Shown here: piece by piece, positions 1 to 64,000 of the stretch
How the letters are laid out: each line of letters begins with the position of its first letter
How positions within the stretch are numbered: position 1 is the first letter of the stretch
Assembly (NCBI GenBank): GCA_017429945.1
Contig: JAFRNY010000043.1
Coordinates: 1 to 64,000, forward strand
DNA: 64,000 bases
Reading direction: 5' to 3'
Origin: Bacteroidaceae bacterium
GTDB lineage: Bacteria > Bacteroidota > Bacteroidia > Bacteroidales > Bacteroidaceae
Notes under the pieces: generated by a model
What the model saw: only the letters and a program-made list of their open reading frames with translations
What the model was told of the DNA's origin: nothing
The model's database searches: none
Translations under genes and position numbers: made by a program

Positions 1-42
1 AAAGTGAAAAGTGAAAAGTGAAAAATGAAAAGTGAAAAATCC
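1..42. repeat. AT-rich simple repeat (GTGAAAA-type)
   Basis: The first 42 bases repeat a GTGAAAA/ATGAAAA unit of about 7-10 bases. The reverse complement (TTTTTCACTTTTC) recurs at 19328, 23447 and 23934, so this looks like one member of an interspersed family. No gene is visible here. Confidence 0.7.
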
Positions 43-85
43 TTGACAGATAACCAATAAACTATAACACATAAATTATAATCGC

Positions 86-460
86 ATGAAACCAATCAGC
101 ACCACAGCAGCTCCGGCTGCAATCGGCCCCTATTCCCAGGCCATCCGAGTCAACAACCTCATCTTCTGCTCCGGACAGCTACCCATTGATCCGGCTACAG
201 GCGCCTTCCCCGACGGGGGTATCGAGGCACAGACACGCCAGTCGCTTGCCAACGTCAAAGCTATACTCAACGAAGCCGGTACCGACCTGGCACATGTCGT
301 CAAGACCACTGTGTTCCTATCTTCCATGGACGACTTCGCTGCTATGAACGCCGTCTATGCCGAGGCGTTCTCTGCTCCTTTCCCTGCCCGCTCCGCCGTA
401 GCCGTGAAGACGCTCCCAAAGAACGCCCTCGTAGAGATAGAATGTATAGCAGAAATCTAA
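86..460 (+). CDS. ridA: RidA family reactive intermediate deaminase
   Basis: A 124-residue protein of the YjgF/YER057c/UK114 (RidA) family, which hydrolyses reactive enamine/imine intermediates such as 2-aminoacrylate released by PLP enzymes; it acts as a cytoplasmic homotrimer. Seen in the sequence: GPYSQAI near residue 14, the SGQLPIDPATG segment, and the C-terminal PARSAVAV...ALVEIECIA signature carrying the conserved Arg and Glu. Length is typical. The ATG at 86 puts the start at the usual place just before the ISTTAAPAAIGPYSQA segment. The DUF3472 gene starts 42 bases downstream on the same strand, so co-transcription is possible, but there is no functional link that I can see. Confidence 0.95.
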   Translation: MKPISTTAAPAAIGPYSQAIRVNNLIFCSGQLPIDPATGAFPDGGIEAQTRQSLANVKAILNEAGTDLAHVVKTTVFLSSMDDFAAMNAVYAEAFSAPFPARSAVAVKTLPKNALVEIECIAEI

Positions 461-502
461 GACATAACCAATAAACCATAAAGATAAACCAAAATCCAAG
501 CT

Positions 503-3292
503 ATGAGAAAGACTTTCTTAGCACATCTGCTTGCCATCGCAACAACCCTTGCCACGGCCACGGCATCGGCTACTGATTGGCAGACGACGACCGACATCGT
601 ATGGGCCGGCCGCCACTATCGCGAGTGCAAAGGTCTCGCGTCTGGCTACTCCGAGAGCGACAACGCCATCAGCTGGAACTTCGAGGCCGATGCCAAGATG
701 ATTTTCGCCCTCCACATACCAGACGGGCATGTGCGTGCCGACGTCATCATGACGCCCATTGCAAACAAGGCCGTAACATTGAACGTGCGCATAGTGCATC
801 CAAAGACGGGCACGGTGATTGTTGAACAGACCGTTGAGACGCAGAAAGGGCGAAACGGCAAACAGGAGGTGGAGATTCTGCCGGACACGGAAATGCCAGC
901 CGACGGCTGGTACTTCATAGAGTTTACCAGCCCCAACGCCAAAGAAAACCTCAGCACGATGGAGTCGCTAAGATTCCAGCGCACATCAAACAAGGCCGTC
1001 ACAGCCGCAAATTCGATGATGGCACCGGCCGTACACCTCTGGTGGACATCGACCGACCCGAAAGCCCCCGATGGCGATTCCTTTGACTGGGTCTATATGG
1101 AAGCCCTCATACCCGAAGTCTATAAGCAGTCGTGCACATATCAGATGACCATAGGCTCCACGGGGCTTTACTCCGGCATACAAACCAACCACCTCCTCGA
1201 TGACGACTCATGGACGCACGCCGTGATCTTCTCGGCATGGGATGCCGGCGACACCGACAAAGACAAATCGCTGCCCGACTATATGCGCTCGGGAGCACTC
1301 GACGAGGGCGAAGGCGCCTATGCCGTACGCTTCGGCGGCGAGGGCACGGGAGCCAGCCTCCGCTATCCCGAGGGACAGCGCTGGCAGACCGACCACTGGG
1401 TGCAGATGCTCATGTATGAACGCCCTGACTACATCGAGCGCGAGACGACCGACGACCAAGGCAACACCGTCGTGAAACCTTTCCGCAGCACTCTCCTCTC
1501 CTACTGGTATAAGCAGGCCGAAGAGACGGAATGGCACTACTTCGGCACGCTCCGAGCTGCAGGCACTTACCGCATGGAAGGTAAGAGTTCGGGACTGTAC
1601 AGTTTCCTCGAGAACTGGAGCGGATTCGGCGGCGACCGCTACCGCCGCGTGTATTACCGCAACGGAGCCATGCGATCCACTGCCAGCGGAAAATGGTACA
1701 GCCTCAACAAAGCAGGATTCGGCAGCACTCAGCATTGGCAGACGCAACGCAACTCACGCGACGACTACGGCCACGGCGTCACCGACGCCTATGACAACAG
1801 CTTCTACATTGAAGCTGGCGGACTACTCGGCGTGCGCGACAGTGCCGACTCGTATGCTCCCGTACCTCAAGGCCAAATGCCTTGGGTCGACACTATAAAT
1901 ATTCAGGCACTGCGCGACCGCATTGACATGGCTGTGCTGCACGGCAACACACGCGACGTTAACATGCGTATCGAAGCAACGAGCGTCATCTCAGACACTG
2001 AGACGTGGAAACTCATCGGCTACTCTGACGAGGAAGTCAATGAGGAAGGCGAATACGGACGTGCAGCACAGATACTCGATGGCAACACCTCGAGCTACTA
2101 CCGGCAGAAGGCTTACTCCACCTACCCCCATTCATTCTCTTTCGATGCCGGCACGACCGTCACGGTGCGCAGCATAGGACTCTACCAAGGCTTCGACCTT
2201 AACTACCGCGCACGCCAGGCACAGCTCTCATACTCCGACGACGGTAAGAGCTACAAATCAGCAGGCACCATTAACTTCGACAATGATGCCACCCCGACAG
2301 CCGTGCTTGCTGCACCTATCACCGCACGCTACTTCAACATCCGCTTCACACGAGGACATGGCGCCGGACGCAACCTCGCCATCAACGAGATTTATTTCAA
2401 GAATGAGTATCGTCTCGACGACCTCAAGGTCCTTGCCGCAGAGCTCCTTGGAGAGCAAGACCGCTTCAGTGGATTCAAAGGCGCAGACCTCGACGGACTG
2501 CGAGAGGTCTATGCAGATGGCAGCTGCACTGACACTGAAGCTCTCGTACAAGCCATACGCCAGCTCGGACAAACTGCGCATCCACTGAGCCTCGGAAATG
2601 TAGACAAGGAGAGCCACATCACATCCTTCACTGCCTATCAGCTCCATAACCCCTATGGCTATGGCGACCTCGTTGTCAACGACAAGGGAGAGATAGCTAT
2701 CGCCGGAGCAACAACCGAAGGAGCCCTCGACGCCTACCGCCGCCCCACCCGCGTCTCGGCAGACTCCGACAACTGGCTCGTGCTACGATCCGAAACCTAC
2801 AATGAATACTACATCTATAATCTCGGAGCCAAGAAATACCTCAACATTAGCGCCGATGGCATAACGCTTTCCGACACACCAGTCGCCTTCGACCTCAGCT
2901 GGCGCAACGAAGGATTCACTATAGGCGTCAACCGCGCACGCCTTCAGCTAAGGCCCAAAGACACTACGCCCGCCATACGCACAGCCCGCGTCGATGATGC
3001 CTGCGTGCTTCAGCTCCGCAACAACTACGCCCTCTCGCCAGCCGATAAAGATGTAAGAAAGCTGTTGGAGCAATCTGAAATAGCGCTACACGGAGAGCCT
3101 GATGCCATTGGCGGCATCAGCGAAGAGGCCCGCGCCACCCCCGACGCTCTGTCTGCCAATGACTTAGTCTCCATCGTAAACGCACAAGGCTTAACCATCT
3201 ACCACGGCACCTACAGCGGATGCCCACAACTGCCACGGGGCATCTACATCATAACCTCAGAAAAGGGAACAGTGAAGAAGATCTGCAAATAA
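503..3292 (+). CDS. Secreted DUF3472/DUF5077 protein with discoidin-like domain
   Basis: A 929-residue exported protein. A signal peptide (MRKTFLAHLLAIATTLATATASA) is followed by a DUF5077-like beta domain (about 28-165), then a DUF3472 region (about 175-450; WWTSTDPK at its start, ENWSGFGGDRYRRVYY near its middle), an F5/8 type C (discoidin)-like carbohydrate-binding module (about 486-632), a short helical stretch and a beta-rich C-terminal part. The protein ends with a tail (PRGIYIIT...KKICK) resembling the tails of three other secreted proteins in this window, which suggests a shared sorting signal. DUF3472 proteins are common in Bacteroidetes and are often found with glycan-degradation genes; the enzymatic role is not established. 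Domain assignments are from recognition of sequence patterns only. Confidence 0.82.
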   Translation: MRKTFLAHLLAIATTLATATASATDWQTTTDIVWAGRHYRECKGLASGYSESDNAISWNFEADAKMIFALHIPDGHVRADVIMTPIANKAVTLNVRIVHPKTGTVIVEQTVETQKGRNGKQEVEILPDTEMPADGWYFIEFTSPNAKENLSTMESLRFQRTSNKAVTAANSMMAPAVHLWWTSTDPKAPDGDSFDWVYMEALIPEVYKQSCTYQMTIGSTGLYSGIQTNHLLDDDSWTHAVIFSAWDAGDTDKDKSLPDYMRSGALDEGEGAYAVRFGGEGTGASLRYPEGQRWQTDHWVQMLMYERPDYIERETTDDQGNTVVKPFRSTLLSYWYKQAEETEWHYFGTLRAAGTYRMEGKSSGLYSFLENWSGFGGDRYRRVYYRNGAMRSTASGKWYSLNKAGFGSTQHWQTQRNSRDDYGHGVTDAYDNSFYIEAGGLLGVRDSADSYAPVPQGQMPWVDTINIQALRDRIDMAVLHGNTRDVNMRIEATSVISDTETWKLIGYSDEEVNEEGEYGRAAQILDGNTSSYYRQKAYSTYPHSFSFDAGTTVTVRSIGLYQGFDLNYRARQAQLSYSDDGKSYKSAGTINFDNDATPTAVLAAPITARYFNIRFTRGHGAGRNLAINEIYFKNEYRLDDLKVLAAELLGEQDRFSGFKGADLDGLREVYADGSCTDTEALVQAIRQLGQTAHPLSLGNVDKESHITSFTAYQLHNPYGYGDLVVNDKGEIAIAGATTEGALDAYRRPTRVSADSDNWLVLRSETYNEYYIYNLGAKKYLNISADGITLSDTPVAFDLSWRNEGFTIGVNRARLQLRPKDTTPAIRTARVDDACVLQLRNNYALSPADKDVRKLLEQSEIALHGEPDAIGGISEEARATPDALSANDLVSIVNAQGLTIYHGTYSGCPQLPRGIYIITSEKGTVKKICK

Positions 3293-3312
3293 TTGACCAG
3301 CTCCAGATCTCG

Positions 3313-3368
3313 AAAAAAGCGGCTTACGCTTCTTCTCGGTGTACCCGAGGAAAGGCGCAAGCCGCTTT
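3313..3368. terminator. Long hairpin, terminator (better on the minus strand)
   Basis: An imperfect stem of about 24 pairs (AAAGCGGCTT at 3316 against AAGCCGCTTT at 3359, continuing inward to CTCGG/CCGAG) lies 20 bases after the DUF3472 gene stop. Six A residues precede it on the plus strand, so on the minus strand it is followed by six T residues. It may terminate transcription from both sides. Confidence 0.6.
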
Positions 3369-3447
3369 CCTCGTTCAAGACAAGTAAGTCAGCCGATGCA
3401 AATCAGACGCATGTGGAACCGAACAAGACACTCAGACATGGCGACAT

Positions 3448-3684
3448 AAAAAAGCCGCATCAGTGATGTGATGAGAACTCCGAGAATAAATGATTTGAGT
3501 GCCCTCTGCCTTTGTAATCTGCCGGCCTCCGTGAGGAGGTTACCCCTTGAAGGGGCGCAGCCCGCCATTGGTCAGCGAAGCTTCCTCGGTTTTCTTGTAG
3601 TAATTGATGAGTCTCCCAGTCTAACTGATGCGGCTATATTGCCTGTGTGCGCCTACTGAAGCGCCACGTCTATTTCATTGATCG
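3448..3684 (-). ncRNA. Probable structured small RNA of about 235 nt
   Basis: A minus-strand transcription unit with no convincing ORF. A complete Bacteroidetes promoter (TTTG at 3721-3718, 20-base spacer, TACCTTTG at 3697-3690) would start it near 3684. A 12-bp closing helix (AGCCGCATCAGT at 3635-3624 in RNA sense against ACTGATGCGGCT at 3464-3453) is followed at once by six T residues, as in an intrinsic terminator. Inside are a second helix (GAGACTC with GAGTTCTC, one bulge) and two small hairpins (CCCCTTCAAGGGG; CCTCC-TCAC-GGAGG). A long terminal helix interrupted by a bubble recalls 6S RNA, but I cannot confirm that family. SRP RNA, tmRNA and RNase P signatures were not seen. Confidence 0.5.
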
Positions 3685-3689
3685 CACTG

Positions 3690-3721
3690 CAAAGGTAAGC
3701 CTTTTGCCGTTGCCACGCAAA
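3690..3721 (-). promoter_or_regulatory. Promoter for the minus-strand small RNA
   Basis: Read on the minus strand: TTTG (3721-3718), 20 bases, TACCTTTG (3697-3690). This matches the primary sigma consensus of Bacteroidetes (TTTG, 19-21, TAnnTTTG). No protein gene follows it on this strand until past position 1. Confidence 0.65.
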
Positions 3722-3801
3722 TTAAATAGCTACAAATAACAAAGTTTATGGTCAGCATGCAACTTTCTCGCTGAAAATTTGCAAAAGCTCTGAGATTTTG
3801 C

Positions 3802-3809
3802 TTACTTTG
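3802..3809 (+). promoter_or_regulatory. Weak -7 promoter element for the PrsW-like gene
   Basis: TTACTTTG at 3802-3809 is one base off the TAnnTTTG consensus and lies about 66 bases upstream of the preferred ATG at 3875. If real, a transcript starting near 3816 would make the in-frame GTG at 3821 almost leaderless, which supports the internal ATG. Confidence 0.4.
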
Positions 3810-3874
3810 TCCTCGATATTGTGTCACACGCGTTACGCGCGCGTACATACTTTATTAATACAAGGTTCACCGAG

Positions 3875-4603
3875 ATGCTCAACGCCAGCTACATTATCCT
3901 TGCTGCAGCACTGCTGCCCGCCGTAGTGCTGATGATTATCATCGTCATTCGCGACAAGGAGCAACCCGAGCCTCCGCTAATGCTGGCGCGCGGCGTACTC
4001 TACGGTGTACTGTCGGCATTCGGATCGCTTGCCATCTCTATGCCGTTGTTGGCATCAGGACTCGTGCCGGGAGCCTACACCAACTCCATCGAAGCCGTCA
4101 TCTACTCATTCGGCGTAGCCGCTTTGCCCGAAGAGATTGCAAAACTCTTCTTCCTATGGCTACTGCTGCGCAACAACAAATATTTCGACGAACATCTCGA
4201 TGGCATTGTCTACGCCGTTTGCATTGGTCTGGGATTTGCAGCCTTCGAGAACATACAGTACGTGTTCAACGCAGGAGAACAATGGGCTCTGACGGCCATC
4301 CTGCGCGGAGTGCTTTCGGTGCCAGCACACTTCTTCTTCGCTGTGCTCATGGGCTATTACTATAGTCTCGTACATTTCGGCCACAATCCGCGGCGAAACG
4401 CCGTTTGGGTGCTGGCAGCCCCAGTGCTGGCCCACGGCATCTTCGATACGATTGCCATGGCACAGGAAGTGTCGCCTGGGCTTGAGGCAATGTTCGGACT
4501 CGTGCTACTGCTTTTCTGCAATGAGCTACGCAAGCTGTGCTCACGCCACATACGTGAGATGGCCACTGCCGACAAGGATTCGTACCAACGTTCGGAACGC
4601 TAA
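3875..4603 (+). CDS. PrsW family intramembrane metalloprotease
   Basis: A multi-pass membrane protein of 242 residues from the ATG at 3875 (an in-frame GTG at 3821 would add 18 polar residues and is less likely). Family hallmarks seen: ALPEEIAKLFF (the EExxK motif), FAAFENIQY, SVPAHFFFAVLMGYYYS and APVLAHGIFD, which hold the Glu and His residues thought to bind the metal. PrsW cleaves the anti-sigma factor RsiW in Bacillus; members in other bacteria have unknown targets. The next genes, 65 bases downstream, are an ECF sigma factor and a single-pass membrane protein, so a link to sigma release is a reasonable but untested inference. Confidence 0.87.
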   Translation: MLNASYIILAAALLPAVVLMIIIVIRDKEQPEPPLMLARGVLYGVLSAFGSLAISMPLLASGLVPGAYTNSIEAVIYSFGVAALPEEIAKLFFLWLLLRNNKYFDEHLDGIVYAVCIGLGFAAFENIQYVFNAGEQWALTAILRGVLSVPAHFFFAVLMGYYYSLVHFGHNPRRNAVWVLAAPVLAHGIFDTIAMAQEVSPGLEAMFGLVLLLFCNELRKLCSRHIREMATADKDSYQRSER

Positions 4604-4668
4604 CAACTAAACTTTTTTGCCATTACCAAAGGGTTACTTACCGCACGCCACTGCATAAACACTCAGAA

Positions 4669-5304
4669 ATGCGAACCTGGACAGACATAGACATGGTGAA
4701 TGCCATCCTCCGCAACGACGAACGCCTCATGGAGCGATGCTACACTGACTGCCGCCACTATTTCGTGCAGCATGCGGGAGCCATCTTTGTCGACGAAGCC
4801 TGCGCTCACGACATCTTCCAGGACGCCATCATACACCTCTGGCGAGAGATACAGACGCGGAGAATCGAAGTATTTGAAGGGCGCGTGTGCCGATGGGCTG
4901 ACAGCCAGCTCATTCCAATGCGCAGTTCTATAATGACATTCCTAATGGCTGTGGCTAAACGCAAGAACTGGGAACAAGTGCGACAGCAACAGCGGTGGCA
5001 GCTTACCGACAACGACCGCGTACTCGAGACCCTCGACAACCATCGTTACGACGCACCACAGGAAGACATTAGCGAGACGGAGATGCGCGAGCGCGTCGTT
5101 ACTGACGCTGTGCTTGCCATGACAGAACGATGCCGGCAAATCCTCACCCTCTTCTACTACGAACACCGATCGCTCGACGAGATCCTCGCCCTACGCCCTG
5201 AAAACAGTACCAAGATGGGCCTTAAGACAAGTAAGTATAAATGCATGCAACGTCTACGACAGCGCGTGCACGATCGTTTTAAACAACTAAACATATCGCT
5301 ATGA
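4669..5304 (+). CDS. ECF-type RNA polymerase sigma factor
   Basis: A 211-residue sigma-70 family protein of the extracytoplasmic-function type. Region 2 is visible at about residues 15-65 (DEACAHDIFQDAIIHLWREI matches the core-binding and -10 recognition helices) and region 4 at about 145-205 (MTERCRQILTLFYYEHRSLDEI, then a helix-turn-helix with basic residues). Its stop overlaps the start of the following small membrane protein by 4 bases (ATGA), a sign of translational coupling and of a sigma/anti-sigma-like pair. It sits directly after a PrsW-type protease gene. Target promoters cannot be predicted from this window. Confidence 0.9.
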   Translation: MRTWTDIDMVNAILRNDERLMERCYTDCRHYFVQHAGAIFVDEACAHDIFQDAIIHLWREIQTRRIEVFEGRVCRWADSQLIPMRSSIMTFLMAVAKRKNWEQVRQQQRWQLTDNDRVLETLDNHRYDAPQEDISETEMRERVVTDAVLAMTERCRQILTLFYYEHRSLDEILALRPENSTKMGLKTSKYKCMQRLRQRVHDRFKQLNISL

Positions 5305-5621
5305 CCGACAATCCGAACCAGCACCCCGATGAGGAACGAATTGATGCCGTAGATCACATCATTTTCCGCGAATTGGGAGAACAAGCACGCTTGAAACAGA
5401 AAATGCAAGAATGGGAAGAGCGCAAGCGGCAACAACGACGCCTGCGGCTGCTGCCCGTGGTCTCGAACATAGCGTCAGTGGCAGCACTTTTCGTTATGGG
5501 CCTGTTCCTGCAAGCTATGTTGCCCGACACGAAAGTGGCTACAGACATTCTGCCTCAGATTGAGCAACACGAGGATACACCTCCCGCTCAGACAACAGAC
5601 TCCTTAAGTATTGCAGAGTGA
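5301..5621 (+). CDS. Small single-pass membrane protein coupled to the ECF sigma gene
   Basis: A 106-residue protein: a charged N-terminal part (about 1-50, rich in Glu, Arg, Gln, probably helical and cytoplasmic), one membrane segment (about 52-73, LLPVVSNIASVAALFVMGLFLQAML), and a short acidic outside tail. It overlaps the sigma gene by 4 bases and is followed by a strong terminator, so it is the last gene of that unit. Position and topology fit an anti-sigma factor or an accessory regulator, but no ZAS or FecR-type domain is recognisable, so the function is inferred from context only. Confidence 0.8.
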   Translation: MTDNPNQHPDEERIDAVDHIIFRELGEQARLKQKMQEWEERKRQQRRLRLLPVVSNIASVAALFVMGLFLQAMLPDTKVATDILPQIEQHEDTPPAQTTDSLSIAE

Positions 5622-5649
5622 AGAATCATTATTCTTCACTCTTTTTTTT
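5615..5649 (+). terminator. Strong rho-independent terminator
   Basis: A perfect 12-bp stem (AGAGTGAAGAAT, loop CATT, ATTCTTCACTCT) followed by a run of T residues to 5649. Its left arm overlaps the last codons of the small membrane protein gene. Confidence 0.93.
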
Positions 5650-5658
5650 ACGTATTGC

Positions 5659-5689
5659 TTTGTGCATAAGCTTTTTTCTGCTACCTTTG
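5659..5689 (+). promoter_or_regulatory. Bacteroidetes-type promoter for the glycoside hydrolase gene
   Basis: TTTG (5659-5662), 19-base spacer, TACCTTTG (5682-5689). The ATG at 5728 lies about 32 bases after the expected start of transcription. Confidence 0.85.
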
Positions 5690-5727
5690 CACGCACAAAC
5701 TAATTAAATTCCGTATCACAAAATACT

Positions 5728-8445
5728 ATGAAAGGTAAAATCATGATAATAGCGGCAACACTCTTGGCCGCCAACACCTTAGCCACGGCACAGACACCAT
5801 CTGGAGCTACGAACAGCGTAGCTACAGTTGTGCCTCACTCAACCGTGCCCTTCCGCATCGATGACCCTGGCATCAAGTTGCCCGACATCACGTGGGGTCT
5901 TGACCAGGCATGGATAGACGAAGGGAATATGCGACGCGGCCTTAACTTCGCTGGAGCTGACCTCATCGACATCGTACGCCTGAGTTTCCAAACGACCGAT
6001 GCCGTAGGCGAAGACCTCCAGCTAAGCAGCAGCCAGAAGCAGACCCTCGACCGTCGTATCGCCATGGCCAAGCTGGCCGGAGCCATAACCGTGAACATTA
6101 ACTCCGACCAGGAAGCCGGCGTAATCAGCCACTACCACAATGCGCTTTCGGCAGCGCAGGTCAACACCTACGCACGCAGATGGTACCTTCTCATAAAGGC
6201 CACTAAGAATTACATTGAGTCGAAAGGCCTCAAGGTAAGCAGCGTATCGCCATTCAACGAGCCCGACTACACAGCGTGGAACCAAGGCTCCAAGGCCGAG
6301 TTCAAAGCTATCAGCAAGCTGATAAAAGAAGACCCGGACTTCGAAGGTGTAGCCATCTGCGGCGGCAACACGCTCAACGACGACTATGCCCTCGAATGGT
6401 ACAACGCCTCAAAACAGTACCTCGACGAAGGCAACACCCACCAGTTGGCCGGCACATTCGACAACTTCGCCGCATTCTACGAGCGCGTAAAGGCCGACGG
6501 CAAGATTGGCGTTGGCGACGAGTTGCACAATACCATGGAATGTATGGTAGGCTCGGAGTACGGACTCACGAAAGGTATCTGGTGGGGCACCTGCGACCAC
6601 ACACGCAGCCAGTTTATGAAGGCCAGCCGGGGCACACGAATGGGCTATGCAGAGAACCGAGGCCGATGGACTGCGGCTGCCGTCTATCGCCACCCCGACG
6701 GCCACGTGCAAGGCTTCGGGGGCACCAGCGAGCGCCAGGCCAACGAGACCACCTACCGTTTCGTGGCCCTCGACCACGACGTCTTCTACAACGGCCAAGG
6801 GCCCATGCGTGAATACATCATGACACTCCCTGGCGGCACCGGCTACCAGAAGGGGCAGACCAACGCCGAAGGCCTCGTGAACATACAAGGCGGCGACGAC
6901 GTCATGCCCGCCCTGCCCACCGAAGCCACTAACTATAAAATCATTAATCGCGCAAGCGGCTTCGCACTATCGGCTGCCAACAATAGCATTACCTCCGGCG
7001 TGAGCCTCTCGCAACAGCGCCCTATTAAGACCAACAAGTCACAACACTGGATTGTTTCGCCCGTCGACACACGCATAGGAGGCGATTTCAGCTATTACAA
7101 GATAGCTAACCTCAACGCACCGAGAATTTATCCAGATGTTCGAGATTGGAGCCTCAGCGATGGCGGAGACATCATAGCATGGGCCGGAGACTTCGGCACC
7201 AACGAACGATGGTTCTTCGAATATGCAGGCGATGGATGGTTCTATATCCGCAGCCAGCACAGCGGACTCTACATGCAGGTACAGCCTGGAACTGCAGCAC
7301 AGCTTAAGACCGCCAACCGCAACATCAACCAAGGCGTCTTCACTGGAGAAGAAAACCAACAATGGCGACTCATTCCGCAGAACATCGCCTACAATCCTAT
7401 CGCGCCCGCAGCGCCAACAGACCTCACCGCCACGCCACAACCCGCAAGCATTGCTCTGAGCTGGACTGCGCCCGAAGACAAAGATCTTAGCTGCTACACT
7501 ATCCAACGATCTGACGATGGAGGAAAAACATGGCGCGTCATAAACAAAGGCGTAGCCACAACAACCTACGTCGACAACACCGCTTGCGAAGACATTGACT
7601 ACCAATATCGCGTTCTGGCTCAGGACGAAAGTCTCAACCACTCTGAGCCCAGCATAGCCGTACCAGCACGCCCGACACTTGAGCCAGCGCTCTCAATCTA
7701 CCTCAAAGCCGATGACCTCACCGATGCTTCAGTCAACGGTAACCATGCTGCTCTCTTTGGCTCTTTGGAACTGCAAGAGGGGCATTTCGGACAAGCTATT
7801 ACTCTCGATGGATCTACGAATTTCATTCAGCTACCTGCCACCATCGCCAACTCACGTGATCTGACCTTCGCAGCCTGGATCAACTGGCAAGGCGGCAACT
7901 CTTGGCAGCGCATCTTCGACTTCGGGACCGACACCGACCACTACTGCTTCCTCACAACCAAGCCATCGGTCGTCAATCGTCTGCGGTTAGCCATAAAGGA
8001 CGGCTCAAGCGAGCAAATCCTTAATGCCGAAACCACTCATACCACCAACGAATGGATACACGTTGCCGTTTCCTTCTCTGCAGAAGCTATAACCCTCTAC
8101 CTCAACGGCCAAGCAGTAGGGACAACTACAGACATCAAGACTCGCCCTGCCGACTTCCGCCCCGTGTTCAACTACATCGGGCGCAGTCAGTTCACAGCCG
8201 ACCCGATGCTCAACGCAGCTATCGATGAGGTCCGCATCTACAACTACGCACTGACGGCAGAAGAGATTGCAGCGCTCTACAATGCCACCGAAGAGACCGA
8301 CGGCATAAATACAATAAACAACGCCACGCAAGTAAGTCGTCAAATCTTCGATATAGCCGGACGACGCATAGCTACACAAGAGGCACCCTCCTCACTACCA
8401 CGCGGCATCTACATCATCAATGGAAGGAAGATAAGAATCGAATAA
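5728..8445 (+). CDS. Secreted clan GH-A (GH30-like) glycoside hydrolase, multidomain
   Basis: A 905-residue exported enzyme. The signal peptide ends near residue 21 (ANTLATA/QTPSG). The catalytic region (about 50-395) shows RGLNFAGADLIDIVRLSF and SSVSPFNEPDY; Glu178 in the NEP motif fits the acid/base of clan GH-A enzymes. The nucleophile is not assigned (candidates lie in the ELHNTMECMVGSEYG stretch). Then come a ricin-type beta-trefoil-like region (about 402-550), a fibronectin type III domain (about 561-647), a LamG/concanavalin-like domain (about 652-852) and a C-terminal tail (IAGRR...LPRGIYIINGRK) shared with other secreted proteins here. GH30 members include beta-1,6-galactanases and xylanases; the substrate is unknown. 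It has its own promoter and a downstream hairpin, so it is probably monocistronic. Confidence 0.82.
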   Translation: MKGKIMIIAATLLAANTLATAQTPSGATNSVATVVPHSTVPFRIDDPGIKLPDITWGLDQAWIDEGNMRRGLNFAGADLIDIVRLSFQTTDAVGEDLQLSSSQKQTLDRRIAMAKLAGAITVNINSDQEAGVISHYHNALSAAQVNTYARRWYLLIKATKNYIESKGLKVSSVSPFNEPDYTAWNQGSKAEFKAISKLIKEDPDFEGVAICGGNTLNDDYALEWYNASKQYLDEGNTHQLAGTFDNFAAFYERVKADGKIGVGDELHNTMECMVGSEYGLTKGIWWGTCDHTRSQFMKASRGTRMGYAENRGRWTAAAVYRHPDGHVQGFGGTSERQANETTYRFVALDHDVFYNGQGPMREYIMTLPGGTGYQKGQTNAEGLVNIQGGDDVMPALPTEATNYKIINRASGFALSAANNSITSGVSLSQQRPIKTNKSQHWIVSPVDTRIGGDFSYYKIANLNAPRIYPDVRDWSLSDGGDIIAWAGDFGTNERWFFEYAGDGWFYIRSQHSGLYMQVQPGTAAQLKTANRNINQGVFTGEENQQWRLIPQNIAYNPIAPAAPTDLTATPQPASIALSWTAPEDKDLSCYTIQRSDDGGKTWRVINKGVATTTYVDNTACEDIDYQYRVLAQDESLNHSEPSIAVPARPTLEPALSIYLKADDLTDASVNGNHAALFGSLELQEGHFGQAITLDGSTNFIQLPATIANSRDLTFAAWINWQGGNSWQRIFDFGTDTDHYCFLTTKPSVVNRLRLAIKDGSSEQILNAETTHTTNEWIHVAVSFSAEAITLYLNGQAVGTTTDIKTRPADFRPVFNYIGRSQFTADPMLNAAIDEVRIYNYALTAEEIAALYNATEETDGINTINNATQVSRQIFDIAGRRIATQEAPSSLPRGIYIINGRKIRIE

Positions 8446-8456
8446 CCTATACAACG

Positions 8457-8490
8457 AAGAATCCCTGTAGCGCTTGCTACAGGGATTCTT
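8457..8490. terminator. Symmetric 14-bp hairpin between the hydrolase gene and tRNA-Cys
   Basis: AAGAATCCCTGTAG, six-base loop, then its perfect complement. It lies 11 bases after the hydrolase stop codon and 11 bases past the 3' end of the oppositely transcribed tRNA. The T-run is short on both strands, so termination is likely but not certain. Confidence 0.65.
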
Positions 8491-8501
8491 CATATTCGAG
8501 A

Positions 8502-8572
8502 GGTGCCTAGCAGATTCGAACTGCTGTAGACGGTTTTGCAGACCGTTGACTAAGCCACTCATCCAAGGCACC
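8502..8572 (-). tRNA. tRNA-Cys (GCA)
   Basis: Read on the minus strand, the sequence forms a 7-bp acceptor stem (GGTGCCT with AGGCACC), a D arm, a 5-bp anticodon stem (ACGGT/ACCGT) with loop CTGCAAA (anticodon GCA, cysteine), and a T arm with loop TTCGAAT. CCA is not encoded. Its promoter lies at 8592-8621. Confidence 0.95.
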
Positions 8573-8591
8573 ATTATTTCGAATGCGGATG

Positions 8592-8621
8592 CAAAGGTAC
8601 ATCATTATTTTGAAATAACAA
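8592..8621 (-). promoter_or_regulatory. Promoter of tRNA-Cys
   Basis: On the minus strand: TTG (8621-8619), 19-base spacer, TACCTTTG (8599-8592), 20 bases before the mature tRNA 5' end. Confidence 0.85.
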
Positions 8622-8689
8622 GGGTTTTGCACAACTTTTTTCGTAAAAATCCGTTATTTAATATATATCTACTCAACTCAGAGTTAAAA

Positions 8690-10057
8690 ATGACACTTCT
8701 ACAACAGATACAAACTTCACTCGCAGCTTGCGACATCACGGCTGAGAAGACATCGTCCGCACCGTTAGCAGTGGCGCTGAGCGGAGGCGCCGACAGCGTC
8801 TGTCTGCTTCTTTCGCTAAAGGATTTAGGCTTCACAACGCATGCCCTGCATTGCAATTTCGAGCTGCGAGGGCTCGAGAGCGATGCCGACGAGGCGTTCT
8901 GCCGCCGCCTCTGCCGCCAGCTCGAGGTGCCAATATCCGTTAAACATTTCCGCACGGCCTCCTACGCCAAGCGCCATAGTCTTAGCATAGAGATGGCTGC
9001 GCGCGAGCTACGCTACAACTGGTTTGAGCAGCAAATGAACACTCTATCGGCTGAAGCCCTGTGCGTAGCGCACCATCGCGACGACCAAGCAGAGACCATC
9101 CTGCTGAACCTGACGCGCGGCACAGGCATCCGCGGCCTGTGCGGCATGCAGCAGCTGAATGCCAAGCGCGTCGTAAGGCCGTTGCTCCATGTAAGCCGAA
9201 GCGAGATTGAGGCATGGCTGAATGAGCGTGGTCAGACATGGGTCACGGACTCCACCAATCTCGACCCTGAGGCAGCCCGGCGTAACATCATGCGCCTAGA
9301 GGTGTTGCCGGCACTGCAGCGCATCAACCCGACGGCGGCCGCCAACATCGCCGAGAGTGGAGAGCGGATGTCTGAAGCCCTGAAACTCTATGAGTTCGCC
9401 ATAAGCCAGCAGCGTGCACTGGTAGAACACAACGGGGCCATCGACATCGCCGCCCTAAAAGCCAGCATAGCTCCCTGCACATTGCTCTACGAGCTTCTCC
9501 GAGATTACGGCTTCACTCCTGAGCAGTCGCGCAACATATTCGACAACCTCGATGGTGAGCCAGGGCACGAATGGCAGAGCAGCGAATGCCGCCTACTGCG
9601 CAACCGCGGCAAGTTGCTACTGAAGCCTAAAGGATTTGCTGCGAACGACATTGGAAACACGCAGGCTGACGATGAGGATGGCTGCTACCTCCCTCTCGAG
9701 GGGCTCTACCAATCTCGCAGTGGCACTCGCCTGCTCATACGCCGCCACATAATCGACCCTGCCACCTATGCCATCCCACACGATGCCTCCACCGCATGCT
9801 TCGACCTCGAGAAATTGACGTTGCCACTGACGCTTCGCCCTACACGCGAAGGCGATCGCTTCCAACCTTTTGGCATGGAAGGTACACGTCTGGTCAGCGA
9901 TTTGCTCACCGACCGCAAGCTGTCGGTATTTGAGAAAGAGCAGCAACAGGTCGTGTGCTCCGGCGAAAAGATAGCCTGGGTGGTAGGCTTACGCGTGGCT
10001 GCCGGCTTTGAAGTTGACGAGCACACTCGCCACGTCATGACGTTGACGTGCCTGTGA
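8690..10057 (+). CDS. tilS: tRNA(Ile)-lysidine synthase
   Basis: TilS converts the wobble cytidine of tRNA-Ile(CAU) to lysidine with ATP and lysine, so that the tRNA reads AUA; it is cytoplasmic and essential in most bacteria. Seen: the PP-loop ATPase motif SGGADS near residue 35, HHRDDQAET and NLTRGTGIRGLCGM further on, and a C-terminal TilS-type domain (about 370-455). The frame stays open upstream to 8474, but that part overlaps the tRNA-Cys gene; the ATG at 8690 (MTLLQQIQ) gives a normal 455-residue protein. It converges on the RNase G gene with a terminator between them. Confidence 0.95.
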   Translation: MTLLQQIQTSLAACDITAEKTSSAPLAVALSGGADSVCLLLSLKDLGFTTHALHCNFELRGLESDADEAFCRRLCRQLEVPISVKHFRTASYAKRHSLSIEMAARELRYNWFEQQMNTLSAEALCVAHHRDDQAETILLNLTRGTGIRGLCGMQQLNAKRVVRPLLHVSRSEIEAWLNERGQTWVTDSTNLDPEAARRNIMRLEVLPALQRINPTAAANIAESGERMSEALKLYEFAISQQRALVEHNGAIDIAALKASIAPCTLLYELLRDYGFTPEQSRNIFDNLDGEPGHEWQSSECRLLRNRGKLLLKPKGFAANDIGNTQADDEDGCYLPLEGLYQSRSGTRLLIRRHIIDPATYAIPHDASTACFDLEKLTLPLTLRPTREGDRFQPFGMEGTRLVSDLLTDRKLSVFEKEQQQVVCSGEKIAWVVGLRVAAGFEVDEHTRHVMTLTCL

Positions 10058-10071
10058 TACTTACATCCATG

Positions 10072-10111
10072 AGAAACGGGGTGTGCCCTCACTTGGGTGC
10101 ACCCCGTTTCT
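10072..10111. terminator. Convergent terminator between tilS and rng
   Basis: A GC-rich stem (AGAAACGGGGTG... paired with ...CACCCCGTTTCT, about 15-17 pairs, 7-base loop) lying between two convergent genes. It probably serves both strands. Confidence 0.8.
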
Positions 10112-10141
10112 GTTTATCAGCTAAACTACAACGAGCTCAAC

Positions 10142-11716
10142 TTATTTCATGTCGTCCTCGCTCTTCATATCGATTTCCTCACCATCGGGCGAGATAAATT
10201 CATACTGAAGGAATGCGAGGCGCTGATTGGGCATGATGCGGACGCCAAATCCGTATTTCATCTGCCACCGCCGCTTCAACGATAGGAGACCTTGGTTGAT
10301 GTAAGCATAGACATAGGGATGAACGTGCAGGGTGAATGTCTTTATCTTCAGATGGTTCACGAGCTGGTCAATTTTCTCCTCAAGCACATCGGTAAAGAGG
10401 AAGCTTGATTTGATGGTTCCCTTGCCCATGCATGTCGGGCATGTCTCGTCCACGGTCACCTCGGTGACTGGTCGCACACGCTGCCGCGTGATTTGCATCA
10501 GCCCGAACTTCGATAGTGGCAGGATGTTGTGTCGTGCACGGTCGCGCTTCATGTTTTCGCACATGCGTTCATAAAGTTTCTGTCGATCTTCGGCAAGAGC
10601 CATGTCGATAAAGTCAACGACGATGATTCCACCCATATCGCGCAGACGCAACTGTCGTGCGAGTTCGTCGGCAGCTCCGAGGTTCACCTCCAAGGCGTTA
10701 GCTTCCTGCCCGTCGGGGTTCTTCGCACGGTTGCCGCTGTTGACGTCTACGACGTGTAGTGCTTCGGTGTGCTCTATGATGAGGTATGCTCCATGCTTGT
10801 ACGACACTGTTTTGCCAAACGACGTTTTAATTTGCCTTGTCACGTCGAAATTGTCGAAGATAGGTAGTTTACCCTTGTACAATTTGACAATTTCAGTCAT
10901 CTCGGGCGCTATCAGCTGTACGTAGTTACGCACTTCATCGTAGATTGCAGCGTCGTTGATGTAGATGTTTTGGTAGGTAGGGTTAAAGAGGTCGCGCAGC
11001 AGAGCTACCGTACGACTGGTCTCTTCGAAACATAGCGTTGGCAGGTCTTTTGCTTTCTGCGCCTTGGCAATAGCATCCTCCCATCTGCGCAGCAGCACCA
11101 TGAGTTCAGCATCAAGCTCTGCCACGCGCTTTCCTTCTGCTACTGTGCGTACGATTACGCCGAAGTTTTTGGGCTTAATGCTCTGCACCAACTGTTTGAG
11201 GCGTGCTCGCTCGGCGCTGGATTTAATTTTCGAGCTCACGTGCACCTTATCGGTGAAAGGCACGAGCACGAGGAAGCGCCCCGGAAACGTGATTTCGCAC
11301 GTCAGGCGTGGCCCTTTGGTAGAGATGGGCTCTTTTACGATCTGCACGAGCAGCTCCTGTCCCACCTGCAGAGTGTTCTGCACGCTGCCTTCCTTGGGCA
11401 GTTCTGGCTGAATTGTAGCCTTTGAGATGGGGAAGAGGTTTCGCTTGTCGCTGCCTACTTGTTTGAGGTATTTGGCAAAAGAGTTGAAGTTTGGACCGAG
11501 GTCGAGATAATGTAAGAAGGCGTCACGCTCATGGCCCACGTTTACGAAGCATGCGTTCAAGCCCGGCATGAGCTTTCGCACGCGTGCATAGTAGATGTTG
11601 CCAACATTGAAGCTTGCCTGCTGCTCTTCCTCCTGATACTCTACGAGTCGCTTATCTTCGGTCAGTGCTATGGCAATCTTCTTTGGCTGTACATCAACGA
11701 TTACTTCACAGGTCAT
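10142..11716 (-). CDS. rng: Ribonuclease E/G family endoribonuclease (RNase G)
   Basis: A 524-residue RNase E/G family enzyme that cuts single-stranded AU-rich RNA, used in rRNA maturation and mRNA decay. An S1 domain is visible at about residues 35-130 (VGNIYYARVRKLMPGLNACFVNVG). The catalytic part includes HVVDVNSGNR and GGIIVVDFIDM, matching the two metal-binding Asp positions of RNase E, and a CPTCMGKG Zn-link where subunits join. Its length fits RNase G rather than the long RNase E. It lies downstream of HU and the mS38-like gene on the same strand, with a hairpin in the 193-base gap, so it is either the last gene of that unit or separately controlled. It begins inside MTCEVIVDV, as expected. 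Confidence 0.94.
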   Translation of the reverse strand: MTCEVIVDVQPKKIAIALTEDKRLVEYQEEEQQASFNVGNIYYARVRKLMPGLNACFVNVGHERDAFLHYLDLGPNFNSFAKYLKQVGSDKRNLFPISKATIQPELPKEGSVQNTLQVGQELLVQIVKEPISTKGPRLTCEITFPGRFLVLVPFTDKVHVSSKIKSSAERARLKQLVQSIKPKNFGVIVRTVAEGKRVAELDAELMVLLRRWEDAIAKAQKAKDLPTLCFEETSRTVALLRDLFNPTYQNIYINDAAIYDEVRNYVQLIAPEMTEIVKLYKGKLPIFDNFDVTRQIKTSFGKTVSYKHGAYLIIEHTEALHVVDVNSGNRAKNPDGQEANALEVNLGAADELARQLRLRDMGGIIVVDFIDMALAEDRQKLYERMCENMKRDRARHNILPLSKFGLMQITRQRVRPVTEVTVDETCPTCMGKGTIKSSFLFTDVLEEKIDQLVNHLKIKTFTLHVHPYVYAYINQGLLSLKRRWQMKYGFGVRIMPNQRLAFLQYEFISPDGEEIDMKSEDDMK

Positions 11717-11799
11717 GAGAATTACGATTTACTTTTTTCGATTTCACTAAAGAACTCGTTGACTTGTCAACTAGCTAGTCAACTTGTTCTTAAAAACAA

Positions 11800-11842
11800 G
11801 GAACAAATCGGGCCTGTATTGAAAGTGGCCTCGGTTTGTTCC
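11800..11842 (-). promoter_or_regulatory. Hairpin in the leader of the RNase G gene
   Basis: GGAACAAA...TTTGTTCC pairs over 8 bases and continues inward (CG, GGCC) with small interruptions. It sits about 85 bases before the rng start on the minus strand. It could be an attenuator or a target for RNase autoregulation; RNase E controls its own leader in E. coli, but here this is only a suggestion. Confidence 0.4.
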
Positions 11843-11909
11843 TCGGTTGTGACTCACGAAGTCTCTAAGCGAGAGCCGCGAAAAGTCAAACGGAGAGCTG
11901 TAAGTTTGT

Positions 11910-11999
11910 TTACTTGCTCTTATGTCTGTTCTTTCTCAGTCTCTTCTTACGCTTGTGAGTAGACATCTTGTGTCTTTTTTTCTTCTTTCCGCTAGGCAT
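11910..11999 (-). CDS. 29-residue Lys/Arg-rich protein, mS38/AURKAIP1-COX24-like
   Basis: A very short ORF from the ATG at 11999 to the TAA at 11910-11912, starting MPSGKKKKRHKMSTHKRKKR and ending RLRKNRHKSK. About 60% of residues are Lys, Arg or His. The KRKKRLRKNRHK core resembles the AURKAIP1/COX24 (mS38) domain of mitochondrial small ribosomal subunits and short bS22-type proteins of other bacteria, and I recall near-identical short proteins in other Bacteroidetes. It lies 35 bases after HU and upstream of rng, on the same strand as both. A role in the small ribosomal subunit is inferred from family resemblance. It is too short for standard gene finders and easily missed. Confidence 0.82.
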   Translation of the reverse strand: MPSGKKKKRHKMSTHKRKKRLRKNRHKSK

Positions 12000-12034
12000 A
12001 ACTAAATTAATTTAATGTGTTATAATAATAGAGT

Positions 12035-12307
12035 TTATTTTACGGCATCAAAGAAAACCTTTGCAGGCTTAAAGGCCGGTATGTTGTGCTCGGGAATGAT
12101 CATCGTGGTGTTTTGTGTGATGTTGCGAGCGGTCTTTTGAGCGCGTTTCTTGAGAATGAAGCTTCCGAAGCCGCGGAGATAAACGTTCTCGTTAGCGCCC
12201 AGAGAGTCTTTCACCTGTTCCATGAAAGCTTCAACGACAGCGAGTGCTGTAACCTTGTCAATTCCTGTTTTCTTGGAAATTTGGTTGACGATGTCTTGTT
12301 TAGTCAT
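12035..12307 (-). CDS. HU family nucleoid DNA-binding protein
   Basis: A 90-residue HU/IHF family protein, the usual length. HU dimers bind and bend DNA and help organise the nucleoid. Seen: MTKQDIVNQISKKTGI (N-terminal helices), LRGFGSFILKKRAQKTARNITQN (the GFGSF turn leading into the DNA-binding arm) and IPAFKPAKVFFDAV at the C-terminus. It is followed on the same strand by the 29-residue mS38-like gene and then RNase G, so the unit begins here, from a promoter at 12380-12387. Confidence 0.95.
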   Translation of the reverse strand: MTKQDIVNQISKKTGIDKVTALAVVEAFMEQVKDSLGANENVYLRGFGSFILKKRAQKTARNITQNTTMIIPEHNIPAFKPAKVFFDAVK

Positions 12308-12379
12308 TTGAATAAAAATGAATAATGGTTAGATATTAATTTTAATGTCTATTTTTGTGTGCTTTGCTTTTTCGGCCTG

Positions 12380-12387
12380 CAAATGTA
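12380..12387 (-). promoter_or_regulatory. -7 promoter element for the HU gene
   Basis: TACATTTG read on the minus strand (12387-12380), about 73 bases upstream of the HU ATG. I see no clear -33 box at the normal spacing. Confidence 0.6.
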
Positions 12388-12477
12388 GCAACTTTCAATC
12401 AGTTACGGAAATCTTTGGGCATTTTTTTGAAAAAAAAGATGGTTTAGTCTCTTCTCAGGGGCGTTTTCTTTACTTTT

Positions 12478-13836
12478 TCAAGAGTTTTCCGACTCTGCAG
12501 GTGCTGTTTTCTGTGATTTCTCTATTACTTTTATTTTCACAATCCGGCGCTCATCCATCTCCATGACTTCAAACGTGAAGCGGTCGTAGTTGAGCCGCTC
12601 ATGCAGTTGCGGGAACTCGCCCTTGAGCTCGAGGAGCAGTCCTGCCAGCGTGTCGGCGTCGGGGGCTACGTCATCGAATGTGTCGTCGGGCAGTTGCATG
12701 ATGCGACGGAAGTCTGTCAGCAGCGTCTTGGCCTCAAAGACGAATGTGTTTTGGTTGAGTCGTGTGAAGGTGCGCTCATCCTCGTCGTACTCGTCGTTGA
12801 TTTCGCCCACGATTTCCTCTATTATATCTTCCATGGTGACGAGTCCGCTCGTACCACCAAACTCGTCGACGACAATTGCTATGTGTACCTTGGCAGCCTG
12901 GAAGTCGCGCAGGAGGTCATCGATCATCTTAGTCTCAGGCACAAAGGTGGCGGGCCTGACGAGCGTCTGCCAGCGGAAGTTGGCAGGCTTATTGAGGTGA
13001 GGCAATAGGTCCTTGATATAGAGTATGCCTGTTATGTGATCCTCCGATCCGGAATAGACAGGTATGCGTGAATAGTTGTTCTCCACGATGCACTTGATGA
13101 CTTCAGGGAACGGCGTCTTCACATCGAGGTCCACCATATCAACGCGCGGCGTCATCACCTCGCGTGCCATCTCTCCGCCAAAGCGTATGATGCCTTTCAG
13201 CATCTGTTGCTCGTCGGCGATATCCTGTTTGTCGGTCAGTTCCAAAGCTTGCTCGAGGTCGTCGACGGATAGCTGCTGCGTGGATTTTATGTGCTCCGTG
13301 ACGCGCCCCGATTTAAGCAGGAGCCAGCTCACAGGCCACCACAACTTCACCAGCACACTATAAGCTGGCGCGCAGAAGCGTGCCATGGCCAAAGGCTTCT
13401 GTGCCGCAGCTATCTTAGGCATCACTTCGCCAAAGAGCAGTAGCAGGAAGGTGAGCAGTACAGTCATGAAAGCAAATTCCATGACCGTGTTACCTCCGAA
13501 TGCTATCACTGGCGGGTTACCTCCTATAAAGAAATAGTTGAGGAGAATGATTATGGCCACATTGACGAAATTATTCGAGCAGAGAATGGTCGCCAACAGG
13601 CGCTCGGAGTCGGCAAGTAGCGAGAGTACGCGCCGGTCGTTGGCGCTACGCCGTTCCTCCAGCTCGTCCATATCAGCGGGCGAGAGTGAGAAAAAAGCTA
13701 TCTCGCTGCCACTGACGAATGCCGAGCAGATTAACAGTAAGAGCGATAATACAAGAGCAATGATGGCCCCCGTCGTAGGGGCATTGAGGGTTATTCCGTC
13801 GAAAAGAGCTGTAAAGCCCGATAAATAATAGTCCAT
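12478..13836 (-). CDS. gldE: GldE: CNNM/CorC-type membrane protein with CBS domains
   Basis: A 452-residue protein with an N-terminal DUF21/CNNM membrane domain of about four segments (about 20-195), a pair of CBS domains (about 225-345; MTPRVDMVDLDV...NNYSRIPVYSGSEDHITGILY and VDEFGGTSGLVTMEDIIEEIVGEI) and a C-terminal CorC/HlyC domain (about 360-440). It matches the GldE gliding-motility-associated family of Bacteroidetes, in which the gene conventionally follows ssb, as here (30-base gap). GldE affects gliding and type IX secretion in Flavobacterium; in non-gliding species its role is unclear and may concern ion transport. The co-occurrence with proteins carrying a possible T9SS-type tail in this window is suggestive only. 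Confidence 0.9.
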   Translation of the reverse strand: MDYYLSGFTALFDGITLNAPTTGAIIALVLSLLLLICSAFVSGSEIAFFSLSPADMDELEERRSANDRRVLSLLADSERLLATILCSNNFVNVAIIILLNYFFIGGNPPVIAFGGNTVMEFAFMTVLLTFLLLLFGEVMPKIAAAQKPLAMARFCAPAYSVLVKLWWPVSWLLLKSGRVTEHIKSTQQLSVDDLEQALELTDKQDIADEQQMLKGIIRFGGEMAREVMTPRVDMVDLDVKTPFPEVIKCIVENNYSRIPVYSGSEDHITGILYIKDLLPHLNKPANFRWQTLVRPATFVPETKMIDDLLRDFQAAKVHIAIVVDEFGGTSGLVTMEDIIEEIVGEINDEYDEDERTFTRLNQNTFVFEAKTLLTDFRRIMQLPDDTFDDVAPDADTLAGLLLELKGEFPQLHERLNYDRFTFEVMEMDERRIVKIKVIEKSQKTAPAESENS

Positions 13837-13866
13837 TTAGAGTGTTTGCAATTTTTTGTTACGCAA

Positions 13867-14232
13867 TCAGCCGATGGCCGGTTGTTCGCCGCCACGCGGC
13901 GAGCCAAAGAGTTTGAGTTCGTCGACCCAGATTTCTGTGATATAGCGTGTCTTTCCCTGTTTGTCCTCGTAGTTGCGCGTCTGAATCTTGCCTTCGACGT
14001 AGATTTGGTCACCTTTGTGTACATACTTCTCTACGATCTCGGCTTGTTTCTTCCATAAGATGAGGTTGTGCCACTCTGTTCGCTCTGGCACTTGAGTGCC
14101 GTTGGCCAGGGTGTAGCCCCGCTCACTGGTTGCCAGTCTCACCTGAGCTACGGCCACGCCTTGGTCCACGTAGCGCACCTCAGGCTCAAGGCCTACATTC
14201 CCTAACAGTATCACTTTATTTATGCTTGCCAT
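13867..14232 (-). CDS. ssb: Single-stranded DNA-binding protein
   Basis: A 121-residue SSB with an OB fold: MASINKVILLGNVGLEPEVRY at the start, then TEWHNLILWKKQAEIVEKYVHKGDQIYVEGKI. It coats single-stranded DNA in replication and repair. The frame is open upstream by 10 codons, but MASINKV at 14232 is the family start. The acidic C-terminal tip typical of many SSBs is not evident (the protein ends EQPAIG), which may mean this paralog interacts differently with partners. gldE follows on the same strand. Confidence 0.93.
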   Translation of the reverse strand: MASINKVILLGNVGLEPEVRYVDQGVAVAQVRLATSERGYTLANGTQVPERTEWHNLILWKKQAEIVEKYVHKGDQIYVEGKIQTRNYEDKQGKTRYITEIWVDELKLFGSPRGGEQPAIG

Positions 14233-14259
14233 AGGTTCGTTGTGTTTTGATAATCTGCG

Positions 14260-14267
14260 CAAAGATA
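14260..14267 (-). promoter_or_regulatory. -7 promoter element for ssb-gldE
   Basis: TATCTTTG on the minus strand (14267-14260), 28 bases upstream of the ssb ATG; a TTG lies 22 bases further upstream (14292-14290), slightly beyond the usual spacing. Confidence 0.7.
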
Positions 14268-14359
14268 CACATTATTTATTATTTACCGTCAAGCTTTCGG
14301 AATATATTTTTTGCTTTATGCAGAATTATTCTTTTCGCCACAGTTTTTTTTAATATTTC

Positions 14360-14390
14360 TTTGGTTTTGGAACATTTTTTCATACTTTTG
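14360..14390 (+). promoter_or_regulatory. Promoter for the Na/Pi cotransporter gene
   Basis: TTTG (14360-14363), 19-base spacer, TACTTTTG (14383-14390), with the ATG 36 bases downstream at 14427. Confidence 0.8.
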
Positions 14391-14426
14391 CACGCGAAAT
14401 CATATATTCACCTAAAATCCTAAGGT

Positions 14427-16178
14427 ATGTCCTTAATGATTCTCCTCAAACTCCTGGGGTCGTTGGCACTGCTCATGTTCGGTATGAAGACGATGAGCGA
14501 AGCTCTGCAGAAGCTGGCCGGCCCCCAGTTGCGCCATGTCCTTGGCGCCATGACCACCAACCGCTTTACCGGCATGCTCACCGGTATGCTCGTGACAGCG
14601 TCTGTTCAATCGTCCACGGCTACTACGGTGATGACCGTGTCGTTCGTCAACGCCGGATTGCTGACGCTCTTGCAAGCCATCTCCGTCATCATGGGTGCCA
14701 ACATAGGCACTACGCTCACAGCGTGGATCATGTCGGCCGGTATGGCGTTTGATGTCACCAGCGCCGTCTATCCGGCCTTCTTCCTAGGCATCATCCTCAT
14801 TTATCAGAAACGCTACCGCTACATCGGCGACTTCCTCTTCGGCATATCATTCCTGCTGCTGGGACTGGGCACACTTCGCGCCACGGGCACCGAGATGCAC
14901 CTTGGCGAGAATCAGGCGCTGCTCGACTTCTTCGCTTCGTTCGACCCCAATTCGTTCGTGACGACGCTCATCTTCCTCATCCTCGGCGGAGTGCTCACCT
15001 TCTGCGTGCAGTCGTCGGCTGCCGTCATGGCAATCACCATGATTCTCTGCTCGAGCGGTGCGCTGCCCATCTATCAGGGCATAGCGCTCGTCATGGGCGA
15101 GAACATCGGCACCACAATCACCTCCAACCTCGCCGCACTCTCTGCCAACACGCAAGCACGCCGCGCGGCTCTTGCCCACTTGGTATTCAACGTATTCGGC
15201 GTGGTATGGATTCTCTTCGTCTTCCGCCCATTTGTCGATATGGTGTGCGGCTGGGTTGGCTACGATGTCGATATGACCATCGAGAGCGCAGGTCGCGAAG
15301 CCTTCCTCGCTAATGCCGCCAAGCTCAACTTCGTGTTGGCAGCGTTCCACACCGCCTTCAATGTCATCAACACATTCATCCTCATTTGGTTCATCAAATA
15401 CTTGGAGAAATTCGTATGCTGGGTCATCAAGACTAAGAGCGTCGACGAGGAAGAGGACTTCCGCCTCCACTTCATCACATCAGGCATCATGAAGACTCCT
15501 GAACTCTCGGTGCTCGAAGCGCAGAAAGAGATTCAGTCGTTCTCCGACCGCATGCAACGCATGTTCTCGATGGTGCGCGAGCTGCTCACGCTCTCGTCTA
15601 CAGCCACCGGCAAGAAGAAATCCAACCAGGAGCTGGAGTTCAACAAACTCTACTCGCGCATCGAGAAATATGAGAGCATCTCCGACAACATGGAGCTCGA
15701 GATAGCCAACTACCTCGATCAGGTCAGCGATGCTCACCTCTCCGATGAGACCAAGGCTAAGATCCGCGCCATGCTACGTGAAATCTCGGAGCTCGAGAGC
15801 ATCGGCGACTCGTGCTACAATATGGCACGCACAATCTCGCGCAAATATCAGGGCAAGGAGGACCACTTCATCGATCGCCAGTACGACCACCTGCACCAGA
15901 TGATGGACCTCACCGACCAGTCGCTCACGCAGATGAACAAGCTCATGAGCGGGCGCAAGGAGGCTTTCGACGTCAACCGCTCATTCAACGTCGAGAACGA
16001 AATCAACAACTATCGCAACCAGCTCAAGCAGCAGAATATCATAGATGTGAACAACCACGAGTACACCTACGCCGTTGGCACCATCTATATGGATCTCGTC
16101 AACGAATGCGAGAAGCTGGGCGACTACGTCGTCAATGTCGTGGAGGCTCGCATGGGTCTGCGCCAGCGCGACGACTGA
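14427..16178 (+). CDS. Na/Pi cotransporter family protein with PhoU-like domain
   Basis: A 583-residue membrane protein. Two inverted NptA/PNaS repeats hold the paired signature QSSTATTVMTVSFVNAGLL (about 55-75) and QSSAAVMAITMILCSSG (about 197-213), each followed by a GxNIGTT motif (MGANIGTTLTAW; MGENIGTTITSNL). The C-terminal part (about 350-575) is soluble, helical and PhoU-like. Proteins of this type import phosphate with sodium; the PhoU-like domain probably regulates transport. It is cytoplasmic-membrane located and has its own promoter. A block of tandem repeats separates it from the ABC exporter genes. Confidence 0.92.
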   Translation: MSLMILLKLLGSLALLMFGMKTMSEALQKLAGPQLRHVLGAMTTNRFTGMLTGMLVTASVQSSTATTVMTVSFVNAGLLTLLQAISVIMGANIGTTLTAWIMSAGMAFDVTSAVYPAFFLGIILIYQKRYRYIGDFLFGISFLLLGLGTLRATGTEMHLGENQALLDFFASFDPNSFVTTLIFLILGGVLTFCVQSSAAVMAITMILCSSGALPIYQGIALVMGENIGTTITSNLAALSANTQARRAALAHLVFNVFGVVWILFVFRPFVDMVCGWVGYDVDMTIESAGREAFLANAAKLNFVLAAFHTAFNVINTFILIWFIKYLEKFVCWVIKTKSVDEEEDFRLHFITSGIMKTPELSVLEAQKEIQSFSDRMQRMFSMVRELLTLSSTATGKKKSNQELEFNKLYSRIEKYESISDNMELEIANYLDQVSDAHLSDETKAKIRAMLREISELESIGDSCYNMARTISRKYQGKEDHFIDRQYDHLHQMMDLTDQSLTQMNKLMSGRKEAFDVNRSFNVENEINNYRNQLKQQNIIDVNNHEYTYAVGTIYMDLVNECEKLGDYVVNVVEARMGLRQRDD

Positions 16179-16196
16179 AAATAGAAGGGAGTTCTA

Positions 16197-16240
16197 GGGA
16201 AGTTAAAGGGAAGTTAAAGGGAAGTTAAAGGGAAGTTAAA
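16197..16240. repeat. Four tandem copies of GGGAAGTTAAA
   Basis: Four perfect 11-bp units directly after the Na/Pi gene. The complementary motif TTTAACTTCC appears three times downstream at 16281-16370, so the two blocks could pair. The same motif occurs at 40748-40820. Confidence 0.9.
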
Positions 16241-16280
16241 GGGGCGATAGTAAAGAAACAGTGTTTAAGAGCAACGTCCC

Positions 16281-16370
16281 TTTAACTTCCAAGCGAGAGA
16301 AACGAGCGATAACTCCCATTTAACTTCCAAGCGAGAGAAACGAGCGATAACTTCCATTTAACTTCCAAGC
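16281..16370. repeat. 38-bp tandem repeat, about 2.4 copies
   Basis: Units start at 16281, 16319 and 16357 with TTTAACTTCCAAGC and continue GAGAGAAACGAGCGATAACT; the first two copies differ by one base (CTCCCA against CTTCCA). It lies just upstream of the ABC exporter GTG start. Confidence 0.9.
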
Positions 16371-16405
16371 AACAACTTCCTGTATCTAAAACAACAAACA
16401 CAAAA

Positions 16406-18430
16406 GTGCTATCGACATTACTTCACCAAGTAGGACGCTACAAATGGGCTGCTATACTTACGCCCGTGTGGACGGCCACTGAGGTCGTCCTCGATGTGCT
16501 GATACCGTACATCACGGCATCGCTCATCGACAAGGGCCTCATGGCAGGCAACATTCAGGAAGTCTACCGCTATGGGGCGCTGATGCTGCTCATGGCATTC
16601 CTCTCGCTGGCTTTCGGCATCCTGGCAGGGCGCAGCTCGGCACTTGCCTCCACAGGGTTCGCCGCCAACCTGCGTAAGGCGATGTATCGCAACATCCAGA
16701 CCTTCTCTTTCGCCGACATCGACCGTTTCTCCACCTCAGGTCTCGTCACGCGCATGACCTCCGACGTCACCAGCCTACAGAATGCCTTCGGTCAGATCCT
16801 TCGAGTGAGCGTTCGTGCGCCTTTCCGCCTCGTGCTCTCTATCTTCATGTGCCTGATGATCGATGCGCGCTTGAGCATCATCTTCATAGTGGCAATGATC
16901 ATTCTTTCAGTCTCGCTCTACAACATCATCAGTCGCGTGGCACGCCTCTTCAAGCAGGTCTTCCGCCAGTACGATGCACTCAACCAGAGCGTACAGGAAA
17001 ACGTGGCCGCCGTGCGCGTCGTCAAAGCCTTCGTGCGCGAGGGTCATGAGACGACTAAGTTCCACAGCGCAGCCGAACGCCTATATAATTTATATGTACG
17101 CGCGGAGAGCCTCATGGCGCTCAACCACCCGGTGATGAACATTGTCGTCTACGGCTGCATCATAGCCCTCTCATGGTACGGCGCCCACTTCATCGTCGGC
17201 GGCACGCTCACTACGGGCGAACTCACCTCGCTCTTCACCTACGTAATGTCGATTCTACAGTCGCTGATGATGCTTTCGATGATCTTCGTCATGATTACCC
17301 AAAGCGCTGCCTCGGCAGAGCGCGTGGCAGAAGTCATTGAGACGCGCGCCAGCATCACCAACCCCGGAAACGCCATCACCGCTGTTGCCGACGGGAGCAT
17401 AGAATTCCGCGGCGTTCGCTTCGACTACACAGCCGTGCCCGCCCCCTTCACACCACCGGCGCCGAAACCTAAAGCCGCTATGGCCGCCCTACTCTCCCCC
17501 GCCCCGCAGCGCCACAAGCGCTCAGCGCTCTTCAACATCACTTTTGCCATACGCTCGGGCGAGACCATAGGCGTCATCGGCGGCACTGGCAGCGGCAAGA
17601 GCTCGCTCGTGAGCCTCATCAGCCGCCTCTACGACGTCAGCGCAGGCAGCATCCTCGTAGGTGGTCACGACGTGCGCGAGTACGACCTCACGTCGCTGCG
17701 CGACGCCGTATCCGTAGTTCTTCAGCAGAACACACTCTTCAGTGGCACCATCCTCGACAACCTGCGCTGGGGGCGCTCCGATGCCACCCTCGACGAGTGT
17801 CGCGAAGCCTGCCGCACAGCCGCTGCAGACGACTTCATCTCGCAGATGCCCGACGCCTACAACTCGCGCATCGAACAAGGCGGCACCAACCTCTCCGGCG
17901 GCCAGCGCCAGCGCCTCTGCATAGCACGCGCCCTGCTCAAGCGCCCACGCATACTCATCCTCGACGACAGCACCTCAGCATGCGACACCGCCACCGACGC
18001 CGCCATACGACGCGGTCTGGCCACGGCGCTCCCAGGCACGACGAAGCTTATTATCTCGCAGCGCATACTCAGCGTGCGCGACTGCGACCGCATACTCGTG
18101 CTCGACAACGGTCAGCTCACCGGTTTCGACACCCATGACCGCCTGCTCCACTCCAACGCCGTCTACCGCGAAATCTACGATATTCAAAGCGCCAACGCCG
18201 GCGACTTCGACGCACCCCGCCCCTCCGAGCCTACCGCTCCCCAGCCTACCGCCGAAGCAGCCCCCCAGCGCCCCTCCGCTTCCCCCTCCGTTTCCCCCTC
18301 CGTTTCCCCCTCCATTTTCCCCTCAGCCTCCCCCTCAGCTTCCACCTCCCATGGGGCTGTGGTCGGCGGTTTTCCCGCCGACCCCTCTCCCCTCCCTTCC
18401 ACCTCAGCCCAGAAAGGAGGTGCCTTATGA
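16406..18430 (+). CDS. ABC exporter half-transporter, degenerate ATPase site, Pro/Ser-rich tail
   Basis: A 674-residue type IV ABC exporter subunit starting with GTG: six membrane helices (about 15-310), a nucleotide-binding domain (about 335-595) and an unusual Pro/Ser-rich tail (about 600-674). Walker A GGTGSGKSS (about 391) and signature LSGGQ are intact, but the catalytic Glu after Walker B is Asp (LILDDSTS) and the H-loop His is Gln552 (IISQRIL). That is the pattern of the non-hydrolysing partner in heterodimeric exporters such as TM287/288. The partner gene overlaps by 4 bases. The tail is encoded by CCCCCTCCGTTT-type repeats and looks added. The substrate is unknown; drug or lipid export is typical. 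Confidence 0.9.
   Translation: MLSTLLHQVGRYKWAAILTPVWTATEVVLDVLIPYITASLIDKGLMAGNIQEVYRYGALMLLMAFLSLAFGILAGRSSALASTGFAANLRKAMYRNIQTFSFADIDRFSTSGLVTRMTSDVTSLQNAFGQILRVSVRAPFRLVLSIFMCLMIDARLSIIFIVAMIILSVSLYNIISRVARLFKQVFRQYDALNQSVQENVAAVRVVKAFVREGHETTKFHSAAERLYNLYVRAESLMALNHPVMNIVVYGCIIALSWYGAHFIVGGTLTTGELTSLFTYVMSILQSLMMLSMIFVMITQSAASAERVAEVIETRASITNPGNAITAVADGSIEFRGVRFDYTAVPAPFTPPAPKPKAAMAALLSPAPQRHKRSALFNITFAIRSGETIGVIGGTGSGKSSLVSLISRLYDVSAGSILVGGHDVREYDLTSLRDAVSVVLQQNTLFSGTILDNLRWGRSDATLDECREACRTAAADDFISQMPDAYNSRIEQGGTNLSGGQRQRLCIARALLKRPRILILDDSTSACDTATDAAIRRGLATALPGTTKLIISQRILSVRDCDRILVLDNGQLTGFDTHDRLLHSNAVYREIYDIQSANAGDFDAPRPSEPTAPQPTAEAAPQRPSASPSVSPSVSPSIFPSASPSASTSHGAVVGGFPADPSPLPSTSAQKGGAL
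18413..18422 (+). promoter_or_regulatory. Perfect Shine-Dalgarno before the second ABC gene
   Basis: AAAGGAGGTG ends 4 bases before the ATG at 18427 and lies in the last codons of the first ABC gene. Such sites are rare in Bacteroidetes, where the anti-SD of 16S rRNA is largely hidden. A small hairpin (GTCGGCGG/CCGCCGAC, 18362-18382) lies just upstream. Confidence 0.6.
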
Positions 18431-20301
18431 GACAACCATCCTTCGGAGGGCCCCGCGGCCCCCGCGCCCAAAGCGGTCTGCAGCGACCAACCAAAGAGCA
18501 ATGGAGCACCTTGCTGCGCCTGCTACGCTATGTGCTGACGAACTACAAAGGATTCATCCTCCTCTCGCTCGCCTGCATCGTAGTCACCAGCCTCACCTCG
18601 CTGGCATCCACACTCTTCACGCGCACCCTCATCGACGACTATATCATCCCCCTCACCCAGGCCACCAACCCCGAGTACGCCTCGCTCGCCCAAGCCCTCT
18701 TCCGTCTGGGTCTCGTGCTGGCGCTCGGCGTCGTCTGCTCCTACGCCTACAACCGCCTGATGATAGCCGTCAGCCAAGGCACACAGCTGCGCCTGCGCCG
18801 CGAGCTCTTCACCCATATGCAGACGCTGCCGCTCAACTATTTCGACACACACTCCCACGGCGACACCATGTCGGTCTACACCAACGACGTCGACTCTCTG
18901 CGCCAAGCCATCAGCTCGTCGCTCACGCAGGTGTTCAACTCGCTGATCACCATCGTCGCCACCTTCACATCAATGATTGTGCTGAGCGTGCCCTTGACGC
19001 TTGTGAGCCTCTGTCTGGCAGCGCTCATGATGCTGGTCACCGCCAAGCTCGGCACCCTCTCGCGCGGCCATTTCCGCCAGCAGCAGGAGAGCCTGGCGCG
19101 CGTCAACGGCTTCATAGAGGAGATGATGACTGGGCAGCGCGTCGTCAAGGTGTTCTGCCACGAGGACGAAGCTATCGCCGACTTCGAGCAGATCAACGAG
19201 CAGCTGCGCTCTAGCGCAAGTTCTGCAAATCGCATCGCCAACATCGTCATGCCCATCAACGGCAACCTCAGCAACCTCGGCTATGTCCTCATTGCCGTCG
19301 TAGGCGCTGCCATCGCCCTCCATCCCGATTTTTCACTTTTCTCTTTTAACTTTTCTCTTTCCTTAGGAACTCTCGTCAGCTTCCTGACGCTCAACAAGAG
19401 TTTCACGCAACCGATCAGCCACGTTTCGCAGCAGATCAACAGTGTGCTCAACGCCAGCGTAGGCGCCGATCGAATCTTCGCTCTGATGGATGCTGAATCG
19501 GAGGTCGACGAGGGGTGCGTCAGCCTCAACGCCGATGCCCGCACGTGGGAGCGCGACGGCAAGACGACACCCGTGGAGGGCGACGTTGACTTCCGCCACG
19601 TAGATTTCGGCTATACCGCCGAGAAGCAGATCCTCTTCGACATCAACATCAACACCTCGCCTGGGCAGAAGATAGCCTTCGTGGGCGGCACGGGCGCCGG
19701 CAAGACGACAATCATCAATCTCATCAACCGCTTCTACGAGATTCAAAAGGGCGAAATACTCTTCGACGGCATACCCGTAGCCGACATCCAGAAGAGCAGT
19801 CTCCGCCGCTCGCTCGGCATGGTGCTGCAAGAGACGCACCTCTTCACGGGCACCGTTTTGGACAACATACGCTACGGGCGCCTCACAGCCACCGATGAGG
19901 AGTGCCGCGAGGCAGCGCGCCTGGTAGGCGCCGACGACCTCATCCGACGCCTCGCCGAAGGCTACCAGACCATTCTCACCGGCGACGGAGGCAACCTCAG
20001 CGCCGGCGAGCGCCAGCTCATAGCCATAGCCCGCGCCGCGGTGGCCGACCCGCCCGTGCTCATCCTCGATGAGGCAACGTCAAATATCGACACGCGAACC
20101 GAGGTCTACGTGCAGCAGGGCATGGACCGTCTCATGCAGGGTCGCACCACATTCGTCATCGCACACCGCCTCAGCACCGTGCGCGGCGCCGACCAAATCA
20201 TAGTCCTAGACCACGGTCGCATCATCGAGCACGGCACCCACGAAGAGCTGATAGCAGCGCGAGGCAAATACTATCAGCTCTACACCGGCAACGAACTTTG
20301 A
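18427..20301 (+). CDS. ABC exporter half-transporter, catalytic partner
   Basis: A 624-residue ABC exporter subunit that overlaps the preceding partner gene (ATGA). After a basic, Gly/Pro-rich N-terminus come six membrane helices (about 38-350) and the nucleotide-binding domain (about 380-620). Walker A GGTGAGKTT (about 420), Walker B LILDEATS with the catalytic Glu, and the H-loop IAHRLST are intact, but the signature is LSAGE rather than LSGGQ. Combined with the first subunit this gives one consensus and one degenerate ATP site, a classic asymmetric heterodimer. Residues about 301-312 (FSLFSFNFSLSL) are encoded by a TTTTCACTTTTC-type simple repeat that also occurs between genes elsewhere in the window. 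It lies in a predicted loop or membrane edge and keeps the frame. Confidence 0.92.
   Translation: MRQPSFGGPRGPRAQSGLQRPTKEQWSTLLRLLRYVLTNYKGFILLSLACIVVTSLTSLASTLFTRTLIDDYIIPLTQATNPEYASLAQALFRLGLVLALGVVCSYAYNRLMIAVSQGTQLRLRRELFTHMQTLPLNYFDTHSHGDTMSVYTNDVDSLRQAISSSLTQVFNSLITIVATFTSMIVLSVPLTLVSLCLAALMMLVTAKLGTLSRGHFRQQQESLARVNGFIEEMMTGQRVVKVFCHEDEAIADFEQINEQLRSSASSANRIANIVMPINGNLSNLGYVLIAVVGAAIALHPDFSLFSFNFSLSLGTLVSFLTLNKSFTQPISHVSQQINSVLNASVGADRIFALMDAESEVDEGCVSLNADARTWERDGKTTPVEGDVDFRHVDFGYTAEKQILFDININTSPGQKIAFVGGTGAGKTTIINLINRFYEIQKGEILFDGIPVADIQKSSLRRSLGMVLQETHLFTGTVLDNIRYGRLTATDEECREAARLVGADDLIRRLAEGYQTILTGDGGNLSAGERQLIAIARAAVADPPVLILDEATSNIDTRTEVYVQQGMDRLMQGRTTFVIAHRLSTVRGADQIIVLDHGRIIEHGTHEELIAARGKYYQLYTGNEL
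19328..19362. repeat. In-frame TTTTCACTTTTC-type repeat inside the ABC gene
   Basis: A T/C-rich run of 7-10-base units, unlike the GC-rich flanking codons, coding for FSLFSFNFSLSL. It is the reverse complement of the motif at 1-42. Confidence 0.75.
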
Positions 20302-20306
20302 AGAGA

Positions 20307-20438
20307 CATACGGTTGAATCGGCTTACACGACCGGTTGAATCGGCCTACACATACGGTTGAATCTGCCTACACATACGGTTGAATCTGCCTACACATACG
20401 GTTGAATCTGCCTACACATACGATAGCATAAGCCTACA
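20307..20438. repeat. 22-bp tandem repeat, six copies
   Basis: Six contiguous 22-bp units start at 20307 (core CATACGGTTGAATCTGCC then TACA). Copies 3-5 are identical, and copies 1, 2 and 6 have diverged. There are no spacers, so this is not a CRISPR array. It begins 5 bases after the stop of the second ABC gene. Confidence 0.92.
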
Positions 20439-20446
20439 ATGCCAAT

Positions 20447-20480
20447 AAAAATAGGGTGGATCATGAAGATCCACCCTATT
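20447..20480 (-). terminator. Rho-independent terminator for the minus-strand hydrolase gene
   Basis: A perfect 13-bp stem (AATAGGGTGGATC/GATCCACCCTATT, loop ATGAA) followed on the minus strand by T residues. It also closes the plus-strand repeat region. Confidence 0.85.
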
Positions 20481-20593
20481 CGCTTTATAAACTTTGTAGG
20501 GGCTATATGTTTCGCCCCAGACTGTACTCTATCGTCCCTTCGGGATTCTCGCATTGCGCAGCAACACTCACCGGCGCTACTGCGCCTTTTTTG

Positions 20594-23311
20594 CTACTTC
20601 ACCACGACTTTCTTGCCGTCGATGATATATACGCCGCGGCTGAGGGTGCTGGTGCGGCGACCGGTCAGGTCGTAAGACTTTGAACTTTGAACTTTAAACT
20701 TTGAACTTTCAGCAATTCCGTCAATTACCTCGCGGTCGCGCTCGATGTCCTCGGCAGAAGCTTTGCTGATGACGATGTAGCCTACGCGCTCAGTGGCGGA
20801 ACGGCTGGAGGAGAGGACCTTGTCGATGTCAGTCTTGTCGACCTGCATGCGCACCTTGCCCTCGGTGTCGGCTGACGAGCTGGTGGGCGTGCGCAGGATG
20901 GCGGCTGCATCGTAGTCGAAGCTCTGCAGCTGCACCATAAGCTTGGCATCCTCGAGAGCGCGCGGATAGACGATCGTCTGTTGCGCTGTCTTGAAAGTCA
21001 GTGTGGTGTCGCCAACGGTGTAGAGCGTGGCTTCGCCGTCGGTGCCCTGTCCTTTCTCAATGGCGAGGTAGCCGAGGCGGCAGGGCGTCTTGCCGGCAGT
21101 GATGTTCGACTCGAGCATGAGCTGCACCTTGAAGCCTTCCGTCGTAACGTCCCACACGCGCCACATCACGGGTTTGGCCGAGGCGAGCGACTTCACAGGC
21201 TGCACCATCACTACGGGCACCGTCTCGAAAGGCTCCGAGAAACGTATCTCTGTAGGCGTGAAGCCCACGTAGTCGTCGTCGGTCGTCGAGGTGGCATTGT
21301 CGAAATAAGCTGCTTCGTAGGCCAGGCGTCCAATCTTGCCGCGGCCGGGCTTAGCAGCGATGAACGTCGACTCCTCAGCTTTCGTCGTCGAGGTAGCCTC
21401 ATCGGCAGCCCACTTATTGAAGCGCGAACGGAAATAGGTGTAGTTGCCGTTGGCGGTGTTTATGGCCATGAGATTATCCACGATACCTGCGGCGGAGTTA
21501 CGATTCGACGGCGCGCCGAAGACGACGATAGGCTCGTCCGCCTCGGCGAAGGCGTGCCCGAAATAGGTGTAGCTCTCGTCGCCCACGTTGGCCGAGACGA
21601 CGCCATACTGCAGGCTCTCGATACCCTCAGCAGCGGCGATGTTGTTGTAGGCGGGGTTGGAGTTCTTTGTGCTATTGTCGAACATCTTCTCCACGACGCG
21701 ATAAGTGTAGGAGCCAGGACCATCGACCACGTCCTTGTAGCTCATCGAGGTCTTGTCCTCAAGCTCGGCGCCAGTCCATTCCTGCAGGGTCTCCCAGGCT
21801 CCTGTGCCCAATCGGCGCTGCAGCGTAACTGAGGTGGCGAGGTCGCCATTGCGGTTTGTCCACGTCAGTGTGCACGTCGACGTCTTAGGCGCAAAGGCGG
21901 TGCTGAGGTCATCGACGGCGTAAGTGCGAGGGTTCTTGGGCACGTAGTTGAGCCCGTTGGTGTAAGCCATCGGCGCGTCCATGTTGGCGTAGTATTCGCC
22001 CGCCTGTGTTAGCTTGCCGTTGCGCGTGAGTTTGCACGGGTAGTTGCCGTTCTCACCGTTCCAGTAGTAGTAACGTTCTACGGCGCTATTGTTGTTCAAC
22101 GTCGTTGTGATACTCTTTATGGCATTGGCGAAAGAGGCTTCGGTGGCACTGCCCGAGAAGGAGCCATTGTTGTTCCACGATGCGCCCCAACACCACTCCG
22201 AAATCCAGATGGGACGCTTGTATTTGCCAGACCAGTTGTTGACGTAAGTGGCGAAGTTGCCCTCGGTCCAGTATCCGTGAAGGTCGATGATGTCGCAGCG
22301 CCAGCCGCGGGCGTCGATGCTGTCGAGGAACTCTGCCAGAAAACCAGTGGCGTTCCAGTAGTCGCTGCCGTCCCACGAGGCGGGCGAGCAGAGTCGCAAG
22401 CCAGTGCGCATCATGTTCTCCCAGTTGCCAAGAATGGTGGCGAGGTCTTGCGGGTGATCGTCGGAACCATTGCGGGGTTCGTTATTGTTCTTCGTGTGAG
22501 GCGATTGGCTCGTAGAGCCTATGGCCGACGATGTAGGCCAGTCCTCGTAGATATGGTTGGGAATCCACTCATAGTCGGGCTGCAGGCTGGTGTTGCCCTG
22601 CCCCCAATCGTAGGTGCTCTGCACGTTCAGCAGGGCGAGCGAGGTGCCGTCACCGGCAGCGTTCGCCAGCTGCTTCTTGCTGGCATCGTACCACTTGAAG
22701 ATGCGGTACGACGAGATGCGTCCTGCCATGAGCGAGGGCAGCGTGAGCTCCAGGTCCTGGTCAGCAGCCACGAAGCAGCGGCTGTAGCCATAGCCTCCTT
22801 TCTTCAGGGCGAATGTCACCATATAGCCGCGCTTGAGGCGGAAGCTCTGCACGCGATTGTTCCACGCCGTAGGCATATTCTTCATGTAGCCGCTGGAGTG
22901 GCCCTCGGTGAGGCCGTTGTAGCTCTCACCTTCGAGGTTGGCGCCGTCAAAGACGGTGAGCGGGCGGAATGATGAGCCGCCGTAGGGCAGTACGATGGCG
23001 CCACGCTTGTAGAGCTTTAGCTGGCAGTTGGTGCCGTCTTTGGCTACAGCGCCGTTGATTGTGATGTTCGCAAGGAACGCCTTTGCCTGCGAGGGTTTCA
23101 GGTAGTCGAAGATGACTACGGCATGATCGGTGTTGACGATGTCCACTGTAGCGCCTTCGGCGAAAGGCTCTGTGCCGCTGATGTGGTAGTCGACATCGGC
23201 GGTCAAGCTAACAGCTTCGGTGACTTGCGCCACTGTCTGTGTCGTGTTCTTGGCTGTCGCTGCGGCGTAGGTTAACGCAAGAATCAGCGCAGCAGTTAGT
23301 AGTCGTTTCAT
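20594..23311 (-). CDS. Secreted GH128-like (Asl1-type) glycoside hydrolase
   Basis: A 905-residue exported protein with a signal peptide (MKRLLTAALILALTYAAATA). The N-terminal part (about 30-190) is beta-rich. The catalytic region (about 195-450) fits the Glyco_hydro_cc/GH128 fold: NNEPRNG with Glu278 as likely acid/base, DIIDLHGYW, and IWISEWCW with Glu372 as likely nucleophile. GH128 enzymes cleave beta-1,3-glucans. A fibronectin III-like domain follows (about 470-560), then beta-rich modules and the tail YDLTGRR...LSRGVYIIDGKK shared with other secreted proteins here. Residues about 868-879 (SSKFKVQSSK) are encoded by an AACTTTGAACTTTG simple repeat just before the tail. Substrate and family are inferred from motifs only. 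Confidence 0.8.
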   Translation of the reverse strand: MKRLLTAALILALTYAAATAKNTTQTVAQVTEAVSLTADVDYHISGTEPFAEGATVDIVNTDHAVVIFDYLKPSQAKAFLANITINGAVAKDGTNCQLKLYKRGAIVLPYGGSSFRPLTVFDGANLEGESYNGLTEGHSSGYMKNMPTAWNNRVQSFRLKRGYMVTFALKKGGYGYSRCFVAADQDLELTLPSLMAGRISSYRIFKWYDASKKQLANAAGDGTSLALLNVQSTYDWGQGNTSLQPDYEWIPNHIYEDWPTSSAIGSTSQSPHTKNNNEPRNGSDDHPQDLATILGNWENMMRTGLRLCSPASWDGSDYWNATGFLAEFLDSIDARGWRCDIIDLHGYWTEGNFATYVNNWSGKYKRPIWISEWCWGASWNNNGSFSGSATEASFANAIKSITTTLNNNSAVERYYYWNGENGNYPCKLTRNGKLTQAGEYYANMDAPMAYTNGLNYVPKNPRTYAVDDLSTAFAPKTSTCTLTWTNRNGDLATSVTLQRRLGTGAWETLQEWTGAELEDKTSMSYKDVVDGPGSYTYRVVEKMFDNSTKNSNPAYNNIAAAEGIESLQYGVVSANVGDESYTYFGHAFAEADEPIVVFGAPSNRNSAAGIVDNLMAINTANGNYTYFRSRFNKWAADEATSTTKAEESTFIAAKPGRGKIGRLAYEAAYFDNATSTTDDDYVGFTPTEIRFSEPFETVPVVMVQPVKSLASAKPVMWRVWDVTTEGFKVQLMLESNITAGKTPCRLGYLAIEKGQGTDGEATLYTVGDTTLTFKTAQQTIVYPRALEDAKLMVQLQSFDYDAAAILRTPTSSSADTEGKVRMQVDKTDIDKVLSSSRSATERVGYIVISKASAEDIERDREVIDGIAESSKFKVQSSKSYDLTGRRTSTLSRGVYIIDGKKVVVK
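20676..20710. repeat. In-frame AACTTTG repeat in the GH128-like gene
   Basis: Four near-identical 8-9-base units (CTTTGAA/CTTTAAA) code for SSKFKVQSSK on the minus strand, immediately before the C-terminal tail motif. Confidence 0.8.
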
Positions 23312-23319
23312 TATTACTG

Positions 23320-23455
23320 GAGTTAAAGAGATTTATAGGGAGTTAAAGGAAAATATTCTCAAGGAGTTAAGGAATTTAGACGATACTCTAACCCTACCCG
23401 AAGGCACTCCCCTCCCTGACGGGAGGGGCCAGGGGAGGGTCTCCTCATTTTTCAC
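23320..23455. repeat. Intergenic mosaic of three repeat types
   Basis: This 136-base gap holds GGAGTTAAAG units (23319-23372), a GC-rich CTCCCCTCCCTGACGGGAGGGG palindrome-like block (23407-23443), and the start of an ATTTTTCAC motif. I see no promoter or ORF in it. Confidence 0.75.
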
Positions 23456-23866
23456 TTACTTATAATCCTCCGGTCCGAATGACGCTTCGATGAACGGCTT
23501 TCCCGTCGACTCCGAGGTGTAGTGGTAGGTGAACGTGAAGCCTTCCTCCTTATCGCGCCGCATATTGATATCGTTGCGTATATTCTCGAGCAAACGCTGG
23601 CGGAAATCGTCAATCACGTCGGGCGTCAGCAGTGAGTCGTTGTCGAGCTCGCCCATAACGGTGTAGTAGTAGGTCAGCCCTACGGGATTCTCTACAAACG
23701 CCATGCTGTCCATGCGGATAAATTTGTCCACCATACGCGGACATTCGCGCTCGCTGAACTCACGAGCCTCACGCGCCCGCCGCTCCGCGAACGACTCCGT
23801 ACAAGCCATCGCGGCGAACAGCGCGACGATGCAGGAGAGGAATAAAATGGTTAACTTGCGATACAT
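23456..23866 (-). CDS. Hypothetical lipoprotein
   Basis: A 136-residue protein with a lipoprotein signal (about residues 1-22; lipobox-like AAMAC, Cys22). The mature part begins with a highly charged helix (FAERRAREAREFSERECPRMVDKF), then a mixed region (LTYYYTVMGELDNDSLL) and ends in beta-prone sequence (GFTFTYHYTSESTGKPFIEASFGPEDYK). It resembles small Bacteroidales lipoproteins of unknown function. It lies downstream of the TSCPD gene and aspS and upstream of the GH128-like gene, all on the minus strand, but the gaps are filled with repeats, so co-transcription is uncertain. Confidence 0.8.
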   Translation of the reverse strand: MYRKLTILFLSCIVALFAAMACTESFAERRAREAREFSERECPRMVDKFIRMDSMAFVENPVGLTYYYTVMGELDNDSLLTPDVIDDFRQRLLENIRNDINMRRDKEEGFTFTYHYTSESTGKPFIEASFGPEDYK

Positions 23867-23938
23867 ATTTCTTTTAAGAAAGTTCTCCGACTCCCCTTTT
23901 GAAGAGAGAATAGAGGCTGAGGGGCTACAATTAATTTT

Positions 23939-24235
23939 TCACTTTTCATTTTTCTTCAGCCCCTCCAGTGCCAGCGCCAACTGGTCGGGACACGAGGTGC
24001 CTTTATTGCCGCACTGAGTGCCCTTGAGGCGAGCTATGACGTCGTCGACTTTCATGTCGCGCACGAGTTGCGACAAGCCTTTAGTGTTGCCGTTGCAGCC
24101 GCCGAAGAACGTGACGTTCTCTATCACGCCATCCTTGGCTGTTACCTCGATGGCTTTGGAGCAGGTGCCTTGGCAGGTGTAGAGGGTGTGTTGTACGCCC
24201 TCTACACCTTGCTCGGTATGATTGATGATTTCCAT
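23939..24235 (-). CDS. TSCPD domain protein (TIGR03905-like)
   Basis: A 98-residue protein with conserved Cys residues: YTCQGTCSKAIEV, FFGGCNGNTKGLSQL, GTQCGNKGTSCPDQLALAL. The TSCPD element also occurs in the C-terminal part of some ribonucleotide reductases. Stand-alone members such as this have no established function; a redox or metal-linked role is a guess. Its ATG overlaps the aspS stop codon by one base (TAATG), which indicates translational coupling. The last codons (KKNEK) lie inside a TTTTTCACTTTTCATTTTTC repeat, so the repeat supplies the C-terminus. Confidence 0.87.
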   Translation of the reverse strand: MEIINHTEQGVEGVQHTLYTCQGTCSKAIEVTAKDGVIENVTFFGGCNGNTKGLSQLVRDMKVDDVIARLKGTQCGNKGTSCPDQLALALEGLKKNEK

Positions 24236-25992
24236 TATTCTGGCAATTGTTTGATATCTAAGTAAAGTTCATCCAGCTGCTTCTGCTCCAGGCGTGCGGG
24301 AGCGTCGAGCATAACGTCGCGCCCACTGTTGTTCTTCGGGAAGGCGATGCAGTCGCGGATGCTGTCGAGACCGGCGAAGAGGCTGACCCAGCGGTCCAGA
24401 CCGTAGGCGAGACCTCCGTGAGGGGGTGCGCCATACTTGAAGGCGTTCATCAGGAATCCGAACTGCTCCTGTGCGCGCTCCTCGGTGAAGCCCAGGATGC
24501 GGAACATCTTGTCCTGCAGCTCCGGGTCGTGGATACGGATTGAGCCGCCACCCACTTCTACGCCGTTGCACACCATATCGTAGGCATCGGCGCGCACGGC
24601 TGCGGGGTCAGTGTCGAGCAAGGGAATATCTTCGTCCTTCGGGTGAGTGAAGGGATGGTGGGTTGCCATGAGGCGGCCTTCCTCCTCGCTCCACTCGAAC
24701 ATCGGGAAATCGATGACCCAGAGCAGCGAGAACTTATTCTTGTCGCGCAGACCCATGCGGGCGCCCATCTCGAGGCGCAGCTCACACAGCTGCTTGCGCG
24801 TCTTCATGGCGTCGTCGCCGCTGAGAATGAGGATAAGATCGCCGGGCTGAGCGTTCATGGCGGCCTTCAGCTCGTTGAGAACCTCCTCGCCATAGAACTT
24901 ATCGACGCTCGACTTGACGCTGCCATCCTCGTTGACGCGGGCATAGACGAGACCCTTGGCGCCAATCTGCGGACGCTTCACGAAGTCGGTGAGCTGGTCG
25001 ATCTGCTTGCGGGTATATACGGCCTGCCCCTTGGCACAGATGCCGCCGATGTACTTGGCATCGTCGAAGACCGAGAAACCGGGAGCTTTGGCAAATACGT
25101 CCTTCAGCTCTACAAACTTCATCTCGAAGCGCGTGTCGGGTTTGTCGGAGCCATAGTACTTCATGGCATCAGCCCACGTCATGCGGGGGAAAGCGCCCTC
25201 CAGCTCGATGCCGCGCAGCTCGCGGAAGAGGTGCTTGGCCATGCCCTCGAAGGTCTGCAGAATATCCTCCTGTGTGACGAACGACATCTCGCAGTCGATC
25301 TGCGTGAACTCCGGCTGGCGGTCGGCGCGCAGGTCTTCGTCGCGGAAGCATTTCACGATCTGGAAATAGCGGTCCATGCCAGAGACCATCAGCAACTGCT
25401 TCAGCGTCTGGGGGCTCTGCGGCAGGGCGTAGAACTGTCCGGGATTCATGCGCGAGGGCACCACAAAGTCGCGGGCGCCCTCAGGCGTGCTGCCTATGAG
25501 CATCGGTGTCTCTATCTCGAGGAAGCCGAGCGAGTCGAGATAGCGGCGCACCTCCATGGTCATCTTGTGGCGCAGTTCCAGGTTCTTGCGCACACAGCTG
25601 CGGCGCAGGTCGAGGTAGCGGTAGCGCATACGCAGGTCGTCGCCGCCGTCGCTCTGATCCTCAATAGTGAATGGCGGTGTTACGCTCTCGTTGAGCACGT
25701 TCAGCGCCGTGGCGATGATCTCTATGTCGCCCGTAGGCAGGTTCTTATTCTTGTTGGAACGCTCATTGACGGTGCCCGTCACCTGAACGACGAATTCGCG
25801 TCCAAGCTTGTTAGACTGCTCGAAAAGGGACGTGCCCTCCTCAAAGACAATCTGTGTGATACCATAGCGGTCGCGCACGTCCACGAAGGTCATGCCGCCC
25901 ATCTTGCGGGTGCGCTGCACCCATCCTGCCAGAGTCACTGTCTGGCCTACATTGGCGATTCGGAGCTCGCCACAAGTGTGTGTTCTATACAT
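24235..25992 (-). CDS. aspS: Aspartate--tRNA ligase
   Basis: Charges tRNA-Asp with aspartate; class II synthetase, cytoplasmic dimer. 585 residues, the bacterial length. Visible: the N-terminal OB-fold anticodon-binding domain (about 1-110; [24 protein letters not shown]), motif 2 ([31 protein letters not shown], about 208-238), the bacterial GAD insertion (about 300-410) and motif 3 ([14 protein letters not shown] near the C-terminus). It starts at [11 protein letters not shown] -7 element lies 32 bases upstream, and a TSCPD gene is coupled downstream. The divergent GH35 gene shares the upstream region. Confidence 0.97.
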
Positions 25993-26023
25993 ATATTATT
26001 TAATGTAAATGTAAATTGCGCTG

Positions 26024-26031
26024 CAAAATTA
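26024..26031 (-). promoter_or_regulatory. -7 promoter element for aspS
   Basis: TAATTTTG on the minus strand (26031-26024), 32 bases before the aspS ATG. No obvious -33 box was found. Confidence 0.55.
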
Positions 26032-26074
26032 GTAAAAACTTTAATCCTGCGACTCTAATCTCTAATCTTTTTTA

Positions 26075-26082
26075 TATCTTTG
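26075..26082 (+). promoter_or_regulatory. -7 promoter element for the GH35 gene
   Basis: TATCTTTG at 26075-26082, 33 bases before the preferred ATG at 26116. The -33 region has no TTTG at the usual distance, which may point to an activator-dependent promoter. Confidence 0.65.
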
Positions 26083-26115
26083 TGCCGAAAAACTCAAATC
26101 AACACACTTTATACA

Positions 26116-28542
26116 ATGAAAAAACTTGCTTTTCTACTCTTTCTGATGGCAGCCTGCGCACTCGCGACACCTGCCACGGCAGCGCAGAAGCCTGGGTCGT
26201 TCCGTGTGGGCGACAAGACTTTCCTCCTCAACAACAAACCCTTCGTAGTCAAGGCTGCTGAGGTCCACTACCCTCGCATTCCCCGCGAATACTGGCAGCA
26301 GCGCATACAGATGTGCAAGGCGCTGGGCATGAACACGCTCTGCATCTACATATTCTGGAACTCCCATGAGCAGCGCGAGGGGCAGTTCGACTTCACGGGC
26401 AACAACGACATCCGCGCCTTCGTGCAGTTGGCACAGAAAGAGGGTATGTGGGTCATCGTGCGCCCCGGTCCCTACGTTTGCGCCGAATGGGAGATGGGCG
26501 GTCTGCCATGGTGGCTGCTGAAGAAGAAGGACATACGCCTGCGCGAGCAGGATCCTTATTTCATGGAGCGCCTCGAAATCTTCGAGAAGAAAGTCGGCGA
26601 GCAGCTTGGCGACCTCACCATCGAGAAGGGCGGTCCCATCATCATGGTGCAGGTGGAGAACGAGTACGGCTCCTACGGTGAGGACAAGCCTTACATCAGC
26701 GCCGTGCGTGACATCATCCGCAAGAGCGGCTTTGACAAGGTGGAGCTGTTCCAGTGCGACTGGAGCTCCAACTTCACGAAGAACGGTTTGGACGACCTCA
26801 CGTGGACGATGAACTTCGGCACCGGCGCCAATATCGACAACGAGTTTAAGAAACTGGGCCAGCTGCGCCCCAACTCGCCCAAGATGTGCTCGGAGTTCTG
26901 GAGCGGATGGTTCGACAAATGGGGCGGCCGCCACGAGACGCGCGGCGCCGAGGCGATGGTCGATGGCATCTCGCAGATGCTGGACCGCGGCATCAGCTTC
27001 TCGCTCTACATGACCCACGGAGGAACCAACTGGGGCCACTGGGCAGGTGCCAACAGCCCCGGCTTCGCGCCCGACGTGACTTCTTATGACTACGATGCAC
27101 CCATCAACGAGGCTGGCCAGGTGACCGACAAGTTCTGGAAGCTGCGCAAGGCCATGGAGAAGTACAGCGGCGACTTCGACCCCGCTACAGGCAAATGGGG
27201 CGCTCCCAAGAAACTGCCTGCTGTGCCGAAGGAATATCCCACCATCGCTGTGCCGAAGTTTGAACTCAAGGAGTTTGCGCCGATAGTTTATGGCTGTGGT
27301 GGACTCGAAACCAGTGCCGACCAGAACGACCTTACATTCGAGTATAACGGTCTTGGCTGGGGCTCGATGCTCTACAGCGTCGGCTTGCCCGAAGTGACAG
27401 GACAGAGCGTCCTCAGCTTTGAATCGCACGACTACGCTCAGGTCTTTGTGAATGATAAGTTCATCGGCAAAATAGACCGCGTGAAGCACGAAAACTCTCT
27501 GATTCTCCCCGCCACGAAGAAGGGCGACCAGCTGCTCATCCTCGTCGAGGGTATGGGACGCATCAACTTCGGACGTGCCATCAAGGACTTCAAGGGCATC
27601 GTAGGCGAGGTGAATATGAAGGCAACAGTCGATGGACACGATGTCAGCTACACGCTGAAGGGCTGGGAGAAGTGGTGCATCGACGATGATTACAAATGGG
27701 CCGTCAGAGCTCTGGAAGGAGCTTCCGGCAAGCGGGTGGACGAGTATCATGAAGGTTTCGCCAAGGAAACCAAGGCGTTAGGCACACGCGGCTACTACCG
27801 CGGCTACTTCAACCTGAAGAAGACGGGCGACACCTTCCTCAACCTCGAGAACTGGGGCAAAGGACAGGTCTATGTCAACGGCCACGCCATCGGTCGCCAC
27901 TGGTACATCGGCCCGCAGCAGACGCTCTACGTGCCAGGTTGCTGGCTGAAGAAGGGCAAGAATGAGGTCATCGTGCTCGACGTAATGGGCCCGCGCGGCG
28001 AGAAGACCATCGAAGGTCTGCAGAAGCCCATCATCGACAAACTCAACCTCGACCGTCCGCAGACCCATCGCCTCGAAGGTCAAAAGATAGACCTCAGCGG
28101 CGAGAAACCCGTCAAGGAGGGAGAGTTCGCTCCCGGCAACGGATGGCAGGAGGTGAAGTTCGACCAGCCCGTCAGCGGCCGCTACGTCTGCATCGAGGCT
28201 CTCAACAGCCACATGAACCGCGAGTACTGCTGCATCGCAGAATGGTACATGCTCGGCGCCGACGGCACACGCCTCTCACGCGAGCCCTGGCAGGTGGCTT
28301 ACTGCGACGACGAGGACATCCAGAGCGGCAACAAGACTGCCGACAAGATCTTCGACCTGCAAGAGAGCACCTACTGGTCGACCAACCGCGGCGTGCAGTA
28401 CCCCCACCACCTCGTCATCGACCTCGGTCAGGACCAGACCTTCACCGGTTTCCAGTACCTCCCCCGCGTCGAAGCCGGAGCCCCCGAGAGCATCCGCCAG
28501 TACCGCATCTACGTCAAGAGCAGCCTGTTCAAAGGCCTATAA
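26116..28542 (+). CDS. Secreted GH35 beta-galactosidase with C-terminal discoidin-like module
   Basis: An 808-residue exported enzyme; the signal peptide is MKKLAFLLFLMAACALATPATA. An in-frame ATG 12 codons upstream would put polar residues before the signal, so 26116 is preferred. The GH35 TIM barrel (about 30-350) shows KAAEVHYPRIPREYW, VRPGPYVCAEWEMGGLPWWL, VQVENEYGSYG (Glu183, acid/base) and EFWSGWFDKWGG (Glu260, nucleophile). Beta-rich domains follow (about 400-650, including the GRHWYIGPQQTLYVPGCWLKKGKNEV segment of family sugar-binding domains) and an F5/8 type C-like module (about 665-808). It removes terminal beta-galactose from glycans, probably in the periplasm. Unlike the other secreted enzymes here it lacks the C-terminal sorting-like tail. 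Confidence 0.93.
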   Translation: MKKLAFLLFLMAACALATPATAAQKPGSFRVGDKTFLLNNKPFVVKAAEVHYPRIPREYWQQRIQMCKALGMNTLCIYIFWNSHEQREGQFDFTGNNDIRAFVQLAQKEGMWVIVRPGPYVCAEWEMGGLPWWLLKKKDIRLREQDPYFMERLEIFEKKVGEQLGDLTIEKGGPIIMVQVENEYGSYGEDKPYISAVRDIIRKSGFDKVELFQCDWSSNFTKNGLDDLTWTMNFGTGANIDNEFKKLGQLRPNSPKMCSEFWSGWFDKWGGRHETRGAEAMVDGISQMLDRGISFSLYMTHGGTNWGHWAGANSPGFAPDVTSYDYDAPINEAGQVTDKFWKLRKAMEKYSGDFDPATGKWGAPKKLPAVPKEYPTIAVPKFELKEFAPIVYGCGGLETSADQNDLTFEYNGLGWGSMLYSVGLPEVTGQSVLSFESHDYAQVFVNDKFIGKIDRVKHENSLILPATKKGDQLLILVEGMGRINFGRAIKDFKGIVGEVNMKATVDGHDVSYTLKGWEKWCIDDDYKWAVRALEGASGKRVDEYHEGFAKETKALGTRGYYRGYFNLKKTGDTFLNLENWGKGQVYVNGHAIGRHWYIGPQQTLYVPGCWLKKGKNEVIVLDVMGPRGEKTIEGLQKPIIDKLNLDRPQTHRLEGQKIDLSGEKPVKEGEFAPGNGWQEVKFDQPVSGRYVCIEALNSHMNREYCCIAEWYMLGADGTRLSREPWQVAYCDDEDIQSGNKTADKIFDLQESTYWSTNRGVQYPHHLVIDLGQDQTFTGFQYLPRVEAGAPESIRQYRIYVKSSLFKGL

Positions 28543-28565
28543 GCGCACCTGGTAAAAAGCATAAT

Positions 28566-28619
28566 AGCACCAAGCCCCGCTGCATCACACAAAGATGGGT
28601 GGGGCTTGGTGCTTTTTTT
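28566..28619 (+). terminator. Rho-independent terminator after the GH35 gene
   Basis: A 13-bp stem (AGCACCAAGCCCC/GGGGCTTGGTGCT) with a 22-base loop and seven T residues (28613-28619). Confidence 0.9.
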
Positions 28620-28629
28620 GGCATAATGC

Positions 28630-28659
28630 TTGTACAATGAAATAAAATGCTTACATTTG
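28630..28659 (+). promoter_or_regulatory. Promoter for the membrane AraC regulator gene
   Basis: TTG (28630-28632), 19-base spacer, TACATTTG (28652-28659), about 53 bases before the ATG at 28713. Confidence 0.75.
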
Positions 28660-28712
28660 TTGCGTCATAATAAAACAAAATATTACGAACAAACCCGTCA
28701 ACAAAGAATTCT

Positions 28713-30518
28713 ATGTCAAAAAGTCCTGTCAAAACTTTATATGCTGCAATAGCAGCCTGTTCAATACTCTTCCAAGGCTGCCACGGAGCTGCCGACACAG
28801 GCAGCAGGACGGCTCTTGCAGACACAGTCTACACCGAGGCTGCAGCCATGAGCCACCATCGCAACGAACCCGAGCGGGCGCTGGCGATGATTGACTCCGC
28901 CCTCCTCGTGGGCAACATCACCTGGCAGCGCGCCGAGTACCTCAAGGCCGTCACCCAGTACGGCGGGCTACGCAACCTGCCGCTGGCACGCCAGACATGC
29001 CTCGACCTCATCGGGCGCCAAGGTGCCATCGAGGACTCCGTGACGCTGGAACGTGTATATATGTTGCTGACCAGCATCGAGTACACGGCCGCCAACCACC
29101 CCGCCATCATCCGCTATGCCACCGAGGCCTCGCGCCTGGCTCATGCCTTGGATATGCCCGACGAGGTGGGCAAGATGGAGGCGTTCATAGCGCGATCAAT
29201 GGCGCAGACCGGGCGCACCGACGAGGGCATCGAGCGCCTCAAGGCCACCCTTGCAGACCTGCGCAAGCTGGACTCTTTCAGTGGCCTTATCTCTTATCAC
29301 GACGCATCGAAGAAGCTGCTGCACATCCTCATCGACCACGACCGCTACCCGGAGATGGAAACCGTGTGCCACGATGTGCTGGCACGGCTCGACGAGCTGG
29401 AGCAGCACCCCGACCGCTTCACCAACATGCAGGAAGGCTTCGACCCGTCTGAGTTCATCGACTTCGCCCGCGGCCAGACGCTGGCCTTCCTCACCACGGC
29501 CTACGCCCGACAGGTGACGCAGCATAAAACGCCCCCCCACATCAGCGCGCAGTATCTGAAGAAAGCGCTGGCCACCGAGCAAGAGGTCTTCCGCACCGAG
29601 TGGAGCAAGGGTCCCGACTGCGACAAGATGCTCTCGGCCGCCTATCACCACATGGGGCAGTTCGACCGCTTCGAACAGGCCATGCGCCGCTTTGAAGGCA
29701 CCTACCCCGACACCATCAACCCCAACTACCTCATCTGTCTTGAACAACGGTGCGTAGCCTCTAAGATGCAGGGCCGCCTGGCCGAATCCCTGAGCTATTT
29801 GGAGCGAGCATCCGTAATCCGCGACAGCCTCGACGCTCGCAACCAGCGCGACCAGCTCAACGAGCTGGCCACCATCTATGGGCTGCAGGAGGAGCGCATT
29901 ACCAGACAAGAGAAGGAGGCCGAGGCTAAGATCTCGCACGTGATTAACGTGGCGCTGTCCATCGGTCTGCTGGCTGTGGCGGGTTTCCTGATCTGGTTCA
30001 TCCGTCAGAAGCGTATAGTAGAAAAGAAGAACCGCGTGCTCGCGCGTGAGATAGCTGAAGCCATTAAGTATAAGGACAAATACGAGGAGGCCAAACTCTC
30101 TGAGAGCCAAGAAACTGCCTATACCGCTGAACCGACAGCAGAGGCAGAGCCAGCCCGCCTGTCGTCGAGCGCATCAGATTCAGAATTGTTCCAGGCATTG
30201 CGCCAGGTGATCTTGCGCGAAAGTCTGTACCTTGACCCATCGTTCGACCGCCAGACAATCGTCGACCGCTTTGGCTTGACAAAGGAGCGCGTAGGGGCTG
30301 CCTTCGCCAAGGGCAGTCCGTTCAAGTCGCTCATCGATTTCCTCAACGACTGCCGCCTGCCACACGCTGCCAAGCTTCTCGCCTCATGCCCCGACCTCTC
30401 CATCGCCGAGGTGGCTCAAGCAAGCGGTTTCCCCAGCGCCGACACCTTCGGACGCAACTTCAAGCAGAAGTACACCCTCACGCCTTCGCAGTATCGCGAC
30501 CAGCAGGGACGCATGTAA
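28713..30518 (+). CDS. Membrane-bound TPR regulator with AraC-type DNA-binding domain
   Basis: A 601-residue one-component sensor. It has an N-terminal export signal (possible lipobox-like LFQGC near residue 24), an exported helical region of TPR-like repeats (about 45-390), one membrane segment (about 410-430, VALSIGLLAVAGFLIWFI), a basic coiled linker (about 431-460, RIVEKKNRVLAREIAEAIKY) and a C-terminal AraC/HTH_18 domain (about 490-598; IADRF-like DRFGLTKERVGAAF, LSIAEVAQASGFPSADTFGRNFKQKYTLTPSQYR). The layout suggests that binding outside the membrane controls transcription inside. The next genes are a tiny membrane protein resembling its linker and a giant surface protein, preceded by four phased direct repeats that could be its operator. 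No kinase domain is present, so it is not a hybrid two-component system. Confidence 0.88.
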   Translation: MSKSPVKTLYAAIAACSILFQGCHGAADTGSRTALADTVYTEAAAMSHHRNEPERALAMIDSALLVGNITWQRAEYLKAVTQYGGLRNLPLARQTCLDLIGRQGAIEDSVTLERVYMLLTSIEYTAANHPAIIRYATEASRLAHALDMPDEVGKMEAFIARSMAQTGRTDEGIERLKATLADLRKLDSFSGLISYHDASKKLLHILIDHDRYPEMETVCHDVLARLDELEQHPDRFTNMQEGFDPSEFIDFARGQTLAFLTTAYARQVTQHKTPPHISAQYLKKALATEQEVFRTEWSKGPDCDKMLSAAYHHMGQFDRFEQAMRRFEGTYPDTINPNYLICLEQRCVASKMQGRLAESLSYLERASVIRDSLDARNQRDQLNELATIYGLQEERITRQEKEAEAKISHVINVALSIGLLAVAGFLIWFIRQKRIVEKKNRVLAREIAEAIKYKDKYEEAKLSESQETAYTAEPTAEAEPARLSSSASDSELFQALRQVILRESLYLDPSFDRQTIVDRFGLTKERVGAAFAKGSPFKSLIDFLNDCRLPHAAKLLASCPDLSIAEVAQASGFPSADTFGRNFKQKYTLTPSQYRDQQGRM

Positions 30519-30579
30519 GCTCCTGCCCTCAAAAGCCACTCCCCCAGCCTGCGTTTTCAGGCTTGTTAAAGAGTTTTAA

Positions 30580-30621
30580 AAAAAGGCTTAAGGGTTTTGG
30601 GCAAAACCCTTAAGCCTTTTT
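30580..30621 (+). terminator. 19-bp perfect hairpin, terminator of the regulator gene
   Basis: AAAAAGGCTTAAGGGTTTT, loop GGGC, perfect complement ending in five T residues. It is the first of three consecutive hairpins. Confidence 0.8.
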
Positions 30622-30624
30622 GCC

Positions 30625-30666
30625 AATTAGAGCAAGCCTTTTGCACGAAAGGCTTGCTCTAATTTT
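30625..30666. terminator. 17-bp perfect hairpin with T-run
   Basis: AATTAGAGCAAGCCTTT, loop TGCACG, perfect complement ending AATT, followed by TT. It lies 3 bases after the previous hairpin. Confidence 0.7.
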
Positions 30667-30668
30667 CC

Positions 30669-30708
30669 GACACGGCCGGCTGTATCTTTTGATACGGTCG
30701 GCCGTGTC
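30669..30708. other. 18-bp GC-rich hairpin
   Basis: GACACGGCCGGCTGTATC, loop TTTT, near-perfect complement (two non-Watson-Crick positions). It lies 2 bases after the second hairpin. No T-run follows on the plus strand. Confidence 0.7.
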
Positions 30709-30746
30709 TTCGTTTAAGCCTGGCTGAACCACGTTTTTCTGCACGT

Positions 30747-30817
30747 GAATTTGTCGTCGTTACTTGAATTCGTATTCATCTTCCGCGAATTCGTCTTAAT
30801 GCGTACGTGAATTCGTC
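30747..30817. promoter_or_regulatory. Four phased copies of GAATT(C/T)GT, candidate operator
   Basis: GAATTTGTC (30747), GAATTCGTA (30766), GAATTCGTC (30787) and GAATTCGTC (30809), with start-to-start spacings of 19, 21 and 22 bases, about two helical turns. Most are preceded by GTG, TTG or GCG. The last copy ends 7 bases before the -33 box of the promoter at 30825, the usual place for an activator. The AraC-type regulator gene lies just upstream. Confidence 0.6.
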
Positions 30818-30824
30818 TGCGCCC

Positions 30825-30855
30825 TTGCACGGGGCTGCAAAAGCGCTTATATTTG
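30825..30855 (+). promoter_or_regulatory. Promoter for the small membrane protein and giant surface protein
   Basis: TTG (30825-30827), 20-base spacer, TATATTTG (30848-30855), about 40 bases before the ATG at 30895. Confidence 0.8.
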
Positions 30856-30894
30856 CAGCAGCTTTAAGCTAAAACGCTGCTTAATCCGAAGCTT

Positions 30895-31122
30895 ATGCAC
30901 AACCGCCTCTACATCCTGCTCATCGCCGTCATCGCCGTGCTGGTGGTGGCTATTGTCGTGCTGCTCGGTTTCCTCTTGAAGACCCACCGGAAGCTCGAGG
31001 ACAAGAACGAGGCCATCATCAGCGAGATACGCGAGAACATCGCCCTACGCGACGAGCTGCAACGGCGCCTCAGCCAAAGCGCCGCCCTTGTAGTGCTGGC
31101 TTCAATCATCATACATATCTGA
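30895..31122 (+). CDS. 75-residue membrane protein resembling the AraC sensor linker
   Basis: A short protein with one strong membrane helix (about 5-28, LYILLIAVIAVLVVAIVVLLGFLL), a charged helix (about 29-60, THRKLEDKNEAIISEIRENI) and a hydrophobic C-terminus (ALVVLASIIIHI). The charged helix resembles the juxtamembrane linker of the upstream AraC sensor (E-[KD]-K-N...EI.E.I). It may be the remnant of a sensor that lost both ends, or a working small protein that pairs with the sensor. A good promoter drives it, and the giant gene begins 22 bases after its stop, so both are probably on one transcript. Function unknown. Confidence 0.65.
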   Translation: MHNRLYILLIAVIAVLVVAIVVLLGFLLKTHRKLEDKNEAIISEIRENIALRDELQRRLSQSAALVVLASIIIHI

Positions 31123-31144
31123 TCACCACCTAAATTTATTAATT

Positions 31145-34100
31145 ATGGAACACAATCACTACCGAACGAAGCGCAGATGGCTGGTGCCACTGCTGCTTCT
31201 TGCATGCTTCTTCGGAGGCAGCAGCCCGACGAAGGCAGCCACGAGGGAATTCAACAATTGCCCGGAAAGCAACATCATTGCCCACAATCCGACGTTGGAT
31301 CAGCCATACCTTGCTTTCCACGTCATGTTCTACGACGAAACGAAGAGTCACAACGGTTTCTTCCTCCACAAGAGCCCGAACGGAGTGCCGGAAGGCGAAA
31401 CTGCCGGTCCCGCACTCTTCGTCAACGGCCAGTACATCTGTACGCCCGACTACGAGCTCGCATGGCCAGGAAACAGCAACACCGGTAACGACAGTGGCGC
31501 CAAGAAGGCCTGCGAAAACGACAGCTGGTGGGCAAACACCTACACCCGCAAAGTCGACGGCGTCAACTACACGGTTAAGTTCTACAATCCCTACAATGAA
31601 GGCGGCAGCAAACGTAAAGTCGTCTACTGCTTTGTGTTCATGGACAAAGTTGAGATTAGCAAGTCTTACACCGTTACTATCTCCGGCTACTGGAAAATCA
31701 ACAACACACACGATGGTCAGCTTCAGTCCAACACCTGGACGTTCAGTAAGGGCACCATGGGCGTCAGCAGCCCAACGGCTGAGATGACCGAGTATGGCAA
31801 GATGAAGATCAGCGGCAACCTGAAAGTCGACTATGGTCCCACAACCGTAGGTTCCAACCGCGGAGCCACCACCAGCGGTTTGGCCATCACCGACGACCTG
31901 ACTTCGAAGGCCTCCTATCCCAAAGGCAATTCTACGTTCTCGGATCAGATAGTCGACTTCTCAGAGCGCGACGACTACTACAACAGTGTAAATAAGTATA
32001 TCGAGTACATCATCCCGATTAACGACTTCACTCCCTCTGGCTTCAATGCCATGGACAAGAAGCTGAACATTAATGTCTATCAGTGGTACGTGACCTCAGT
32101 TCCCGGCTACATACGGCCAAAGAGCTTCAGCATAGCCTCCACTAATCTTTGGACTAAGGAGGTGAAGTTCACGTGGAGCTACGAAGGCAATAATAAAGGT
32201 GGCACCTGGTCCATCTTCCGTTATCCCACTGAGGTCGGCGAGAAAGGAAGGGCAGATGCGCTGGAAACTGTTGTCAGCAATCTTACCTATGGCACAGGAT
32301 CTTACACGGCCACCGTGCCCTCTTACGACAAGGATTACACCTACGAGCTGGCCTTTATCCCCACTTCGGGCGAACAGCGAAAAGAACTGACGTCGAGCCT
32401 CAAACTCAAATTGTCTCGCGACTGGAGCTTCAGCAATTTCACCGCCACGACCGATGAGGACAAGATCAATCTGGCATGGAACCACACGGCCATAGGAAAT
32501 GCCTCAGGCTCCAACTCCTATTCGCTCGAGGTACAGCGCTCAGAGGATGGCGCTAACTTCACCACTATCAAGACCATCCCCATCACCAGCACCAGCACCA
32601 ACGATGGCACCTACTCCGACAACTCAGGTCTCGAGGCAAACCACACCTACTACTATCGCCTGAAGATCAACGTGCTCGACATCGACATCTTCAGCTCCAT
32701 AATCTCCACTAAGCTCGGAGGTTCAAAGATTATCGACTTCAAAGCCTCACGCGGCACCTACAGTGGAATGGTGAAGCTGCAGTGGACGGTGAAGCAGGTG
32801 GGCAGCAACACCACTAACTTCATCATTCAGCGACGCCCGCTCAACAGCAACGACGAGCGCACATGGGCCGACATCCATTCCACCTCTGGCACCGCAAGCG
32901 GCTACAGCTACGACGACGTCGAGGCCAAGCCAGGCAGTTTCTACGAATATAAAGTCATCATCTGGAGCCAGGATGGCACGGCACGTTCCATCGACGACAC
33001 CCGCACCATCGACGGCTTCAGCATCTCAACGGGCGTCGTCAGCGGCCGCGTCACCTACGGCACAGGAGCTGCCGTCGAAGGTGCCAAGGTTACGCTGAAG
33101 AGGCAATCCGAGGACGGCTCCGTCGCCTCCGGCATGCACTCGGTAAAGCTCAGCGGCTACGGCGCTGGCATGCGTTATCCTGCCGACAACGACGAGCTCA
33201 AGTCGCTGCTCTCGGATAACTTCTCCATTCAGATGTACCTGAACCCCAATTCCAACGTCATGAATTCCAACGGTTCCGAATACCGTATTCTCGACGTCGA
33301 ATGGGCTGTCACCATCAGCGCCCGATACGATAAGGCCAACGACCGCTATAAGCTTTGTGGCTATTTCGGCGGCTCCGGTTTCGAAACCGAAAACCTCTAT
33401 CTTCCCGCCGGACAATGGAGCCATCTCACCATGGTCCACAACCACGATGCCCAGACGCTCACCATGTACCTCACTACTGAGCTCGGGCAGCAATCCGAAG
33501 TGGTCGCCACAGAACGAGTCATCGACTGGAGCAAGTCAGGCAATGCTGATTGTCTGGCAATCGGTAATGTCGGACAATTCACTGCCAAGACATGGTTCGA
33601 TGGATATCTCGATGAGTTCCGCTATTTCACCAAAGTCCTGACAGAGACCGAAATCCAGAGGAACTTTAACCACCCGCTCGCAGGCAACGAGGCCAACCTG
33701 GCCATCTACTATCCCTTCGACGAGGGACTGACCACCCAGAACCTGGCCTACGACTTCTCGAAGAGCGGCGATGTCTCCAACGGTCGTCATGCCGTCACCA
33801 AGGTGCCAGCAGCCAGTTCCACATTCATACCCAGCGAGGAACAACTCAGCCTGATGGCCTACACCGACACCGTCGGCAACTACGTCATCCGCGGCGTGCC
33901 CTTCTCGGGCGAAGGCATCAACTACAGCGTGATCCCGACGAAGGACATACATGAGTTCTCGCCATCGTCGCAGTCACGCTTCGTAAGCCAGTCGTCGCTC
34001 ATTCATTCGGGTGTCGACTTCGAGGACGTCTCTTCCTTCCCCGTCAGCGGTACCGTCTACTATGCCGGCACCGACTATCCCGTCGAGGGTGCCACATTCA

Positions 34101-37100
34101 GCGTCGACGGCACCATCTGTGCTAAGGATGGCAAGGTCATCGAGACGAACGAGATGGGCGAGTACACCATCAGCGTCCCCATCGGCAACCACTTCATCAC
34201 CGTCAGCAAGAACGGGCATGTCTTTGCCAACGACGGGCGCTATCCCGCCGACCCGGCTGATACCGGGCTTAAGAAGAACTTCAAATCCGCTGTCACCAAC
34301 CTCGATTTCTCTGACGAGACACTGGTGAACTTCACCGGACGTGTGGTCGGCGGCGACATTCAGGGCGAGAAAGCCGTGGGCTTCGGACTGAGCACCAACA
34401 ACATCGGTGTCGCCCAGCTCGTATTGTCGCCACAAGACGACCGCTTCCGCTTGAACGTAAGCAAGGAGGAAGGCGAGGCTACTTTCAGCTACGAGAACAA
34501 CAAGGATAAAGTCGACGTAGCCTCTGCAACGGAGATTATCGCCAGCACATCCTACCGCAAGGGCGGCACGACGATGATCGACTGCCAGAAAATCATCATC
34601 AATACTGACCCCGCCACGGGTGAGTTCTCGGCTATGCTACCACCGTTGCAGTACACCGTGGAGAGCATCAAGCTGGTGAATGGCGGTGCGAAGGTGGGCG
34701 AACCGACGACCATCGACCTGACCAACCCGCTCATCGAATACAGCGACACCTTGCATCGCGACAACGGCTCCGATGTAGTGTATTCGTACAACACGATGCT
34801 GCGGAACACCTACCATAGCGAACCTACGTTCACAGTGAAACAGCAGGGTCGCGAGGACGGCTCCTTCGGCATCAGCAGCTATAAGTTCACCGACGACATT
34901 GGCGAAGTGGAAGTCTCTGACATCTACACCGTGGCTGACGGCAAGGTGACTTACAACTACGGTGTCGAAGGCTTCAAGTCGCCACTCTTCGTGAAGGAAG
35001 ATCCTTACACCTTCCTCTTGGAGGGCTACGAGGAATACGTCAATGCCGACAACGGCGAGACTGACCATGTGCCCCTCGTCGGCAACACCGTCACCGTCAA
35101 CAACGCCCTCTCAGGCGAGCAGAGCGTATACATCGAGGACAACGGCGGTCACAAGGCTGGCGAGGTCGTTGAGATGGTCGACAACCAGTTGGAGCTCGAC
35201 AGTCTCGGACGAGCCACCTACATCTGGCGCGCCGGCTATCCCAACATCGCAGAGCCTTACACCCGCACCATCTCCATGACCTATGAGGTGGGCGGAGCCT
35301 TCAAACAGTGGGACGGCAACGGCATGACGGGCATCATCATCGGCGACCTGCCAACAGGCAACAACTTCGTGACGGCTGGCCCCGACCATCCCACCATGAT
35401 CCTACGCGACCCGCCCGGAACCAATTCTTTCGCCGAGTGGACAAGCGGCAGCAGCCACACACGGTCGGAAGTGCGCGGCAACACCGTGACGCAGAACAAT
35501 TCAGTGGCCTTCAAGCACAAGTTCGGCTTCGGAAAGTCTATCGTTGCAGGCTCTATGGTTCTGGCAGCGGTGACCAGCATAGAGCAGGCCAACGACCTGG
35601 AGATCGGTGCCAAGATGGAGTCGGAGTATGAGAGCTCCAACACTGTGAACACCACGACCACGACCACAAAGACCATCAGCACGTCGGCAGCTCCCGAGTA
35701 TGTCGGCGCGCAGGGCGACGTGTTCATAGGCAACTCCACGAACATCATCTTTGGCAAGTCGCGCAACATCGGCTTCAAGCGTTCTTCAGGCAACAATTTC
35801 GAGTTAGGTCTGGAAGACATGATCAGCACCGGCATGGAGTTCGGCACTATGTTCATGTACACGCAAAACTACATCGAGAATGTAATGCTGCCCAACTACG
35901 AGCTGATGCGTCGTAACTTCCTTGTTACCACCACACAGGACAAAATCAACAGCTATAAGAATGACACGGGTCACACCGTCTACCTCACCACGCTCAGCCC
36001 AGACGATAAGAAGTTCGGCACCGAAGGCACCTATGTGGTGAAGAAGGCTGCGGAAGCTGCCGAGGACTCCGTGCTGTGGATTAACACGCAGATAGAGAAC
36101 TGGCAGAACATTCTGGCCGAGAACGAGAAGGCGAAGGTGAAAGCCCACGAGCGTTCCGAGAAGTACCTCATTCAGGGTAATATCTCGTTCGACAGCGGCA
36201 CCATCTACAACTATTCGCACGAGTCTTCACGCGACAGCACCCATACCTCCGAGTGGAAGGTAGCCGCAGGTTTGTATGTCGACGACCTCTTCGGCTTGAG
36301 TGTTGATCAGTTCGGCTTCGAAATCCACGTCACCGACGAGACTATGGGCGGCCGTCATGAGAGCGACGGCGACCAGTATGTCGACAACACCGTGTTCGGC
36401 TTCACCTTGGCCGAAGATGGCGACGACGATGCCTTGACGGTAGATGTATACGACTATATGGACGGCTTCGGCCCAATCTTCCGCACCCGCGGCGGACAGA
36501 CCTGCTGCCCGTATGAAGGCAAGACGGTGACAAAGTACTACGAGCCAGGCACCACCATCATGGAAGCTACCATGCAGATTGAGGTGCCGCAAATCGACGT
36601 CGACGTGCCCATCGTCAGCGACATCCCCACTGGCACGTCAGCCAACTACACTCTCCGCCTCAGCAATGCTTCGGAGATTGACGAAGACGTCTACTACCGC
36701 CTCATAGTAGCCGACGAGACCAACCCCAACGGCGCAGCACTCAGCATCGACGGCAAGGCCGTCACCGACAGCCGCGTCATTAAGATTCCTGCCGGCGAGA
36801 CCATCACCAAGGCACTGCAGCTCAAGCAGACCAACGTCGGCATCCTCGACTACGATAGGATCGCCGTCGTGCTCGCATCGCAGTGCCAGTACGACCCGAC
36901 CAGCACGTGGGACGTCATCACCGACACGGTATTTATCTCAGCTCACTTCGTGCCCTCATCATCGACTGTCGACCTGGCACTCTCAAACACGCTGATGAAC
37001 ACCGAGACGGGCACAGACCTCCGCCTTACCTTCTCCAACTTCGACCGCACCTACCGCGGACTGAAGGCCTTCCGCCTCCAGTATAAGAAGCAAGGCGCCA

Positions 37101-40100
37101 CCGACTGGACACTCTTCCACGAGTACGTCCTCGACAAGAACGCCGTGACCACCAACAACGAGCTGCTGCCCGCTACCGGAGGAAGCGTAAGCTACACGCT
37201 GCCCATGAACAACTTCACCGACGGCGACTACCTCTTCCGCGTGCTCTCAGTAAGCACCTACGGCACAGGTGAGACCGTGTACTCGAGTAAAGAAATACCT
37301 CTCGTGAAGGATATGCAGCGCCCCGTGCCCCTCGGACTGCCCGAACCATCCGACGGCATCCTCTCGCCGGGCGACGAGATCAGCATCACCTTCAACGAGG
37401 ACATCATCAAGGGAGCCCTCACCAAGACTGCTAACTTCAAGGTAACAGGCGTATTGAACGGAGCCGAGATAGACCACGAGACAGCCCTCCGCACTACCGG
37501 AGGCACGCAGGCCGCCGCACAGACCGAGGCCGACATCTCGCTGGCCGAGCGCGACTTCTCCATCGACGCTTGGGTGAACCTCAGCGGCCAAGGCGAAATC
37601 ATCAGCCACGGCAACGCTAGCTCAAAGATGGTCGTAGCCACCGACGCCGACAATCACCTCACCGTAGACTTCGCAGGCACCACCTACACCTCTACTGACG
37701 CCGTGCCTACCGACACCTGGGCCTTCCTCTCGCTCAGCTATCAGCACACCGATGCCGGAGGCGAGATAAGCGCCGCCGTAGCCACCGACGACCAGACCAT
37801 CAGGCTGTTCAGCGGCAAATCAGTAGTAAACTACGAAGGCAACGGCCCCATCGCCGTAGGCCGCAACCTCTCAGGCGCAATGCACGAGCTGCTGCTCTGG
37901 GATGAGGCCCACGATATAACCACTGCCCTGCTCAACCGCTCCAAGAGCAAGAGCCCTGCCACACGTCACCTCATTGGCTACTGGAAGATGAACGAGGGCG
38001 AGGGCACGCTCGTCACCGACTACGCCCGCGACCGCCACATGACCATGCCTGCCGAGACCTGGTATCTCAACAACGAGAACAAGGCCGTAGAGCTCAGCGG
38101 CGACAACTACATCACCACTGAGACAGGCGACCTCCAGTTGTTCCCCGAGGACGACTACGCCATAGAATTCTGGATGCGCGGCAGCGAACAGGCCGAGGCT
38201 CAGCTGCTGCAGATGGGTGAGGTTGCCCTATGGACCGACGCCAAAGGCAAGCTGCAGCTTACCGCCAAGGGCGCTTACAACGAGGCTGAAGGCACGGTGC
38301 TCTCCACCTCTAGCGCTTCAATCCTCGACAACGCCTGGCACCACATCGCACTTAACGTGCTCCGTAAGGGTGCAGCAGCCGTGTATGTCGATGGCGCACG
38401 AGTGCTAACTACTAATGCTGCCAACGTTGGCACCCTCGCCACCGACCACCTCTTCATAGGCGCACGACGCACTACCATCAGCTCAGGTGCCGACTACACC
38501 TACGACCGCGCCTTTAAAGGCCAGATTGACGAGCTCCGCATCTGGGGCGCATCTTTGAACGCCGACCTGCTCTCCAAGCAACGCAAACAACGACTCACAG
38601 GCACAGAGGACGGCCTCCAGCTCTACTTCCCATTCGAGAAGAAAAAGCTCGACGAGTACAACCAGGTTGTAACCGAAGGTTACCCGACCGACCTCGTCGG
38701 CACAGGCCACGAAGCCCAACTCTCAACCCTCAGCTCTCAACTCTCAACTCTCAACTACTCCGACGAGGCTCCAGCCCTGCGCACCAAGCCCGCCGAGACC
38801 AACGTAGGCTTCACCTTCACGGCCTCCGACACCAAGATAGTGCTCGACATCGACGAGGATGCTGCCGCCATCGAAGGCTGCACGCTCACCTTCACCGTGC
38901 GCGACGTCAGCGACAAGAACGGCAACTACTCGCTGCCTGCCGTATGGTCGGCCTACATCAACCGCAACGAGCTCGTATGGAAAGAATCCACGCTCAACAT
39001 CGTACAGCCCGCCAACACCGCCACAAGCTTCAATGTGGCCATCGTCAACAAGGGCGGACAGCAGCAGATGTGGACCATAAGCGGTATGCCAGCATGGCTC
39101 AGCGTCAGTGCCTCACAGGGCAACGTGGCAGCGCTCTCCGAGGCCAACGTCAACTTCACCGTTGGCGAGACGGCACCCATCGGCAAGTACGAAGTCACCG
39201 TCTACCTCGAAGGCAACAGCGGCATTGAGACGCCACTGACACTCTACATCATCGTCGAAGGCGACAAGCCCGACTGGACCATCGATGGCTCTGGCTACGA
39301 GAGCACCATGAACGTCATCGCCATGCTCGACTTCGCAGGCACACCCTGCGACGATGCCGACGACATGGTGGCAGCTTTCATAGGCGACGAGTGCCGGGGC
39401 GTAGGCTACGCTCAGTACAACAGCCGCTACGACAGCTACTTCATCCTGCTCAACATCTATGGCAACCCTGAGGACGACCAGCAGCCCGTGACGCTACGCG
39501 CCTACGACGCATCGACAGGCATCGTCTACTCCTTCGTAACGAGCACGCCCGAGCTCGTCTTCTCGCAAAACAAGGTCGTAGGGACATACGCCGAACCCGT
39601 ACGCATATCCACCAGCGACCTCCTCGAGCAGACCATAGCACTGGGCAAGGGGTGGAACTGGATGTCTGTTCAGCTGACAGCCGACGACATGACCGTTCCC
39701 GCCATCTTCAGCTCCGTGGCTCTCAAGACGAACATTGTCAAGAGCAAGGAAACGTTCATGGAGCAGTGGGACGGCCAGTGGTACCCCACCGACGTGCTCA
39801 TACTGAATAACCGCGAGATGTATATGGTGCAGATGACCGAGCCGCAGACTCTCTCCATCGCTGGACACGCCGTCGACCTCAAGCAGGAGACTATCAAGGC
39901 AGCACCTGGATGGAACTGGATAGGATACCCCGGAACCAAGATAATCAGCATAGCCGACGCCTTCGCAGGCATGGAACCGCGCGACGGCGATGTCGTCAAG
40001 AGCCAGAGCGCCTTCGCCATGTACGACGGCTACGAATGGAACGGCACTCTTGGAGCACTCATCCCAGGCGAGGGCTACATGCTACGCAACACAGCCTCCG

Positions 40101-40636
40101 TGGCGCGCTCCTTCACCTACCCAACGGCCACGGCCTCAGCCATACGCAAGGCTCCCGTACGCCGCATAACCACAGCCTTTTCACCCATTGACCACCACAC
40201 CTACAGCGGCAATATGAACATCGTAGCCCTCGTGACCATCGACGGACAACCGCTCGCCAACGGAGAAATAGCTGTCTTCGCAGGCGAAGAATGCCGCTCA
40301 GCAACTCTAACCGATGACGAAGGAATGGCATACATAACCGTGCCGGGAGAAGACGCCACAGAGCTCACCTTCAGGACCTACTGCCAAGGTGTGCTCATAA
40401 GCTCCAAGCAACAATGCACCTATGCCAACAATGGCGTACTAGGCTCACACCGATTACCGCTTGCAGTAGCCTTCTTTGAAGAAGACGCCACGGCTGTTAA
40501 CGCTACCACAGACCGCGCCGAGGACACCATATACGACCTCGCAGGCCGCAAACTCGAAAACAGCCACACTGCTAAGCGGTCGCTGCAGCAAGGCATATAC
40601 ATCGTTAATGGCAAGAAGATGGCTGTAAAGCGATAA
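31145..40636 (+). CDS. Giant secreted multidomain surface protein (3163 residues)
   Basis: A very large exported protein. The signal peptide ends near residue 31 (GGSSPTKA). Recognisable parts: fibronectin III-like domains (about 426-515 and 525-615), a LamG-like domain (about 663-862), a carboxypeptidase-regulatory-like beta domain (about 961-1030), an unassigned central region (about 1100-2000) that includes a Thr run (about 1503-1515) and a GGQTCCPYEGK site, two more LamG-like domains (about 2106-2260 and 2304-2506), a BACON/Ig-like region (about 2617-2711), repeated modules with GKGWNWMSVQL and APGWNWIGYPG, and the tail YDLAGRK...LQQGIYIVNGKK shared with three secreted proteins here. No catalytic motif is seen. 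Adhesion or glycan binding on the cell surface is likely. Residues about 2525-2541 come from a CTCTCAA repeat. It appears co-transcribed with the 75-residue gene. Confidence 0.88.
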   Translation: MEHNHYRTKRRWLVPLLLLACFFGGSSPTKAATREFNNCPESNIIAHNPTLDQPYLAFHVMFYDETKSHNGFFLHKSPNGVPEGETAGPALFVNGQYICTPDYELAWPGNSNTGNDSGAKKACENDSWWANTYTRKVDGVNYTVKFYNPYNEGGSKRKVVYCFVFMDKVEISKSYTVTISGYWKINNTHDGQLQSNTWTFSKGTMGVSSPTAEMTEYGKMKISGNLKVDYGPTTVGSNRGATTSGLAITDDLTSKASYPKGNSTFSDQIVDFSERDDYYNSVNKYIEYIIPINDFTPSGFNAMDKKLNINVYQWYVTSVPGYIRPKSFSIASTNLWTKEVKFTWSYEGNNKGGTWSIFRYPTEVGEKGRADALETVVSNLTYGTGSYTATVPSYDKDYTYELAFIPTSGEQRKELTSSLKLKLSRDWSFSNFTATTDEDKINLAWNHTAIGNASGSNSYSLEVQRSEDGANFTTIKTIPITSTSTNDGTYSDNSGLEANHTYYYRLKINVLDIDIFSSIISTKLGGSKIIDFKASRGTYSGMVKLQWTVKQVGSNTTNFIIQRRPLNSNDERTWADIHSTSGTASGYSYDDVEAKPGSFYEYKVIIWSQDGTARSIDDTRTIDGFSISTGVVSGRVTYGTGAAVEGAKVTLKRQSEDGSVASGMHSVKLSGYGAGMRYPADNDELKSLLSDNFSIQMYLNPNSNVMNSNGSEYRILDVEWAVTISARYDKANDRYKLCGYFGGSGFETENLYLPAGQWSHLTMVHNHDAQTLTMYLTTELGQQSEVVATERVIDWSKSGNADCLAIGNVGQFTAKTWFDGYLDEFRYFTKVLTETEIQRNFNHPLAGNEANLAIYYPFDEGLTTQNLAYDFSKSGDVSNGRHAVTKVPAASSTFIPSEEQLSLMAYTDTVGNYVIRGVPFSGEGINYSVIPTKDIHEFSPSSQSRFVSQSSLIHSGVDFEDVSSFPVSGTVYYAGTDYPVEGATFSVDGTICAKDGKVIETNEMGEYTISVPIGNHFITVSKNGHVFANDGRYPADPADTGLKKNFKSAVTNLDFSDETLVNFTGRVVGGDIQGEKAVGFGLSTNNIGVAQLVLSPQDDRFRLNVSKEEGEATFSYENNKDKVDVASATEIIASTSYRKGGTTMIDCQKIIINTDPATGEFSAMLPPLQYTVESIKLVNGGAKVGEPTTIDLTNPLIEYSDTLHRDNGSDVVYSYNTMLRNTYHSEPTFTVKQQGREDGSFGISSYKFTDDIGEVEVSDIYTVADGKVTYNYGVEGFKSPLFVKEDPYTFLLEGYEEYVNADNGETDHVPLVGNTVTVNNALSGEQSVYIEDNGGHKAGEVVEMVDNQLELDSLGRATYIWRAGYPNIAEPYTRTISMTYEVGGAFKQWDGNGMTGIIIGDLPTGNNFVTAGPDHPTMILRDPPGTNSFAEWTSGSSHTRSEVRGNTVTQNNSVAFKHKFGFGKSIVAGSMVLAAVTSIEQANDLEIGAKMESEYESSNTVNTTTTTTKTISTSAAPEYVGAQGDVFIGNSTNIIFGKSRNIGFKRSSGNNFELGLEDMISTGMEFGTMFMYTQNYIENVMLPNYELMRRNFLVTTTQDKINSYKNDTGHTVYLTTLSPDDKKFGTEGTYVVKKAAEAAEDSVLWINTQIENWQNILAENEKAKVKAHERSEKYLIQGNISFDSGTIYNYSHESSRDSTHTSEWKVAAGLYVDDLFGLSVDQFGFEIHVTDETMGGRHESDGDQYVDNTVFGFTLAEDGDDDALTVDVYDYMDGFGPIFRTRGGQTCCPYEGKTVTKYYEPGTTIMEATMQIEVPQIDVDVPIVSDIPTGTSANYTLRLSNASEIDEDVYYRLIVADETNPNGAALSIDGKAVTDSRVIKIPAGETITKALQLKQTNVGILDYDRIAVVLASQCQYDPTSTWDVITDTVFISAHFVPSSSTVDLALSNTLMNTETGTDLRLTFSNFDRTYRGLKAFRLQYKKQGATDWTLFHEYVLDKNAVTTNNELLPATGGSVSYTLPMNNFTDGDYLFRVLSVSTYGTGETVYSSKEIPLVKDMQRPVPLGLPEPSDGILSPGDEISITFNEDIIKGALTKTANFKVTGVLNGAEIDHETALRTTGGTQAAAQTEADISLAERDFSIDAWVNLSGQGEIISHGNASSKMVVATDADNHLTVDFAGTTYTSTDAVPTDTWAFLSLSYQHTDAGGEISAAVATDDQTIRLFSGKSVVNYEGNGPIAVGRNLSGAMHELLLWDEAHDITTALLNRSKSKSPATRHLIGYWKMNEGEGTLVTDYARDRHMTMPAETWYLNNENKAVELSGDNYITTETGDLQLFPEDDYAIEFWMRGSEQAEAQLLQMGEVALWTDAKGKLQLTAKGAYNEAEGTVLSTSSASILDNAWHHIALNVLRKGAAAVYVDGARVLTTNAANVGTLATDHLFIGARRTTISSGADYTYDRAFKGQIDELRIWGASLNADLLSKQRKQRLTGTEDGLQLYFPFEKKKLDEYNQVVTEGYPTDLVGTGHEAQLSTLSSQLSTLNYSDEAPALRTKPAETNVGFTFTASDTKIVLDIDEDAAAIEGCTLTFTVRDVSDKNGNYSLPAVWSAYINRNELVWKESTLNIVQPANTATSFNVAIVNKGGQQQMWTISGMPAWLSVSASQGNVAALSEANVNFTVGETAPIGKYEVTVYLEGNSGIETPLTLYIIVEGDKPDWTIDGSGYESTMNVIAMLDFAGTPCDDADDMVAAFIGDECRGVGYAQYNSRYDSYFILLNIYGNPEDDQQPVTLRAYDASTGIVYSFVTSTPELVFSQNKVVGTYAEPVRISTSDLLEQTIALGKGWNWMSVQLTADDMTVPAIFSSVALKTNIVKSKETFMEQWDGQWYPTDVLILNNREMYMVQMTEPQTLSIAGHAVDLKQETIKAAPGWNWIGYPGTKIISIADAFAGMEPRDGDVVKSQSAFAMYDGYEWNGTLGALIPGEGYMLRNTASVARSFTYPTATASAIRKAPVRRITTAFSPIDHHTYSGNMNIVALVTIDGQPLANGEIAVFAGEECRSATLTDDEGMAYITVPGEDATELTFRTYCQGVLISSKQQCTYANNGVLGSHRLPLAVAFFEEDATAVNATTDRAEDTIYDLAGRKLENSHTAKRSLQQGIYIVNGKKMAVKR
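38717..38757. repeat. In-frame CTCTCAA repeat in the giant gene
   Basis: Five or six near-identical CTCTCAA/CCTCAG units of 7-8 bases code for LSTLSSQLSTLN between the third LamG-like domain and the next module. Confidence 0.8.
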
Positions 40637-40689
40637 GTACTTGATCATCTTTACTTTCATTATTGAGTCCACTTTAAAAAAGCCCTGTG

Positions 40690-40736
40690 CTCTACCTTCG
40701 GTCGCTTGACATTTCAAGAAGCGACCAAAGGTCGAG
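40690..40736. terminator. Convergent hairpin after the giant gene and carAB
   Basis: CTCTACCTTCGGTCGCTT pairs with AAGCGACCAAAGGTCGAG (two mismatches), with an inner CTTG/CAAG. It lies between two convergent genes and has no long T-run. Confidence 0.55.
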
Positions 40737-40747
40737 CGAAAGAAGTT

Positions 40748-40820
40748 GGGAAGTTAAAGGAGTTAAGAACTTCTTTAACTTCCTTAATTTCTTTACCCCC
40801 CCTTAACATTTTTAACTTCC
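40748..40820. repeat. GGAAGTTAAAG inverted and direct repeats
   Basis: GGGAAGTTAAAGG, then AGTTAAG, TTTAACTTCC, CCTTAA and TTTAACTTCCC: the same family as 16197-16370. The first and third units can pair into a 11-12-bp stem. Confidence 0.75.
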
Positions 40821-40840
40821 CGCTTCTGAGCCCGGATCAA

Positions 40841-43702
40841 TTATAAGTATGAGAGATAGAGGTAGTTGGTAGCGGCAGGATATTCTGCGGCGAGGGTGTC
40901 TATCTGACTGACGGTGGGCACGACGCCCGTCTCCTTTCGCCACTGCCTGACGGTAAGCGCCGATGCCTCTGGACTCATGTAGTTCTCAAGCCCCAATGCA
41001 CGGGCTATCTGGAAGTCGGAGAAGCCGTAAACCTTAGCCTCGCGCAGCAGACTGACGAACGAGGGCTCCTCTACGAGTTCCAGCAACTCGGAGGGCTCCA
41101 TGACGGCGGTCATCTCTGCAAGAAAAGCTTGCTGACTGAGCCGTTCGTTGATGTCGACAATATGGCGCAGCTTGTGCAAGAACCAGCGGTCGATGCGCGT
41201 CCAACGATGTATCTGCCCGACGCTGTAGCCCATCATCAAAGCCTTGGCAATGACGAAGATGCGCGTGTCCGTGGCGTGTTGCAAGGTCTCGGGGACGTCC
41301 CACACATGCTGTGCCCTGTTGTCCACAAAGCCGTGCATACCCTGCCCTATCATACGAAGACCTTTCTGGATGGCCTCCTCAAACGAGCGCCCGATGGCCA
41401 TCACCTCGCCCACGCTCTTCATCGACGAGCCCAGCTCATGGTTCACGCCGTGGAACTTTGAAAGATCCCAGCGCGGCAACTTGCAGACGACATAGTCAAG
41501 TGCTGGTTCAAAGAAGGCGCTGGTGGTTTTCGTAACCGAATTTTTCAAGTCAAAGAGACCATAGCCAAGTCCGAGCTTAGCAGCCACGAACGCCAGGGGA
41601 TAGCCTGTAGCTTTGGAGGCTAAGGCGGAGGAACGCGAGAGGCGGGCGTTGACCTCGATGACGCGATAGTCCTCGGAGTCGGGGTCGAGGGCATACTGTA
41701 CATTGCATTCGCCCACGATGCCGATATGTCGTATTATCTTTATGGCAAGGGCACGTAGCTTGTGGTATTCGCTGTTGGTGAGCGTCTGCGAGGGAGCCAC
41801 GACGATCGACTCTCCGGTGTGAATGCCCAGCGGGTCGAAGTTTTCCATATTGCAGACGGTGATGCAGTTGTCGTAGCGGTCGCGCACAACCTCATATTCT
41901 ATCTCTTTCCAACCTTTCAGCGACTTCTCCACCAGCACCTGCGAGGAGAACGAGAAAGCTTCCTCTGCCTGCGCCAGCAGCTCCTCGTCATTGTCGCAGA
42001 AGCCCGAGCCAAGGCCGCCGAGGGCGTATGCGGCACGCAGGATAACAGGGAAGCCCAGTTCGCGGGCAGCCCTCTGCACTTTCTCCACGGTTCCGCAAGC
42101 CATGCTCTTGATGGTCTTCACACCAATCTCGTCGAGTCGCTTCACGAAGAGGTCGCGGTCCTCGGTATCGATGATGGCTTGCACAGGAGTGCCCAGGAAG
42201 CTTACACCATACTTCTCGAATACGCCTCTCCTGTAGAGCTCCACGCCGCAGTTCAGCGCCGTCTGTCCGCCGAAGGAGAGCAGAATGCCATCGGGGCGCT
42301 CTTTTTCTATGACACGCTCCACGAACTCGGGCGTCACGGGCTGAAAATAGACGGTGTCCGCTACGTCCTTGGAGGTCTGGACCGTGGCAATATTGGGGTT
42401 GATGAGGATGGAACGGATGCCCTCTTCCTTCAACGCCTTCAGCGCCTGGGCGCCGCTGTAGTCAAACTCGCCGGCCTGCCCGATCTTGAGAGCACCGCTG
42501 CCGAGGAGGAGGACGGATTTTATAGTTGACGAGTTTACGAGTTGACAAGTTGACGAGTTGTTAGCATTTTCATCCAACTTGTTTACTTGTCCACTTGTCA
42601 ACTCGTCAACTAAAGAGACGAACTCATCAAACATCCATTCCGTGTCGGTAGGGCCGGAGCAGGCTTCGGGATGGAACTGTGCGGAGAACCAGGGCAGGGT
42701 CTTGTGGCGGATGCCCTCGTTGGAGCCGTCGTTCATGTTCACAAACAAAGGTTCCCAGTCGGCAGGAAGCGTAGAGGCATTGACGGCATAGCCGTGATTC
42801 TGGCTCGTGATGAAGCAACGGGTGGTGCCTACGAGCCGCACGGGCTGGTTATGACTGCGATGACCGTACTTCAGCTTGTACGTCTTAGCACCTACGGCAC
42901 GTGCCAGGAGCTGGTTGCCGAGGCAGATGCCCATGAGCGGGCGGACATTCGGTCTGTCAAGGAAAGTGCGTATGTGCTCCACGGTCTTGCTGCATCGCTC
43001 TGGGTCGCCAGGGCCATTCGCCAGGAACAAGCCATCGAAGTCCAGCTGGTTGAAGTCGTAGTCCCACGGAACCCGGATGACCTCTACGCCCCGATCTACC
43101 AGACAACGGATGATATTGGCCTTGACGCCGCAGTCGACCAGTACGACCCGCTTGCCGGCTCCCTCGTTATAGCGGATGACATCCTTGCAGCTCACCTGCT
43201 CGACCCAATTGACCGAGCCATAATCAGAGAGTTCGGAGTAATCTGAAGACTCTGAATAATCTGAATAATCTGAATGCTCAGAAACTATGATGCGGCCTTT
43301 CATCACGCCGCACTCCCTAATCCGCTGGGTGAGCCTTCGCGTGTCGATGCCCGTGATGGCTGGCACCTTCTCTCGCTTCAGCCAATCGGAGAGCGACTCC
43401 TTGGAATTCCAGTGGCTGTACTTCTCGCTATAATCTGCCACGACAAGGCCCTTGACGTGAATGTGCTCGCTTTCCATAAATTTAGGCAAAGGCTCGCCTC
43501 CTGTCTCAGGAACGCCGTAGTTCCCGATCAGCGGGTACGTCGTCACCAGTATCTGACCTGCATAGCTTGGGTCAGTCAGGCTCTCTGGATAGCCTGTCAT
43601 GGCTGTGTTGAACACCACTTCGCCCACGGCATCTGCTTCGTAGCCAAAGCTCTTGCCGTGAAACTGAGTTCCATCACTCAATATCAATATTGCGTCCTTC
43701 AT
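40841..43702 (-). CDS. carAB: Carbamoyl-phosphate synthase: CarA fused to the N-terminal half of CarB
   Basis: A 953-residue fusion. Residues 1-363 are the glutaminase subunit CarA (ILSDGTQFHGKSFGY at the start; nucleophile Cys260 in GICLGNQ; FHPEA carrying the catalytic His and Glu). Residues about 364-394 are a repeat-encoded linker. Residues about 395-953 match only the first half of CarB: the carboxyphosphate ATP-grasp domain (SGALKIGQAGEFDYSGAQAL, ALGGLGSGF, IEVNARLSRSSALASKATG) and the oligomerisation domain, ending at QIDTLAAEYPAATNYLYLSYL. Full-length CarB (about 1070 residues) would continue there with the carbamate kinase-like ATP-grasp and the allosteric domain; neither is in this window. 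The enzyme supplies carbamoyl phosphate for pyrimidines and arginine. Residues about 141-161 form a second repeat-encoded insert (SDYSDYSESSDYSE). It is last in a leftward nitrogen gene cluster. Confidence 0.9.
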   Translation of the reverse strand: MKDAILILSDGTQFHGKSFGYEADAVGEVVFNTAMTGYPESLTDPSYAGQILVTTYPLIGNYGVPETGGEPLPKFMESEHIHVKGLVVADYSEKYSHWNSKESLSDWLKREKVPAITGIDTRRLTQRIRECGVMKGRIIVSEHSDYSDYSESSDYSELSDYGSVNWVEQVSCKDVIRYNEGAGKRVVLVDCGVKANIIRCLVDRGVEVIRVPWDYDFNQLDFDGLFLANGPGDPERCSKTVEHIRTFLDRPNVRPLMGICLGNQLLARAVGAKTYKLKYGHRSHNQPVRLVGTTRCFITSQNHGYAVNASTLPADWEPLFVNMNDGSNEGIRHKTLPWFSAQFHPEACSGPTDTEWMFDEFVSLVDELTSGQVNKLDENANNSSTCQLVNSSTIKSVLLLGSGALKIGQAGEFDYSGAQALKALKEEGIRSILINPNIATVQTSKDVADTVYFQPVTPEFVERVIEKERPDGILLSFGGQTALNCGVELYRRGVFEKYGVSFLGTPVQAIIDTEDRDLFVKRLDEIGVKTIKSMACGTVEKVQRAARELGFPVILRAAYALGGLGSGFCDNDEELLAQAEEAFSFSSQVLVEKSLKGWKEIEYEVVRDRYDNCITVCNMENFDPLGIHTGESIVVAPSQTLTNSEYHKLRALAIKIIRHIGIVGECNVQYALDPDSEDYRVIEVNARLSRSSALASKATGYPLAFVAAKLGLGYGLFDLKNSVTKTTSAFFEPALDYVVCKLPRWDLSKFHGVNHELGSSMKSVGEVMAIGRSFEEAIQKGLRMIGQGMHGFVDNRAQHVWDVPETLQHATDTRIFVIAKALMMGYSVGQIHRWTRIDRWFLHKLRHIVDINERLSQQAFLAEMTAVMEPSELLELVEEPSFVSLLREAKVYGFSDFQIARALGLENYMSPEASALTVRQWRKETGVVPTVSQIDTLAAEYPAATNYLYLSYL
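42523..42612. repeat. GTTGACGAG/ACTTGTCAAC repeats in the CarA-CarB linker
   Basis: Units of GTTGAC(G/A)AGTT on one side and ACTTGTCAACTCGTCAAC on the other form an imperfect inverted repeat. They encode the linker between CarA and CarB (QVNKLDENANNSSTCQLVN). A related TTGACTTGTCAACTAG run lies at 11757-11790. Confidence 0.85.
43221..43282. repeat. In-frame TCTGAATAA repeat inside CarA
   Basis: Units of 9 bases (AATCTGAAT/AGACTCTGA/AGTTCGGAG) code for S-D-Y-S-E-type repeats at residues about 141-161 of the fusion protein. Confidence 0.85.
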
Positions 43703-43758
43703 CTAATTGATAGCTTTGTGGTAAATAGTAAATCTTAAATGGTAAATAGTAAATGGTG

Positions 43759-45423
43759 TCAATAAGCCTGTTCGTGAACACCTTTGACGGCACGCCCGCT
43801 GGGGTCGTTCATGCTCCTGAAAGCCGCGTCCCACTCGAGTGCGATGGCCGTGGAGCACGCCACGCTGGCCTCCTGGTTTACGCTTCGCGCTGCTGAGTCG
43901 CTGGGGAAATGCTCAGCGAAGATGCTGCGGTAGTAGTACTCCTCTTTATTGAGCGGCGGATTGATGGGAAAACGCTCTGCCGCGTGTGCCATCTGCTCGT
44001 CGCTAACGGCCTCGGAGGTTATCCGCTTCAACGTGTCGATCCACGAATAGCCTACGCCGTCGCTGAACTGTTCCTTTTGCCGCCAAACAATCTCCGCAGG
44101 CAACATATCGGCAAAGGCTTCGCGGAGGATGCGCTTCTCTATCATCGAGCCGGAACACATCTTGGCTTCGGGATTGGTCCTCATGGCCACGTCGAGGAAC
44201 TCCTTGTCGAGGAACGGCACACGCCCTTCGACGCCCCAGGCCGAGAGGCTCTTGTTCGCCCGCAGGCAGTCGTAGTAGTGCAGCTTGCTGAGCTTGCGCA
44301 CGGTCTCTTCGTGGAAAGCCTTTGCGCTCGGAGACTTGTGGAAATAGAGATAGCCGCCGAACACCTCGTCGGCGCCCTCGCCCGAGAGCACCATCTTGAT
44401 GCCCATCGACTTGATGACACGCGCCAGCAGGTACATCGGCGTGGAGGCACGAACAGTCGTCACGTCGTAGGTCTCGATGAAATAAATAACGTCGCGGATG
44501 GCATCAAGACCCTCTTGTATGGTGTAGTTGATCTCGTGATGTACGGTGCCGATGTGGTCGGCCACGAGGCGCGCCTTCGCCAGGTCGGGCGCTCCCTTCA
44601 GTCCCACGGCGAAACTGTGGAGGCGAGGCCAGTAGGCGCGCGACTGCGAGTCATCCTCGATGCGATGCTCACTGAACTGCTCCGCAATGGCAGAGATGAC
44701 AGAAGAATCCAGTCCGCCGCTGAGCAGCACGCCGTAGGGCACGTCGGACATCAGCTGGCGCTTCACCGAGGCCATGAGCGCTAGGCGAATGGCGGCGCTG
44801 CTGGCAGCGTTGTCTTTGACGGCAGCGTAGTCGAACCAGTCGCGCTGGTAATATCGCTTCATGCCAAGCTCGCCGCTCCAATAATAGTGCCCAGGCAGGA
44901 AAGGCTCATAGCGCTCACATTGGCCTTCGAGCGCCTTCAGCTCGGAGGCCACGTACACCGTGCCGTCGCTGTCGTAACCTATATATAAGGGTATCACGCC
45001 GATGGGGTCGCGGGCTATCAGGAACTCGTCCCGCTCCTCATCATAGAGGGCGAAGGCAAAGATGCCGCTGATGTCCTCCAGGAAGCGGATGCCCTTGTCG
45101 CGATAGAGTGCAAGGATGACCTCGCAGTCGCTGCCCGTCTGGAAGTCGTAGCGACCTGCATACTGGCGGCGAATCTCCTGATGATTGTAGATCTCGCCAT
45201 TGACGGCCAGCACCAGCTTCCTGTCGGGCGAGAACAGCGGCTGACCACCGCTCTCGGGGTCCACGATGGAGAGACGTTCGTGGCCCAGGATGGCCGACCC
45301 GCCACAATAGATGCCGCTCCAGTCCGGGCCGCGATGACGAATTTTCTGGCTCATGCGCAGAGCCTTACGCCGTAGCTCGGTAGTCTGCTGCTTAATGTTG
45401 AAGATTGATACGATACCACACAT
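43759..45423 (-). CDS. asnB: Asparagine synthase (glutamine-hydrolysing)
   Basis: Makes asparagine from aspartate, glutamine and ATP. 554 residues, the AsnB length. The class II glutaminase domain starts MCGIVSIF, with Cys2 as nucleophile after loss of Met, and shows RHRGPDWSGIY and NGEIYNHQEIRRQY. The synthetase domain has the PP-loop LSGGLDSSVIS (about 232-242), GEGADEVFGGYLYFH and the C-terminal part with KEQFSDGVGYSWID. It lies between purF and carAB on the minus strand; short repeats of the GTAAATA/TTGAACA type fill the gaps on both sides. Cytoplasmic. Confidence 0.97.
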   Translation of the reverse strand: MCGIVSIFNIKQQTTELRRKALRMSQKIRHRGPDWSGIYCGGSAILGHERLSIVDPESGGQPLFSPDRKLVLAVNGEIYNHQEIRRQYAGRYDFQTGSDCEVILALYRDKGIRFLEDISGIFAFALYDEERDEFLIARDPIGVIPLYIGYDSDGTVYVASELKALEGQCERYEPFLPGHYYWSGELGMKRYYQRDWFDYAAVKDNAASSAAIRLALMASVKRQLMSDVPYGVLLSGGLDSSVISAIAEQFSEHRIEDDSQSRAYWPRLHSFAVGLKGAPDLAKARLVADHIGTVHHEINYTIQEGLDAIRDVIYFIETYDVTTVRASTPMYLLARVIKSMGIKMVLSGEGADEVFGGYLYFHKSPSAKAFHEETVRKLSKLHYYDCLRANKSLSAWGVEGRVPFLDKEFLDVAMRTNPEAKMCSGSMIEKRILREAFADMLPAEIVWRQKEQFSDGVGYSWIDTLKRITSEAVSDEQMAHAAERFPINPPLNKEEYYYRSIFAEHFPSDSAARSVNQEASVACSTAIALEWDAAFRSMNDPSGRAVKGVHEQAY

Positions 45424-45424
45424 A

Positions 45425-45500
45425 ATGTTATTTACTATTTAACGATTTACTATTGAACATTGAACATTGAACATTGACCATTTAACATTATCCATTGTCC
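45425..45500. repeat. TTGAACA/GTTTACTATT simple repeats, overlapping the end of purF
   Basis: TTTACTATTTAACGATTTACTA, then three TTGAACA units, then ATTATCCATTGTCCAT. The last part contains the purF stop codon. The complementary motif ATGGACAATG occurs at the end of gltD (57723 onward). Related GTAAATAGTAAAT runs lie at 43720-43757. Confidence 0.85.
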
Positions 45501-47245
45501 ATCTCATTCTCTATATATTCCACAAAGGCCTTGTTCACGAGGCGCGTGCCACCTGGCGTGGGGTAATGTCCCGTGAAATACCAGTCGCCACGATGCTCGG
45601 GGCAGGCGGCATGCAAGCCCTCGATGGTCTGAAAGACGAACTCCACGGGTGCCTGCATCCCTGCCGGACGCAGCATCTCGGCCATCTTACGGTTGATGTC
45701 CCCTACGGTGAACGGTTCGTAGATGGCACAGACGCAGTTCCGCTGCTCTCCTTTTGGTTTCGTCAGCTCTGACTTGCAGCCGCGGTACGTGGCTTCAATG
45801 AGCGAATCCATATCGCGTTCCCGCAACAGCGCTATGGCGGCACGGAAAGCACAGAACTCCTCCAGCCGTGCCATGTCGATCCCGTAGTAGTCAGGATAAC
45901 GGATCTGTGGCGAGCTGCTGACCATGACTATTTTCCTCGGATGCAGGCGGTCCAGAATCTTGAAGATGCTCTCCCGCAGAGTGGTGCCCCGGACGATGCT
46001 GTCGTCGATGATGACGAGGCTGTCTTCGTATGGACGCAGCGAGCCGTAGGTGATGTCATAGACGTGCGAGGCGAGGTCGTTGCGTGAGCCCGCCTCAGTG
46101 ATGAAGGTGCGTAGCTTGATGTCCTTCCACGCCACTTTCTCGCTTCGCACATGAAGCCCCCTGCCCCGCAAGCCCTCCATCATTCCGTAGAAGGCAACCT
46201 CGGCCGTGTTGGGAATAAAGGAGAAGACGGTGTGTTCGGTATCTCCGCCGATGGCACGGAGTATGGGTTCCGTGAGCTGCTGCCCCAGCTGCTTGCGCTC
46301 ACGGTAAATATCCCGGTCAGAACCGCGGCTGAAGTAGATGCGCTCGAACGAGCATCGCGCCTGCCGCCGTGCCTCCAAGATGTTCTCCAACGCCGACGTG
46401 CCGTCCCTGTGTACGATGAGCGCTTGGCCTGCAGGCAGTTCACGGACATCGTCGCAGGAGAGGTCGAAGGTCGTCTGCAGCACGGCACGTTCGCTGGCCA
46501 CGGCCACCACCTCGTCGTCACGATAGAAAAAGGCGGGACGGATGCCCCAAGGGTCGCGCATGGCAAACATCTCGCCGCTGCCCGTCATGCCGCACATGAC
46601 GTAGCCACCGTCGTAATCGGCCATCGTGGTGCGAAGCACATTGGCCATCTGCACGTGCTCCTCAATGTAGCGCGTGATGTCGGTGCCTTCCAGCCCGTTG
46701 GCCTTTGCCTCGACATACAGGCGTTCCACCTCGCGGTCCAACCGGTGCCCCATCAGTTCGAGGGTGATGTAGGAGTCGCTGTAGATGCGAGGCGACTGCC
46801 CCTGCGCCACCATCTTCTCGAACACCTCGTCGATGTTCGTCATGTTGAAGTTGCCGCAAAGACACAGGTTCTTGGCCCGCCAGTTGTTGCGGCGCAGGAA
46901 GGGATGGACATACTGCAGGCCGCTCTTGCCCGTCGTGCTGTAGCGAAGGTGGCCCATGTAGAGTTGTGCCTTGGCCCATTCGGGTGTGATGACGTCAAAG
47001 ACCGAGGTGATGGCATCCTTGCCCAGGGCCTTCTCGCGGAACATATACTCCGTCCCCACTTCGGCATTCATGTCCACGCAGGCTATGCCAGCCCCTTCCT
47101 GTCCTCGGTTATGTTGCTTCTCCATCATCAGATAGAGCTTGCCGAGGCCGTAGGACGCAGTGCCATACTTCTCTTTATAGTAGCTCTGCGGCTTAAGAAG
47201 CCTCACCAAGGCCACACCGCATTCATGCTTCAACTGTTCCACCAT
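45488..47245 (-). CDS. purF: Amidophosphoribosyltransferase (long Bacteroidetes form)
   Basis: Catalyses the first step of purine synthesis, moving the glutamine amide to PRPP. 585 residues, about 100 longer than E. coli PurF. The glutaminase part starts MVEQLKHECGVA, so Cys9 would be the nucleophile after removal of a short propeptide, and shows GHLRYSTTGKSG and CGNFNMTN. The phosphoribosyltransferase part has the PRPP motif LVIIDDSIVRGTT (about 408-420). The extra C-terminal part (about 480-585) is unassigned. Bacteroidetes often carry this long form besides a shorter PurF, so it may be a paralog with a related role. The last codons (MDNG) and the stop lie inside a simple repeat. Confidence 0.87.
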   Translation of the reverse strand: MVEQLKHECGVALVRLLKPQSYYKEKYGTASYGLGKLYLMMEKQHNRGQEGAGIACVDMNAEVGTEYMFREKALGKDAITSVFDVITPEWAKAQLYMGHLRYSTTGKSGLQYVHPFLRRNNWRAKNLCLCGNFNMTNIDEVFEKMVAQGQSPRIYSDSYITLELMGHRLDREVERLYVEAKANGLEGTDITRYIEEHVQMANVLRTTMADYDGGYVMCGMTGSGEMFAMRDPWGIRPAFFYRDDEVVAVASERAVLQTTFDLSCDDVRELPAGQALIVHRDGTSALENILEARRQARCSFERIYFSRGSDRDIYRERKQLGQQLTEPILRAIGGDTEHTVFSFIPNTAEVAFYGMMEGLRGRGLHVRSEKVAWKDIKLRTFITEAGSRNDLASHVYDITYGSLRPYEDSLVIIDDSIVRGTTLRESIFKILDRLHPRKIVMVSSSPQIRYPDYYGIDMARLEEFCAFRAAIALLRERDMDSLIEATYRGCKSELTKPKGEQRNCVCAIYEPFTVGDINRKMAEMLRPAGMQAPVEFVFQTIEGLHAACPEHRGDWYFTGHYPTPGGTRLVNKAFVEYIENEMDNG

Positions 47246-47246
47246 C

Positions 47247-47357
47247 TCAATTTACGATTTGACGATTTTACGATTTACGATTTATCTAACCTCTCGTTGG
47301 GTGAGGGAGCCTTGCCCTGAACCTGTTAACCTGTTAATATGTTAATGTGTTAATGTG
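47247..47357. repeat. ACGATTT and TTAAC simple repeats around the pyrG 3' end
   Basis: TTTACGATTT units lie at 47250-47285. At 47320-47357, read on the minus strand, TTAACACA, TTAACATA, TTAACAGG, TTAACAGG form an 8-bp array that codes for the pyrG C-terminus (INTLTY) and supplies its stop codon. The same 8-bp pattern lies at 59988-60067. Confidence 0.85.
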
Positions 47358-48941
47358 TTTCACGAACGACATAAACAGCGGATGCGGGCTGAGCACGGTG
47401 GACGAATATTCGGGGTGGAACTGCGTGCCGATGTACCAACTATGAGTAGGCATCTCCACGATCTCGACAAGGCCTGTGCCGGGATTGATGCCCACGCACT
47501 TCATACCTGCTGCCTCATATTCCTCTTTATACTGGTTGTTGAACTCATAGCGGTGCCGGTGACGCTCGCTGATCTCTGTCGCACCGCCGTATGCCTCGCT
47601 GGCACGACTTCCTTCTCTGAGCAGGCAATCGTATGCACCCAGTCGCATGGTGCCACCCATCTGCGTGATGCTTTTCTGCTCTTCCATGAGGTCAATGACG
47701 CCGGCAGCGGCGTCGGGATTCATCTCCGTGCTGTTGGCATCTTTGTAGCCGAGGACGTTTCGCGCGAACTCTACCACCATCATCTGCATACCGAGGCAGA
47801 TGCCGAATGTCGGGATGTCGTGAGTGCGAGTGTACTCGGCTGCGATAATCTTTCCCTCGATGCCACGTTGCCCGAAGCCCGGGCAGATGATGATGCCTGC
47901 CATGCCGTCCAGCCTTTCCGCCACGTTTCCCTCGGTTATCTCTTCACTGCTGATGAAGTGTAGCTTCACCTTTACATTATTATAAACACCCGCCAGGTTC
48001 AGGCTCTCGCGGATGCTCTTGTAGGCATCTTGAAGGTCGTATTTCCCGACCAGACCTATATGTAACTCGCGGGTAGCACAACGCTGTTTTTCAAGGAAGT
48101 CGTGCCAAGGTGCCATGGCGGGTGTCTCGCCGACGGGTATGCCTGTCTTGCGCAGGATGGCGGCGTCGAGGCCTTGACGCTGCATGCTGACCGGCACCTC
48201 GTAGATGCTTGCCAGATCCTCGCTCTGCACCACACATTCCAGGTTGACATTGCAGAACGAAGCCACCTTCATGCGTAATGCGTCGTCGAGGTGGCGCTCG
48301 GTGCGCAGCACAAGGATGTCGGGCTGGATGCCCATGCCTTGCAGTTCCTTGACGGAGTGTTGGGTGGGCTTCGTCTTCAATTCATCGGCTGCCTTCAGGT
48401 AGGGAACGTATGTCAGGTGCACACAAACGGCATTGCGGCCCAACTGCCATCGAAGCTGACGGATAGCTTCCATAAACGGCGCGCTCTCTATGTCGCCGAT
48501 GGTGCCGCCCACCTCTGTGATAACGAAATCCAGTTCCTCTTCCGTTACATCTTCTCGCAGCATCCTTCGCTTTATCTCGTCCGTGATGTGTGGCACCACC
48601 TGGATGGTCTTGCCCAGGTAGTCGCCACGACGCTCGCGGTCGATGACAGCCTTGTAGATGCGCCCCGTCGTGATGCTGTTGTGACGTGTGGTATGTATGC
48701 CCGTGAAGCGCTCGTAGTGGCCGAGATCCAAGTCCGTCTCCATGCCGTCGGCCGTGACGTAGCACTCGCCATGCTCGTATGGGTTCAGCGTTCCCGGGTC
48801 GATGTTGATGTAAGGGTCGAACTTCTGGATAGTGACCTTGTAGCCACGTGCCTGCAGCAGCTTGCCGATGCTCGCGGCTATGATGCCCTTTCCGAGCGAG
48901 GAAACCACGCCGCCTGTCACGAAGATGTACTTTGTATTCAT
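47334..48941 (-). CDS. pyrG: CTP synthase
   Basis: Converts UTP to CTP using glutamine and ATP. 535 residues from the ATG at 48941 (MNTKYIFVTGGVVSSLGKG), the standard family start; the open frame extends 22 codons further but without family similarity. The amidoligase domain (about 1-270) contains GGVVSSLGKGI, KFDPYINIDPGTLNPYEHGECYVTADG and ETDLDLGHYERF. The class I glutaminase domain (about 290-530) has GICLGMQ with the catalytic Cys and QFHPEY with the catalytic His/Glu. It follows the outer-membrane protein gene at 62 bases and belongs to the leftward nitrogen cluster. Confidence 0.96.
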   Translation of the reverse strand: MNTKYIFVTGGVVSSLGKGIIAASIGKLLQARGYKVTIQKFDPYINIDPGTLNPYEHGECYVTADGMETDLDLGHYERFTGIHTTRHNSITTGRIYKAVIDRERRGDYLGKTIQVVPHITDEIKRRMLREDVTEEELDFVITEVGGTIGDIESAPFMEAIRQLRWQLGRNAVCVHLTYVPYLKAADELKTKPTQHSVKELQGMGIQPDILVLRTERHLDDALRMKVASFCNVNLECVVQSEDLASIYEVPVSMQRQGLDAAILRKTGIPVGETPAMAPWHDFLEKQRCATRELHIGLVGKYDLQDAYKSIRESLNLAGVYNNVKVKLHFISSEEITEGNVAERLDGMAGIIICPGFGQRGIEGKIIAAEYTRTHDIPTFGICLGMQMMVVEFARNVLGYKDANSTEMNPDAAAGVIDLMEEQKSITQMGGTMRLGAYDCLLREGSRASEAYGGATEISERHRHRYEFNNQYKEEYEAAGMKCVGINPGTGLVEIVEMPTHSWYIGTQFHPEYSSTVLSPHPLFMSFVKHINTLTY

Positions 48942-49003
48942 AACTGTTTTCTTTGCTTGATGATGATGCAGCAATTGCTTTATCATGATGAAGCAACCGA
49001 TAA

Positions 49004-49693
49004 TCATAGGGAGAATGAGGCGCCCAACAGGAGATAGAGCTTCTCAGACCTGGGGTTGGCGGTCAGTCCAACAAATAGAGGAAGGTGATACCTCTCTTTG
49101 ATGACGAAGTCCTTGGTGGCACGTAGACTCACGTTGGTTACGCAGAAGCCGTTGGCGCCATAGAGTGTCGTGGCATAGGGCACGGCACCGAGCGTGGCCG
49201 TCCAGTCGAAGTTTCCCAGACGGAAAGGCGCCGACAGCTCCAAGTAGCTGCTGTAGGCTCGTTCGCCATCTTTGTTTACGCCGTCATCTCCTGCGAAATT
49301 GGTGTACCACTGCACATTAAGGAAGCCGAAGTCATACCCTAAGTTGGCCTCCCATACGTGTGTAGTCTGATGGGCTTTATATTTGAAATAGCTGCCGTTG
49401 GAAAACCAATAGTCAGTAACGCCGACATTAAAGCCTTCGTAGGCATAGCCGAGTGTCAGGTCCAGTTCCTTGGTATCTCGTGGATCGGTGATTCCAACAC
49501 TGCCCCAGACAGAGAGGCTGAGTCCTTGCCAGCCGATACCCAACGAGGGTTGAAGGCTCGCGTCGCCTAAGTCCTGACCGCGCCAGATGTATTGGCTGAC
49601 GAGGTCGGCGCCAAGACTCGCCTGCAACTTATCTTGAGCTTCTGCTGTAGCCATGCCTGCTACACACAGGAATATGAATAGAATCTTTTTCAT
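49004..49693 (-). CDS. Conserved outer membrane protein (TIGR02001/Gcw_chp-like)
   Basis: A 229-residue protein from the ATG at 49693 (signal peptide MKKILFIFLCVAGMATAEA). The mature part is made of amphipathic beta strands: ASLGADLVSQYIWRGQDLGDASLQPSLG near the start, then repeated aromatic-rich strands, ending in LLLGASFSL, which fits a small beta-barrel with a C-terminal strand. The SADLVSQYIWRG-type start recalls the TIGR02001/Gcw_chp family of unknown function. Its position between amt and pyrG in a nitrogen cluster suggests it may be an outer-membrane channel for a nitrogen compound; this is inference only. Confidence 0.83.
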   Translation of the reverse strand: MKKILFIFLCVAGMATAEAQDKLQASLGADLVSQYIWRGQDLGDASLQPSLGIGWQGLSLSVWGSVGITDPRDTKELDLTLGYAYEGFNVGVTDYWFSNGSYFKYKAHQTTHVWEANLGYDFGFLNVQWYTNFAGDDGVNKDGERAYSSYLELSAPFRLGNFDWTATLGAVPYATTLYGANGFCVTNVSLRATKDFVIKERYHLPLFVGLTANPRSEKLYLLLGASFSL

Positions 49694-49728
49694 CGTTACT
49701 TTATGCTTTATATGACTTGATTGATGGT

Positions 49729-50982
49729 TCAGTTGTAGCACGTCTCTCCGTGTTCATATACGTCCAGTCCTTCGTCTTCGATGCGGGCATCCACGCGCAG
49801 GCCATGCAGTTTCTTGATACCATAGAAAAGGGCTATACCACAGGCGGCAGCCCAGAGGTCGATGACAAAGATGCCGAAGCACTGAGCGCCGAAGAAGCCC
49901 CAACCACCGCCGTACAGAGCGCCGTTGGAGGTCGAGAGCAGACCTGTCAGCAACGTGCCGAGGATGCCACAGACGCCATGCACCGAAGAGGCGCCTACGG
50001 GATCGTCGATGTGCAGCACATGGTCGATGAACTCAATGGAATAGACCAGCACGAGGCCGCAGAGGAGGCCGATGACCACGGCTCCGACAGGTGAGACGAG
50101 GTCGCAACCGGCCGTGATGCCCACCAGTCCGGCCAGCACGCCGTTGAGCATCAGCGAGAACGAGGGCTTGCCGTACTTCCACCACGTGAGGAACATCGTG
50201 GCCACGCCGCCCGCTGCGGCAGCCAAGTTGGTGGTCAGCAGCACATGACTGATGGCCGTGCGGTTCACCTCGCCCGAGGCGGCCAGCTGAGAACCGGGGT
50301 TGAAGCCAAACCATCCCAACCACAGGATGAACACGCCCAGGGCGGCCAGCGTCAGTGAGTGGCCGGGGATGGCCCGACTGCTGCCGTCCTTGGCGTACTT
50401 GCCGCGACGAGGTCCCAGCGCGAAAGCACCGATCAGCGCCAGCACGCCGCCCACGCTATGCACGATGGCAGAACCTGCGAAGTCGTGGAAGACGTCGCCG
50501 AAGGTATGCATCATGAAGCTGTCTGCAGCTGCATCCGAGAGCCAGCCGCCGCCCCACGTCCAGTGTCCCTCGACGGGATAGATGAGCAACGATATGACAG
50601 CGCTGTAGATGACGTACATCGAGAACTTGGTGCGCTCGGCCATGGCACCGCTAACGATGGTGGCTGAGGTGGCGCAGAAAACAGTCTCGAACATCAGGAA
50701 GCCCTCAACAGGCAGCTCGCCCTTGTAGAACGAGAGGTCGCCCCAGTTGGGGGCACCGATGAAGCCAGCCCCGTCCGAACCGAACATGAAGCCGAAGCCC
50801 ACAAACCAGAACAGCAGCGAGCCGAACATGAAGTCGACGAAGTTCTTGAACAAGATGTTGGCGGTGTTCTTGCCGCGCGTGAAACCGGCCTCACACAGAG
50901 CAAACCCCGGCTGCATCCAGAAAACGAGCATGGCTGCAAGAAGCATCCATACGGTATCAAGTGATAGTGCAATGTCTTTCAT
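49729..50982 (-). CDS. amt: Ammonium transporter
   Basis: A 417-residue Amt/Rh family channel with about 11 membrane helices in the inner membrane. Seen: MLLAAMLVFWMQPGFALCEAGFTRGKN, FVGFGFMFG, the DFAGSAIVHSVGG motif with the first pore His, FNPGSQL, and SSVHGVCGILGTLLTG with the second pore His. The C-terminal cytoplasmic tail, which binds P-II in relatives, ends in GETCYN. glnB lies just upstream in the same direction (51-base gap), the classic glnB/K-amt pair. Substrate is ammonium/ammonia, taken up under nitrogen limitation. Confidence 0.97.
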   Translation of the reverse strand: MKDIALSLDTVWMLLAAMLVFWMQPGFALCEAGFTRGKNTANILFKNFVDFMFGSLLFWFVGFGFMFGSDGAGFIGAPNWGDLSFYKGELPVEGFLMFETVFCATSATIVSGAMAERTKFSMYVIYSAVISLLIYPVEGHWTWGGGWLSDAAADSFMMHTFGDVFHDFAGSAIVHSVGGVLALIGAFALGPRRGKYAKDGSSRAIPGHSLTLAALGVFILWLGWFGFNPGSQLAASGEVNRTAISHVLLTTNLAAAAGGVATMFLTWWKYGKPSFSLMLNGVLAGLVGITAGCDLVSPVGAVVIGLLCGLVLVYSIEFIDHVLHIDDPVGASSVHGVCGILGTLLTGLLSTSNGALYGGGWGFFGAQCFGIFVIDLWAAACGIALFYGIKKLHGLRVDARIEDEGLDVYEHGETCYN

Positions 50983-51033
50983 ATTATAATAAATGTGTCG
51001 TGTGTTGTTGCTTTTGTTATCCTGACTATTTGC

Positions 51034-51381
51034 TTACTTCTTGTCGCGCAGCACCGTATCGCCATGCTCACCCGTGCGGATGCTCCAGGTGTCAATCATT
51101 TCGCTGACGAAGATACGTCCATCGCCGACCTCACCTGTATGGGCCGTTTCGATGATGACATTCACGGTAGGCTCTACGAACTGGTCACGGCAGACGATGG
51201 TGATGGCCACGCGCTCAATGACATCCGTCGAATACTGCACGCCACGGTAGATTCGTTCCTGACGGCTTTGGCCAATCCCGTGTACGTCGTGATATTCAAA
51301 CCAGTCGATGTCCGAACTGAGGAGCGCTTCCTTCACCTCCTCAAACTTTGTTTTCCTGATGATAGCTTCAATCTTCTTCAT
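51034..51381 (-). CDS. glnB: P-II nitrogen regulatory protein
   Basis: A 115-residue P-II protein, a cytoplasmic trimer that senses 2-oxoglutarate and ATP/ADP and blocks Amt when nitrogen is plentiful. Seen: MKKIEAIIRKTKFEEVKEAL at the start, a T-loop (about 37-55; GQSRQERIYRGVQYSTD) that keeps the Tyr equivalent to the uridylylated Tyr51 of E. coli, and TGEVGDGRIFVS (the B-loop). It is first in the leftward cluster, upstream of amt, with a -7 promoter element at 51437-51444. Whether it is uridylylated here cannot be told, since no GlnD is in the window. Confidence 0.95.
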   Translation of the reverse strand: MKKIEAIIRKTKFEEVKEALLSSDIDWFEYHDVHGIGQSRQERIYRGVQYSTDVIERVAITIVCRDQFVEPTVNVIIETAHTGEVGDGRIFVSEMIDTWSIRTGEHGDTVLRDKK

Positions 51382-51436
51382 ACTTTATAAAGAATAAGTG
51401 TTAGCGTCCTATTGTCACATTGCAATGTTTCGGCGG

Positions 51437-51444
51437 CAAAGATA
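51437..51444 (-). promoter_or_regulatory. -7 promoter element for the glnB-amt cluster
   Basis: TATCTTTG on the minus strand (51444-51437), 55 bases before the glnB ATG. No canonical -33 box is visible, so an activator may be needed. The 200 bases between it and the gltB promoter hold two copies of AACTTACAA (about 51504 and 51582) and an inverted GTAAGTTTG (about 51478). Confidence 0.6.
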
Positions 51445-51622
51445 CGTCATTTTGTAAACACAGAGAAGAGTACGGGGTAAGTTTGTTCGTTGCAATTAAA
51501 CTTAACTTACAAATCACAACTACCACAGCACACAACAGCTACAAAACGAAAGAAAAGGCGCAATATAATAAACAATTTGTAACTTACAACAAAATATTTA
51601 TACTTTATTAGGCACCCTTCCA

Positions 51623-51652
51623 TTGCCATATAAGCGAAAGTTCGTACCTTTG
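51623..51652 (+). promoter_or_regulatory. Promoter for gltB
   Basis: TTG (51623-51625), 19-base spacer, TACCTTTG (51645-51652). The ATG at 51698 follows after about 38 bases of leader. Confidence 0.82.
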
Positions 51653-51697
51653 CATCGATTTACAAAAAGAAAGCACAAACATTGTATTAATAGCAAA

Positions 51698-54600
51698 ATG
51701 ATAAAGGGTAACGGACTATACAGACACGACATGGAGCACGACGCCTGCGGTGTGGGAATGGTCGTAAATATCCATGGTGGCAAGAGCCACGAACTGGTGG
51801 ATCAGGCGCTGCGGGTGCTGGAGCACATGCAGCACCGCGGTGCCGAGGGCGCCGACAACAAGACGGGCGACGGCGCTGGCATCATGATTCAGATACCTCA
51901 TGAGTTCATACTCTTGCAGGGCATCCCTGTCCCCGAGAAAGGACATTATGGTACGGGCCTCGTCTTTCTGCCAAAGGACGAAACGGCGCAGGCCGATCTG
52001 CTGGCCATCATCAGCGAAGAGACGGAGCGCGAAGGACTGAAGCTCGCCCATGTGCGCACCGTGCCAACCAATCCCGACTGTCTCGGCACCACCGCCATCA
52101 ACAGCGAACCCGCCATCAAGCAGCTGTTCATAACGGGAGTGGCCGACGAAGCGACCGACAGCCTCGCGCGTACATTATATATAATACGCAAGCGCGTGGA
52201 GCGACGCGTCCACGAACTCTCTACACAGCGTCCCGCCTACAGCGATTTCTACATCTGCTCGATGAGCAACACAAACATTATCTATAAAGGTATGCTGACC
52301 AGCATGCAGCTGCGACAGTATTTCACCGACCTGCAAAGCCCTTATCTGACCAGCGGACTGGCACTGGTGCACTCTCGGTTCAGCACAAACACCTTCCCCA
52401 CGTGGGCACTGGCCCAGCCCTTCCGCCTGTTGGCGCACAACGGCGAGATCAACACCATCCGCGGCAACCGCCTCTGGATGCAGGCGCGAGAGAGTGTGCT
52501 GCACTCCACGGTCTTGGGCGAGGCGTCGGACATAGCACCCATCATCGAACCGGACATGAGCGACTCGGCCTCGCTGGACAATGTGCTGGAGTATCTCGTC
52601 ATGGCCGGCCTGTCGCTGCCACATGCCATGAGCGTGCTTGTGCCGGAGTCGTTCAACGACAAGAACCCCATCAGCCCCGAACTGAAGGCCTTCTACGAAT
52701 ACCACTCGATCCTGATGGAACCGTGGGACGGCCCGGCGGCCCTGCTCTTCTCCGACGGACGTTACGCCGGCGGCATGCTCGACCGCAACGGTCTGCGGCC
52801 GGCACGTTACGCCATCACGAAGAACGGCATGATGATCGTGGCATCAGAGGTCGGCGTGATGGATGTTGAGGCTGCCGATATTGCCGAGAAAGGGCGCCTG
52901 CAACCAGGCAAGATATTGCTCATCGACACCCAAGAGGGCCGCGTCTACTACGACGGCGAGGTGAAGCGACAGCTGGCGGCGGCGCACCCCTACGCACAGT
53001 GGCTCTCGACGAACCGCGTCCAATTGGAGAAGCTGAAGAGCGGACGTAAGGTGGAAAATGGGCTCCCCGACCTGCAACAGAAGCAGGCGCTCTTCGGCTA
53101 CGGTGCCGAAGACATTGACGCCACCATCATACCCATGGCGACGAATGGCCAGGAGCCTACGGCCTCTATGGGTAACGACACGCCGCTGGCCGTGCTGAGC
53201 GAGCGTCCGCAGGTGTTCTTCAACTATTTCCGCCAGCAGTTTGCGCAGGTGACGAACCCGGCCATCGACTCGATCCGCGAGGAACTGGTGATGAGCCTCA
53301 CGGAATATATCGGACGCGTAGGAACGGGCATACTGAGCCCCGACGAGACGAACTGCAAGATGGTGCGTCTGCCCCACCCCATCCTGGGCAACACGCAGCT
53401 GGACATGCTATGTAACATCGGCTACAAGGGGTTCAAGACAATTAAGTTGACATTAGCCCACCCCCAGCCCCTCCCCAAGGGAGGGGAGGCAGATTGGTCT
53501 CTGGCTGGTGAAAACCTTAGGATAGCATTGGACAAACTCTGCAAGGATGCAGAGCAGGCTGTGGATGATGGTTATAACTACATTATTCTGACGGACAAAG
53601 AATGTCCCTCCGCTGGGGAGGGGATGGGGTGGGCTTACATCCCCTCGCTCCTGGCGGTCTCAGCCGTCCACCACTATCTCATCCGCGCTGGAAAGCGTGT
53701 GCAGACGGCGCTCATCGTAGAGTCTGGCGAGATCCGCGAGACGATGCACGCTGCCCTGCTGCTGGGCTACGGAGCCTCGGCCCTGTGCCCCTATATGGTT
53801 TACGCCATACTCGACGAGCTGGTCCGGCGCGGCAAGATTCAGGAGGACTACGCCACCGCCGAGGCCAACTACATCAAGGCTGTGAAGAAAGGGTTGTTCA
53901 AGATCATGGCCAAGATGGGCATCTCGACCATCCGCAGCTATCGTGGCGCCAAGATTTTCGAGGCTGTAGGCCTGAGCGAAGAGGTGCTGAGAACCTACTT
54001 CGGCACGGAGGTGAGCACGATTGGCGGTGCCGGACTCGAGAAGATTGCCAGGGACGCAATCCTCAGGAAGGAAGGGAATGGGGCACTAAAGGACAACGGC
54101 CAGTTCCACTGGCGGCGCGATGGCATCCGACACGCCTGGAACCCTGAGACGATAGCACGCCTGCAGCTGGCCTGCCGCACAGGGTCGTACGAGAAATTCA
54201 AGGAGTGGGCGCGGCTGGTCGACGAGAAGCAGCAGCCCATCTTCCTCCGCGACCTGTTGGTTCCTGTTACGACCACTGATGAAAAGGCAGGTGCCATACC
54301 CCTTGACGAGGTCGAACCGGAAGAGGAGATTATGAAGCACTTCGTGGCTGGCGCCATGAGCTTCGGTGCCCTGAGCAAAGAGGCTCACGAGGCCATCTGC
54401 CTGGCGATGAACAAGATTGGCGGACGCTCAAACACCGGCGAGGGCGGTGAAGATCCGGCACGCTTCCACGCCACCGTCGACGGCATCAGCCTCAACAGCA
54501 AGACGAAACAGGTGGCCAGCGGGCGCTTCGGCGTCACGACGGAATACCTCGCTAACGCCGAGGAGATACAAATCAAGGTGGCCCAGGGCGCCAAGCCTGG

Positions 54601-56260
54601 CGAAGGCGGTCAGCTGCCGGGCTTCAAGGTGAATGAGGTCATTGCCCGCACGCGCCACAGCATACCCGGCATATCGCTCATCTCTCCCCCACCCCATCAC
54701 GATGTCTACTCCATCGAGGACCTTGCACAACTCATTTTCGACCTCAAGAGCGTGAATCCCAGAGCTGCCGTCAGCGTGAAGCTGGTGGCCGAGAGCGGCG
54801 TGGGCACGATTGCTGCCGGTGTGGCTAAAGCCAAGGCCGACCTCATCGTCATCAGCGGCGCCGAGGGCGGCACGGGTGCATCACCAGCCAGCTCAATGCG
54901 CTTTGCAGGCATCTCGCCCGAGATAGGTCTGTCGGAATCGCAGCAGACGCTGGTGCGCAACGGGTTGCGTGGCGGTGTGCGCCTGCAAGTCGACGGCCAA
55001 CTGAAGACGGCACGCGACGTGGTGCTAATGGCGCTGCTGGGGGCAGACGAGTTTGCTTTCGGCACGGCGGTGCTCATCGTGCTGGGATGCGTGATGATGC
55101 GCAAGTGCAACCTCAACACCTGCCCGATGGGCGTAGCCACACAGGATGCCGAGCTCCGCCGCCATTTCGTGGGGCGCTACGAATACCTCGTCAACTATTT
55201 CACGTTCCTCGCCCGCGAGGTACGCGAGCTCCTGGCAGCCATGGGCTTCCGTTCGCTCAGCGAGATCATAGGGCGCACCGACCTTATCCAGCTCAAAGCC
55301 AGGGGAGATGCTGACGGCGAGCAGTGCTGCACCGTCGCAGATGGCGTCACACTCGACTTCAGCCGTCTGCTTCATCAAGAAACGGGCGACCTCCACTTCA
55401 CAGGCGACGCCCGTCAGCCTCAGGCGCCGTTGGGCAAACAGTCCGACAGCCTCGACGAGCGCATCATGGAGGATCGCAAAGCCTCATCAGCACTCGCCTA
55501 CACGATTCACAATACCGACCGTGCCGTAGGCGCCCGTCTCGCAGGTTCGATAGCCGAAGAGTGTGGCTTAGCCGGTCTTCCCGAAGGCTCCGTCAGTGTC
55601 AGCTTCAAGGGCTCTGCCGGCCAGTCGTTCGGTGCCTTCCTCGTGCGCGGCATCAGTTTCCGGCTCGAAGGTGAGACAAACGACTATTTTGCCAAGGGAC
55701 TGTCGGGCGGATGCATAATCATTCTGCCTCCCCGGCAGTCGACCTTTGCCGCTGAGGACAACGTGATAGCCGGCAACACAGGGCTCTACGGCGCCACGAG
55801 CGGCGAGCTCTACGTGAACGGTCGCGTGGGCGAACGCTTCGGTGTGCGCAACAGTGGGGCCACAGCCGTCATCGAAGGCGCTGGCGATCATTGCTGTGAG
55901 TATATGACGGGCGGACGCGTCGTCGTGCTCGGACCTACGGGGCGCAACTTCGCAGCGGGCATGAGCGGCGGCTTGGCCTACGTCTATGACCCATCACACA
56001 CCTTCGACTACTTCTGCAATATGGACATGGTGGAACTCTCGCTCATAGAGGACAGCACAAGCCGCAAGGAGCTGCTGGAGTTCATTCGCCAACACTACCT
56101 GCACACCGGCTCCGCCCTTGCCGGACGTATGCTCGACGACTGGAGTGCCTACGTCAAAGATTTTATCCAAGTGACGCCCATTGAGTACAAGCGCGTGCTC
56201 GAAGAGGAAAAGATGCTACGGCTGAAACAGAAGATTGCCGACGTGCAAGGAGAATACTGA
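51698..56260 (+). CDS. gltB: Glutamate synthase large subunit
   Basis: 1520 residues from the ATG at 51698; the upstream in-frame ATG at 51623 lies in the promoter. With GltD it makes two glutamates from glutamine and 2-oxoglutarate. The class II glutaminase domain begins after a 15-residue propeptide (MEHDA/CGVG). The central and FMN domains follow (TGEGGEDPARF, KPGEGGQLPG, ISGAEGGTGASP), then the 3Fe-4S cysteines (CVMMRKCNLNTCPMG) and the GXGXG beta-helix. Two stretches break family similarity: residues about 587-599 (PQPLPKGGEADW) and 636-646 (CPSAGEGMGWA), both encoded by CCCTCCCC/GGGGAGGGG repeats also found between genes. They sit at loop positions and keep the frame. Confidence 0.96.
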   Translation: MIKGNGLYRHDMEHDACGVGMVVNIHGGKSHELVDQALRVLEHMQHRGAEGADNKTGDGAGIMIQIPHEFILLQGIPVPEKGHYGTGLVFLPKDETAQADLLAIISEETEREGLKLAHVRTVPTNPDCLGTTAINSEPAIKQLFITGVADEATDSLARTLYIIRKRVERRVHELSTQRPAYSDFYICSMSNTNIIYKGMLTSMQLRQYFTDLQSPYLTSGLALVHSRFSTNTFPTWALAQPFRLLAHNGEINTIRGNRLWMQARESVLHSTVLGEASDIAPIIEPDMSDSASLDNVLEYLVMAGLSLPHAMSVLVPESFNDKNPISPELKAFYEYHSILMEPWDGPAALLFSDGRYAGGMLDRNGLRPARYAITKNGMMIVASEVGVMDVEAADIAEKGRLQPGKILLIDTQEGRVYYDGEVKRQLAAAHPYAQWLSTNRVQLEKLKSGRKVENGLPDLQQKQALFGYGAEDIDATIIPMATNGQEPTASMGNDTPLAVLSERPQVFFNYFRQQFAQVTNPAIDSIREELVMSLTEYIGRVGTGILSPDETNCKMVRLPHPILGNTQLDMLCNIGYKGFKTIKLTLAHPQPLPKGGEADWSLAGENLRIALDKLCKDAEQAVDDGYNYIILTDKECPSAGEGMGWAYIPSLLAVSAVHHYLIRAGKRVQTALIVESGEIRETMHAALLLGYGASALCPYMVYAILDELVRRGKIQEDYATAEANYIKAVKKGLFKIMAKMGISTIRSYRGAKIFEAVGLSEEVLRTYFGTEVSTIGGAGLEKIARDAILRKEGNGALKDNGQFHWRRDGIRHAWNPETIARLQLACRTGSYEKFKEWARLVDEKQQPIFLRDLLVPVTTTDEKAGAIPLDEVEPEEEIMKHFVAGAMSFGALSKEAHEAICLAMNKIGGRSNTGEGGEDPARFHATVDGISLNSKTKQVASGRFGVTTEYLANAEEIQIKVAQGAKPGEGGQLPGFKVNEVIARTRHSIPGISLISPPPHHDVYSIEDLAQLIFDLKSVNPRAAVSVKLVAESGVGTIAAGVAKAKADLIVISGAEGGTGASPASSMRFAGISPEIGLSESQQTLVRNGLRGGVRLQVDGQLKTARDVVLMALLGADEFAFGTAVLIVLGCVMMRKCNLNTCPMGVATQDAELRRHFVGRYEYLVNYFTFLAREVRELLAAMGFRSLSEIIGRTDLIQLKARGDADGEQCCTVADGVTLDFSRLLHQETGDLHFTGDARQPQAPLGKQSDSLDERIMEDRKASSALAYTIHNTDRAVGARLAGSIAEECGLAGLPEGSVSVSFKGSAGQSFGAFLVRGISFRLEGETNDYFAKGLSGGCIIILPPRQSTFAAEDNVIAGNTGLYGATSGELYVNGRVGERFGVRNSGATAVIEGAGDHCCEYMTGGRVVVLGPTGRNFAAGMSGGLAYVYDPSHTFDYFCNMDMVELSLIEDSTSRKELLEFIRQHYLHTGSALAGRMLDDWSAYVKDFIQVTPIEYKRVLEEEKMLRLKQKIADVQGEY
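53456..53492. repeat. In-frame CCCCTCCCCAAGGGAGGGG element in gltB
   Basis: A GC-rich inverted repeat (CCCCTCCC/GGGAGGGG) coding for PQPLPKGGE. Similar elements lie between genes at 23407-23443 and 58675-58705. Confidence 0.85.
53604..53635. repeat. Second in-frame CCCTCC...GGGGAGGGG element in gltB
   Basis: TCCCTCCGCTGGGGAGGGG followed by ATGGGGTGGG; codes for CPSAGEGMGW, 112 bases after the first element. Confidence 0.8.
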
Positions 56261-56311
56261 CGGGATTATATTGCAGATAAACAGAAAATCAGTAAAGAGC
56301 AACTAAACGCG

Positions 56312-57742
56312 ATGGAAAAGAACTCAATATCTCAAATACATACCACTTCCTCCCTACAGGGCAAGGCGAGTAGAGGGTCTGCCTTCCTCTATGTCCACCG
56401 CCAGGAGGCGGGCTACCGCCCTGTGCACGACCGCATCCACGATTTCGGCGAGGTTGAGCAGACGCTGAACACACGCGAGCGCAAGCTGCAGGCATCGCGC
56501 TGCATGGATTGCGGCGTACCCTTCTGCCACTGGGCCTGCCCGCTGGGCAACAAACCACCTGAATGGAACGACGCGCTTGCCCGTGGCGAGTGGGAACGGG
56601 CCTACCAGCTACTATCTGCCACCAATCCTTTCCCCGAGTTCACGGGACGCGTCTGCCCAGCCATCTGCGAGAAGGCTTGCGTGCTCAACCGCTTCAACCA
56701 CGAGCCCACCACCAACCGCGAGGACGAGGCAGCCATCACCGAGGGTGCTTTCCGCGAGCGGTTCATACAGCCGCGCATACCGCAGCGCAATGGCACGCAC
56801 GTGGCCGTCATCGGCAGCGGACCGGCCGGACTGGCTGCAGCCGACGCCCTAAACCAGATGGGCTACGCCGTCACCGTCTTCGAGAAGGACGAGGCCCCCG
56901 GCGGCCTGCTCCGTTACGGTATTCCCAACTTCAAGCTCAACAAGGCCATCATCGATCGACGAATCCACGTGCTGGAGGCCGAGGGCATTGAGTTCAAGTA
57001 TAATTGTCCCGTCTATTCCGCTGCGATTCCATCGCAGCACAATCTCTCCTTCTCCGCCATCATCGTCGCCACCGGCACCCCTACGGCCCGCGACCTCGAC
57101 ATCCCCGGCCGCTCGCTCAGTGGCATTCACCTGGCCCTGGAACTGCTTTCGCAGCAGAACCGCGTCCTCGCTGGCGTAGAGTTTACGAAAGAAGAGCGCA
57201 TCACCGCACGCCGCAAGGACGTGCTCGTAATCGGCGGAGGCGACACCGGCAGCGACTGCATCGGCACAGCTCACCGCCAGGGCGCACGCAGCGTCACGCA
57301 GATCGAGATTATGCCGCGACCCGTCGAGGGCCCCGACGACCCCCAGAACCCCTGGCCCGCCTATCCCCGCACGCTCAAAACCACCTCGTCGCACGAAGAG
57401 GGCTGCACGCGCCGATGGAACATCAACACGCTGGAATTCCTCTCGGACGACGGCGAACACGTCAGCGGCGTCAAGGTACAGGAAATCGAATGGCAGGCAA
57501 ACCCCGCAGGCGGCCGACCGCTGATGGTGGCTAAGGGCAAACCCGAGATTATCAAGGCCGAGCTCGTGCTACTGGCCATGGGCTTCCTCAAGCCCGAGCA
57601 TCCGCAGTACCCCGAGAATGTCTTCGTCTGCGGCGATGCTGCCAACGGAGCCAGCCTCGTCGTACGCGCTATGGCCAGCGGAAGAGAGACTGCGATCAAG
57701 GTGCATAACTATTTGAGTAAATTGACAATGGACAATGAATAA
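56312..57742 (+). CDS. gltD: Glutamate synthase small subunit
   Basis: 476 residues; supplies electrons from NAD(P)H to GltB. The N-terminal [4Fe-4S] region shows CMDCGVPFCHWACPLGN and CPAICEKAC (about 68-125). The FAD motif VIGSGPAGLAAAD (about 167-179) and the NAD(P)H motif VIGGGDTGSDCIGTA (about 308-322) are intact. It begins with a non-conserved stretch (MEKNSISQIHTTSSLQGK) before FLYVHRQEAGYRP, the family start. Residues about 238-243 are encoded by a 19-base hairpin (GCTGCGATTCCATCGCAGC, 57020-57038) in a variable loop. The C-terminal MDNE and stop lie in an ATGGACA repeat. It follows gltB by 51 bases. Confidence 0.95.
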   Translation: MEKNSISQIHTTSSLQGKASRGSAFLYVHRQEAGYRPVHDRIHDFGEVEQTLNTRERKLQASRCMDCGVPFCHWACPLGNKPPEWNDALARGEWERAYQLLSATNPFPEFTGRVCPAICEKACVLNRFNHEPTTNREDEAAITEGAFRERFIQPRIPQRNGTHVAVIGSGPAGLAAADALNQMGYAVTVFEKDEAPGGLLRYGIPNFKLNKAIIDRRIHVLEAEGIEFKYNCPVYSAAIPSQHNLSFSAIIVATGTPTARDLDIPGRSLSGIHLALELLSQQNRVLAGVEFTKEERITARRKDVLVIGGGDTGSDCIGTAHRQGARSVTQIEIMPRPVEGPDDPQNPWPAYPRTLKTTSSHEEGCTRRWNINTLEFLSDDGEHVSGVKVQEIEWQANPAGGRPLMVAKGKPEIIKAELVLLAMGFLKPEHPQYPENVFVCGDAANGASLVVRAMASGRETAIKVHNYLSKLTMDNE

Positions 57743-57812
57743 TGGACAATGGACAATGGACAATAATCAATGTTCAATAGTAAATAGTAAATAGTAAATC
57801 CATAAATGGTAA
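57723..57812. repeat. ATGGACA / GTAAATA simple repeats between gltD and dapF
   Basis: Four to five ATGGACA(A) units, then TCAATGTTCAATAG, then GTAAATA units. The block contains the gltD stop codon and runs up to the dapF start (ATGGTAAATCC). The complement lies at 45425-45500 and 43720-43757. Confidence 0.9.
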
Positions 57813-58669
57813 ATCCCCTGGTTCCTTTCACTAAAATGCAAGGCTGCGGCAACGACTACATCTACGTCGACGCCTCACGCCACCCCGTTGCCGACCCCGC
57901 TGCGGCAGCTAGGCGATGGAGCTGTCCGCACACGGGCATCGGCAGCGACGGGCTGGTGCTCATAGGCCGCAGCCCCATCCCCGAGGCCGATTTCACGATG
58001 CGCATCTTCAACGCCGACGGTTCCGAAGCCCTGATGTGCGGTAACGCCAGCCGCTGCATCGGCAAATACGTCTACGAACGTGGCCTGACGGACAAGACGC
58101 TCGTGCGGCTGCTCACCGCCTCGGGCATCAAGATGCTAGTGCTGAACACCGCCAGGACGTCGGTCCGCGAAGTGGTGAGCGTCACCGTGGATATGGAAGA
58201 GCCCGTCTTTGATGTGCCATCGCAGTTCCTGCCAAGTGAAGGCAACGACTTACCCGAAGGAACCTTCGTCAGCATGGGCAATCCCCACTATGTCATCTTC
58301 GTGGCCGACATCACGGCCGTTGACGTGGCAGCTGAAGGCGCACGCCTTGAACGCCACCCGCAGTTCCCGGAGCGCTGCAATATCGAATTTGCCGAAATGC
58401 GTCCTGACGGCATTCGCATGCGCGTCTGGGAACGCGGCAGTGGCATCACGCTAGCCTGCGGCACAGGCGCCTGTGCCACAGCTGTCGCAGCAGCACGAAC
58501 GGGCCGTGCGCCACGCCACTCCCGCATCATCATGGACGGCGGCACGCTCGATATTGAATGGCTCAACGCCGACCGCACCTTCCAGGATCACACCTTCGCC
58601 CGCAACCACGTCCTCATGACCGGCCCTGCCGCCTTCGTCTTTGACGGTGAGATATCAAAGGACAATTAA
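57806..58669 (+). CDS. dapF: Diaminopimelate epimerase
   Basis: Interconverts LL- and meso-diaminopimelate for lysine and peptidoglycan synthesis; cytoplasmic, no cofactor. 287 residues. Seen: [15 protein letters not shown] (about 8-22), the first catalytic Cys in [13 protein letters not shown] (GNxxRC motif), MGNPHYVIF, and the second catalytic Cys in [21 protein letters not shown]. The ATG at 57806 lies inside a GTAAAT repeat; the next Met (MQGCG) is too far in, so the repeat supplies the start codon. It is followed by dapL, the step before it in the pathway. Confidence 0.95.
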
Positions 58670-58674
58670 AGGAC

Positions 58675-58705
58675 TCTCCCCCCGCCCTCCCTAAGGGAGG
58701 GAGCT
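58675..58705. repeat. CCCTCCCTAAGGGAGGG element between dapF and dapL
   Basis: A GC-rich palindrome-like block (CCCTCCC/GGGAGGG, central TAA) of the same type as the two in-frame elements in gltB. It could also act as a hairpin between the two genes. Confidence 0.8.
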
Positions 58706-58761
58706 GTTACTTCAAAAAGTAGAAGGCCTTAATATCTGCTCTTTTCACTCTTAATCATACT

Positions 58762-59991
58762 ATGGCTCTCGTCAACGATCATTTCCTCAAACTTCCGAAC
58801 AACTACCTGTTCGCCGACATCGCCAAGAAGGTGAATGCCTTCAAGGCACAGCACCCCAAGATCGACATCATCTCGCTCGGCATAGGCGACGTCACCCAGC
58901 CGCTCTGTCCCGCCGTCATCGAAGCGCTGCACCGTGCCACCGACGAAATGGCCACTGCGGCCACCTTCCGCGGCTACGGCCCAGAGCAAGGCTACGACTT
59001 CCTGCGCGATGCCATCCTGAAGAACGACTTCCTCGCCCGCGGCATACATCTCGACCGCGACGAGATCTTCGTCAACGACGGCGCCAAGAGCGACACAGGC
59101 AATTTTCAGGAACTCATACGCTGGGACAACAGCATCGCCGTCACTGACCCCATCTACCCCGTCTACATCGACTCCAATGTGATGATTGGCCGCGCAGGAG
59201 TGAAGGGCGACGATGGCCGATGGTCCAACGTCATCTACCTGCCCTGCACCGCCGAGAACAACTTCGTGCCCGAACTGCCCCGCCAGCGAGTGGACGTCAT
59301 CTACCTCTGCTACCCCAACAATCCCACCGGCACCGCTCTCACGCGCGACCAACTCAAGCTATGGGTAAACTATGCCATCAAGAACGACGCCCTCATCTTC
59401 TACGACGCCGCCTACGAGGCTTACATTCGCCACGACGACGTACCTCACAGCATCTATGAGATTAAGGGCGCCCGCCATGTGGCCATCGAGTTCCACTCCT
59501 ACTCCAAGACGGCAGGCTTCACCGGCGTGCGCTGCGGCTACACCGTGGTGCCCAAGGAAGTCTCCGTGGCCACGCTCACCGGCGAGCGCATAGCGCTGAA
59601 CCCTTTATGGAACCGCCGTCAGTGCACCAAGTTCAACGGCACCAGTTACCTCAGTCAGCGTGCCGCCGAAGCCATATACACGCCCGAGGGACGACAACAG
59701 GTGCAGCGCACCATCGACTACTATATGCAGAACGCCTCCCACACGAAGGAAGCACTAACGGCCATTGGCCTCCACGTCTACGGAGGCAACGACGCCCCCT
59801 ACCTCTGGGTGCAGACACCCGGCGGCATGACCTCTTGGCGCTTCTTCGAACAGATGCTCTACAACGCTCATGTTGTTTGCACACCTGGCGTAGGTTTCGG
59901 TCCATCGGGCGAGGGATATGTGCGCCTCACCGCCTTCGGCTCGCATAAGCGCACCGAGGAAGCACTCGAACGCATTGCAAGATTCTATTAA
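58762..59991 (+). CDS. dapL: LL-diaminopimelate aminotransferase
   Basis: A PLP enzyme of 409 residues that makes LL-diaminopimelate from tetrahydrodipicolinate with glutamate as amino donor, the short lysine route of plants, Chlamydia and Bacteroidetes. Seen: NYLFADIAKKVNAF and SLGIGDVTQPL (family start), FVNDGAKSDTGNFQ, YPNNPTGTALTRDQL, and the PLP Lys in SYSKTAGFTGVRCGYTVVP. Its use of glutamate and its place after gltBD and dapF tie lysine/cell-wall synthesis to nitrogen assimilation. The stop codon (TAT TAA C) is the first unit of an 8-bp TTAAC array. Confidence 0.96.
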   Translation: MALVNDHFLKLPNNYLFADIAKKVNAFKAQHPKIDIISLGIGDVTQPLCPAVIEALHRATDEMATAATFRGYGPEQGYDFLRDAILKNDFLARGIHLDRDEIFVNDGAKSDTGNFQELIRWDNSIAVTDPIYPVYIDSNVMIGRAGVKGDDGRWSNVIYLPCTAENNFVPELPRQRVDVIYLCYPNNPTGTALTRDQLKLWVNYAIKNDALIFYDAAYEAYIRHDDVPHSIYEIKGARHVAIEFHSYSKTAGFTGVRCGYTVVPKEVSVATLTGERIALNPLWNRRQCTKFNGTSYLSQRAAEAIYTPEGRQQVQRTIDYYMQNASHTKEALTAIGLHVYGGNDAPYLWVQTPGGMTSWRFFEQMLYNAHVVCTPGVGFGPSGEGYVRLTAFGSHKRTEEALERIARFY

Positions 59992-60067
59992 CACGTTAAC
60001 TGATTAACAAATTAACACATTAACAGATTAACTGATTAACGAATTAACACATTAACTGATTAACCTC
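59988..60067. repeat. 8-bp TTAACnnn array, ten units
   Basis: Ten contiguous units of TTAAC plus three variable bases (ACG, TGA, AAA, ACA, AGA, TGA, GAA, ACA, TGA, CTC), exactly periodic at 8 bp. It spans the gap between dapL and glnN and includes the dapL stop. Confidence 0.95.
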
Positions 60068-60086
60068 ATAAACACAAGACAAGACA

Positions 60087-62369
60087 ATGACAAGCAATCT
60101 CAGATTTCAGATGGTCGGCGAGGCCTTCAAGAAGAAGCCTCTCGACGTTGTAGCGCCCGCAGAGCGCCCTTGTGAATACTTCGGCAAGAAGGTTTTCAAC
60201 CGCGAGAAGATGTACAAATACCTGCCCAAGGACATCTATCAGAAGATGATTGACGTCATCGACGGCGGCGCCACCCTCGACCGTTCCGTGGCCGACGCTG
60301 TGGCCGCAGGCATGGTGCAATGGGCCAAAGAAAACGGCGTGACGCACTACACCCACTGGTTCCAGCCCCTCACCGGCGGCACGGCCGAGAAGCACGACTC
60401 GTTTATCGAGCATGACCACAAGGCTGCGACTGAGCGAGATCAGAATGACGCGAAGCTCACGGGCGGCATGATCGAGGAGTTCAGCGGCAAGCTGCTCGTG
60501 CAGCAGGAGCCCGACGCCAGCTCGTTCCCCAGCGGAGGCATACGCAGCACCTTCGAGGCTCGTGGCTACTCGGCCTGGGACCCCACGTCACCCGTCTTCA
60601 TCATCGACGATACGTTGGTCATCCCCACCGTGTTCATCTCCTACAGCGGCGAGGCCCTCGACTACAAGGCTCCGCTGCTCCGGACCCTACGCGCCGTCAA
60701 CGAGGCTGTCACGGCGGTCTGCCACTATTTCGACCCCGCTGTGAAGAAGGTGACCTCCAACCTCGGCTGGGAACAGGAGTACTTCCTCGTTGACGAAGGG
60801 CTCTACGCCGCCCGCCCCGACCTGCTGCTCACCGGCCGTACCCTCATGGGCCACGACTCGGCCAAGAACCAGCAGATGGACGACCACTACTTCGGCTCCA
60901 TCCCAGAGCGCGTGGCAGCCTTCATGCGCGAACTGGAGATCACGGCTCTCGAACTGGGCATACCCGTGAAGACACGCCACAACGAAGTGGCTCCCAACCA
61001 GTTCGAGCTCGCCCCCATCTTCGAGGACACCAACCTCGCCGTGGACCACAACATGCTGCTCATGTCCGTCATGAAGCGCGTGGCACGCAAACACGGATTC
61101 CGCGTGCTGCTCCACGAGAAGCCCTTCGCCGGCATCAACGGCAGCGGAAAGCACAACAACTGGAGCCTCTCCACCGACACCGGCGTGCTGCTCCATGCTC
61201 CCGGCAAGACCCCCGTGCAGAACCTGCGCTTCGCCGTATTCATCGTGGAGACTCTCATGGGCGTCTACAGGCACAACGGACTGCTCAAAGCCAGCATCAT
61301 GAGCGCCACCAACGCCCACCGTCTCGGGGCCAATGAAGCGCCGCCAGCCATCATCAGCAGTTTCCTTGGCACGCAGGTCAGCGAACTGCTCGACCATATC
61401 GAAGCCGCCGACCGCGACGACCTCCTCGCCATGGCCGGCAAGCAGGGGCTGAAGATGGACATCCCCGAAATTCCCGAGCTGCTCATCGACAACACCGACC
61501 GCAACCGCACCTCGCCCTTCGCCTTCACCGGCAACCGCTTCGAGTTCCGCGCCGTGGGCTCCGAGGCCAACTGCGCCAGCGCCATGATCGTCCTCAACGC
61601 CGCCGTCGCCGAGGCCCTCGTCAGCTTCAAACAGCGCGTGGACGCACGCCTCGAACAAATCAAGGGCGACCCGCTCTTCGCCACCGCCCCCGACGGCAAG
61701 CCCTCCGCCCACAACCCCGTCTTCCATGCCATCCTCGACATCCTGCGCGACGATATCCGCACCTGCCGCCCCATCCGCTTCGACGGCAACGGCTACAGCG
61801 ACGAGTGGAAAGCCGAAGCCGCCCGCCGCGGGCTCGACGTCGAGACCTCGTGCCCCGTCATCTTCGAGCGCTACATCGATGACGACAGCGTGCGCATGTT
61901 CGAGAGCCTCGGCATCATGACACGCAAGGAACTCGAGGCACGCAACGAGGTGAAATGGGAGACCTACACCAAGAAGATACAGATTGAAGCCCGCGTGCTC
62001 GGCGACCTCTCGATGAACCACATCATCCCCGTGGCCACCGACTACCAGACCAAGCTGCTGCGCAACGTGGAACGCATGCAGGCAATCTTCCCCGATGAGA
62101 AGGCCGGCGAGCTCAATGCACGCAACCTGAAGCTCATTGAAGAGATTGCCATGCGCACGGCAAGCATCGAGACGCAGGTCGACGAACTCGTAGAAGCACG
62201 AAAGGTGGCAAACAAGATTACCGACGAGCACGCAAAAGCCATCGCCTACCACGACACCGTAGCACCCTACCTCGACACCATCCGACGCCAGATTGACAAG
62301 CTCGAACTCATCGTCGACGACACTCAGTGGCCACTGCCTAAGTATCGCGAACTGCTCTTCATAAGATAG
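60087..62369 (+). CDS. glnN: Glutamine synthetase type III
   Basis: A 760-residue GSIII enzyme that makes glutamine from glutamate, ammonia and ATP; cytoplasmic large oligomer. GSIII is typical of Bacteroidetes and some cyanobacteria. Seen: THYTHWFQPLTGGTAEKHDSF, EPDASSFPSGGIRSTFEARGYSAWD, NLGWEQEYFLVD (metal-binding Glu region), RHNEVAPNQFELAP, FAGINGSGKHNNWSLST and FRAVGSEANCASAM, ending in the helical C-terminal domain. It is about 30 residues longer than many GSIII proteins, partly due to a segment near residue 113 (DHKAATERDQNDAKLTGG). It ends the rightward nitrogen cluster and, with gltBD, completes the GS-GOGAT cycle. Confidence 0.96.
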   Translation: MTSNLRFQMVGEAFKKKPLDVVAPAERPCEYFGKKVFNREKMYKYLPKDIYQKMIDVIDGGATLDRSVADAVAAGMVQWAKENGVTHYTHWFQPLTGGTAEKHDSFIEHDHKAATERDQNDAKLTGGMIEEFSGKLLVQQEPDASSFPSGGIRSTFEARGYSAWDPTSPVFIIDDTLVIPTVFISYSGEALDYKAPLLRTLRAVNEAVTAVCHYFDPAVKKVTSNLGWEQEYFLVDEGLYAARPDLLLTGRTLMGHDSAKNQQMDDHYFGSIPERVAAFMRELEITALELGIPVKTRHNEVAPNQFELAPIFEDTNLAVDHNMLLMSVMKRVARKHGFRVLLHEKPFAGINGSGKHNNWSLSTDTGVLLHAPGKTPVQNLRFAVFIVETLMGVYRHNGLLKASIMSATNAHRLGANEAPPAIISSFLGTQVSELLDHIEAADRDDLLAMAGKQGLKMDIPEIPELLIDNTDRNRTSPFAFTGNRFEFRAVGSEANCASAMIVLNAAVAEALVSFKQRVDARLEQIKGDPLFATAPDGKPSAHNPVFHAILDILRDDIRTCRPIRFDGNGYSDEWKAEAARRGLDVETSCPVIFERYIDDDSVRMFESLGIMTRKELEARNEVKWETYTKKIQIEARVLGDLSMNHIIPVATDYQTKLLRNVERMQAIFPDEKAGELNARNLKLIEEIAMRTASIETQVDELVEARKVANKITDEHAKAIAYHDTVAPYLDTIRRQIDKLELIVDDTQWPLPKYRELLFIR

Positions 62370-62419
62370 CCTGAGCTTCGATAGGATCAAGAACTTCACC
62401 ACTATACATGAAACCAACG

Positions 62420-62451
62420 GGAGCGGCGCAGCCTCTAGGCTACGTCGCTCC
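62420..62451 (+). terminator. Hairpin downstream of glnN
   Basis: GGAGCGGCGCAGCC, loop TCTA, GGCTACGTCGCTCC: 14 positions, most paired. No T-run follows, so its role in termination is uncertain. The rest of the 391-base gap to 62761 is AT-rich, with a GGTAAAGA/TCTTTACC pair (about 62500 and 62552), the promoter below, and no convincing gene. Confidence 0.55.
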
Positions 62452-62576
62452 TTGAGATTATATGGCTGCTTTTGACAAAAATTGATTCTAAAAAGAAGGG
62501 TAAAGAAAGATGAAGGTGACGTTTTTATGCAAAAATGAGGTTAAAACGCAGTCTTTACCTTATTTAACATGGAAAG

Positions 62577-62608
62577 TTGACTTCAATTGGTGTAAAGTTG
62601 TAACTTTG
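62577..62608 (+). promoter_or_regulatory. Promoter for the exported protein gene at the window end
   Basis: TTG (62577-62579), 21-base spacer, TAACTTTG (62601-62608). The leader to the ATG at 62761 is about 145 bases. Confidence 0.7.
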
Positions 62609-62760
62609 CAAAGCAATGTTTGTAATATAGCAGACAATATGGCAAAGATAATCGTACAGAATACGCAGAGATAACGGTCATAAAGCCAAAATTTGCTCGA
62701 AAATCGCCTAAGAGCTAATTCAAAGCTAATTTATAGAACCCACCATAAACGAAAAGAATA

Positions 62761-64000
62761 ATGAACAAGCGAACTATCATCACCGCACTGCTCGCTGTGC
62801 TACCCCTTACATGCTGCATTGCAAAAGTGAGGTCGAAAGCAATTACAACGCTCAAGGGCTACCCTTCAGGAACTATAGATGAATACCACTTCCATGCAGG
62901 AAAAGCGGTAGTCAAGGGGCGTTTTACCCATAGTACGGGAAACAACTTCTCTACTTTCAATGTGACAGGAACAGACCTGTTCTCGAATCAAGATTTCGTC
63001 AGAACGATTAACATCGAACCCGATGGTTCTTTTCTTGAACTGATTAGTCTGCCGCATTCAGGATGGGTTTACTTCGATGGTGCAGAAATTCCGCCTGCTT
63101 TTATCGCTGTTGGTGACACCTTGGATTTATTGATTAATGGCACAGGGGATGAAACAACAATCACGGGCAGTGGCGCCACTGGCGAGGTGAACAGCGTCTG
63201 GCCACGGTTGGAGACTCAGTTCGCTTCGAAGGAAACACGAACGCCATGGGAGGGAATGAACCGTGAATTCATGCTGGAGTGGAAAAACCGCAAGGTCTGG
63301 GAACTCGACCGATTAGCCAGTGCCATAGATGCCGACACCATCACCTTGCTAAACGGCTGCTCAGACTACGCAAAGGACGTGTTGAAAACAAGTCTCCTGG
63401 CCATGCCGCTGGAACAAGCACTTGTGGCATTACATCAGTGGTGGTGGAGAACAAGAAACGAGGAGGGAAAAACCAACCCAGCCTTGACGATTTCCGCCGC
63501 TTCCTTCTTCGATTTCCTTTCGGCAAGGCAGTCCTATCTTATGGACAACCCATTGATGGTTTTTGCTGCTGATGGCGGCGGTGTCGTCAACAATATGGAA
63601 TTCCAGGTACTCAACGCATACTTGTTCCTGGCAAACGATATGGTAAGATGGAGCAAGTCAACAGACTCCGACGAGTTGGGCTCTTACAAGGAGAATTTTA
63701 TCCTGCCACACAACTACGACCCTGAGCTTCACCGCGAAATGCTTGCGTTTGATAAAGGACACTTGGTTTCCGTGGCAGACTATTATGCCGTGTGCAGCGA
63801 CAGCATCCGCTCGCGTTTCAAGCTTGACCATACAGGTTTCATGATGCAGCTCTGCTTGCTTCATCGCGTCCTTGACTTCGACTTCGAGGGCTCTGACGGC
63901 TGGTTCCTCACTCGCAAGGCAGAGGAATTGGCTGGAGCTATTCCACAGTTTGCCGACCCTTCCATCTGCCACCATGCCGTGGACGCCTACCGCCGTTTTG
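62761..64000 (+). CDS. Exported protein, possibly TlpA-family N-terminal part (partial)
   Basis: An open frame runs from the ATG at 62761 to the window end without a stop (413 codons). The start MNKRTIITALLAVLPLTCC is an export signal, possibly a lipoprotein. The next part is beta-rich (HAGKAVVKGRFTHSTGNN, NIEPDGSFLELISLPHSGWVYFD, PPAFIAVGDTLDLLINGTGD, ITGSGATGEVN), a pattern I know from the DUF4369-like N-terminal regions of Bacteroidetes TlpA-type thiol-disulfide proteins; a helical middle part follows. The thioredoxin domain, if present, would be beyond position 64000, so the family call is tentative. Codon use is less GC-rich than in the nitrogen genes. Confidence 0.75.
   Translation, partial: MNKRTIITALLAVLPLTCCIAKVRSKAITTLKGYPSGTIDEYHFHAGKAVVKGRFTHSTGNNFSTFNVTGTDLFSNQDFVRTINIEPDGSFLELISLPHSGWVYFDGAEIPPAFIAVGDTLDLLINGTGDETTITGSGATGEVNSVWPRLETQFASKETRTPWEGMNREFMLEWKNRKVWELDRLASAIDADTITLLNGCSDYAKDVLKTSLLAMPLEQALVALHQWWWRTRNEEGKTNPALTISAASFFDFLSARQSYLMDNPLMVFAADGGGVVNNMEFQVLNAYLFLANDMVRWSKSTDSDELGSYKENFILPHNYDPELHREMLAFDKGHLVSVADYYAVCSDSIRSRFKLDHTGFMMQLCLLHRVLDFDFEGSDGWFLTRKAEELAGAIPQFADPSICHHAVDAYRRF

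Follow-up and report, generated by a model that had tools for sequence, protein, structure and literature searches.

A fusion of CarA with the first half of CarB

We use "the window" for the whole stretch of DNA analysed, 64,000 nucleotides of contig JAFRNY010000043.1 from a Bacteroidaceae bacterium (assembly GCA_017429945.1). On its minus strand lies a gene in which CarA is fused to only half of CarB, the last gene of a same-strand cluster that comprises glutamine amidotransferases and pyrG. The features of the locus are as follows:

40748..40784, plus strand: terminator-like hairpin of 17 pairs, between the half-size gene and a convergent gene of 3163 aa
40841..43702, minus strand: half-size CarA-CarB fusion gene, 953 aa plus stop, ATG start
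40844..41353, minus strand: integrating/oligomerisation domain, residues 784-953, the C-terminal end of the protein (PF02787)
41354..42532, minus strand: CPS.A synthetase domain (pre-ATP-grasp and ATP-grasp), residues 391-783 (PF25596, PF02786)
42476..42478, minus strand: codon of Gln409 in the tunnel loop, equivalent by alignment to E. coli Gln22 and human CPS1 Gln437
42533..42604, minus strand: linker, residues 367-390, the gap between the TIGR01368 and TIGR01369 matches
42605..43702, minus strand: CarA (glutaminase) part, residues 1-366 (TIGR01368)
43759..45423, minus strand: asnB, asparagine synthase B (NF006949, 914.8 bits), 57 bases upstream of the half-size gene
45488..47245, minus strand: purF-like glutamine amidotransferase (GATase_6; TIGR01134 155.1 bits, below the cut-off of 350)
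47334..49007, minus strand: pyrG, CTP synthase (TIGR00337, 735.2 bits)

Residues 4-366 of the predicted protein match positions 1-360 of the 361 in TIGR01368 (461 bits), and residues 391-952 match positions 3-542 of the 1052 in TIGR01369 (849.6 bits), a full-length CarB model whose cut-off of 1027 bits misses the half-size enzyme. Pfam places one stretch each of CPSase_sm_chain, GATase, CPSase_L_D1, L_D2 and L_D3 on the chain. The carbamate-phosphorylating domain, CPS.B, was found in it neither by Pfam nor by the TIGR families, and Pfam found no MGS allosteric domain, which is present in the tested enzymes of the ordinary Bacteroidales type (CarA and a full CarB, separate or fused; hereafter F1) and in a second CarB of this genome (F2, below). 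The alignment with E. coli CarB stops at residue 547 of 1073 (about 548 in summary), and a passage of PMC6245113 gives the carbamate-phosphorylating domain of that protein as residues 553-933. The initial annotation, which had read the locus as a 953-codon frame made of CarA, a linker and CarB up to about residue 550 at a domain boundary, with the second synthetase and allosteric domains lost, is borne out on all these points by the TIGR and Pfam matches and the E. coli alignment: a single ATP-grasp is left and MGS is absent. The strand, which it did not state, is minus.

The same end point is found in 81 of 81 half-size ORFs (five duplicate loci included), which terminate 0-3 residues past the aligned end. 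The linker spans 1-56 residues in 74 half-size fusions (median 24.5), and two half-size sequences, L147 and L241, come without a CarA fusion.

Downstream, between 40600 and 40900, a repeat finder identified one family of 16-nt repeats and two inverted repeats; terminator-like sites in the scanned region number four and are not above expectation (shuffled mean 6.3). In tblastn searches (E 1e-5) with ten CarB second halves, none was detected outside the half-size ORF in the window or at 54 other half-size loci (55/55), with at least 600 bases of downstream sequence at 52 of the 55, in agreement with the earlier statement that no frameshifted remainder lies downstream. On the upstream side, asnB, the purF-like gene or pyrG is the direct neighbour at 58 of the 64 half-size loci that have 1.5 kb of upstream sequence. 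Neighbours of the purF-like/pyrG type also lie upstream of 30 of 84 F1 loci, and the position is thus partly common to the two forms.

Distribution, origin and selection

Comparison with orthologous loci, as suggested in the initial annotation, reveals that the half-size enzyme recurs in 56 of 139 genomes of the genus, classed by hand from the lists of CarA and CarB matches. By this architecture, and among the matches listed, the 56 genomes include one in which the half is unfused (G116) and one with broken frames (G122), whereas 18 others encode a full fusion, 21 have separate CarA and CarB, and 44 have none of these, counting G152, in which the frame runs off the contig. Some CarA and CarB frames are cut by contig ends; intact CarA frames measure about 350-400 aa when separate, about 1450-1570 aa in the full fusion and about 935-1103 aa in the half fusion. 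Among the matches listed for the 139 genomes, the half-size enzyme and F1 never occur together.

Outside the genus, the half-size enzyme was identified in three more genera of the family (g36, g38 and g45) and, in a different family, in the single genome G607, there possibly through transfer or misbinning. In an order-wide sample of 168 genomes, CarA was found in 93 at 1e-70, with half-size frames in two, the genome of the window and G607. The database entries of twelve named half-size loci (L137-L148) assign them to Prevotella, Prevotellaceae, Bacteroidaceae or Bacteroidales; goat, sheep or red deer are mentioned in some.

In the phylogenetic tree of CPS.A, all 76 halves form one clade (support 1.0, stem branch 0.244), which persists when two sequences are added (78/78, 1.0) and had a support of 0.906 in the first, smaller tree of 55 sequences. 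The clade is nested inside Bacteroidales F1, with a sister that varies: the full fusion L186 (0.83) in the 76-half tree, and the two separate F1 loci L021 and L109 (1.0) in the smaller one. Among 139 close pairs of halves, dN/dS, obtained by a simple counting method and with high dS in some pairs, has a median of 0.068 and a range of 0.019-0.130. The trees and the substitution ratios show the half-size enzyme as a selectively maintained clade, descended from the ordinary CarAB of Bacteroidales.

Active sites and interface loops

In the CarA part, Cys260, His344 and Glu346, which correspond to E. coli Cys269, His353 and Glu355, are kept in 71 of 71 halves, and in CPS.A the equivalents of E. coli R129, R169, E215, H243, Q285, E299, N301, R303, R306, E25 and E383 are kept in 76 of 76. 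The numbering of Cys269 and His353 follows a passage of PMC6245113. Of the features of CPS II, the half-size enzyme has the CarA triad and the CPS.A catalytic residues and lacks CPS.B and MGS.

In human CPS1, as described in the relevant portion of PMC4655335, the carbamate tunnel is built evenly by both synthetase domains, and the T-loop becomes ordered mainly by touching the T'-loop in the second of these domains. We adopted the tunnel-loop, T-loop and K-loop as defined there, and the tunnel glutamates in its human numbering were transferred by alignment. In the halves, 13 of 14 tunnel-loop positions are invariant, compared with 9 in full-length F1, as are 9 of 17 T-loop positions, compared with 4, and all nine positions of the K-loop. 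The ratio of entropy in the halves to that in F1 is 0.30 for the tunnel-loop and 0.46 for the T-loop, against 0.47 for the whole domain; the T-loop is slightly more variable than the domain average in the halves (0.192 vs 0.169), and likewise in F1. Relative to F1, the interface loops of the halves show no greater relaxation than the remainder of the domain. This conservation without a second domain is the main, though indirect, reason to think that a partner has replaced that domain, in the simplest case another copy of the same protein; the conserved loops could instead face another protein.

At position 409, Gln is present in 74 of the 76 halves, and 114 of the 116 full-length F1 CarB have Glu, the exceptions being L227 and L228 among the halves, with Glu, and L231 and L232 among F1, with Gln. 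We speculate that in a symmetric dimer two glutamates at this position might face each other. In the catalytic domain, seven columns are near-fixed and differ between halves and F1 (window positions 409, 418, 454, 492, 542, 578 and 581), with Gln578 and Glu581 each in 76 of 76 halves; there are seven further such columns in the integrating domain, including Trp921 (76/76). The enrichment of these columns in the interface loops is not significant (hypergeometric P 0.05-0.44, depending on the threshold; 76 halves, 116 F1), and a clustering in the tunnel- and T-loops in a smaller set (25 columns; 55 halves vs 31 F1 of the genus) was lost in the larger one. A by-eye look for convergence of the halves on CPS.B-like residues was unconvincing.

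A second, full-length CarB

The genome of the window, a draft of 92 contigs that is 82.4% complete, contains one other TIGR01369 match, the full-length CarB F2 (C92:14551-17751, 1412.9 bits), with both ATP-grasp units and MGS; its first half is 59% identical to the CPS.A of the window. CarA occurs above the cut-off only once in this genome, in the half-size fusion, so that F2 has no CarA of its own. The search for a second full-length CarB, a check proposed at the outset, thus had a positive outcome, one not foreseen as a partner of the half-size enzyme.

Among the matches listed for the genus, F2 is present in 52 of the 56 half-size genomes and 16 of the 39 F1 genomes; of the 44 others, 34 have it, four of which (G078, G099, G128 and G158) contain a further CarB match besides those listed. 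The four half-size genomes without F2 are 73-80% complete. The association of F2 with the half-size enzyme rather than F1 has a Fisher P of 5.7e-8, which is uncorrected for kinship and overstates the evidence because the half clade arose once. In the three other genera, F2 accompanies the half-size enzyme in 16 of 17 genomes, again among the matches listed, the exception being G405 (63% complete). Among the genomes searched for both, a set without G607, no genome more than 80% complete has the half-size enzyme without F2. In no fairly complete genome has the half-size enzyme been seen by itself, which speaks against its being able to substitute fully, or else for a tie with F2; its capacity may fall short of the full demand, or it may need F2.

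Ten genomes without CarA were rechecked at a loose threshold, and gave weak matches, which fall largely within the amidotransferase part and do not approach the cut-off; three half-size genomes searched alongside gave clear ones. All ten have a full-length CarB in the score range of F2, and for two of the CarA-less genomes, G171 (one contig, 99% complete) and G164, the tree places this CarB in the F2 clade. In F2, moreover, the residues tested are intact in the first and the second half alike in all 24 rows, which include three repeats of the same gene. Transcarbamylases are encoded in 136 of the 139 genomes, two in most, and carbamoyl phosphate is therefore needed. Since F2 occurs in genomes without CarA, it probably works alone on ammonia, with the half-size enzyme adding a glutamine-dependent route. 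Given that F2 exists, carbamoyl phosphate does not have to come from the half-size enzyme alone. Carbamate kinase was also considered as the second enzyme and rejected; none was detected above the cut-off in the 139 genomes, and the weak matches in 77 of them cover only about positions 182-294 of 309.

Proposed function and alternatives

Its descent and its first two active sites make the half-size enzyme a CPS, although it lacks two defining domains, and it probably works like one; it has the single, CarB-derived synthetase half expected of a half-size CPS (TIGR01369 match and tree). The best explanation, to which we give slightly more credence than doubt, is a glutamine-dependent CPS working as a homodimer of CarA-CPS.A chains. 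Glutamine would be hydrolysed in the CarA part, and ammonia would reach CPS.A via the usual tunnel and be converted there to carbamate. Two half-size polypeptides would pair across the old A/B pseudo-dyad, through the surface that once faced CPS.B, so that each CPS.A could receive carbamate from the other chain and add the second phosphate. Carbamoyl phosphate would then be made from glutamine without control by UMP or ornithine. Of the two alternatives offered in the initial annotation, the dimer of GATase-CPS.A units is the better supported, as a prediction, whereas a second half encoded elsewhere finds no counterpart as a stand-alone CPS.B in the genome. The annotation also named, as evidence against its reading, a full-length carAB elsewhere with the present copy unexpressed or decayed; a full CarB does exist (F2), but the half-size gene is not decayed.

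A role as an auxiliary of F2, in which CarA would feed it glutamine-derived ammonia and CPS.A would dock or regulate in a mixed complex, is unlikely. It would suit an F2 that lacks its own CarA in this genome and is commoner in half-size than in F1 genomes (52/56 vs 16/39), with the three other genera (16/17, among the matches listed) following suit. However, a docking module would need neither the CPS.A catalytic residues, kept in 76 of 76 halves, nor the strong constraint on the domain; moreover, F2 occurs naturally in genomes that have no CarA at all (all ten rechecked genomes, G171 included), and F2 keeps the tested residues of both its halves (24/24 rows, with the three repeats).

We regard as more improbable still that the half-size enzyme has acquired a new job, as a glutamine-dependent ligase that forms carbamate or carboxyphosphate for another acceptor while F2 makes all the carbamoyl phosphate. 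F2 evidently can be the sole CPS, which would free the other copy, and the long stem branch (0.244) and the new residues Gln578, Glu581 and Trp921, each fixed in 76 of 76 halves, show that the protein has been remodelled; against such a change stand the K-loop, invariant at nine of nine positions, the unchanged tested residues of the ATP and bicarbonate sites, and a gene that remains beside asnB, the purF-like gene or pyrG.

Supply of the second half in trans from a separate CPS.B gene is very improbable. Split CPS genes are known in Aquifex aeolicus (PMC6022934), and the F2 of G035 is divided between two neighbouring frames, 455 and 611 aa long; however, because these pieces adjoin and together make one F2, a frameshift is likelier there than a split gene. 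The contig search of the window's own genome for a separate CarB C-terminal half, proposed earlier as a check, found none, and nine second-half-only fragments of relatives, looked up among the matches listed, all abut a contig end.

Finally, a pseudogene, sequencing error or assembly break is refuted: all twelve named half-size loci are MAG or uncultured and the G122 frames are broken, but 81 of 81 ORFs share the end point, the median dN/dS is 0.07, frames are intact in four genera and no second half lies outside the ORF at 55 of 55 loci.

Taking the homodimer of CarA-CPS.A chains further, we suggest tentatively, with doubt slightly prevailing, that a Bacteroidales lineage undid the internal duplication of CarB, leaving a symmetric homodimer in which one ATP-grasp site would phosphorylate both bicarbonate and carbamate. 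This enzyme would not be controlled by UMP or ornithine, and would exist alongside a CarB that has no CarA and presumably uses ammonia.

Comparison with known systems and significance

Textbooks present CPS as an example of duplication, fusion and tunnelling, with two homologous halves that are said to do two chemical steps. The E. coli CPS halves that have been studied alone consist of one synthetase half, as does the window enzyme; those in the work of Guy and Evans (1996) and Guy and colleagues (1997) were reportedly laboratory constructs and not natural genes. The small CPS of Methanobrevibacter smithii is not known to have a fused CarA.

The closest known system is F1, homologous to the half-size enzyme along its whole length and, within the genus, about 72-76% identical to the CPS.A of the window; F1 has CPS.B and MGS, the half-size enzyme neither. 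The best solved match over all 953 residues is human CPS1 (PDB 5dot, 6uel), a single-chain GATase-CPS whose tunnel- and T-loops can be aligned with those of the half-size enzyme. Unlike the latter, human CPS1 has both synthetase domains and an L4 that binds NAG, and in its glutaminase Ser stands in place of the Cys (PMC4655335). Aquifex aeolicus, in the pertinent section of PMC6022934, has CPS.A apart from CPS.B, as in the half-size enzyme, but retains a gene for CPS.B, with GLN encoded separately, whereas no CPS.B gene was found with the half-size enzyme.

To conclude, gut relatives of Prevotella apparently have a conserved and working version of an essential enzyme without its entire second half. 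We found no paper on a half-size CarB in Bacteroidales in the open-licence literature, which does not imply absence from print. The half-size enzyme could show that one synthetase domain and a copy of itself suffice for carbamoyl phosphate. Kept under purifying selection in dozens of genomes, it lends itself, as a system found in nature, to the study of three questions: can a single site carry out the two steps, how does a homodimer build a carbamate tunnel between its chains, and what is gained from an allosteric domain? According to PMC6245113, which cites Guy & Evans 1996 and Guy et al. 1997 among others, the two halves of E. coli CarB differ in function only as regards regulation, and the internal duplication of CarB is held, in a portion of PMC11915815, to predate LUCA. 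A natural half-size precedent, the 41-kDa CPS of M. smithii (Popa et al. 2012, cited in PMC6022934 and PMC11915815), is said in a review passage to act as a dimer of a single synthetase domain (PMC6022934) but is now disputed, the protein being argued in the corresponding part of PMC11915815 not to be a CPS and never to group with CarB; the half of the window is plainly CarB-derived.

Variants and surroundings of the half fusion

The first half of CarB, fused to CarA through a linker in the window (40841..43702, reverse strand, 953 aa), stands unfused in two loci, where it follows a CarA gene of its own:

L147:5998-8820, unfused half CarB locus
L241:2459-5352, unfused half CarB locus

Because the separate CarA frame and the half CarB frame overlap in L241, the unfused state of this locus could result from a frameshift. 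A half fusion belonging to the same clade as the other halves was identified in a genome from another family (G607, locus L237, C39:13000-23000), reflecting either horizontal transfer or a misbinned contig. Separately, the genome G010 carries two differing half fusions (L038 and L047), one of them on a 4.4-kb contig, and the second copy would be either a paralogue or contamination.

By eye, short DNA repeats were noticed at two places within the coding region of the window half gene (43230-43290 and 42517-42620), one in CarA and the other as repeat-like DNA in the linker; they resemble those in the downstream intergenic region. At the protein level, the one in CarA reads as follows:

CarA residues about 142-162, Ser-Asp-Tyr repeat

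The gene convergent with the half carbamoyl-phosphate synthetase (CPS) gene encodes a protein of 3163 aa:

Window 31145-40636, contains Laminin_G domains and matches CarboxypepD_reg

In the upstream cluster, the PurF-like protein (45488-47245) scored 155 bits against the PurF model, far under the cut-off of 350. The PurF model search of the window's own draft genome yielded no match above the cut-off, the top two being this protein and one at C33.

Full-length CarB without CarA

Among the matches listed, 34 of the 139 genomes of the genus encode a second type of full-length CarB (F2) but no CarA, half fusion or ordinary CarA–CarB pair (F1), with one more CarB match outside those listed in 4 of the 34. 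Two F2 genes are:

G000:C92:14551-17751, F2 of the window's own genome (loci L001, L055)
G171:C1:215429-218590, F2 of G171 (locus L243)

In G035, F2 (L052:2969-6173) comprises two neighbouring frames of 611 and 455 aa, representing either a frameshift or a genuinely split gene. F2 without CarA is also present in complete relatives, such as the single-contig G171, and the CarA-less F2 is probably a CPS that uses ammonia alone.
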